26,136 nt of DNA, from the IMG/VR virus record IMGVR_UViG_3300034683_000164, positions 1 to 26,136 of that record, one strand, 5' to 3'. The stretch is from a virus. How positions within the stretch are numbered: the first letter of the stretch is position 1; every line of letters begins with the position of its first letter. This document shows positions 1-26,136 of this stretch, piece after piece. Both the position numbers and the translations under genes were made by a program. Under the pieces are notes generated by a model. That model was not told the origin of the DNA and made no database searches. It saw only the letters and a list, made by a program, of their open reading frames with translations.

Positions 1-8
1 TTTGACAT
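1..8 (-). CDS. Start of a further late gene (partial, runs off the window)
   Basis: Only the first codons (ATG TCA AA) are inside the window. The call rests on the Shine-Dalgarno-like GAGGTGG a few bases upstream, the same GAGGTGG/AGGTGG type used by the next genes of this cassette, and on its position right after the preceding stop codon. By position it should be another head-completion or tail gene. Nothing about its product can be read. Confidence 0.5.
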
Positions 9-24
9 CCTACCACCTCTATTC

Positions 25-945
25 CTATACTAATGATGAAACCATAACTGATTTAATATACGTAATTCCTTCATGCTCAGCTTGCAATACAATATTCTTA
101 CCAATATGCGCTGAATCAAATTCAATTTCAATTGTAGCTATATCATCAATAACACTTAATGTTAACCAACTAGGGCTATCTAGTACACTCCAACTTGGAG
201 TTATAACAGTCCCGTCTACTTGTAAGGTGTATTCTTCATAATCACCATACTTAATACTTGCAGGACCTTGAATAATATATTCGCCTTCTGGAATAACAGT
301 AGGCTCCTCATAATCGGCAATTTCATCTGTGTCAGTCTCATGTTTTAAATCTTCAATTGCAAATAATACATTTACTCCTACATAAGTAAAACTATCAACT
401 TTACTAATTTTATATGGAATACCATCAATCATAAAACGATGGTCTCGTTTAATTTTATTGGTTTTTTCAGATTGTGGCAAGAATAAATTTATTGTATTTT
501 CTGGAGTTGTAAAAGTATAGAACTCATCAATACCATCAACTCTAGAGTAACTTTTTGCTCTAATTTGTTGAGTTAACAATTCTCCATCTTGTATCCATTG
601 TAAAGTACGATTTATTCTTACAGTATTAGCTTGTTGAAAAACATGCCCAATATAACGAACATCAAGTACAAGCCAAGCATGCTCTTGTAAGTTCAAAATG
701 ATTGCACCTGAAACTAGTTTGTCGTCTGGATGCACATAAATTTTATCCATACCTACAGTCTTTTTAGCTGTCTGAATTCTTATTGGTTGAGTTGTTCCGT
801 CTGGAAATTCAACGCATACTTTTCTATAAGAAGGAGATTTCTCCCAATCTTGTCGCATGCCCGCAATCATTCTATCTTCATAGCTATCTGCGGTTGAAGT
901 TCCTTGCACTCTCAATCTTTCGGCATATTTATCAAAGTAATCCAT
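25..945 (-). CDS. Structural protein with C-terminal Ig-like region, probably head-completion or connector
   Basis: A 306-residue protein in the head-completion part of the late cassette. The first ~200 residues are mixed alpha/beta with no motif I recognise by name. From about residue 215 a beta-rich segment follows (EGEYIIQGPASIKYGDYEEY, then WSVLDSPSWLTLSV) that reads like a bacterial Ig-like (Big) domain, common in phage virion proteins exposed on the particle. Its ATG overlaps the stop of the upstream gene by one base (TAATG) and is preceded by GAAGGTGG, so the two are translationally coupled. Position after portal, capsid and connector-like genes supports a neck or head-closure role. 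That role is inferred from order and not from a family match. Confidence 0.6.
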   Translation of the reverse strand: MDYFDKYAERLRVQGTSTADSYEDRMIAGMRQDWEKSPSYRKVCVEFPDGTTQPIRIQTAKKTVGMDKIYVHPDDKLVSGAIILNLQEHAWLVLDVRYIGHVFQQANTVRINRTLQWIQDGELLTQQIRAKSYSRVDGIDEFYTFTTPENTINLFLPQSEKTNKIKRDHRFMIDGIPYKISKVDSFTYVGVNVLFAIEDLKHETDTDEIADYEEPTVIPEGEYIIQGPASIKYGDYEEYTLQVDGTVITPSWSVLDSPSWLTLSVIDDIATIEIEFDSAHIGKNIVLQAEHEGITYIKSVMVSSLV

Positions 946-1256
946 TATTCCACCTTCTCACTTGAAGGTTCTATTTTTTTCAGCATATCAATACTATCAA
1001 ATACAGTTTTTCGGAATAAAGGCATCTCTTCATCGGATATCAGTAGCAGTCCAGATAGTTTAGCAAGCAAAGCTGTAAAGTATGCTTCCTCAATTAAAGC
1101 GTCAAAACCATTTAACTCAACTAGCAAACCTTGTAAATATTTTTCCCACTCTTTCCCTTCTTCTCGTAAAGGAAGAACTTTAAAAATATTTTTTACAGTA
1201 TGCTCTTTATATAATTCGAAATCTATCATGCCACCATATATTGTCTTAATCTTCAT
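945..1256 (-). CDS. Small head-completion-type protein, function unknown
   Basis: A 103-residue, mainly helical and acidic protein (many Glu/Leu/Lys, segments such as EEGKEWEKYLQGLLVELNG). I do not recognise a named family. It lies between a connector-like gene and the Ig-bearing structural protein, five bases after the former's stop codon and overlapping the latter's start. Genes of this size and place in HK97-type phages usually code for head-tail joining or neck proteins, so that is the working guess. No membrane segment, signal peptide or metal motif is visible. Confidence 0.55.
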   Translation of the reverse strand: MKIKTIYGGMIDFELYKEHTVKNIFKVLPLREEGKEWEKYLQGLLVELNGFDALIEEAYFTALLAKLSGLLLISDEEMPLFRKTVFDSIDMLKKIEPSSEKVE

Positions 1257-1261
1257 GCCTT

Positions 1262-1702
1262 TTACTCACCGCCTAACTTGTATAATAAAGATTTATTGTC
1301 TTCTCGTCTTGAATATCTCTTCTTCAATCTTTCAATATACAACCAATCTTGTTCTTCTAGTTTAACTAATACATTAATGTGATTCGCTTGTGAGTATTTT
1401 TGAAACTCTAAAGGTGACATCGTTTGTCTAAGTAATTCAACATCTCTTAATTGTCTACGCAACCAAGAGTGAGCCATTAAATGTCCTAACAATTGTACTT
1501 CATCAAATGTTAATGTATTAGTAAATTCTTGAGCGGCATCATCTTTAGCTTTTAAATCCACTTTAGGGTAATCAAAGTTTAAAATCGCATCATCAAGCAA
1601 TATCATCATATCGTCTTCAGACACTTCTATATCTAAGGTGGCGTAAGCTGGGTCAGTGATTTTGCCCAAAAAAACTCTAAATATGTCAGCATAAGGTGTC
1701 AT
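1262..1702 (-). CDS. Probable head-tail connector (adaptor) protein
   Basis: A 146-residue, largely helical protein starting MTPYADIFRVFLGKITDPAY. The opening phrase, the acidic EVSEDDMMILLDDAILNF segment and the later helical stretch (QLLGHLMAHSWLRRQL) resemble the helical adaptor proteins that dock under the portal in siphophages, which have similar length. The ATG follows a GAGGTGG ribosome site and lies ten bases beyond the stop of the preceding gene. Placed second after the major capsid gene, as expected for the connector block. The family call rests on pattern and order only. Confidence 0.6.
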   Translation of the reverse strand: MTPYADIFRVFLGKITDPAYATLDIEVSEDDMMILLDDAILNFDYPKVDLKAKDDAAQEFTNTLTFDEVQLLGHLMAHSWLRRQLRDVELLRQTMSPLEFQKYSQANHINVLVKLEEQDWLYIERLKKRYSRREDNKSLLYKLGGE

Positions 1703-1712
1703 TTAACCACCT

Positions 1713-2243
1713 CTATTCTTTTGGTATTCTTTTGCGTCTAGGTTTATCTTTTTCTATTGGAGTATTAACTTCATTGCTTTCAGCAACTACAGATTCATGT
1801 TCTTCGATTGCACTTATTACATCAGTATTAGAATATGAACTTAACATTTTAGCTATATCTAAATTCTTTACTGGAAGTTTGATAGCAACTTGGATAAGAC
1901 TGTCAAGCATTTTATTGCTGCAATATTGTACAAAATCTTCAATTTTCACAATATCTTCTGTTTTCAATAATTCTTCCATTTCGTGTAAATCTAAAGTGTA
2001 TTTATCTAAAGGTGGCAGATTCAATCTTTCTCGCACTTCATTGTCTTTAATCAATAAAGCTCCTTCTTCAAACAGCCGTCTTCCTCCATGGGTTCCAGTG
2101 ACTTCAAGCAATTCCGCAAAAGCGATTTTTTTAACACTACCTGATATTTCCCAAACTCTAGATTCTTTGCCAGTCTTATATCCTACACTCCAACCCAAAT
2201 TATTCCAAACTTGAATTAAATCATTATCTTTAAATTCTTTCAT
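1713..2243 (-). CDS. Phage structural or assembly protein of unknown function with basic C-terminus
   Basis: A 176-residue protein. The N-terminal half (NDLIQVWNNLGWSVGYKTGK, then VWEISGSVKKIAFAELLEV) looks like a compact mixed fold. The centre is acidic and helical. The C-terminus ends in a strongly basic tail (DKPRRKRIPKE) that could contact DNA or a partner in the capsid. It is the first gene after the major capsid gene and is separated from it by a strong hairpin, so it is probably expressed at a lower level than the capsid. A good ribosome site (AGGAGG family) precedes the ATG. I do not recognise a named family. Confidence 0.6.
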   Translation of the reverse strand: MKEFKDNDLIQVWNNLGWSVGYKTGKESRVWEISGSVKKIAFAELLEVTGTHGGRRLFEEGALLIKDNEVRERLNLPPLDKYTLDLHEMEELLKTEDIVKIEDFVQYCSNKMLDSLIQVAIKLPVKNLDIAKMLSSYSNTDVISAIEEHESVVAESNEVNTPIEKDKPRRKRIPKE

Positions 2244-2285
2244 CTATTATTTCCTCCTTTTATACTATTAACAATTAAAATAGGA

Positions 2286-2304
2286 GGGGTAGTTTAACTA
2301 CCCC
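2286..2304 (-). terminator. Hairpin after the major capsid gene, partial terminator
   Basis: Seven perfect G/C-rich pairs (GGGGTAG with CTACCCC, 5-nt loop), followed in the minus direction by CTCCTATTTTAATT. It begins seven bases after the capsid stop codon. The tract of T is imperfect, so partial read-through into the connector genes is likely. This would keep capsid protein in excess. Confidence 0.65.
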
Positions 2305-2310
2305 ACTTCA

Positions 2311-3309
2311 TTATAGGCTTGTATTCTCAACAATTCCAAAATGGTTAGTATTTAATATTGCAATACCCATTTTTTTGTAAATTTGCATTTCAATTGACCA
2401 GTCTTCTCTGTCAAGACTCTTGATTAGAGTTTCGCCTTCATATACAACTTTAACAGGTTTTTCAAAACTACCTGAAGGTATGATATAAGCAAAGCTATCA
2501 TCAATAACTTTAACAGTATTAGTTGCATCAGTAAATGATTGTGGGATAATTACAACATCAGCTCCCATATATCTACCAATATAACCCATATTTCTCATAT
2601 CTGCTTTATCTGCATCTCCTATGAAAGCATCCTCAATAACAAGGGTGCCAGCAAAAGCTTGAGTACAGAAAATAGTTGGTTGCCCATAAGTACGAACAGT
2701 ATTTAATACTTTGTTAAACTGTGCACTAACAAAAGCATTACCAGTATATTTATTTGCTGCCGGCATACTTGCCATAGTACCTTGAAGAGCTACTGTTAAG
2801 TCTTCATAAGCTGCATTTTCTAGTTCATCTAAGAATATTTCTAAAACTTCAGAAATGCTTTCTCTTCCAGCTAAGAAACCTTCAAGAGTTTGATAAACTG
2901 CTCCGCCGTGAGCGTAAGTTTCAACATCAACGAAGTCTCTGTCTAGTCTAACTCTCTCATACACACCAGCTGCTGCAACTCTAGTTACGAATCTCTTAAC
3001 ATTTTTCATACCTCTTTTAAGAGTAAATCTTGGCTTGTCTCCATGACCTACAGTCATAAAGTCAGCGAAAGGTCCGAAAACTTTACTTACATCTTGTGGT
3101 AACACCTCATCAATCATCGTCGCCATGATTTGGAATACTACCTTACTATTTGATTGCCATTTATAAAAGTCAATGGCTCCCTGCTCATTACAAACTAATG
3201 TAGCTACTTCTGATCTTAGCGTATCCTCTAAATCAGCTAAGCTGAAGTCGCCTTGAGGTCTTTTTAGAGCTACATCGACTGCAAGCTTTTTCAATTTTGC
3301 ATCTAACAT
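2311..3309 (-). CDS. Major capsid protein, HK97 fold
   Basis: A 332-residue protein directly downstream of scaffold and decoration genes, the standard place for the HK97-fold major capsid protein. Supporting features are a helical N-terminal arm, a central P-domain-like stretch (RYMGADVVIIPQSF), and the C-terminal segment EDWSIEMQIYKKMGIAILN, which resembles the closing strand of many siphophage capsid proteins. Codon choice is richer in G/C and alanine codons than in the early region, as in highly expressed virion genes. AGGGAGGAATAATAA precedes the ATG. It would assemble with the portal and be acted on by the protease encoded upstream. Family assignment is from context plus pattern. Confidence 0.85.
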   Translation of the reverse strand: MLDAKLKKLAVDVALKRPQGDFSLADLEDTLRSEVATLVCNEQGAIDFYKWQSNSKVVFQIMATMIDEVLPQDVSKVFGPFADFMTVGHGDKPRFTLKRGMKNVKRFVTRVAAAGVYERVRLDRDFVDVETYAHGGAVYQTLEGFLAGRESISEVLEIFLDELENAAYEDLTVALQGTMASMPAANKYTGNAFVSAQFNKVLNTVRTYGQPTIFCTQAFAGTLVIEDAFIGDADKADMRNMGYIGRYMGADVVIIPQSFTDATNTVKVIDDSFAYIIPSGSFEKPVKVVYEGETLIKSLDREDWSIEMQIYKKMGIAILNTNHFGIVENTSL

Positions 3310-3351
3310 TTATTATTCCTCCCTATATTTAATTAAATTATAATACTTTAA

Positions 3352-3864
3352 TTACGCTTTCGCTACTGCGAATTTTACTCCAGCCTGTCCGTTTGGAAGA
3401 GTTACTGCCTCAACTATCTTAAGAACAATTCCTTCACTATCATCTACAGAAGGCTGTGCTAATAAAATGTCTCCATTAGCACTAGGAACTCCAATTGCGC
3501 CAGCTGCCTTAGCTGCTGCTACGTCTGCATATGTTTCTCCAAGCTCTACTGCATTAGTTTCAAAAATATCTCCAACGGCTAGTTTCATCATTCTTGGGTA
3601 ATTAGGACTTTCAAGAATAAATGCTTCTCTTCCTAAGTGGGCTTCATACAATCTTTCCTCAGAAGCGTGTAACCAAGCTGCCTCAGTAGCGTCTGCAGGG
3701 AATCTTACCTCTTTTGCTACATCATCAACAACAAGTAATTGTCCATTTTCAGCAGCACTTACTGCATCAGCTAATGGATATTGTGCTTTGATTTGTCCGG
3801 TTCTTACAGCTGCAACATGGTTCGTTTCAACTACTGCGTAACCGCTTTCTACTAATCTTGCCAT
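3352..3864 (-). CDS. Capsid decoration or head-stabilising protein
   Basis: A 170-residue, alanine-rich protein without cysteines, located exactly between the scaffold-like gene and the major capsid gene. The C-terminal half (PSANGDILLAQPSVDDSEG, then VKFAVAKA) is beta-rich and resembles the tadpole-shaped decoration proteins of lambda-like and Bacillus phages. The N-terminal ~60 residues resemble a beta-strand-rich attachment arm. The ATG follows AGGAGGAATATATA. Codon use matches the capsid gene, which fits a protein needed in hundreds of copies. A structural role is well supported by position. The decoration label is an inference. Confidence 0.6.
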   Translation of the reverse strand: MARLVESGYAVVETNHVAAVRTGQIKAQYPLADAVSAAENGQLLVVDDVAKEVRFPADATEAAWLHASEERLYEAHLGREAFILESPNYPRMMKLAVGDIFETNAVELGETYADVAAAKAAGAIGVPSANGDILLAQPSVDDSEGIVLKIVEAVTLPNGQAGVKFAVAKA

Positions 3865-3876
3865 TATATATTCCTC

Positions 3877-5184
3877 CTATTTTTTAATATTCTTTTTGAC
3901 TAAATCTGCGTAAATTGGTTCTCTTGAAGAATCAATAGGCTTAGTAAATAGAGCGTCAATTCCTACTCTTTTTCCTTCTTTATTGGGAGATACTTTTCTA
4001 CCTCTTAAAGCATAAAGCCTTACTTCTAATTCTTCTAATGAAAACTCTGCATCCTTTAAAGGAGCAATTTCTTCTTCAGTCAAATCGTCAAAATCATTGA
4101 ATAGCGCTTCTTTCTGCGCATTAAATTCTTTTAACTCAATTTGTTCTTTAAATTCTTTTAATTCTTTATTTTCAGTTTCTAAAGTTGCAATTGTATTTTC
4201 AAAATCTTCAATTTGTTTTTCTAAATCGGCTATTTTAATTTCAAACTCATTTGGCTCTTCGTTTCCTTCTGGGATTGATTCATCTGATTCATCATCATTA
4301 ACATTAAATTCTTCATCGTCTTTAGTATCATCTTGATTACCTACTTCTTCCTCAGAAAAATCTTTGTTATCATCATCATCATCATCGTTATCAACTATTT
4401 GTTGAGAATCATCAAAATTATCATCGACATATTCATCTTTATCATCAGCATCACTGTCATCTGCATTAACTGTATCATCTACAACAACTGATTCATCATT
4501 AAAAGTCTCATCTGTCTTAGATTCATCCACTTCAGGTTCATTTAAACTAAAGTTAGCCATAGCTTTTTTAAGTTCAATCATCATTTCACTAATTGAGTCT
4601 TCAGAAAACTGTACTATTTCAGCATTGGCACCAATCATTGCTTCTCTAACATCTTCACCTAGTAAAGCAATACCAGTATACTTATAGCCTTTAATATCAA
4701 CATAGCTATCTTCCCACTCATAGTCATCAACGATGATTTCCATTGACACTTTCTTAACCATATCCCGATTTAGAATATCTAAAGCAGAATTAGCATAGTC
4801 TCTCCAGACATAAGCATCAACAACCACAAAAGTCTTTCCTGTTTCTTCATCCGTCTCTATTGCATAATTATTACTCTCAGGGACAATTCCAATAGGTCTA
4901 CCTAGATAAACATATTTAACATCATCTTCAGTAATTTTAATTTCATATTCATGTCCTGCGAAATCTGCATTAGAGTCACCATCAGTTTTTTTAATGAAAG
5001 CTAGTAATGGAATGTTAGCTAAAGTAGCTTGAGCATTATTAATTGCCTCTAAATCGAAATTTGAATTATTCAAATTCAATCCACTATGCATTACTTTAAC
5101 TCTTAATTTCATAAATCTTTCATCATCAAACGCGGTTTCGGCATATGAGACAGGTAGTTTAACTATTTTTGGCTTGTTTTTCAT
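3877..5184 (-). CDS. Capsid scaffold/assembly protein with a very acidic central region
   Basis: A 435-residue protein in three parts. Residues 1-200 form a globular domain (KLRVKVMHSGLNLNNSNFDL, AGHEYEI, YVWRDYANSALDIL, KKVSMEI) that resembles N-terminal domains of Bacillota prohead protease or scaffold proteins of the XkdF neighbourhood. Residues ~215-310 are a low-complexity run of Asp, Glu, Ser and Asn. Residues ~315-370 are a predicted coiled coil (IADLEKQIEDFENTIATLET and onward), typical of scaffolds. The position just before decoration and capsid genes fits. I cannot identify a catalytic triad in the N-terminal domain, and a ClpP-type protease is already encoded upstream, so scaffold is preferred over protease. 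Confidence 0.65.
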   Translation of the reverse strand: MKNKPKIVKLPVSYAETAFDDERFMKLRVKVMHSGLNLNNSNFDLEAINNAQATLANIPLLAFIKKTDGDSNADFAGHEYEIKITEDDVKYVYLGRPIGIVPESNNYAIETDEETGKTFVVVDAYVWRDYANSALDILNRDMVKKVSMEIIVDDYEWEDSYVDIKGYKYTGIALLGEDVREAMIGANAEIVQFSEDSISEMMIELKKAMANFSLNEPEVDESKTDETFNDESVVVDDTVNADDSDADDKDEYVDDNFDDSQQIVDNDDDDDDNKDFSEEEVGNQDDTKDDEEFNVNDDESDESIPEGNEEPNEFEIKIADLEKQIEDFENTIATLETENKELKEFKEQIELKEFNAQKEALFNDFDDLTEEEIAPLKDAEFSLEELEVRLYALRGRKVSPNKEGKRVGIDALFTKPIDSSREPIYADLVKKNIKK

Positions 5185-5195
5185 TGTCTCACTCC

Positions 5196-5381
5196 TTAAA
5201 ACGACATTTTTTTAGACATAAACATTGCGCTTTTGTCTTCAAAATCTGGTAATGCGATTTCTGAATTATATTCAAAAACCCACATTTTCTCTTCACTCTT
5301 CTGCTCTTGCGCAGTAATTAACTTAAATCCGGCTTGTAGAAGAGCTTCCTTCACTTTTTCATTTTTTGCATATATAAACAT
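5196..5381 (-). CDS. Small protein of unknown function between portal and scaffold genes
   Basis: A 61-residue protein (starts MFIYAKNEKVKEALLQAGFK). The first half reads as strand-helix-strand. The C-terminus holds several methionines and lysines. An excellent ribosome site (CCAAGGAGGAATAAAA) precedes the ATG, which lies two bases after the portal stop codon, so it is a real, coupled gene. Small genes in this place are common in Gram-positive siphophages and are mostly uncharacterised. It could be a minor head component or assembly helper. No family recognised. Confidence 0.6.
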   Translation of the reverse strand: MFIYAKNEKVKEALLQAGFKLITAQEQKSEEKMWVFEYNSEIALPDFEDKSAMFMSKKMSF

Positions 5382-5383
5382 TT

Positions 5384-6889
5384 TTATTCCTCCTTGGCTC
5401 TATCATCATTCTTTTCTTCGTCCCGAGTTTTCTCGCCTTCCTCACTAAGAGGGCCTTCCGATTCTGGTCTACCAGTTTCACTCGTTCCAGATGATGTGTG
5501 CGAAGAAGCAAGCGGTTGCATACGATTTGATAAATCAAGCAATAGATTCTCATAGTCAAGCAAGAAATCAGCATCAAATTGACGCACTCCTAACGCAGTT
5601 AAAGCTAATAACTTTGTTGGGAATCCATAAGTTGCTGCATTTTGATATTCAGTAGCTCGTTCCATATGATTAAAAATAGTTAAAGGAGGGAATGTAATAC
5701 CAAACTCAAAACTTGGGGATAGCTCTGCAAATTTGTTATTATACCATCGCTCAAACTGTTTTAATAATGGGAACATTAAACTTTCATCTACCTTAACAGA
5801 TAAATTTAAGCCTATGCTACCTGTACCTGTGCCTGAATTAAACAAGGCCACTGGTGTACCTGCACTGTTGTAAATCATATTTGTTGCTCTTTCTATATTA
5901 TCACGCTCAACTCGAGAGTTGGCACCGCTATCTAAAGTAATTGGTTCCATATCACATGGAGTAGTTAATACATCAATTGCTGGATTTTTTATCATTTTTC
6001 TAGCATTTTGATGTAAATCAACAATTTCTTCCATATACAAAGCTAATTCATTATCTTTATTTAATGGAATTTTTTGTACTAAAAGAGTATAAACGCTTAA
6101 TGCCATTTTAGTTTTATCCAAATTTTTATATTCATCTAATTCTAAGATATCATTAAATACTGAACTAAACATCGGTATCGCATCGTCAATAACATGCGCT
6201 CTAGCAAACTGTGGGTCTAGTGCTACCCAACGCAAATCCGCATCTCGTTTATAATCATTATAATAGCCTTCAAACTCAGGTGGAAAACCTGCAAAAGCAT
6301 CTATCTTATCTTGTTCTAATCTAAATTGGTCAAAATACTTATTGTCGAATTCCACTTGATACACACCATTAATTTTATATCTGGTTCGGCAATAATCTGG
6401 CGGTAATTGTTGTAAGGTAATTTGATTATTTCCTAAAATTTGTTCATAACCAAAATATATACCATCTCGAACCACAGCAAAAGCTATCTCATAGCTAGTT
6501 TCTTCAACCCCAGAATGTTTTAAATATGATAGTACCTTATCAAAAGATTTTTTAAATGCGGGTTTTTCATATTTATCCGCTTGTGTTCTAGGTATAACCA
6601 AATAGTCAAATGTTAATAATTGCGCAGCATATTTCACTAATCTTCTATATTCCCCACTGGTGTAATAAAAATACTGTGAAATTTTCCGCAGTTCTGCTAC
6701 ATTCCTAGTTTCTAAAGCTTGTTTAACAACAGCTGATGTGATAGAGTATCTACTTTTAGCAGAAACAGAGTCCTGAATGGCTGCTAATGGTGAAGTGCTA
6801 TTAGCAATTTTTTGAAATTCAAGCTTATCTCTACTCAATTTTTTTGATAAATCCGTTAAACTGTCATTATTAATTTGTTCATTGTCCAT
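5384..6889 (-). CDS. Portal protein
   Basis: A 501-residue protein in the normal slot after terminase and protease genes, of the usual length for siphophage portals (450-520). The N-terminal third contains the helix-rich wing-type segment (SGEYRRLVKYAAQLLTFDYL) and a PPDYCRTRY phrase seen in many portals. The central part, GTGTGSIGLNLSVKVDESLM followed by a long helix (LLKQFERWYNNKFAEL), fits the stem and clip. The last ~45 residues are low-complexity and charged (Ser/Glu/Lys/Asp), as is common for portal tails. Twelve such subunits would form the DNA channel to which the terminase docks. The ATG is preceded by a GGAGGTGAG ribosome site. Confidence 0.8.
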   Translation of the reverse strand: MDNEQINNDSLTDLSKKLSRDKLEFQKIANSTSPLAAIQDSVSAKSRYSITSAVVKQALETRNVAELRKISQYFYYTSGEYRRLVKYAAQLLTFDYLVIPRTQADKYEKPAFKKSFDKVLSYLKHSGVEETSYEIAFAVVRDGIYFGYEQILGNNQITLQQLPPDYCRTRYKINGVYQVEFDNKYFDQFRLEQDKIDAFAGFPPEFEGYYNDYKRDADLRWVALDPQFARAHVIDDAIPMFSSVFNDILELDEYKNLDKTKMALSVYTLLVQKIPLNKDNELALYMEEIVDLHQNARKMIKNPAIDVLTTPCDMEPITLDSGANSRVERDNIERATNMIYNSAGTPVALFNSGTGTGSIGLNLSVKVDESLMFPLLKQFERWYNNKFAELSPSFEFGITFPPLTIFNHMERATEYQNAATYGFPTKLLALTALGVRQFDADFLLDYENLLLDLSNRMQPLASSHTSSGTSETGRPESEGPLSEEGEKTRDEEKNDDRAKEE

Positions 6890-6920
6890 TTACTCACCTC
6901 CAATGGGAGAATATTTTATT

Positions 6921-7499
6921 TTATAAAATTTCATCCACCAAACCTTTTTCTAGCATTTGGTCAGAATCAAAATACAACTCATATCTATCGACTTTCTCAT
7001 ATTCTTCTTCAGTAATATTAGAATGCGCGATGACGAATTCTTGAATTCGTTTTTCATATTTCTCATGAAAATGGAAAAAATCTTTGACTGCCGAACTAGA
7101 GCCTTGTACCAATTGTGAACCACCATGCATCAGTGCAGTAGAAAAAGAATAGCAATATCGTGTTACGTTAGAATTGTTCGCGCCAGCCATTAAAATCAAA
7201 GCTCCCATACTATAAGCATAGCCTAACACTATAACTTTGGTGGGAGATTTTAACTGTTGTATTGCGGACACTAAAGTAAAACCATCATATACTGAACCAC
7301 CTGGGGTATTAATATAAATAGTAATAGGATCTAAACTCCCATCATTATCTGCTTCCATTAAAGGAATAGTAATTAAACTCGTGGTATTTTCATTAATTTC
7401 TTCAGTAATATAAAAAGTTCTTTTCTTTAATCCCTCGTAGTATTGTACTGTCAAAGGGTCTAGCGTATCCATAGGAATATCTAAAATAAATTCTGACAT
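6921..7499 (-). CDS. ClpP-like (S14) prohead protease
   Basis: A 192-residue protein with the ClpP/crotonase-type fold signature. The oxyanion-loop phrase is INTPGGSVYDG (residues 64-73). The nucleophile is Ser97 in YAYSMGA. The general base is His125 in LMHGGS. A likely acid is Asp171 in DRYELYF, followed by the typical C-terminal ML-KGLVDEI. All three catalytic positions are in the expected order and spacing. In phage head modules this family replaces the U35/S78 proteases and trims scaffold and capsid proteins. It has its own promoter and a 5' hairpin upstream, separating its transcription from terL. The leader between promoter and ATG is ~130 nt. The AGGAGG-type site near the ATG supports the chosen start. 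Confidence 0.88.
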   Translation of the reverse strand: MSEFILDIPMDTLDPLTVQYYEGLKKRTFYITEEINENTTSLITIPLMEADNDGSLDPITIYINTPGGSVYDGFTLVSAIQQLKSPTKVIVLGYAYSMGALILMAGANNSNVTRYCYSFSTALMHGGSQLVQGSSSAVKDFFHFHEKYEKRIQEFVIAHSNITEEEYEKVDRYELYFDSDQMLEKGLVDEIL

Positions 7500-7605
7500 G
7501 CTTCAGCCTCCTTTTATTCTTTGGGCGCAATACACCCTTATACCTTATAGTCGTAAGTCCATACATAATTTTAGAAAATTTTTCAAAAATTTCGCTTAAA
7601 TTTAA

Positions 7606-7635
7606 AGTAGGGGATAATAAATTCCTTCCCCTACT
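7606..7635 (-). promoter_or_regulatory. Perfect hairpin at the 5' end of the protease-portal transcript
   Basis: Nine perfect pairs (AGTAGGGGA with TCCCCTACT), 12-nt loop. Reading leftward, the first arm coincides with the predicted start of the transcript from the promoter just to its right. It is followed by ~100 nt of leader with no T-tract, so it is unlikely to be a terminator. A stabilising 5' stem or a protein-binding leader is the better reading. Confidence 0.6.
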
Positions 7636-7639
7636 TATT

Positions 7640-7668
7640 ATTATACCATAAATTGTAAAAAATGTCAA
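7640..7668 (-). promoter_or_regulatory. Sigma-A type promoter for the protease-portal-capsid operon
   Basis: On the minus strand: TTGACA, 17-nt spacer, TATAAT, a perfect consensus in an otherwise gene-free gap between terL and the protease gene. It would give extra transcription of the head genes independent of the intron-bearing terL message. Confidence 0.8.
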
Positions 7669-7687
7669 CCTTTTAGATACACAATTT

Positions 7688-8653
7688 TTAGTTATACATT
7701 AAAGCTTGACTCATACTCCGTCTTGGTTTTCTTAAATTCGCATAATACTCTTTTTCTTTTTCAGTAATAACCCATAATCCATATTCTAAAGCAGAGAAAG
7801 TATCTTTTTCGCTATCTGTTCGAATCATTTCCAGTTTAAGATAGGTATTGTTACGATTAATTTTAAGATTACTAGTCTCATTTACTAATAAAGAAGTGTT
7901 TTTATATGGCTCCATATAACGTAGTCGTTCTTGCAGACCCATTTTTTGCCCCTTCTTCATTTGAAGCAAACTGTCTTTCGCTTCTTTTTCATCCATTAGC
8001 AATTTGACCCTGCCTGAAAATAATTCATTGTAGGCGTTACTGTGTATCGTACCCGCCGAGTGTTGATTCGTTTTAATTATATGAATTTTAGGAGGAGCAC
8101 CGATTTTCTGATCTACCCCATATTGCTTAGCATATTCTTTAATATTTTGGATATTCCATGCTGGATATTCCATCCCAGAATCTGGACTAATATTATCTGT
8201 CATAAGAAAATCGAGTAGCCCGACCCCAAGGCCGTTAGCGTCTATGACAACTGCATCGAAATCAAAAGCTGCATCGATTTCTTTAATTTTCGAAGCCTGA
8301 TAAAGAAAATTCCTACCTTCCATTAAAATAATATTAACTAATTGTTTAGTAAAGTGATCATGCCCTCGTCGCACTTTAAAAATTTCAGCTACAGTTCTTG
8401 CAGAGTTTCTCGCAACGTCGACAGACATTACATAAAATACGTCATCTTCAGGATAAGCCTTCCACTCTGCTTTTTTAATTTTCCGCAAGCCACTTAATTT
8501 ATCAAAATCAAATAAGCTGCCTTCAGCAGTTGAAGACCATTTTGACAAGAATTCTCTTGCAAAAGAACTCTCTTCATAAGTGCTAGACCTACGAATAGAC
8601 TTAACGAATTCTTCATTTAGCAGTCCATAATACATTGGTAATTTAAAGTCTCC
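7688..8653 (-). CDS. terL: Large terminase, exon 3 (nuclease domain)
   Basis: Codes the C-terminal ~320 residues of the packaging motor. The RNase-H-like nuclease can be followed: SVDVARNSA carries the first metal-binding Asp, AVVIDANGLGVG the second, and an acidic residue near SEKDTFSALEYGLWV the third. The exon is taken to begin at GGA so that the joined protein reads ...KAYSWG-GDFKLPMYYGLLN. This matches the usual G-x-D-[FY]-[KR]-x-P phrase of these terminases, and the intron then ends in G as group I introns require. Joined to the other two exons, the gene gives 1782 nt and 593 residues, the normal size for this family. Confidence 0.88.
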   Translation of the reverse strand, partial: GDFKLPMYYGLLNEEFVKSIRRSSTYEESSFAREFLSKWSSTAEGSLFDFDKLSGLRKIKKAEWKAYPEDDVFYVMSVDVARNSARTVAEIFKVRRGHDHFTKQLVNIILMEGRNFLYQASKIKEIDAAFDFDAVVIDANGLGVGLLDFLMTDNISPDSGMEYPAWNIQNIKEYAKQYGVDQKIGAPPKIHIIKTNQHSAGTIHSNAYNELFSGRVKLLMDEKEAKDSLLQMKKGQKMGLQERLRYMEPYKNTSLLVNETSNLKINRNNTYLKLEMIRTDSEKDTFSALEYGLWVITEKEKEYYANLRKPRRSMSQALMYN

Positions 8654-9490
8654 CATTATATTCAATTAGTTCGTTACACTAATCCGCGGCTTTACCCGCA
8701 GCTTACAACTTTCTTGTAAGATTAGACTATATCTTTTCGTTATAATAACGAATTCCTCCACAGGCCAAAACTTTATTGGCTCTTAGTCGTTGAACGTTCT
8801 TCAGCCAATATTTGCTCTATTTCTGCTTTCCATGTTTTACGCTGTTTAATATTCCTTATTGTGCCTGTTGAGACATTGTATTGTTTCGCTAATTGAGTAA
8901 GGGTGTAATCTCTATCTAATATAATAGCTTTAACGTTTTCTAATGTTAGTTTAGCATTCGGATTTAAAGCGCCCGTTTTCCCATTTAAACGGCATGCCAA
9001 AGCATGGTTATTATTTTCTTCAATTGTCGCCCATTCTAAATTTTCCAATTTATTATTTAATTTATTTCCATCTTTATGATTTACTGTTAAATTTTCACAA
9101 CCTTCGACGTAATGATAAGCTGTTAAGACTAAGCGGTGAGCAAATCTATTATATTTTTTCTTGTCAACTCCATATAAATTATATTTGACATAACCAAATT
9201 TATCTATAGACGGTTTTAAAAAGTCTTTTTTTCTAAGAGAGTAGACTCGCCCATCTTCTGTAATATAATATTTAGATATTAATTCAGGGAAAAATATGTT
9301 AAGTTGTATCATTAAATGTTCCTCCTTTCTTATTAGTTATTGACTGAAGCTTCGCTGCGGATTACCCAATATAATTATCTTTTTACTATACCAAACACAT
9401 TACTGTTTGCCATCATATAATTGCTTATATAATTTAGTAATAATTATCTCTAAGGGCGTCCCCGCAATTCAAAGGAAAGGGGCCGAATTA
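8654..9490 (-). ncRNA. Group I intron 2 in terL, with HNH endonuclease gene
   Basis: Signs of a group I ribozyme: the P7 3' strand AAGATATAGTCT (minus strand, near 8725-8735), a matching GACTA at 8784-8788, and the P4-P6 phrase GGGTAATCCGCAGC near the 5' side. P1 is visible: exon 2 ends ...GGGGT, which pairs with GCCCC just inside the intron with a U-G wobble at the splice site. The intron ends in G. Removing it restores the terL frame. The P7 5' strand lies inside the last codons of the HNH gene, so that ORF runs into the ribozyme core. Length 837 nt. Subgroup IA is suggested by the P7 sequence but not proven. Confidence 0.85.
8773..9312 (-). CDS. HNH homing endonuclease in terL intron 2
   Basis: A 179-residue free-standing endonuclease. 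Residues 14-45 (YYITEDGRVYSLRKKDFLKP) are the NUMOD4-like N-terminal motif. The HNH core lies at about 57-95: AHRLV (His59), VNHKDGNKLNNKLENLEW (His79, Asn87, Asn91). The C-terminal ~60 residues (from ALNPNAKLT, then LTQLAKQYNVSTGTIRNIKQ) form a helix-turn-helix DNA-reading domain. Such proteins cut the intronless terL allele and spread the intron. The ATG has a strong ribosome site (AAAGGAGGAACATTTA). Its 3' end overlaps the ribozyme core. All HNH residues look present, so it is probably active. Confidence 0.9.
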   Translation of the reverse strand: MIQLNIFFPELISKYYITEDGRVYSLRKKDFLKPSIDKFGYVKYNLYGVDKKKYNRFAHRLVLTAYHYVEGCENLTVNHKDGNKLNNKLENLEWATIEENNNHALACRLNGKTGALNPNAKLTLENVKAIILDRDYTLTQLAKQYNVSTGTIRNIKQRKTWKAEIEQILAEERSTTKSQ

Positions 9491-9689
9491 ACCCCATGAA
9501 TAAGCTTTATTAGGATATAATACTGATTCAACTAGAATTTCCACACATTTATCATAGCCAAAACTGTTTTTCAATCCTGCTGAACCGATATAAGTTTGTT
9601 GCTGATGAGGCTCACTATGGTTAAGTTCACCGCTTCTCATTCTTCTGCTAATATTCAACAATGGTAAAACAATCTCATTGACTTCAGTG
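9491..9689 (-). CDS. terL: Large terminase, exon 2 (end of ATPase domain)
   Basis: A 199-nt exon coding about 66 residues: TEVNEIVLPLLNISRRM, then HSEPHQQQTYIGSAGLKNSF and ending KAYSWG. VLPLLNISRRM is the phrase that follows the Walker B motif in this family, and QQQTYIGSAG corresponds to the coupling motif region (motif III). The 3' boundary is set by P1 pairing of GGGGT with the following intron. The 5' boundary is the only in-frame position preceded by an intron-terminal G. The exon has no start codon of its own. A TTG-initiated reading that begins just upstream in the intron is an artefact. Confidence 0.85.
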
Positions 9690-10753
9690 CCTGGCAAGTC
9701 TTTTCATATTGATCCAAATTTTCATTTGGTATGGACTATATCTTACATAGTATATAACTATGTACACCCTTTTCAAGCTGTGTATCAATAACAGCCTTAC
9801 TTCTCTATTAAGAGAATAGTCTCTACAGGTTTAACGAATAGGATATTTAGCAACATACAAATGGGATAATCTATGTTTGCCATGATTAATAAAATTAATA
9901 GTTTCAAAATTTCTTTGAAATAAATTAGCAATCTCTTGTTGGCTATATTTAGTATATTTGATAACATCAACAATTTGATTAAACTCCTCTACAGTAACTT
10001 GAGAATTTTTCTTTCGTACCGGAAAGGTTCGTTCACTACTGAAATTATGTTTACCATGATTGATTTTTTCAATAGTAGATTTACTGCGTCCAGTTTTTTC
10101 TGCAATTATTTTTAAAGGCCATTGAGGATTATTCATAATTAGTTCTTCGATAAAATAAACTTCTTCTTGAGTGAGTAATTTCATTGAAGTCGAAGACAGA
10201 GGGTACGTTTCTGTTTCATCATTATAAATTCTTCCATAATTGATATTAATTAAAAATCCAATTGAATGCCTTGTTTTAGCGGAAATTTCAGCTAAAGTTA
10301 ATTGAGATTTTAACAAAATTTTAATTTGTTCAATTTCTTTATAATCATATTGAGGCCTTTGACCATCTTCTCCACCAAGAGTCAAGTTGTATCCGTTTCT
10401 AAAAATATTATAATATTGAATATAATACTTTTCTCTATCGTTATAATTATTAGTATACTCAATAATTGAAAAATCAAAATTTTCAACTCCGTAAAGTTCA
10501 AGCGCAGCTCCAATTGCATAAGCCTTATGATTAATGTGTTCTTTCCATCGTTTTTTATAATCAAATGCTTGTCCTATATACGATTTCCCATTAATTTTAT
10601 TAGTTATTTTATAAATATATTTTCCCATATTATAAGCTCCTATTCGTTTTTCCCACGGGATTACCATATAATTACTTACTTAGGCTTCCCCGTTAGCACG
10701 CTATTGCGTACCCCTTATGATAATAAGGTAAAGGTGTATTAAGGCAAAAATTT
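9690..10753 (-). ncRNA. Group I intron 1 in terL, with GIY-YIG endonuclease gene
   Basis: Hallmarks on the minus strand: P1 formed by exon end GAGGT with GCCTT eight bases inside the intron (U-G at the splice site), P4-P6 phrases ACGGGGAAGCCTAAG and TAATCCCGTG, P7 strands AGACTA (9817-9821 side) and AAGATATAGTCC (9734-9744), and a terminal G. The endonuclease gene sits in a peripheral loop between the 5' and 3' halves of the core. Excision joins GT + C to rebuild a Val codon just after the Walker B acidic pair. Length 1064 nt. Both introns share the P7 3' strand, so they may be related. Confidence 0.85.
9831..10628 (-). CDS. GIY-YIG homing endonuclease in terL intron 1
   Basis: A 265-residue protein from the ATG that follows a TAGGAGCT ribosome site; an upstream TTG-type start would enter the ribozyme core. 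The GIY-YIG domain is residues 1-90: KYIYKI (3-8), SYIGQ (16-20), KKRWKEH with catalytic Arg27, REKYYI with the metal-binding Glu66, and NGYNLTLGGEDG (Asn81). After it come three helix-turn-helix-like repeats (around LTLAEISAKTRHSIGFLINI, PLKIIAEKTGRSKSTIEKIN, YSQQEIANLFQRNFETINFI), which is the modular layout of I-BmoI-like enzymes. They read the homing site while the GIY-YIG domain cuts. All catalytic residues look intact. Confidence 0.92.
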   Translation of the reverse strand: MGKYIYKITNKINGKSYIGQAFDYKKRWKEHINHKAYAIGAALELYGVENFDFSIIEYTNNYNDREKYYIQYYNIFRNGYNLTLGGEDGQRPQYDYKEIEQIKILLKSQLTLAEISAKTRHSIGFLININYGRIYNDETETYPLSSTSMKLLTQEEVYFIEELIMNNPQWPLKIIAEKTGRSKSTIEKINHGKHNFSSERTFPVRKKNSQVTVEEFNQIVDVIKYTKYSQQEIANLFQRNFETINFINHGKHRLSHLYVAKYPIR

Positions 10754-11370
10754 ACCTCTTCAAACAACATACCATTACGTCTACCACCACGAGTAGCATC
10801 AGTTAAACCTACAATATCGAATTCACTGCCATTTTTGAATACTAAACGAATATAGTCTTCACCCATGGTTGTCTGGCTACCTTTTTCCCAACGAATTTCT
10901 TCTTTAAGTAAAGGCATAAGATTAAGTAGCTCATTAATTTTTTCTCTACCAATTTGAGAGGCTTGATTCTTATGTTCCGCAACCATAGACTCTTTTGTCC
11001 CTGGAAGTAAAACGCATTTCAACAATTTCCCCAAAACAGCAATAAAAGATTTAGAATAACCTCTTGTAGCTGTTCCAAAAGTTTTTTGATAGCGTTGGTT
11101 TACTCGTAAAATTAACGTTTGGAATGGGTATAATCGAAAACTAGTATCAACTGGAAGTAATTGATATAATAATTTATCAGGATAGCTTAACCATAGCTCA
11201 TAATGCTGTTCTAACTCAGGTAAAATATTATATAATCTTTCCTCAGTTACTACTTTACTGCCAGCTCGATGGTCTGGGCCGAGTTTAACCAGCCCAGTAT
11301 CTATCTTCTTAGTTTCTCTTTCGAGTTGTTTAAGCCGCAACTCTTTCATAGGTGTATTAATCGAGGTCAT
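10754..11370 (-). CDS. terL: Large terminase, exon 1 (ATPase core)
   Basis: Codes the first ~206 residues of the DNA-packaging motor. Visible motifs: adenine-binding YPFQ near residue 81, Walker A variant FGTATRGYSKSF (98-109), Walker B MLFEEV (201-206) with the catalytic Glu pair. The exon stops two bases into the Val206 codon where intron 1 begins. Without splicing the frame runs ~19 residues into the intron and stops, giving a dead ATPase fragment. The ATG overlaps the 3' end of the small-terminase gene by 14 bases, so the two subunits are coupled. The motor couples ATP hydrolysis to pumping DNA through the portal and cuts the concatemer. Confidence 0.9.
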
Positions 11371-12202
11371 CTAATTCACCATCTTCGTCCATTTTTTGTT
11401 CTCTACGCTTTCTGTCATAAATTTCAGTTAAGTTAACTTCTCCTTGGACTAAGTCACGCAAATATTCTTGAATATTTTTCTCTATCATGTCAATCTCATC
11501 TCTTGGGACACCTTCATAGAATTTAGGCTTATACCCATTCTTCTCAATGAATTCAACAACTTGCCCAATTGAAGTGATACCATTCGACTGAGTTGTCTCT
11601 AAAGTTTTTAAGGCAGAAGTCATTAATTTGTCGTATTGTGTAATTTTATCTTTATCCACTAAGCCTGCAGCTAAGTCTTGGTCAATCAATACTGATAATC
11701 TCGCAATTTTCCGCAACATATCTTTTTGTGCTTCTGTTTGAACATTATAGTCACTAAGAGAAGAATTGAAAAATCTTTCCAATCTTATTAAATCTAAATC
11801 TTCTAAATTACCCCACGCTAATTTTAATTTAGCAATTAATTGCGGAGTAAGTTCATCCAATTCAGTATTAATTACACCTTCCCTAGCTAGTTGCATCAAT
11901 TGTTCATTTTGTTCTCCCCAATCATATTTATAATAATTCATTTCATTATAAGTATAAGCATATTTACGAAAAGCTTTTACTCCATCTCTTTTCCATAATT
12001 TTCGCCACTCATTAGGCAAAAAAGCCATATTAGCATGTTGCATTAATCGGTCTACTTCATTTAAATTATCTCCATCAATAAAAGACTCTATGCAATCATA
12101 ACAGATGTTAATATGGCCATGTGGCCATAAATACCCTGTGGTAGGCATAAAATCTGATGAAGGTTTTTCTTTTTTACATTTTTCACATTTCATTTTACTC
12201 AC
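11357..12202 (-). CDS. terS: Probable small terminase subunit with N-terminal zinc finger
   Basis: A 281-residue protein immediately upstream of and overlapping terL. Residues 1-40 form a C4 zinc finger (KCEKCKKEKPSSDF with Cys6 and Cys9, then ICYDC with Cys34 and Cys37). The remainder is helical and charged, with a very acidic C-terminus (KMDEDGELDDLD). Small subunits normally bind the packaging site and regulate the motor, and the finger could serve pac recognition. It is longer than a typical TerS (150-200) and has no clear helix-turn-helix, so the terS label rests on gene order. A finger-bearing phage regulator is the alternative. GAAGGTGAG precedes the ATG. Confidence 0.6.
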   Translation of the reverse strand: MSKMKCEKCKKEKPSSDFMPTTGYLWPHGHINICYDCIESFIDGDNLNEVDRLMQHANMAFLPNEWRKLWKRDGVKAFRKYAYTYNEMNYYKYDWGEQNEQLMQLAREGVINTELDELTPQLIAKLKLAWGNLEDLDLIRLERFFNSSLSDYNVQTEAQKDMLRKIARLSVLIDQDLAAGLVDKDKITQYDKLMTSALKTLETTQSNGITSIGQVVEFIEKNGYKPKFYEGVPRDEIDMIEKNIQEYLRDLVQGEVNLTEIYDRKRREQKMDEDGELDDLD

Positions 12203-12208
12203 CTTCTT

Positions 12209-12285
12209 TTCCTGTAGGTAAATGCTACAACCCAGTGATTGTAAGGGTTGTCGCGTTCCAAAATACGTTAAAACTGCGATTTTAT
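12209..12285 (-). promoter_or_regulatory. Leader with hairpin before the small-terminase gene
   Basis: An 80-nt gap that holds a 7-bp perfect stem (ACAACCC with GGGTTGT, ~11-nt loop; about 12227-12251) without a following T-tract. It could be a processing or translational control hairpin ahead of terS-terL. I see no promoter in the gap. Confidence 0.35.
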
Positions 12286-12705
12286 TTAGAATATCACATA
12301 TCGTGGTTTTTCTTCTTTAAAAACCCAGTATCTTATATAGTCGTCAAGTAAAATACCAACCAAAGATAGAAAAAACCATAAAAAGCTATATCCTAAACTT
12401 ACTTGCCCTAGCAGATTAAATGTAAGATTACTGTAATCCCACACATTCAATCCTAACCAAATATTTACTATTACACCAACAACAAACTCTAAAACAATAA
12501 TTATCATTGTTGCCGTTCCTTGTTGTTTCCATAGTGGCATTTCCCATGAGTAGTAGTTATTTATTCCACCTATCAAAATAAAACAAAGACCGCCTAAGAT
12601 AAATATGGAAGGGTGTGAATAACCCCTCCATAATATCTCTATGAAATAATATGCTGTGCCACCAAATAAGAATAAAATTAGGCTTTTAAACTGTTGCATA
12701 GTCAA
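12286..12705 (-). CDS. Four-helix membrane protein, ABC-transporter type IV (CmpB-like) family
   Basis: A 139-residue integral membrane protein with four hydrophobic segments (about residues 7-24, 33-50, 63-84, 104-122). The phrases RGYSHPSIFILGGLCFILIG, VLEFVVGVIVN, VWDYS, NLLGQVSLGYSFLWF and LDDYIRYWVF match the pattern of the family labelled putative ABC-transporter type IV (PF06541), seen in Bacillota genomes and some of their phages. Its role in phages is not established. A holin is possible given size and location after tail genes, and superinfection exclusion is another option. Its ATG overlaps the end of the tail gene upstream by 20 bases. No lysin is next to it. Confidence 0.65.
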   Translation of the reverse strand: MTMQQFKSLILFLFGGTAYYFIEILWRGYSHPSIFILGGLCFILIGGINNYYSWEMPLWKQQGTATMIIIVLEFVVGVIVNIWLGLNVWDYSNLTFNLLGQVSLGYSFLWFFLSLVGILLDDYIRYWVFKEEKPRYVIF

Positions 12706-13567
12706 TCACTATATTTTCTAATTCTTCTGGTGTTGTGCAATTTTTAATTGCCACTTCTAAAGCTTGTTGTTTAGATACTAATGGCTCAACATATCCAGCA
12801 ATTGATAGCGCAAGAGTTATAACATCCTCTATAGCCCACACCGTACACTCTTCACCGCTTGCGTTCCATTTTATCTCTGCTGTCATGCCAGCTTGAACTT
12901 TCATTTGGTAAACAGCTATTGCGTTATTTAAAAGATTTTGTTTGTCTTTTGTAACAGAGTATTCTTTTCCGTCTATGAAGGTCAAAGGGTTGGATTCTAA
13001 AAAACTTTGTAACGCATCTTTTGTTTTGTGTATTAGATTTTCTTTATGTTCTTGAATACTATATAGCGATTCCACTGTCACCTCAATAATTTTAGTGTCA
13101 GATATTCCATCAACCTCACCTGTTATTTCAATCTTTTCAACCGCCCCATACGGGATAGTTAATACTCCATCTGCAAAATAACCATAGCTGCTGTTCAAAT
13201 TTACATCTACATCTATGATATCACCGTATTGGGAATAAACATTATATGAAACATCTATATCTATCTCGCTACCCTCTGTTAAATAAATCTTGCCCACACT
13301 GGTTGATATCTCAATCCTATCTGGCTTCGGTTCTTCGGGTTGCCATTCAAACCCTGTTTTGTCAGTTAGTATGCTATTCTCTTTTCCGTTTTCAAACAAA
13401 TTTCTTTCATAATCAATGGCACTTTTAGCTTCTTCATACATTTTTTGGATATAATCATTCTTAGTGTAACCATCGACCATTGTGGTTTGAGAATAGACAA
13501 CATAATTGTTTTCCTTAAAACCGCACAAGACGGTGTTTTTATTAATGTCATAATCTATTATTTGCAT
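12686..13567 (-). CDS. Tail-associated protein with DUF4376-like C-terminal domain
   Basis: A 293-residue protein. The first ~75 residues (starting MQIIDYDINKNTVLCGFKEN) form a short domain typical of XkdW/tail-fibre-attachment proteins. Residues ~90-165 are beta-rich with regular alternation and look like an Ig-like or bacterial surface domain. The last ~110 residues (LTFIDGKEYSVTKDKQNLLN, then WNASGEECTVWAIEDVITLA) match the DUF4376 pattern common at the ends of Bacillota tail and baseplate proteins. It is preceded by fibre-like genes and overlaps the membrane-protein gene. Most likely a distal tail component or fibre-assembly protein. Confidence 0.65.
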   Translation of the reverse strand: MQIIDYDINKNTVLCGFKENNYVVYSQTTMVDGYTKNDYIQKMYEEAKSAIDYERNLFENGKENSILTDKTGFEWQPEEPKPDRIEISTSVGKIYLTEGSEIDIDVSYNVYSQYGDIIDVDVNLNSSYGYFADGVLTIPYGAVEKIEITGEVDGISDTKIIEVTVESLYSIQEHKENLIHKTKDALQSFLESNPLTFIDGKEYSVTKDKQNLLNNAIAVYQMKVQAGMTAEIKWNASGEECTVWAIEDVITLALSIAGYVEPLVSKQQALEVAIKNCTTPEELENIVIDYATV

Positions 13568-13580
13568 GCTATGCCTCCTT

Positions 13581-14228
13581 TTATGATTCCCTCCACGTCC
13601 CTAACACATTAGTCCAAATGCTTGTTATTTCCCTCCACGTGCCATTTATATGAACCCACCCGCTGTCAACTTCTTTCCAACCTCCATTAACATTGATTTG
13701 CATTTCTGGGAATACCTTGGTTGTTTTTATGTACCAATAACTACCACTAATGCCGTTATCTGGATAACTTCCATCTTCTGCGATTATAGTTGATAAATAA
13801 GAGCCTTTTTGGTACTTATTGTATATAGTGGTAAATCCAGTACGATTAAACTTCTTGCGTTGTAAAACTCGTACGTCTAGATATTTTTTCCCACTTAGAT
13901 ACTGATTCCCAACTATTTCGGCTTGTATCATAGTAGTAGTAGTTCCTTGATAAACTATTTGTCCATTTGTCATCGTAGATGAACCTACTCCAATCCCAGT
14001 AAAGGAATAATTCTTATAATCTCTATATGAGCCATAGGTGCTGTATAAAATTGTAGGTGCGGTATACGTAAAAGTGTCTGCATATCCAGATACATATTCA
14101 TCGCCAGAAATGTTACTTTGACTATAGCTTGTGTATACACCTCTTGAACTTTCGTATGTTTCTCCTGGATTTAAAACATTAGACCAAACAGTAGATATGC
14201 TATATTGCTCATAATAAAACTTAGTCAC
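13581..14228 (-). CDS. Tail fibre or tip protein with Trp-rich C-terminal repeats
   Basis: A 215-residue protein very rich in Tyr, Ser, Thr and Gly and almost without charged clusters, the composition of a beta-structured fibre or receptor-contact domain. The last ~40 residues hold three similar Trp-containing units: INVNGGWKEVDS, VHINGTWREITS and TNVLGTWRES. Such [V/I]NG-W-[K/R]E units are frequent at the C-termini of phage and prophage tail proteins of Bacillota. It sits between two small fibre-like proteins and the DUF4376-type protein. Direct role in host binding is an inference. Start chosen at ATG, twelve bases after the preceding stop. Confidence 0.6.
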   Translation of the reverse strand: MTKFYYEQYSISTVWSNVLNPGETYESSRGVYTSYSQSNISGDEYVSGYADTFTYTAPTILYSTYGSYRDYKNYSFTGIGVGSSTMTNGQIVYQGTTTTMIQAEIVGNQYLSGKKYLDVRVLQRKKFNRTGFTTIYNKYQKGSYLSTIIAEDGSYPDNGISGSYWYIKTTKVFPEMQINVNGGWKEVDSGWVHINGTWREITSIWTNVLGTWRES

Positions 14229-14240
14229 GCTACCACCACC

Positions 14241-14528
14241 TTATACATATTTAATCCATATATCCCCGTTGCTACCACCACTAGGGTTTCCTGTTGATAT
14301 TATTATATTCCTTAGCTGAGCAACAGTATAGCTTGTGTTTGCTTGCCCGCTTGCTATTCCAGTAAATGTATCTCCGGAAATAGGCATCTGTTTTTTATTA
14401 TCAACATTTTCAAGTCCAACCGCTGTTTTATCTAACCCCTCGACCATGTCGGCACTTGTCTTTGGGTGCAACTCATCTGCATAATCATTCCCGCCTTCTG
14501 GTCGCATTATAATTTTCTTTATTGCCAT
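14241..14528 (-). CDS. Small tail-fibre-like protein
   Basis: A 95-residue protein (MAIKKIIMRPEGGNDYADEL at its start). The LHPKTSADMVEGLDKTA segment, the GLENVDNKKQMPISG run and the end GDIWIKYV are typical of short Bacillota tail-fibre or fibre-tip proteins, in which HPKT-x-A-x-V repeats and GD-WIKY ends recur. It overlaps nothing and is separated by twelve bases from each neighbour. A good AGGAGTGATAATA site precedes the ATG. Probably one of a set of proteins forming or decorating a fibre. Confidence 0.65.
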   Translation of the reverse strand: MAIKKIIMRPEGGNDYADELHPKTSADMVEGLDKTAVGLENVDNKKQMPISGDTFTGIASGQANTSYTVAQLRNIIISTGNPSGGSNGDIWIKYV

Positions 14529-14540
14529 ATTATCACTCCT

Positions 14541-14723
14541 TTATATTTCTTGATACCACATGCTGCCATCGGTAGGTTTAATAGTCCCTATTGTTGCAAA
14601 ATTGCCACCTAGCTCTATATCAGTTTCTAATTCAGATAATTTTGTAGGTATATCATTTACTGTTGCTATTACTTCATTTCCTGTTGACTTTTGAATTATA
14701 CTCCCTTCTTTAAGTTGTGCCAA
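14541..14723 (-). CDS. Small fibre-associated protein with TTG start
   Basis: A 60-residue protein (MAQLKEGSIIQKSTGNEVIA at its start; ends DGSMWYQEI). The start is a TTG placed nine bases after GAGGGG. The nearby ATG is followed at once by a stop, so TTG is the only workable start. The MAxLKEGSxI opening and the DGSMWYQ ending resemble short tail-fibre or collar peptides and mirror the GDIWIKY ending of the next gene. This suggests a family of small proteins that share a C-terminal docking phrase. Function is inferred from place. Confidence 0.5.
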   Translation of the reverse strand: MAQLKEGSIIQKSTGNEVIATVNDIPTKLSELETDIELGGNFATIGTIKPTDGSMWYQEI

Positions 14724-14740
14724 TTACATCAACCCCTCAC

Positions 14741-14848
14741 CTAACATTGTATCCAGTAAGAATCATTTTCAACAAAGGTTCGTTTTGCCGCAGTGCTACC
14801 AATATCCAAGTCGGTGTGTACTTTCCAAGTTTTATTCACTTTCGCCAT
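14741..14848 (-). CDS. 35-residue small fibre-like protein
   Basis: Reads MAKVNKTWKVHTDLDIGSTA at the start and ends ENDSYWIQC. It is preceded by AGAGGAGTGC at a good distance and its start overlaps the end of the upstream gene by 17 bases. The MAKVNKTWKV opening plus an aromatic ending (SYWIQ) parallels SMWYQEI and DIWIKYV in the next two genes. It is too short for automatic gene callers, yet start signal, coupling and ending all fit a real gene. Confidence 0.55.
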   Translation of the reverse strand: MAKVNKTWKVHTDLDIGSTAAKRTFVENDSYWIQC

Positions 14849-15749
14849 TGGCCGCACTCCTCTCTTTTAAGCATTGCTTACACATTGTTTTAGATTTATA
14901 AAAATCAAACTCCCGCAATTTCCATTCTCCGCAATAAGGACAATAGCGCCAAGCAGGTTTATAATTGCGCATATGGTATGCGTATAATTCCTTTTCTGCT
15001 GTAATTGCTATTTGCCGATACAGCGTTCTCATTGTTTGGGACATGGTGCTAGGTGTTACTATTTTCCCAAATTTCTCGGCTAATTCCACCGCAATACTAA
15101 TTTGCTTCATCTTATCAATACGCCTAATAAGCAGGTGTCGTTGCCAATCATACATAGGTGTTTTATCAATAATATTGCGTTCAATCCACTCTATCCACAA
15201 TTTACTTTGTTCACTTTGCCGCAAGTCCGAATAAAACTCAATCAGTTTGGATATGTGGAAGGAATTCGTCAAATCCACCAATTCATCCAAATCCAATTCA
15301 GGATATGAAGGAAAGCCAGTATTAGCGTCATTAGTGGGATAGAGTAGGGTGTTAGCCAAGCCCATATCCAGGTTGTGTTGTAATTTCCACTTTTTTAATT
15401 TCCATATATCAGGGTGATTGGGTTGGGATGCAATTACATCTGATAACCATTTAATCACTTCCTCATATTGCTGTATGGTTGGGTCGTCTGTATGTATGAT
15501 GGGACGCGGCTTAGTGTATTTTGGTAATTGATTGGTTACATCTTTATGTTGATTTAATTCTTCATTGGTTGCGGGTTGGGTTTTATTTTTTACGTGTTTT
15601 GATGGAGATTTCGGTGTTGATTTATCCATATATAAAATGTAGTTTGCAATTAATTCCAATTCTTTTTCATTGTATTGGTTTAACGGTAGGGAGTGGGCAT
15701 AATCTATGCGTTGTTGTAAATCCAGGTTGTAGTCTAAATTTATATGCAT
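14832..15749 (-). CDS. First gene of the late cassette; C-terminal zinc-ribbon protein of unknown function
   Basis: A 305-residue, mainly helical and charged protein. The start is the ATG that follows GGAGGGAAGGC, not the in-frame ATG 24 codons upstream, which overlaps the promoter. Near the end is a C4 finger: RYCPYCGEWKLREFDFYKSK followed by CKQC (Cys270, Cys273, Cys290, Cys293). The same C-x2-C ... DF ... C-x2-C layout occurs at the N-terminus of the putative small terminase, which suggests a shared nucleic-acid-binding module. It is the first gene after the late promoter and could be a late regulator or a DNA-packaging helper. No family recognised. Confidence 0.6.
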   Translation of the reverse strand: MHINLDYNLDLQQRIDYAHSLPLNQYNEKELELIANYILYMDKSTPKSPSKHVKNKTQPATNEELNQHKDVTNQLPKYTKPRPIIHTDDPTIQQYEEVIKWLSDVIASQPNHPDIWKLKKWKLQHNLDMGLANTLLYPTNDANTGFPSYPELDLDELVDLTNSFHISKLIEFYSDLRQSEQSKLWIEWIERNIIDKTPMYDWQRHLLIRRIDKMKQISIAVELAEKFGKIVTPSTMSQTMRTLYRQIAITAEKELYAYHMRNYKPAWRYCPYCGEWKLREFDFYKSKTMCKQCLKERSAANGESE

Positions 15750-15792
15750 GCCTTCCCTCCTTTGTGAATTGGGTATATTTCCCACTAATTTA

Positions 15793-15821
15793 ATTATAAC
15801 ACATTCTGCGAAAAAAGTCAA
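15793..15821 (-). promoter_or_regulatory. Promoter of the leftward late operon
   Basis: Minus strand TTGACT, 17-nt spacer, TATAAT, 45 nt before the start of the zinc-ribbon gene. Only one base departs from consensus. The window's structural genes lie downstream of it. Confidence 0.8.
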
Positions 15822-15875
15822 CCTGCGGGGAGGAATTTTTATAAAATTTTATTGGAAATTTTTGGAAATTAATGT

Positions 15876-15929
15876 AAGTTTCAAAATGGTTTGTTCAAAT
15901 GGAAGTTTCAAAATGGTTTATTCAAATGA
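15876..15929. repeat. 27-bp tandem direct repeat, two copies
   Basis: Unit AAGTTTCAAAATGGTTTRTT plus CAAATGR, period 27 bp, copies differing at one or two bases. It lies ~55 bp upstream of the leftward promoter, where it could be an activator or repressor site. It is seen nowhere else in the window. Confidence 0.75.
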
Positions 15930-16209
15930 TGGTTGCTAGGCACCCACTTTCACACACTAAAGTGGAAAAGTGCAGTGTAAAGTACCCCCCCATGGTATGG
16001 GTGCTATGATACACCAGGCCCCGTTGTAACAGTGAGCCGTCACATAGACGAGCGTCGATATGAGATTGTTAATTAAATCACAAAATTAATCATATTAAGA
16101 AGTTAATATAAATTTTAATTGATAATGTATATCATTTGCGTTTTCCTAGTAACAAGTCAAATGTTACAGTCTTGTAATATTTCTTAATAAATTGTTAATA
16201 ATTATTATG

Positions 16210-16237
16210 TTTACAGTAGGGTTATTTGTGGTATAAT
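16210..16237 (+). promoter_or_regulatory. Promoter of the first rightward gene
   Basis: TTTACA, 16-nt spacer, TATAAT. Weaker at the -35 than the promoters farther right. The leader contains TTGTCAGAAAAC, a fragment of the dyad repeat of this region. Confidence 0.7.
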
Positions 16238-16287
16238 TGTAATAGGAAGAAAGAAAAAGAGTTGTCAGAAAACGAAAGGGGTTTAAA

Positions 16288-16779
16288 ATGAAAACACTAC
16301 AAAACACACCAAAAAAAGTAAGAGAACACTTGTTCGAGGAAATTGCAAACGGTACAATAATACCTACACCTGGTCAAGAGTGGGAACTCTTCATCACTAG
16401 ATACTATAATGCAAGCCGATATTATGCAACTGCACCGGCAAGCATGAGTGGGGACATGGTCGCAACTGGTATCCATTACCAAATCAAGTCGGCCAACGGC
16501 TTTTGGGAAGGTATCACTAACTTAAGCGAATTCACAGACTATATTGAAAACACTTGCAAGGCAAGCAGATATATTCTAAAAGTCGGCACAAATAGCAAGA
16601 TAACCGGCAAGGTCTGGTGGTTAGATGTAGACAAGCAAGAATTGATTGCACTAGCACAAGCCGGACATATCAAGTTTAACCGTAAAGCACACGGCAAGCC
16701 AGCCGCCAAATGGTCCATGACCTACAAAGAAGCTTTACACTTAAATATGAAAATGGGAATAAGCCCAGTAAAATACTAG
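16288..16779 (+). CDS. Early protein of unknown function, paralogue of the gene at 17540
   Basis: A 163-residue soluble protein after an AAAGGGG ribosome site. It is clearly homologous to the protein encoded at 17540: both share SGD-x2-A-x-GI-x-YQ-K, GFWE, EFTD-I, SRYILKV/DRYLLKV, LIxLA-AG-I-F, HGKPAAKWSMT/FGKPCARWSMT and KEA-HL-MK. The most conserved positions (Trp in GFWE, Gly-Lys-Pro, Arg/Lys-Trp-Ser-Met) could form a binding pocket. I do not recognise the family. Codons are noticeably richer in G/C than in the paralogue, so the two have different histories. First gene of the early region, with its own promoter. Confidence 0.75.
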   Translation: MKTLQNTPKKVREHLFEEIANGTIIPTPGQEWELFITRYYNASRYYATAPASMSGDMVATGIHYQIKSANGFWEGITNLSEFTDYIENTCKASRYILKVGTNSKITGKVWWLDVDKQELIALAQAGHIKFNRKAHGKPAAKWSMTYKEALHLNMKMGISPVKY

Positions 16780-16786
16780 AACAGAT

Positions 16787-16811
16787 GTACGGGAGGGGTC
16801 GAGCCTCTCCC
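16787..16811 (+). other. Intercistronic hairpin
   Basis: GGGAGGGG and CCTCTCCC pair (8 bp, one G-U) around a short loop between the first two early genes. There is no T-tract, so it is more likely a processing, stabilising or attenuating stem than a terminator. The two genes can be on one message. Confidence 0.5.
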
Positions 16812-16841
16812 ATACCCTATCAACAGAGAGGAGCGAGGTCA

Positions 16842-17003
16842 ATGAATATGTACCTAACAGCTGGAGAACTTAGAGAGATGCTAGAGAGATACGACGACGA
16901 CGCAGAAGTATATGTGTCAGTAGTCGGCACCTTCACAGGCTACAAGGTCCTAACAGTAGCTGGAGAGTATGAGGACGAGGTAGTCATAGAGGTAGTACCA
17001 TAG
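16842..17003 (+). CDS. 53-residue acidic early protein
   Basis: Starts MNMYLTAGELRE after AGAGAGGAGCGAGGTC and ends DEVVIEVVP. A longer in-frame start far upstream would overlap the preceding gene and has no ribosome site, so the short form is chosen. The middle YDDDAEVYVSV and the end EVVIEV are beta-strand-like. The layout (LT-x-EL-x2-ML...D-AEV-V) is that of small phage proteins of unknown role that recur next to regulatory genes in Gram-positive phages. It is co-transcribed with the gene before it. Confidence 0.65.
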   Translation: MNMYLTAGELREMLERYDDDAEVYVSVVGTFTGYKVLTVAGEYEDEVVIEVVP

Positions 17004-17026
17004 GAGCCAGGCCACTGGCTCTTCTT
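17004..17026 (+). terminator. Terminator of the first early unit
   Basis: Seven perfect pairs (GAGCCAG / CTGGCTC, loop GCCA) followed by TTCTTC. It starts right after the stop codon. The T-tract is weak. Confidence 0.6.
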
Positions 17027-17074
17027 CATGCCTGTGTGCTTTAGCACACTACAGTGCTACAGTGGCAGGATCCT

Positions 17075-17098
17075 CGGCAAGTTATCAGACTATTCTGA
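17075..17098 (+). repeat. GGCAA/TCAGA dyad element
   Basis: CGGCAAGTTATCAGACTATT followed by CTGA. The inner TCAGA and TCTGA are inverted around CTAT. First copy of the family from the left. Confidence 0.8.
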
Positions 17099-17171
17099 TT
17101 TCTTGTGGGGTTACCCACAATAAAAGAAACAACAACGGTGCCGGGTGTGTCCTACAGCTGCACCCTAGAAA

Positions 17172-17194
17172 TAACAAAGGCACTTTCGTAGTCG
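17172..17194 (+). promoter_or_regulatory. Bipartite motif TAACA-N12-TAGTCG, copy 1
   Basis: Spacer AAGGCACTTTCG. It is followed by AC, making a GTCGAC palindrome. Confidence 0.65.
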
Positions 17195-17261
17195 ACCGCA
17201 TTACAGCTGCACCGCGCTACAGTGATAAAGCATAATAAGTAGTCGGTGCAGATCACAGCTG

Positions 17262-17293
17262 CTTTCATACACTAAAGTGGTAGTGTATGAAAG
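17262..17293. repeat. Perfect 13-bp inverted repeat around AAGTGG
   Basis: Arms CTTTCATACACTA and TAGTGTATGAAAG, loop AAGTGG. It contains ACACTAAAGTGG, the core repeated before other early genes, but only here has the stem grown to 13 bp. It could be a strong operator or a transcribed stem. Confidence 0.85.
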
Positions 17294-17319
17294 TGGATAT
17301 ACTTCTTAATATAATTCCA

Positions 17320-17455
17320 TAGGAAAACGCTTTCCTAGATTAAGTAGTTGGTACAGCTGCGGGAAAACGCTTTCCTATGGAATTAAGATAAAAACAGGAC
17401 AGGAAAACGTTTGCATAAATAAACAGAAAATTTGTGGGAGGAAAACGATTTCCTA
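17320..17455. promoter_or_regulatory. Four-site array of cre/LacI-like palindromes
   Basis: Cores at 17322 (GGAAAACGCTTTCC), 17362 (same), 17402 (GGAAAACGTTTGCA) and 17440 (GGAAAACGATTTCC). Starts are spaced 40, 40 and 38 bp and the next promoter's -35 lies 38 bp after the last. The sites match 12 of 14 positions of the classical cre form TGAAAACGCTTTCA. The first two are also the inner ends of a longer inverted repeat (ATTCCATAGG... / ...CCTATGGAAT). Confidence 0.75.
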
Positions 17456-17477
17456 GAAAAAAACTTTCAATATAGGG

Positions 17478-17506
17478 TTGACAGATGCTTTTGTTCATGG
17501 TATAAT
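17478..17506 (+). promoter_or_regulatory. Promoter of gene 17540
   Basis: TTGACA, 17-nt spacer, TATAAT: perfect consensus, directly after the cre-like array. Confidence 0.85.
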
Positions 17507-17539
17507 TAATTATAAGATAAAAGAAAGGGGAAATAAAAA

Positions 17540-18004
17540 ATGTTAAAAAATCAATTTCAATTTGTCGAAAAACTTACCGCTCCAAAAAAATTAAACAAAG
17601 GTGAAAAATTTGAATTAGAAATGGGTTTCCACTTCAACGCTGAGGGATACCACCCAGTCGCACCTGCTACTGAATCAGGTGACTTGACCGCCAATGGAAT
17701 TGAATATCAATGTAAAGCCGATAGAGGTTTCTGGGAAGATGTCAGAAATATTGCCGAATTTACAGACTTTATCCTCAATTCTGATAAAGCCGACAGATAT
17801 TTACTAAAAGTATCCACTTCCAAAAGTTGGGCACTAAATGTAAATAAAATTGAGCTTATAAGACTAGCAGCGGCGGGATATATCAGATTTGACCAACCCG
17901 CTTTTGGCAAACCTTGTGCCAGATGGTCAATGACAATAAAAGAAGCAATCCACTTAAAAATGAAATTAAATATTGATTACTTTCAATATGAAAGCCTGAT
18001 TTAA
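17540..18004 (+). CDS. Early protein of unknown function, paralogue of the gene at 16288
   Basis: A 154-residue soluble protein. Conserved with its paralogue over almost the full length (SGDLTANGIEYQCKADRGFW against SGDMVATGIHYQIKSANGFW; FGKPCARWSMTIKEAIHLKM against HGKPAAKWSMTYKEALHLNM). The N-terminal 25 residues differ. It is the only early gene with an array of four cre-like palindromes upstream, so it may respond to a LacI-family regulator. The ribosome site is AAAGGGG, and the stop codon lies in the loop of its terminator. The protein family is not recognised. A conserved Trp-Ser-Met and Gly-Lys-Pro suggest a specific ligand or partner. Confidence 0.8.
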   Translation: MLKNQFQFVEKLTAPKKLNKGEKFELEMGFHFNAEGYHPVAPATESGDLTANGIEYQCKADRGFWEDVRNIAEFTDFILNSDKADRYLLKVSTSKSWALNVNKIELIRLAAAGYIRFDQPAFGKPCARWSMTIKEAIHLKMKLNIDYFQYESLI

Positions 18005-18021
18005 TTCAGGCTTTATTTTTT
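17991..18021 (+). terminator. Terminator containing the stop codon of gene 17540
   Basis: AAAGCCTGA / TCAGGCTTT, nine perfect pairs, loop holds the TAA stop, followed by ATTTTTT. Confidence 0.9.
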
Positions 18022-18110
18022 AATTTTAGACTTTAGTACTGTAATTCGAAAAAGTAAAATTGATCCAATTTTTAATTATCAGAATATTCTGTTTTCTTGC
18101 CGAATCTTTA

Positions 18111-18145
18111 TCGGCAAGTTGTCAGATAATTCTAACTCTTTGCCG
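18111..18145. repeat. GGCAA/TCAGA dyad with both outer arms
   Basis: Begins CGGCAAGTTGTCAGATAATT and ends CTTTGCCG, so outer arms (CGGCAA / TTGCCG) enclose an inner TCAGA...TTCTA. A second, inverted copy lies at about 18072-18102 (ATTATCAGAATATTCTG then CTTGCCG). Confidence 0.8.
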
Positions 18146-18207
18146 TATTAGATACAAAAACAAAACTGTATTGCGGTGAAGCGTTAATACACTAAAGTAG
18201 TAGTATA

Positions 18208-18230
18208 TAACAATGGCGTTTCCATAGTCG
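18208..18230 (+). promoter_or_regulatory. Bipartite motif TAACA-N12-TAGTCG, copy 2
   Basis: Spacer ATGGCGTTTCCA, preceded by TATA. 20 bp upstream of the -35 of the next promoter. Confidence 0.7.
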
Positions 18231-18250
18231 ACATTAAATAAAATAAATGG

Positions 18251-18279
18251 TTGACAGATTAGGGGAATTATGTTATAAT
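18251..18279 (+). promoter_or_regulatory. Promoter of gene 18336
   Basis: TTGACA, 17-nt spacer, TATAAT. The TG just before the -10 gives an extended form (TGTTATAAT), shared by most promoters to the right. Confidence 0.85.
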
Positions 18280-18335
18280 TAAGTATAAACAAAATTAAAA
18301 AAAGAAATTCAAAATTTGAAAGGGGAAATTAAAAA

Positions 18336-18548
18336 ATGAAAATTAATTCAACTAAGTTTGAGGAATTTATAGGTTTGATTTGGATATTGATAATATTCTC
18401 ACCTATATTCGGGATTGAGTATTTTAAATTTACACCTTATCAAGCGATAGGATTAACTTTACTTAATATGGTAGTTTTGGGATTTATAGGGATATTCTTT
18501 GCAAGTATATATTATACAGTGAAAGAGGAGGCTGAAAAAAATGTTTAA
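18336..18548 (+). CDS. Small membrane protein with two helices
   Basis: A 70-residue protein with two hydrophobic segments (about residues 11-27 and 37-61), a short polar N-terminus and a charged C-terminus (KEEAEKNV). Both ends would face the same side of the membrane. There is no cleavable signal peptide. Preceded by AAAGGGG. Early two-helix proteins of this size in phages often act on the host membrane (superinfection exclusion, holin-like or inhibition of host envelope enzymes), but nothing in the sequence distinguishes these. The end overlaps the start of the broken gene that follows. Confidence 0.7.
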   Translation: MKINSTKFEEFIGLIWILIIFSPIFGIEYFKFTPYQAIGLTLLNMVVLGFIGIFFASIYYTVKEEAEKNV

Positions 18549-18681
18549 GTACAAAGTTATGTAGTATCTTTATAAATTTCATTTAATCAGTGAAGAAAGA
18601 TACATTAAATATAGTCTTAAATTGACATTTAAGATTATAGAAGAACACAAAGAAGTATTTATCAGGCTTAAGAATCTTTAA
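18541..18681 (+). pseudogene. Small ORF interrupted by an in-frame amber codon
   Basis: An ATG with a strong AGGAGG site eight bases upstream opens inside the last codons of the preceding gene, reads MFKYKVM, meets TAG at codon 8 (18562-18564), and then stays open for 38 more codons (YLYKFHLISEERYIKYSLKL and onward to IRLKNL) until a TAA that lies in a terminator stem. Start signal, coupling to the upstream gene and the stop-in-terminator arrangement are those of the intact genes here, so this looks like a real ~46-residue gene with a single nonsense change (CAG to TAG would be enough). No alternative ATG/GTG follows the amber. Neighbouring genes use TAG as a true stop, which argues against recoding. 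Confidence 0.65.
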
Positions 18682-18690
18682 GCCTGATTT
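18661..18690 (+). terminator. Hairpin at the end of the two-gene unit
   Basis: ATCAGGCTTAA / TTAAGCCTGAT, eleven perfect pairs, six-base loop, contains the stop of the broken ORF. Only TT follows, so release may depend on the stem strength. Confidence 0.65.
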
Positions 18691-18697
18691 GCAGCTG

Positions 18698-18717
18698 CGG
18701 CAAATTGTCAGAATATT
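18698..18717 (+). repeat. GGCAA/TCAGA element, half form
   Basis: CGGCAAATTGTCAGAATATT, preceded by CAGCTG. It stands 20 bp upstream of the promoter. The bipartite motif is absent from this gap. Confidence 0.75.
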
Positions 18718-18736
18718 ACAACTTTTAATTTTAGTG

Positions 18737-18779
18737 TTGACAAATATTTAATATCATGTTATAATTAGGTATAACCTAA
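18737..18779 (+). promoter_or_regulatory. Promoter of the HAD gene with palindrome at the start site
   Basis: TTGACA, 17-nt spacer, TATAAT, then TTAGGT-ATA-ACCTAA (18765-18779) whose centre falls at the predicted transcription start. About 65 bp, including the promoter, are repeated almost exactly before gene 19430. Confidence 0.85.
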
Positions 18780-18798
18780 ATAAAAGGAGTTGGAAAAA

Positions 18799-19257
18799 AT
18801 GACTAAGAAAATTTATTTTGACATGGATGGCACAATAGCTGATTTATACGGAGAAAAAAACTGGCTTGATAGATTACTAAATGAAGAGAGAGGATTATTT
18901 GAAAATCTTCAAGTAATGCATGACAGACAGAAATTAACTAGAATAATCACAAGCCTACAAGAATTAGGTTTTGAAATTGGTATTATCACTTGGACACCAA
19001 AAAATGTTACTAAAAAATATATTAAGACAGTAGCTAAAGAAAAAACAAACTGGGTACAAAAAAATTTCCCAATGATAGAAGAAATCCACATTTTAGAATA
19101 TGGCACACCAAAACAAAAGGCACCAATAAAGAAAGCTAAAGAAATGATTTTAGTAGATGATAACGAAGAAGTTTTGAACACTTGGAAAACTCCTATACAA
19201 AGAAAAACAATAAAAGCAGATAATTTCCTTCTTGGCTCGCTTCAATCTTTAATCTAA
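18799..19257 (+). CDS. HAD-family phosphatase (5'-nucleotidase-like)
   Basis: A 152-residue enzyme with the HAD signature: motif I FDMDGTIAD (nucleophile Asp8, acid/base Asp10), motif II TWTPK (Thr64), a lysine-rich motif III region near GTPKQKAPIKK, and motif IV MILVDDNEE (Asp120, Asp121). The short cap after motif I and overall size fit NT5C-type nucleotidases or polynucleotide 3'-phosphatase-like HADs of phages, which act on nucleotides or nucleic acid ends. Start taken at the ATG after AAAGGAGTTGG; a TTG three codons upstream lies inside the ribosome site. The stop codon is inside the terminator stem. Substrate cannot be read from the sequence. Confidence 0.88.
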   Translation: MTKKIYFDMDGTIADLYGEKNWLDRLLNEERGLFENLQVMHDRQKLTRIITSLQELGFEIGIITWTPKNVTKKYIKTVAKEKTNWVQKNFPMIEEIHILEYGTPKQKAPIKKAKEMILVDDNEEVLNTWKTPIQRKTIKADNFLLGSLQSLI

Positions 19258-19274
19258 AGATTGAAGTATTTTTT
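19240..19274 (+). terminator. Terminator overlapping the stop of the HAD gene
   Basis: CTTCAATCTTTA / TAAAGATTGAAG: twelve perfect pairs with only three loop bases, then TATTTTTT. The stop codon is the first bases of the right arm and the left arm codes the last amino acids. Confidence 0.9.
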
Positions 19275-19280
19275 AGGCAG

Positions 19281-19335
19281 GGCAAGTTGTCAGATAATTT
19301 GCCTGGTTGTTCGGCAAGTTGTCAGATAACTTGCC
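19281..19335. repeat. Two GGCAA/TCAGA elements with short outer arms
   Basis: First GGCAAGTTGTCAGATAATTT then GCC; second CGGCAAGTTGTCAGATAACT then TGCC, a perfect 8-bp inverted repeat GGCAAGTT/AACTTGCC around GTCAGAT. Here the right half is compressed compared with the 34-bp form. Confidence 0.8.
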
Positions 19336-19367
19336 CAGACGGACCGAAATAAATTTTAATTTTAGTG

Positions 19368-19410
19368 TTGACAAATATTTAATATCATGTTATAATTAGG
19401 TATAACCTAA
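19368..19410 (+). promoter_or_regulatory. Promoter of genes 19430-19567 with start-site palindrome
   Basis: TTGACA, 17-nt spacer, TATAAT, palindrome TTAGGT-ATA-ACCTAA at 19396-19410. Near-identical copy of the promoter before the HAD gene. Confidence 0.85.
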
Positions 19411-19429
19411 ATTAAAGGAGTGGGGAAAA

Positions 19430-19564
19430 ATGACAATTAAAGAATTGGTAAGAAATCATCTGGAAGTTAAAAAAAGTTTATTCGGTGGAAGTCAATTAAT
19501 ATTCAAAAGTAAATTTTATGGATACGATATTAAATACTTACATATTAAAGAAAGGAGTGAATAA
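19430..19564 (+). CDS. 44-residue basic early protein
   Basis: Reads MTIKELVRNHLEVKKSLFGG at the start and ends YLHIKERSE. An AAAGGAGTGGGG site lies before its ATG, at the same distance from the promoter as in the neighbours. The ribosome site of the next gene (AAAGGAGTGA) lies within its last codons, two bases before the stop, so the two are coupled. Lys/Arg-rich, no membrane segment. Function unknown. Confidence 0.6.
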   Translation: MTIKELVRNHLEVKKSLFGGSQLIFKSKFYGYDIKYLHIKERSE

Positions 19565-19566
19565 TA

Positions 19567-19926
19567 ATGAACTGGAAACTAGCTGATTTTGATGAAAGGA
19601 CCCGAAAGCATTTCAAAGAAAAAACTAACTACAATGAACAAGTACATTGCATTACAGCACTTGAATCCCAACAGACTGGAACTGTCTACACCTATCGCCT
19701 TAAAATTATTGCCCTTGTTGCTGGTTTACTTCTTCTTCCCTTTTTGTGGATTTTGGATGTTTTAAAGGCGACCTATCAAGGGATTAAGGCTTTTGGTTCA
19801 GCTTTTATGAATAGCCTCCCTGGTTATCTTTTTCCTAAGCCTGAAACCTTTTTTGTAGAAAATGAGGAAACAGAGAGGAAAAAAGAGGAAATGCGTGAAG
19901 AGGCAAGAAAACGTTTTTCGAGGTAG
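19567..19926 (+). CDS. Early membrane-anchored protein
   Basis: A 119-residue protein with one strong hydrophobic segment (residues 46-66, IIALVAGLLLLPFLWILDVL), a second amphipathic stretch after it (GIKAFGSAFMNSL), a charged soluble N-terminus and a highly charged helical C-terminus (ETERKKEEMREEARKRFSR). Codons such as CTT/CTG-CCT and a lower A content differ from the very A-rich neighbours, which hints at a separate origin. The second gene of a two-gene unit. Possible host-membrane or exclusion function, not shown by sequence. Confidence 0.7.
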   Translation: MNWKLADFDERTRKHFKEKTNYNEQVHCITALESQQTGTVYTYRLKIIALVAGLLLLPFLWILDVLKATYQGIKAFGSAFMNSLPGYLFPKPETFFVENEETERKKEEMREEARKRFSR

Positions 19927-19948
19927 TGTAAACTGCCTCTTTTCTCTT
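19920..19948 (+). terminator. Terminator overlapping the stop of gene 19567
   Basis: GAGGTAGT / ACTGCCTC, eight pairs with one T-G wobble, loop GTAA, followed by TTTTCTCTTCT. The TAG stop is within the left arm. Confidence 0.75.
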
Positions 19949-19951
19949 CTC

Positions 19952-20204
19952 CGGCAAATTGTCAGACTATTCACTCTTCTTCCCGTCCTTTCGGCAAATT
20001 ATCAGAATATTTCCAATTTTTGCCGTCTTCTAAACCCAACACTTTCGCACACTAAAGTGGTACAGCTGCACAGTATTACAGTATTATAACATAGGCAGAA
20101 TCATAGTCGGCAAGATGCCAGAATATTCTGACAATAATAAAAATAAATTTATTTTTCAAAAACCCCTTGACAGAATACCCTAACCCATGTTATAATTAGG
20201 TATA
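19952..20204. repeat. 253-bp duplicated regulatory block, copy A
   Basis: Ungapped near-identity with 21330-21582. Contents in order: two GGCAA/TCAGA elements (19952, 19992), hairpin CACTTTCGCACACTAAAGTG, GGTACAGCTGCAC, a variable 10-mer, TATTATAACA, a second variable 10-mer, CATAGTCGGC, a third dyad with CCAGAATATTCTGACA, an AT-rich stretch, and the promoter up to the start-site region. This fills the gap between genes 19567 and 20229. Confidence 0.92.
20087..20109 (+). promoter_or_regulatory. Bipartite motif TAACA-N12-TAGTCG, copy 3
   Basis: Spacer TAGGCAGAATCA. TAGTCG runs directly into a GGCAAG element. Confidence 0.7.
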
Positions 20205-20210
20205 ACCTAA
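20167..20210 (+). promoter_or_regulatory. Promoter of gene 20229 with start-site palindrome
   Basis: TTGACA, 18-nt spacer, TATAAT, palindrome TTAGGT-ATA-ACCTAA at 20196-20210. Confidence 0.85.
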
Positions 20211-20228
20211 ATTAAAGGAGTGAAAAAA

Positions 20229-20684
20229 ATGAATGATTTGACAAAGTACAAGGTAAAAAATTTTTTAGCGGATATGTTAGGTAAAATAATATTAATACCT
20301 TTTATGCCAGGCAGAATTTTATATGCTAAGAATGAAACTTTTAAAAACTGGATAGATAAAAGAGAACGCCAAGGCTATAAAAAGCGAGCCTACAAAAGAG
20401 AAATAAAAAGAATTGCTTATTATATTAATGAAAATGAAGATAACTCTTGCTCTGTTTTCTTTGGATATGACCATGAGATGGATATCCCTACTGATATCAA
20501 TTTTTCCCCAGACAGTGTGTTATTAGAAGATTTTTTTTGGATAAAGAAAAATAATTTAATAGTGGAAAAGCATACTCTAGAAAGCTATTGTAATACTTAT
20601 TTTGCGGATGAAAAGCTTATCAACAAATATTATACTTTTTCATCTCAAAAAGAAAGAACAGTTTTAATATTGAGAAAGCCTTAG
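20229..20684 (+). CDS. Early basic protein of unknown function
   Basis: A 151-residue protein from the ATG ten bases after AGGAG; a GTG three codons upstream is part of the ribosome-site context and less likely. The N-terminal half is Lys/Arg-rich with a moderately hydrophobic stretch (ADMLGKIILIPFMPGRILYA) that could contact the membrane. The C-terminal half is acidic (GYDHEMDIPTDINFSPDSVL) and contains paired aromatic residues. No catalytic motif recognised. The last codons and stop make the left arm of the terminator. It lies between the two copies of the 253-bp block. Confidence 0.65.
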   Translation: MNDLTKYKVKNFLADMLGKIILIPFMPGRILYAKNETFKNWIDKRERQGYKKRAYKREIKRIAYYINENEDNSCSVFFGYDHEMDIPTDINFSPDSVLLEDFFWIKKNNLIVEKHTLESYCNTYFADEKLINKYYTFSSQKERTVLILRKP

Positions 20685-20701
20685 CATTTGCTAAGGTTTT
20701 T
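20679..20701 (+). terminator. Terminator overlapping the stop of gene 20229
   Basis: CCTTAGC / GCTAAGG, seven pairs, loop ATTT, then five T. The TAG stop is in the left arm. Confidence 0.9.
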
Positions 20702-20704
20702 GTG

Positions 20705-20778
20705 CGGCAAATTGTCAGATAATTCTAATTCTTTGCTGTCTTTTCGGCAAGTTGTCAGACTATTCAAACTCTTTGCCG
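20705..20778. repeat. Two GGCAA/TCAGA dyads in tandem, each with outer arms
   Basis: Both begin CGGCAARTTGTCAGA and close with TTTGCTG or TTTGCCG 34 bp later. Their spacing is 40 bp start to start. Confidence 0.8.
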
Positions 20779-20840
20779 TATTAAATATTAGAATAACAAC
20801 TTTAATGCGTTACCGTGTTACTGTACTAAAGTGTATTATA

Positions 20841-20863
20841 TAACAATGGAGCATTCATAGTCG
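20841..20863 (+). promoter_or_regulatory. Bipartite motif TAACA-N12-TAGTCG, copy 4
   Basis: Spacer ATGGAGCATTCA; preceded by TACTAAAGTG and TATA as in copy 2. 19 bp upstream of the -35. Confidence 0.7.
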
Positions 20864-20882
20864 AGATTTTTTAAAAATAAAT

Positions 20883-20925
20883 TTGACAAATGATTTATTG
20901 TATGTTATAATTAGGTATAACCTAA
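20883..20925 (+). promoter_or_regulatory. Promoter of gene 20944 with start-site palindrome
   Basis: TTGACA, 17-nt spacer, TATAAT, palindrome at 20911-20925. Confidence 0.85.
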
Positions 20926-20943
20926 ATTAAAGGAGTGAAACAA

Positions 20944-21297
20944 ATGTATAAAGAAAAATTAGACAAAATTAAAGGTAAAACAAGCAAATTTTATTATGAT
21001 TATTGTATTGGAGAATTATTTACAGAAGATACTATTGAAAAAATGTTAGCTGAAAGTCAAAATGAATTTATGACTTTTGAGGAAACTGTAGAAGATATTG
21101 AGCCAGTAGAATTGCACCCAGTACCATTTGAAGCAGAAAAAATGCTTCTGTATTATCTTCAAGAAGTTAGAGACGATTTCCCAGTAGCATTTGAACCCAA
21201 AAAAATTGTTAAAAAAATTGATACTAATTTAATGACTGAATTGCAGATGGTATTGGATAAAATTACCAAAACTGGTGTAATTAATTATATTGATTAA
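20944..21297 (+). CDS. Early acidic protein of unknown function
   Basis: A 117-residue soluble protein (starts MYKEKLDKIKGKTSKFYYDY). Mostly helical and acidic in the middle (FEETVEDIEPVELHPVPFEA). A GTG three codons upstream is less likely than the ATG because the AGGAG site is ideally spaced to the latter. It ends TGVINYID with its stop at the base of the terminator. It is followed by the second copy of the 253-bp block. No family, motif or membrane segment recognised. Small acidic early proteins often bind host enzymes, but that is only a possibility. Confidence 0.65.
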   Translation: MYKEKLDKIKGKTSKFYYDYCIGELFTEDTIEKMLAESQNEFMTFEETVEDIEPVELHPVPFEAEKMLLYYLQEVRDDFPVAFEPKKIVKKIDTNLMTELQMVLDKITKTGVINYID

Positions 21298-21326
21298 CTG
21301 GAATTTATTTCCAGTTTTATTTTTTA
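21296..21326 (+). terminator. Terminator after gene 20944
   Basis: AACTGGAA / TTCCAGTT, eight pairs, five-base loop, followed by TTATTTTTT. The stem starts within the stop codon. Confidence 0.9.
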
Positions 21327-21464
21327 GTTCGGCAAATTGTCAGACTATTCACTCTTCTTCCCGTCCTTTCGGCAAATTATCAGAATATTTCCAATTTTTG
21401 CCGTCTTCTAAACCCAACACTTTCGCACACTAAAGTGGTACAGCTGCACCGCACTGCCTTATTA

Positions 21465-21487
21465 TAACACTGCCCACTCCATAGTCG
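21465..21487 (+). promoter_or_regulatory. Bipartite motif TAACA-N12-TAGTCG, copy 5
   Basis: Spacer CTGCCCACTCCA. Confidence 0.7.
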
Positions 21488-21544
21488 GCAAGATGCCAGA
21501 ATATTCTGACAATAATAAAAATAAATTTATTTTTCAAAAACCCC

Positions 21545-21574
21545 TTGACAGAATACCCTAACCCATGTTATAAT
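21545..21574 (+). promoter_or_regulatory. Promoter of the exonuclease gene
   Basis: TTGACA, 18-nt spacer, TATAAT. Only the left half of the start-site palindrome follows. Confidence 0.85.
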
Positions 21575-21610
21575 TAGGTATAGTCAAAAACAGAAAGGGG
21601 AAATTTACCA

Positions 21611-22300
21611 ATGGACAGAAGAAAGAAATATTTTTTACTAATTGATGTAGAAACGGCGGGAGGACTTGACAATCCTCTTGTGTATGACCTGGGCTTTGCA
21701 ATAGTAGACAAGAAAGGGAAAATTTACCAAGCAAGAAGTTTTCTAATATCTCAAATTTTTAACGATAATAAGTTAATGTCAACGGCTTATTATAAGGAAA
21801 AAATTCCATTCTACAAGCAAGAAATGGTAAAAGGTCGCTTCACTCTTACAAGTTGGGAACGAGCAATCAAAGAAATGAACGAGATTGCGGTGCAGTACAG
21901 TGCTAAAGTGGTAGCCGCCTATAATCTGGCATTTGATATGCGAGCTATGACTAACACTAATAAATATCTAGGATACACCGAAAAAATTCTAAGCTACAAA
22001 CTAAAAGGAATTGAAACCTTGTGCCTGTGGGGTCTAGCTTGTGAAACAATATTCTCACAAAAAACTTATGCAAAAGTTGCAGTTGCGAATAAATGGATAA
22101 GCGAGGCCGGAAACATGAGAACAAACGCAGAAGTCGCTTACCGATACATTACAGGTGACACCTCATTTGTAGAACAACACACCGGACTTGCAGATGTTGA
22201 AATCGAGGCAAAAATTATGGCTGACTGTTTTAGACAACATAAAAAAATTTCAAAAGGGATTATCTCTCACCCTTGGAAAATACCAAATAACCGTAGATAA
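21611..22300 (+). CDS. DnaQ-like DEDDh 3'-5' exonuclease
   Basis: A 229-residue protein with all DEDDh signatures: Exo I LLIDVETAGG (Asp12, Glu14), Exo II NLAFDMRA (Asp109), Exo III HTGLADVEIEA (His190, Asp195). It degrades or proofreads nucleic acid 3' ends using two metal ions; no polymerase domain is attached. Length is usual for stand-alone phage exonucleases (180-240). Middle part (YLGYTEKILSYKLKGIETLC) has four cysteines but no clear finger. Start follows AGAAAGGGG. Odd point: its coding sequence contains CAGTACAGTGCTAAAGTGGT, close to the intergenic hairpin core. Likely role: nucleotide salvage or DNA processing early in infection. Confidence 0.9.
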   Translation: MDRRKKYFLLIDVETAGGLDNPLVYDLGFAIVDKKGKIYQARSFLISQIFNDNKLMSTAYYKEKIPFYKQEMVKGRFTLTSWERAIKEMNEIAVQYSAKVVAAYNLAFDMRAMTNTNKYLGYTEKILSYKLKGIETLCLWGLACETIFSQKTYAKVAVANKWISEAGNMRTNAEVAYRYITGDTSFVEQHTGLADVEIEAKIMADCFRQHKKISKGIISHPWKIPNNRR

Positions 22301-22315
22301 TACGGTTATTTTTTT
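22286..22315 (+). terminator. Terminator containing the end of the exonuclease gene
   Basis: AATAACCGTA / TACGGTTATT, ten perfect pairs, loop includes the TAA stop, followed by TTTTT. Confidence 0.92.
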
Positions 22316-22358
22316 ATGTAAAAATGCAGCGAATTATCTGACAATTCGACGAGAACCT

Positions 22359-22378
22359 CGGCAAATTTTCAGAATATT
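22359..22378 (+). repeat. GGCAA/TCAGA element, half form
   Basis: CGGCAAATTTTCAGAATATT; an inverted fragment (ATTATCTGACAATT) lies 30 bp upstream. 19 bp before the next -35. Confidence 0.75.
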
Positions 22379-22396
22379 ACAACATTAATAAAATGA

Positions 22397-22425
22397 TTGA
22401 CTTGTATAAAAAAATATGTTATAAT
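22397..22425 (+). promoter_or_regulatory. Promoter of gene 22454
   Basis: TTGACT, 17-nt spacer, TATAAT. The start-site palindrome is absent. Confidence 0.8.
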
Positions 22426-22453
22426 TAATTATAGAGTAAAAGGAGGTAATGAA

Positions 22454-22636
22454 ATGGCAAAAAAAGTTTATGGACAAAAAAATGTGACCGTTACTCATTT
22501 GCAAGACTATACACAAGAAGAAGCTAAAGCTAAAGGGAAAATTTTTTATACCGCTTGGTCAGAAGTAGAACAAAAAAGAATAGAAAAGAATAGAGAAAAA
22601 TTAAAAAAAGCATTTGACAAAAGACAAAAGAAGTGA
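22454..22636 (+). CDS. 60-residue basic protein, first copy of a duplicated pair
   Basis: Begins MAKKVYGQKNVTVTHLQDYT after a strong AGGAGG site; a longer in-frame start upstream would begin before the promoter's -10 and is rejected. The C-terminal half is a highly basic helix (EQKRIEKNREKLKKAFDKRQ). The protein encoded at 23187 is a close paralogue (same VYGQKNV opening, DYT-E-A-KGKIF, W, final DKR-KK). It may bind nucleic acid. The 3' end also carries the -35 box of the next gene's promoter within the codons for FDKRQKK, and the -10 starts right after the stop. Confidence 0.75.
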   Translation: MAKKVYGQKNVTVTHLQDYTQEEAKAKGKIFYTAWSEVEQKRIEKNREKLKKAFDKRQKK

Positions 22637-22642
22637 TATAAT
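22614..22642 (+). promoter_or_regulatory. Promoter of gene 22674 embedded in the end of gene 22454
   Basis: TTGACA, 17-nt spacer, TATAAT. The -35 and spacer are coding; the TGA stop abuts the -10. Confidence 0.85.
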
Positions 22643-22673
22643 AAGTATATAGAAAAGAAAGGGGAAATGCAAA

Positions 22674-22946
22674 ATGGCAAATCAAAAAGAGAAAAACGCT
22701 TTAAGAGAAAGAACATTGGAGAATATGATGAATTCAACCTTTGAGGGGTTGTCAGTGTTAGGTAGGACAACCGAAGGAGTATTATTACACGAAACAGATG
22801 AAGATTTATTTATCGTTTTAAAAGCAATCGTTAAAAAAGAAGGATTTGACGCTGAAGACGCTTTGGCAGAATTCGTGGAAAAAGAAAAAGCAAGAGAAGA
22901 GAGAGAAAAAGAAAAAGCCAAAAAATTGGCAGAGAAAGGGGAATAA
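22674..22946 (+). CDS. MANQKE-family early protein, copy 1
   Basis: A 90-residue protein with two parts: a small mixed domain (TFEGLSVLGRTTEGVLLHET, then FIVLKAIVKKEGFDAEDALA) and a lysine/glutamate helix at the end (EKEKAREEREKEKAKKLAEK). The paralogues at 23426 and 25142 share MANQKE, the FEG/FEPVG turn, EG-hydrophobic, KPIxKKE-FD-EDAL-EF. The central VLKAIVKKEGFDAEDAL segment is the most conserved and is the probable functional core. Its stop is inside the terminator. No named family recognised. Confidence 0.75.
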   Translation: MANQKEKNALRERTLENMMNSTFEGLSVLGRTTEGVLLHETDEDLFIVLKAIVKKEGFDAEDALAEFVEKEKAREEREKEKAKKLAEKGE

Positions 22947-22962
22947 TCCCCTTTTTCTTTTT
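22935..22962 (+). terminator. Terminator with stop codon in the loop (gene 22674)
   Basis: AAAGGGGA / TCCCCTTT, eight pairs, loop ATAA includes the stop, followed by TTCTTTTTTT. Confidence 0.92.
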
Positions 22963-22972
22963 TTAAAAACAA

Positions 22973-23054
22973 TTCTGAAAACTTGCCGTCTTAATTGTCA
23001 GACTATTTGCCTAGTCTTTTCGGCAAGTTGTCAGATAATTCTGACAAGCTTCCG
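22973..23054. repeat. Cluster of three GGCAA/TCAGA elements
   Basis: An inverted copy (TTCTGAAAACTTGCCG), a partial copy (AATTGTCAGACTATTTGCC), and the most complete dyad in the window at 23021: begins CGGCAAGTTGTCAGATAATT and continues CTGACAAGCTTCCG, with perfect inner arms TTGTCAGA/TCTGACAA. A CTTTCACGCACTAAAGTGG hairpin and GTGCAGCTGCAC follow at 23061-23090. Confidence 0.85.
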
Positions 23055-23124
23055 TCCGGCGCTTTCACGCACTAAAGTGGTGCAGCTGCACAGTGCTAAA
23101 GTAAAATTTATTTTCAAAAAAGGG

Positions 23125-23154
23125 TTGACAGTTTATATAAATCTATGGTATAAT
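23125..23154 (+). promoter_or_regulatory. Promoter of gene 23187
   Basis: TTGACA, 18-nt spacer, TATAAT. The bipartite motif is missing in this gap. Confidence 0.85.
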
Positions 23155-23186
23155 GAATTATAAGATAAAAGAAAGGGGAATGACAA

Positions 23187-23369
23187 ATGCCAAAAAAAGT
23201 TTATGGTCAAAAAAATGTTGTCACTACTAATCTAAAAGATTATACCGAAGAACAAGCAAAGGAAAAAGGAAAAATTTTCCATCAAGCTTGGAAAGATTTT
23301 GAAAAAGAAAGGAAAGAAAAAAATCGAAAAAAAATTCAAAAGGTGCTTGACAAAAGAAATAAAAAGTGA
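23187..23369 (+). CDS. 60-residue basic protein, second copy of the duplicated pair
   Basis: Begins MPKKVYGQKNVVTTNLKDYT after GAAAGGGG. Same length as and closely similar to the product of gene 22454, with a basic C-terminal helix (EKERKEKNRKKIQKVLDKRN). The promoter of the following gene is again built into its last codons. Together with the next gene it is a duplicate of the unit at 22454-22946, so the pair moved or was copied as a block. Function unknown; nucleic-acid binding or inhibition of an acidic host protein are possible. Confidence 0.75.
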   Translation: MPKKVYGQKNVVTTNLKDYTEEQAKEKGKIFHQAWKDFEKERKEKNRKKIQKVLDKRNKK

Positions 23370-23375
23370 TATAAT
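23347..23375 (+). promoter_or_regulatory. Promoter of gene 23426 embedded in the end of gene 23187
   Basis: TTGACA, 17-nt spacer, TATAAT; same arrangement as in the first pair, with spacer bases diverged but spacing kept. Confidence 0.85.
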
Positions 23376-23425
23376 GTAATTAAGATAGAAAGTTAAAAGA
23401 AAACAAATTGAAAGGGGAATGCAAA

Positions 23426-23725
23426 ATGGCTAACCAAAAAGAAATGAGAGAAATGAGAGAGAATGTAATAACTCAACTAGCTGAAACTGTTGAACTTGAG
23501 GGATTTGAGCCAGTCGGTCAAATAGTTGAGGGAATGCTTTACCTCAACACTGCAACCGAAAGCTATCTAGTGCTTAAGCCAATAGCCAAAAAGGAATCCT
23601 TCGACCCTGAGGACGCTCTTCAAGAGTTTGCAGACAAAGAAACTGCAAGACTTGAAAGAGAGCAAGAGAAAGCTAAGAAAAAAGCCGAGAGAGAGGCTAA
23701 GAAAAAAGAGAAGGAAGAGGAGTAA
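23426..23725 (+). CDS. MANQKE-family early protein, copy 2
   Basis: A 99-residue protein. Start at the ATG after AAAGGGGAATGC, giving the same MANQKE opening as its paralogues; an ATG six codons upstream overlaps the ribosome site. The domain core is VLKPIAKKESFDPEDALQEF; the C-terminal ~35 residues are a long charged helix (LEREQEKAKKKAEREAKKKE). Codons are less A/T-biased than in copy 1, nearer to those of copy 3. Its stop is in the terminator loop. Confidence 0.75.
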   Translation: MANQKEMREMRENVITQLAETVELEGFEPVGQIVEGMLYLNTATESYLVLKPIAKKESFDPEDALQEFADKETARLEREQEKAKKKAEREAKKKEKEEE

Positions 23726-23740
23726 TCCTCTTTTTTCTTT
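23715..23740 (+). terminator. Terminator with stop codon in the loop (gene 23426)
   Basis: AAGAGGA / TCCTCTT, seven pairs, loop GTAA contains the stop, then TTTTCTTTT. Confidence 0.92.
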
Positions 23741-23744
23741 TATT

Positions 23745-23830
23745 TAGAATATTCTGACAACTTGCCGCGTTTTTTATTAGAATTGTCAGAAAACTTGCCG
23801 AAAGTCTTTTCGGCAAATTGTCAGAATATT
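23745..23830. repeat. Cluster of three GGCAA/TCAGA elements with a 9-bp hairpin
   Basis: Two inverted copies (AGAATATTCTGACAACTTGC..., AATTGTCAGAAAACTTGCCG) and one direct copy (CGGCAAATTGTCAGAATATT). The second and third meet head to head and make a perfect stem TTGCCGAAA/TTTCGGCAA (23795-23816). Confidence 0.85.
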
Positions 23831-23848
23831 ACAACATTAATAAATTAC

Positions 23849-23891
23849 TTGACAAGTATATTTTTATATGCTATAATTAGATATAACCTAA
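23849..23891 (+). promoter_or_regulatory. Promoter of gene 23911 with start-site palindrome
   Basis: TTGACA, 17-nt spacer, TATAAT, then TTAGAT-ATA-ACCTAA (one mismatch against the other copies). Confidence 0.85.
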
Positions 23892-23910
23892 ATTAAAAGG
23901 AGTTGACAAC

Positions 23911-24243
23911 ATGAACATCAAATTTTTAGAAACAGAATTAATTGACATTAAACATGATAATTGGTTATCTGTCGAAGGGTGTCCAACCTGTGACTATGGG
24001 AAAATGTTTTGTACAGATTTTGACTTTTATTTCTCCAATGGAAAAGTTTTATCTATACAAACAGAATTTTACGATACTATGTCAATAGGTTCAATCATGA
24101 GTTTTTTCGCTAATAGAGTGGAAGAATTCAAAAACTGGGGAATACAAAAATTTAGAATTGAATTAATAAAATTTTTGAAACAAGAGTATAAAGGATATGA
24201 AGATTTTAGAGTTGTTTTTACAATAAAAAATAACAAGGAGTAA
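23911..24243 (+). CDS. Early protein of unknown function
   Basis: A 110-residue soluble protein (starts MNIKFLETELIDIKHDNWLS). It contains CPTCDYGKMFC, three cysteines close together (about residues 28-38) that might hold a metal or form a redox pair, but a fourth ligand is not obvious. The rest is alternating strand/helix with many aromatics (FCTDFDFYFSNGKVLSIQTE). Preceded by AAAAGGAGTTG. It ends with KNNKE and a TAA just before the terminator. No family recognised. Confidence 0.65.
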   Translation: MNIKFLETELIDIKHDNWLSVEGCPTCDYGKMFCTDFDFYFSNGKVLSIQTEFYDTMSIGSIMSFFANRVEEFKNWGIQKFRIELIKFLKQEYKGYEDFRVVFTIKNNKE

Positions 24244-24276
24244 ATAAACTGGAAGAAAATTCCAGTTTATTTTTTT
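24244..24276 (+). terminator. Terminator after gene 23911 (bidirectional)
   Basis: ATAAACTGGAA / TTCCAGTTTAT, eleven perfect pairs, loop GAAAA, followed by TTTTTTT. A matching A-tract on the left side is short, so it could also stop leftward transcripts. Confidence 0.9.
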
Positions 24277-24279
24277 AAA

Positions 24280-24454
24280 CGGCAAATTTTCAGAATACTC
24301 TGAATAATCTTGTTAAAATAATAACATGGGTAAAGAATTTAAAATTTTACTCATGTTTAAAAAATATAAGTAATTGGTACCCATATTTCATGTCCAAATT
24401 GTCAGACTATTCTCACTACTTGCCGGTCTTCTCGGCAAATTTTCAGAATATTGT
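24280..24454. repeat. GGCAA/TCAGA elements flanking a hairpin
   Basis: Elements at 24280 (CGGCAAATTTTCAGAATACT then CTGA), 24394 (CAAATTGTCAGACTATT with TTGCCGG on the right) and 24433 (CGGCAAATTTTCAGAATATT). Between them CATGGGTAAA (24325-24334) and TTTACTCATG (24346-24355) form a 10-bp stem with one G-T pair. Confidence 0.75.
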
Positions 24455-24526
24455 CAAGTTTAACACAATTCAAAATTTTCAGAAAATTGTATTAAATTCC
24501 AAAATTTGGAAAATCCGCACCAAAAC

Positions 24527-24555
24527 ATTATACCACACTTCCTGCCTGCTGTCAA
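24527..24555 (-). promoter_or_regulatory. Leftward (antisense-facing) consensus promoter
   Basis: Minus strand TTGACA, 17-nt spacer, TATAAT, both boxes perfect. It points away from gene 25142 toward the end of gene 23911. No leftward coding sequence longer than ~15 codons follows before the bidirectional terminator, so it would make a ~250-nt non-coding RNA. Confidence 0.75.
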
Positions 24556-24572
24556 CCCCTATGCCCTAATAA

Positions 24573-24595
24573 TAACACAGCAATTTTTGTAGTCG
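24573..24595 (+). promoter_or_regulatory. Bipartite motif TAACA-N12-TAGTCG, copy 6
   Basis: Spacer CAGCAATTTTTG; followed at once by a cre-like half site (GCAAACGTTTTCCTA, 24598-24612) and a GGCAA/TCAGA element at 24613. Confidence 0.65.
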
Positions 24596-24612
24596 AGGCA
24601 AACGTTTTCCTA

Positions 24613-24633
24613 CGGCAAGTTATCAGAAAATTG
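24613..24633 (+). repeat. GGCAA/TCAGA element, half form
   Basis: CGGCAAGTTATCAGAAAATT, fused to the cre-like half site on its left. Confidence 0.75.
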
Positions 24634-24716
24634 CGACTTTTACCAAAAATTGGAAATTAGGAAAAGAAACAGCTGCCAAATTTTACCATTTCTTCCAATT
24701 TTTGACAACCCGCACA

Positions 24717-24739
24717 TAACAGTTACTCCCTGGTAGTCG
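24717..24739 (+). promoter_or_regulatory. Bipartite motif TAACA-N12-TAGTCG, copy 7
   Basis: Spacer GTTACTCCCTGG; right flank AGTGAAATTTTGTAAA is shared with copy 8 at the right end of the window. Confidence 0.65.
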
Positions 24740-24792
24740 AGTGAAATTTTGTAAATATTAATTTTTCTTAATACAATTTACCATAATTTGGG

Positions 24793-24821
24793 TAGACAAA
24801 ACACCTAAATTGTGATATACT
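24793..24821 (+). promoter_or_regulatory. Tandem promoter 1 of gene 25142
   Basis: TAGACA, 17-nt spacer, TATACT. It is followed by TATATATAGAAA and an AAGGAGTGGTG that resembles a ribosome site but leads only to a nine-codon GTG frame. Confidence 0.7.
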
Positions 24822-24905
24822 ATATATATAGAAAGAAATAAAAAAGGAGTGGTGCAGCTGGGAATATTTTCCAATAAATAATTCGCAAATTACACATTAA
24901 AAGCG

Positions 24906-24934
24906 TTGACAAAAGGCACAAATTATGATATACT
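24906..24934 (+). promoter_or_regulatory. Tandem promoter 2 of gene 25142
   Basis: TTGACA, 17-nt spacer, TATACT. About 45 bp around it are almost identical to tandem promoter 3. Confidence 0.8.
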
Positions 24935-24944
24935 ATGTATATAG

Positions 24945-25057
24945 AAAAGAAACAAGAACAGCCTTGAGTTTAGGAGCATGGCTCAATAAAATATCTCTTA
25001 AATACCGTCGGAGGAGCGGTAAAATAAAAATCCTCCAAAAATACTTCAAGAAAAGTC
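24945..25057 (+). ncRNA. Structured leader between tandem promoters 2 and 3
   Basis: It would be the first ~110 nt of the RNA from promoter 2. It can form TTGAG/CTCAA, then TACCG/CGGTA with GGAGGAG in the loop, and alternatively GGAGGA/TCCTCC with the sequence downstream. No open frame uses the exposed GGAGGA. It could be a regulatory leader or small RNA; evidence is fold by eye only. Confidence 0.3.
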
Positions 25058-25086
25058 TTGACAAAAGCCACAAATTATGATATACT
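25058..25086 (+). promoter_or_regulatory. Tandem promoter 3 of gene 25142
   Basis: TTGACA, 17-nt spacer, TATACT, 55 bp before the start codon. Confidence 0.85.
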
Positions 25087-25141
25087 ATGTATATAGAAAA
25101 GAAAAAGAAAGCAAATGGGAAATGGAAGGAGGTATGTGTAA

Positions 25142-25459
25142 ATGGCTAACCAAAAGGAAATGAAAGCTATAAGAGAACAAGCACTTGAGATGTTCCAGAC
25201 TATGGAATTTGAAGGCTTCGAGCTTGTCGGACAGGCTGTTGAAGGTGTGGTAATGAAGCATGTAGAACTTGACGCATTTGTTGTATTCAAGCCAATCGTC
25301 AAGAAAGAAGGCTTCGATGTTGAGGACGCCCTTCAGGAGTTTGAGGACAAAGCAAGAGCCGCAGCTGAGAGAGAAGCGGAGAGACTTGCTAAGGCGGCTG
25401 AGAGAGCGGCTAAGGCAGCTGAGAAAGCAAAAGAGAAAGCAGAAGAAAAGGGCGAGTAG
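25142..25459 (+). CDS. MANQKE-family early protein, copy 3
   Basis: A 105-residue protein with the same layout as its two paralogues: opening MANQKEMKAIREQALEMFQT, core FKPIVKKEGFDVEDALQEFE, and a C-terminal ~40-residue helix that is alanine-rich (ERAAKAAEKAKEKAEEKGE) where copies 1 and 2 are lysine-rich. It has the best ribosome site in the window (AAGGAGGT) and three tandem promoters, so it is probably the most strongly made member. It lacks the 60-aa partner gene that precedes copies 1 and 2. Codons are richer in G/C than elsewhere in the early region. Function unknown. Confidence 0.8.
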   Translation: MANQKEMKAIREQALEMFQTMEFEGFELVGQAVEGVVMKHVELDAFVVFKPIVKKEGFDVEDALQEFEDKARAAAEREAERLAKAAERAAKAAEKAKEKAEEKGE

Positions 25460-25468
25460 CCCTTTTTT
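25447..25468 (+). terminator. Terminator with stop codon in the hairpin (gene 25142)
   Basis: AAAGGGC / GCCCTTT, seven pairs, five-base loop with the TAG stop, then TTTT. Confidence 0.92.
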
Positions 25469-25478
25469 GCATTGTGAG

Positions 25479-25492
25479 GGAAAACGTTTTCC
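25479..25492. promoter_or_regulatory. Perfect cre/LacI-like palindrome
   Basis: GGAAAACGTTTTCC, flanked by CTATA; a perfect 14-bp palindrome downstream of the last early gene. Confidence 0.7.
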
Positions 25493-26028
25493 TATATAAA
25501 CAAAATTTGGGAATCAGAGGCGGCAAATTATCAGACAATTGCAATATTTCCTCCAAAAATAAGGCCACACAAAGAGGTCTGATAGCTATTGGGAAATATT
25601 GTAAAAAGACCACATATTTACCTAATTTATTAACAAATTATTAAAATTATTACATTTTGTTCACAAATCCATCCAATTATTCCCAATATTGTTACAAATA
25701 TTAAATTTAGTTCACAAATTAAGCGAAAATTACCTATTTTTGGGTATAAATATGGTAAAATTAACCAAAATTAAGCAAAATTTAGGAGAAATTTGTGTAA
25801 ATATTACGATTTTTTAACATTTTCCGCACCTAATTAACAAAATTTAATTCTAATTTCACTTTACTTTTTCACATATAAACCTCCATCTATATGTTACGAA
25901 TATTTAACTTGATATTAAAATTTATTAATCTAACGGGAAAAGGAAGGAAAATGGGAAATATTGGATATTACAATTGTAAAATCAATTTGGAAATTGTAAA
26001 ATTAAAATTCACTTTATATACACTTATG

Positions 26029-26051
26029 TAACGGAAAAGGCGGGATAGTCG
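26029..26051 (+). promoter_or_regulatory. Bipartite motif TAACR-N12-TAGTCG, copy 8
   Basis: TAACG instead of TAACA; spacer GAAAAGGCGGGA; right flank AGTGAATTTTGTTAAA as in copy 7. Confidence 0.6.
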
Positions 26052-26136
26052 AGTGAATTTTGTTAAAATTTATTGTAATTTTGTTTAGTAATTTTGAAAT
26101 GAATTGTTGAACAGAGAGGTTGCTAGCAAACATAAC

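Follow-up and report, generated by a model that had tools for sequence, protein, structure and literature searches.

A gene-free leftward promoter facing a cluster of CodY-type operators in the early region of a large siphovirus of Firmicutes type

The stretch of DNA analysed here (the window) is a 26.1-kb piece of a large siphovirus genome. Its left arm (25-15821, minus strand) holds the head genes, of which those for capsid and portal have relatives in Enterococcus phages EF1, H1 and VRE9, in Phass-1 and in others (about 110-140 kb), and its right arm (16288-25459, plus strand) consists of small early genes, almost each with its own consensus promoter. One right-arm gene of 229 aa is 47% identical to Enterococcus phage genes, whose block is likewise rightward and adjoins leftward head genes. 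No DNA similarity of the locus to named phages was found, and protein searches with the early genes of the window in viral contigs gave no relatives; the useful relatives were obtained by searching with the repeat motif described below. One of them, L021 (contig IMGVR_UViG_3300009686_000008), has the same layout as the window with early genes carrying their own promoters, and its block closes with a gap followed by three promoters in tandem and by a final gene that is homologous to, and at the same place as, the terminal early gene of the window (38% identity, E 1e-15).

The gap under study lies between gene 23911 (23911-24243, plus strand; 110 aa, phrog_20043, function unknown) and this terminal gene (25142-25459, plus strand; 105 aa, a paralogue of 22674 and 23426), which is preceded by three tandem rightward promoters (24793, 24906 and 25058, together spanning 24793-25086 on the plus strand). 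Such tandem consensus promoter triples are thus seen in two divergent phages (24793-25086 here and 18530-18756 in the reverse complement of L021), where short leaders of about 70-125 nt, some of them with SD-like sites and mini-ORFs, are followed by the gene for a small charged protein. It may be added that the neighbourhood (22454-25459) is built of tandem paralogues, namely a 60-aa family (22454 and 23187) and a family of about 100 aa with a Lys/Glu/Ala-rich tail (22674, 23426 and 25142), neither of which has a Pfam or PHROG match above noise. Elsewhere in the window, a 260-bp intergenic promoter cassette is present in two copies that are 93% identical and stand upstream of different genes (19952-20211 and 21330-21589), and two stretches of the left arm (8773-9312 and 9831-10667) hold ORFs resembling homing endonucleases (HNH and GIY-YIG type, as judged by eye) that apparently interrupt the terminase gene region, which suggests introns.

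On the minus strand of the gap, at 24527-24555, is a consensus promoter of the form TTGACA-17-TATAAT with an extended TGN -10 (TTGACAGCAGGCAGGAAGTGTGGTATAAT; 12 of 12 positions). The window contains 10 exact copies of the extended pattern TTGACA-N14-TGN-TATAAT as against 0.00 expected from 100 dinucleotide shuffles (0.02 if one mismatch is allowed), and on the minus strand of the early arm no promoter other than that at 24555-24527 reaches 12/12. A preliminary description of the locus had already pointed to this promoter and to the lack of any frame above about 15 codons with a ribosome site, and both points are borne out in substance: the longest leftward ORF downstream of the promoter has 23 codons and lacks a Shine-Dalgarno match, as do all others of at least 8 codons, for which reason a hidden leftward gene was rejected. 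Starting 7 nt after the -10, the predicted transcript would run for about 275 nt (24243-24520, minus strand) without being translated, up to a terminator hairpin shared with gene 23911 (24242-24272, flagged on the minus strand). Read from the sequence, this hairpin has U-rich 3′ stem ends on both strands and fits the bidirectional terminator proposed earlier, so that the leftward unit has a promoter and a terminator hairpin of its own and no credible ORF between them. Within the unit lie a palindrome, TTCCAAAATTTGGAA, at 24497-24511 (about +10 to +24) and the inverted repeat that had been placed at about 24325-24355, which is real and has a stem of 12 bp (24323-24334/24346-24357); in sequence and folds this hairpin (24323-24357) is perfect on the plus strand, with a G.U pair, and has one A.C mismatch on the minus strand. 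Upstream of the leftward -35 is a LacI/CcpA-like palindrome, GGCAAACGTTTTCC (24597-24610), one of six copies. Four copies of this LacI-like palindrome (GGAAAACGNTTTCC) occur at intervals of 38-40 bp at 17322-17453, immediately before promoter 17478, and two more are at 24597 and 25479; the CcpA consensus itself is not enriched in the window, where just the LacI-like variant recurs. We also discarded the idea that the leftward promoter belongs to a rightward promoter cassette copied in inverse orientation, as the sequences downstream do not match and operator units are the only shared pieces.

The preliminary description took the leftward unit for a candidate non-coding RNA. That the RNA is a true regulator, which would target RNAs of phage or host or sequester a protein, is in keeping with the perfect promoter, the missing gene, the defined end and the very stable fold of the predicted product (278 nt, -75.9 kcal/mol, z -7.3), but the plus strand of the same DNA is almost as stable (z -6.0), and in a fold scan of the right arm the gaps at about 17180-17540, 17900-18140 and 19220 reach equally low z values on both strands, that is, early gaps fold equally well where there is no leftward promoter. 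Because strong folding is shared by the opposite strand and by other early gaps, the fold was rejected as proof of an ncRNA; the structure derives largely from the palindromic intergenic repeats. No strand-specific conserved structure is seen, given that both strands fold (one hairpin being better paired on the plus strand), that the syntenic gap of L021 has no such promoter and that the predicted RNA matches no Rfam family. In Enterococcus phages an orphan promoter and about 85 nt downstream of it are invariant across six genomes, which is in favour of an RNA product but weak as evidence because these genomes are 96-100% alike at the locus. We consider a regulatory RNA quite improbable. A strongly structured, untranslated leftward RNA of about 275 nt stands as a fair prediction, but nothing singles it out as the functional product, and no positive support was found for its acting in trans on transcripts that share its GGCAA/TCAGA unit.

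The GGCAA/TCAGA unit is a half-site, the whole being a palindrome of 24 bp, AATTGTCAGAATATTCTGACAATT, that is clearest in the relatives L021, L024 and L039. At 22 of 24 positions this palindrome matches the overlapping CodY operator, a 24-nt site made of two copies of AATTTTCWGAAAATT sharing 6 bp (PMC10415144). With up to 2 mismatches, the 15-mer AATTTTCWGAAAATT is found 16 times in the right arm (0.5 expected; 1 for the reversed-pattern control) and 0 times in the left arm. When up to 3 mismatches are allowed, 29 of 29 right-arm boxes are intergenic, as compared with an intergenic share of 46% for the arm, and boxes are essentially absent from the left arm. Among 24-mers, the three best in the window (up to 5 mismatches; 0.00 expected) all fall within 24285-24488, the best one at 24285-24308 (3 mismatches) and the others at 24438-24461 (4 mismatches) and 24465-24488 (5 mismatches), the last of which includes the only perfect 15-bp CodY box of the window (24474-24488, about +33 to +47). 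A weaker operator is present at 24397-24420 (6 mismatches as a 24-mer, 3 as a 15-mer), and a 15-bp box with 2 mismatches lies upstream of the leftward promoter (24618-24632). Since the best 24-mers and the only perfect 15-mer are all inside it, region 24285-24488 is by sequence match the strongest CodY-type operator cluster of the window. Counted from the predicted start, a leftward polymerase would meet the first strong box at about +33, followed by those at about +60, +100 and +213. The locus had been described as containing only inverted repeats and dyad elements with two GGCAA/TCAGA units; these elements are present, but the account was incomplete, as the dyads amount to four CodY-type operators (24285, 24397, 24438 and 24465/24474) rather than two units.

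The boxes are not uniform. Most have G or A at position 5 (AATTGTC, AATTATC) and so depart from the CodY consensus, and many of those in the window are flanked by CGGCAA and consist of a single or half site. In some cases the box precedes the -35 of a rightward promoter (18703, 22364 and 23816) by a fixed 18-19 bp, and this fixed distance suggests promoter regulation. TnrA/GlnR sites have the form TGTNA-N7-TNACA with a 17-bp spacing, to which the inner 18 bp of the palindrome do not conform, and TnrA/GlnR was set aside as the reader. The AT-rich repeats beside a gene-less promoter could also belong to a transcription-primed replication origin with iterons, but the boxes occur in nearly every early gap and not at one locus, and the GC skew of the window turns at about 15-16 kb, where the gene direction changes, with just a local dip at 24-25 kb; an origin here is therefore very improbable.

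In L021 the early block contains 46 boxes as against 0.3 expected, and the gap syntenic to the one studied here has 9 boxes and six 24-mers. No leftward promoter is present in this syntenic gap. A third record, L024 (a contig of 123 kb), has 18 boxes in one 20-kb end, and exact or near-exact 24-mers occur in both L021 and L024. No excess of boxes was found in seven further large Firmicutes phages that served as controls (SPO1, K, A511, 949, Sundance, LIBA6276 and ES-S-0173-01), which have 1-4 per whole genome. The densest array seen is an 801-bp gene-free gap of L021 with 18 CodY-type boxes (7715-8516 of the reverse complement). As L021 keeps the cluster without the leftward promoter, the conserved element, judged by this comparison, is the operator cluster; the promoter is not kept between the relatives, and its own importance is for the same reason uncertain.

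The wider phage group was compared by scanning the whole genomes of H1, EF1 and VRE9_3 (roughly 140 kb each). CodY boxes are few in these, and in their place we found 4-6 exact cre (CcpA) boxes and 5-6 Rex boxes (up to 1 mismatch) per genome, all of them within the early region of about 10 kb or its divergent gap, so that cre and Rex operators are both enriched and local to the early region. In H1 (L009), for example, 5 exact cre and 5 Rex boxes (up to 1 mismatch) all lie in 90,420-100,396 of the 138-kb genome, and the controls gave 0. H1 also has an 817-bp gene-free gap with Rex and cre boxes, in which an orphan leftward promoter sits among Rex boxes; as in the window, the leftward unit runs up to a hairpin of the preceding gene that resembles a bidirectional terminator. 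The early block of Phass-1 has three leftward promoters, two of them in close divergent pairs with rightward ones, and in L010 (Phass-1), at 2969-3060 and 5173-5263, a GC-rich palindrome lies between a rightward and a leftward promoter that are about 35 bp apart and face each other. Leftward promoters without a gene are therefore a recurrent feature of this wider group: in H1, EF1, VRE9 and Phass-1, as in the window, a leftward promoter close to consensus stands in a gap free of genes within the rightward early block. They differ in that the Enterococcus phages carry cre and Rex boxes instead of CodY-type boxes, the Phass-1 promoters form short divergent pairs, and the RNAs have no sequence similarity to that of the window.

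These comparisons bear on two further explanations. The leftward promoter may be a relic of a promoter-gene cassette that was lost or shuffled in a fast-rearranging region, to which the duplication of intergenic cassettes in the window (19952-20211 and 21330-21589) and the absence of the promoter from the L021 gap would correspond; an undecayed, perfect 12/12 extended promoter and the recurrence of orphan leftward promoters in the Enterococcus phages and Phass-1 argue against it, and we hold it to be unlikely. The operators may alternatively be a pure DNA decoy array that titrates a host regulator as the phage genome multiplies, the leftward promoter being incidental. Consistent with this, the non-coding gaps of the early region contain dozens of boxes in three phage records, the boxes are densely clustered in gaps of up to 800 bp that lack genes (such as that of 18 boxes in L021), and the Enterococcus phages have exact cre and Rex boxes instead, whereas the boxes at fixed positions before the -35 of 18703, 22364 and 23816 point to regulation of promoters, and we would give a pure decoy little weight. 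It may be noted that the preliminary description had also offered the RNA as a decoy for the protein binding its unit; a decoy fits better than an RNA product, though at the level of DNA, the unit being a half-site of the CodY-type palindrome.

Which protein reads the palindrome is made less certain by its occurrence in bacteria. Among 84,980 GTDB genomes the exact 24-mer AATTGTCWGAATATTCWGACAATT was found in two, both of Lachnospiraceae and each time beside a CRISPR array. At up to 2 mismatches it lies in the leader of nine arrays from six genomes (L040, L041, L042, L043, L052, L060, L063, L067 and L068, with the site at position 1501 of each); these leaders are partly homologous and hence not nine independent cases. 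In arrays of the GTAGAAATG repeat type, about 55 bp separate the end of the palindrome from the first repeat, and the genes adjoining the CRISPR loci with the palindrome include Cas13a (type VI-A), Cas1 and an RT-primase fusion. CodY is encoded by both of the genomes that have the exact 24-mer, and at up to 3 mismatches from the CodY 24-mer, 4 of 5 sites in one of them and 1 of 1 in the other are CRISPR leaders. From these matches, either CodY may control CRISPR arrays or the palindrome may be read by another protein, and the occurrence in CRISPR leaders is the main reason why our confidence in CodY is limited. A site for a phage-encoded regulator, or for a host protein that binds CRISPR leaders, would account for the exact 24-mer being found in GTDB genomes solely in such leaders, for the variable position 5 and the CGGCAA flank of the window boxes, and for the boxes being few or missing in related phages (Enterococcus phages, Phass-1). 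The match to the CodY operator at 22 of 24 positions and the presence of CodY in both genomes with the exact site are against it, and we see such a reader as possible, if on the unlikely side.

The explanation that we tentatively favour, though with somewhat less than even confidence, is that the gap is an operator island for a host regulator in the early region, into which the leftward promoter fires and at which it is probably roadblocked when the regulator is bound. CodY is a sensor of GTP and branched-chain amino acids. The island belongs to the rightward early region of this Firmicutes-type siphovirus, and its core is the strongest cluster of 24-bp palindromic CodY-type operators in the window, with a promoter of the host sigma-A type at its right end directed leftward into the cluster and a leftward unit that would stop at the hairpin of gene 23911 and yield at most a structured untranslated RNA. 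Host CodY would bind the boxes; as the simplest mechanism, in well-fed cells the bound protein would stop the leftward polymerase, and when CodY is inactive the leftward RNA would be made. The operator DNA may then matter more than the RNA, through local regulation and perhaps through titration of CodY as phage copies multiply. As regards the roadblock, CodY bound downstream of a promoter blocks the elongating polymerase in B. subtilis, according to the work of Belitsky and Sonenshein (2011) as it is cited in PMC4683965. With respect to binding, PMC10976474 shows that boxes predicted in phage DNA for a host regulator may turn out not to be bound when assayed, and warns against relying on such predictions unless binding is tested.

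On a broader scale, the early gaps of large Firmicutes phages may hold tens of operators of global regulators of host metabolism (CodY in the window, CcpA and Rex in the Enterococcus phages) together with gene-less promoters that point into the clusters, by which the phage would read or titrate the nutritional state, and as a CodY-type operator is also found in Lachnospiraceae CRISPR leaders, phage early genes and CRISPR arrays might compete for one regulator; we regard this generalization as doubtful at present. If host regulators do read the arrays, takeover by Firmicutes phages would be coupled to starvation signals, and, for the palindrome common to the CRISPR leaders, a link between nutrition, phage and CRISPR could be tested with one protein and one 24-bp probe. 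The wiring of phages to host nutrient regulators is known from the Pho boxes of cyanophages, but for dense arrays of CodY-, CcpA- or Rex-type operators restricted to early regions we found no report in the open PMC literature.

Among known systems, the PeSLs of T4-type phages are promoter-stem-loop cassettes duplicated in intergenic positions of the variable early region. Duplicated intergenic cassettes of promoter and hairpin in such a region are common to them and the window, but an operator palindrome and a match to a host regulator are not known to form part of their description. With the overlapping CodY operators of Firmicutes (PMC10415144) the window shares a pair of 15-bp motifs overlapping by 6 bp, the AT-rich palindrome TCWGAATATTCWGA and a location in regulatory non-coding DNA; its own operators differ in being predicted, in numbering in the tens within the early region of a phage and in commonly having G/C at positions 5/20. 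The CodY roadblock system, as far as it is outlined in PMC4683965, resembles the window, where boxes follow a strong promoter at about +33 and beyond, and differs from it in that the window has no coding gene downstream and its roadblock is only a predicted one. Lastly, like the cyanophage Pho boxes and host PhoB (PMC10976474), the window presents phage promoters that would be wired to a host nutrient regulator, except that the Pho boxes are few and upstream of named genes, whereas the boxes of the window number in the tens, lie in gaps and gene-free clusters and would answer to a different regulator.
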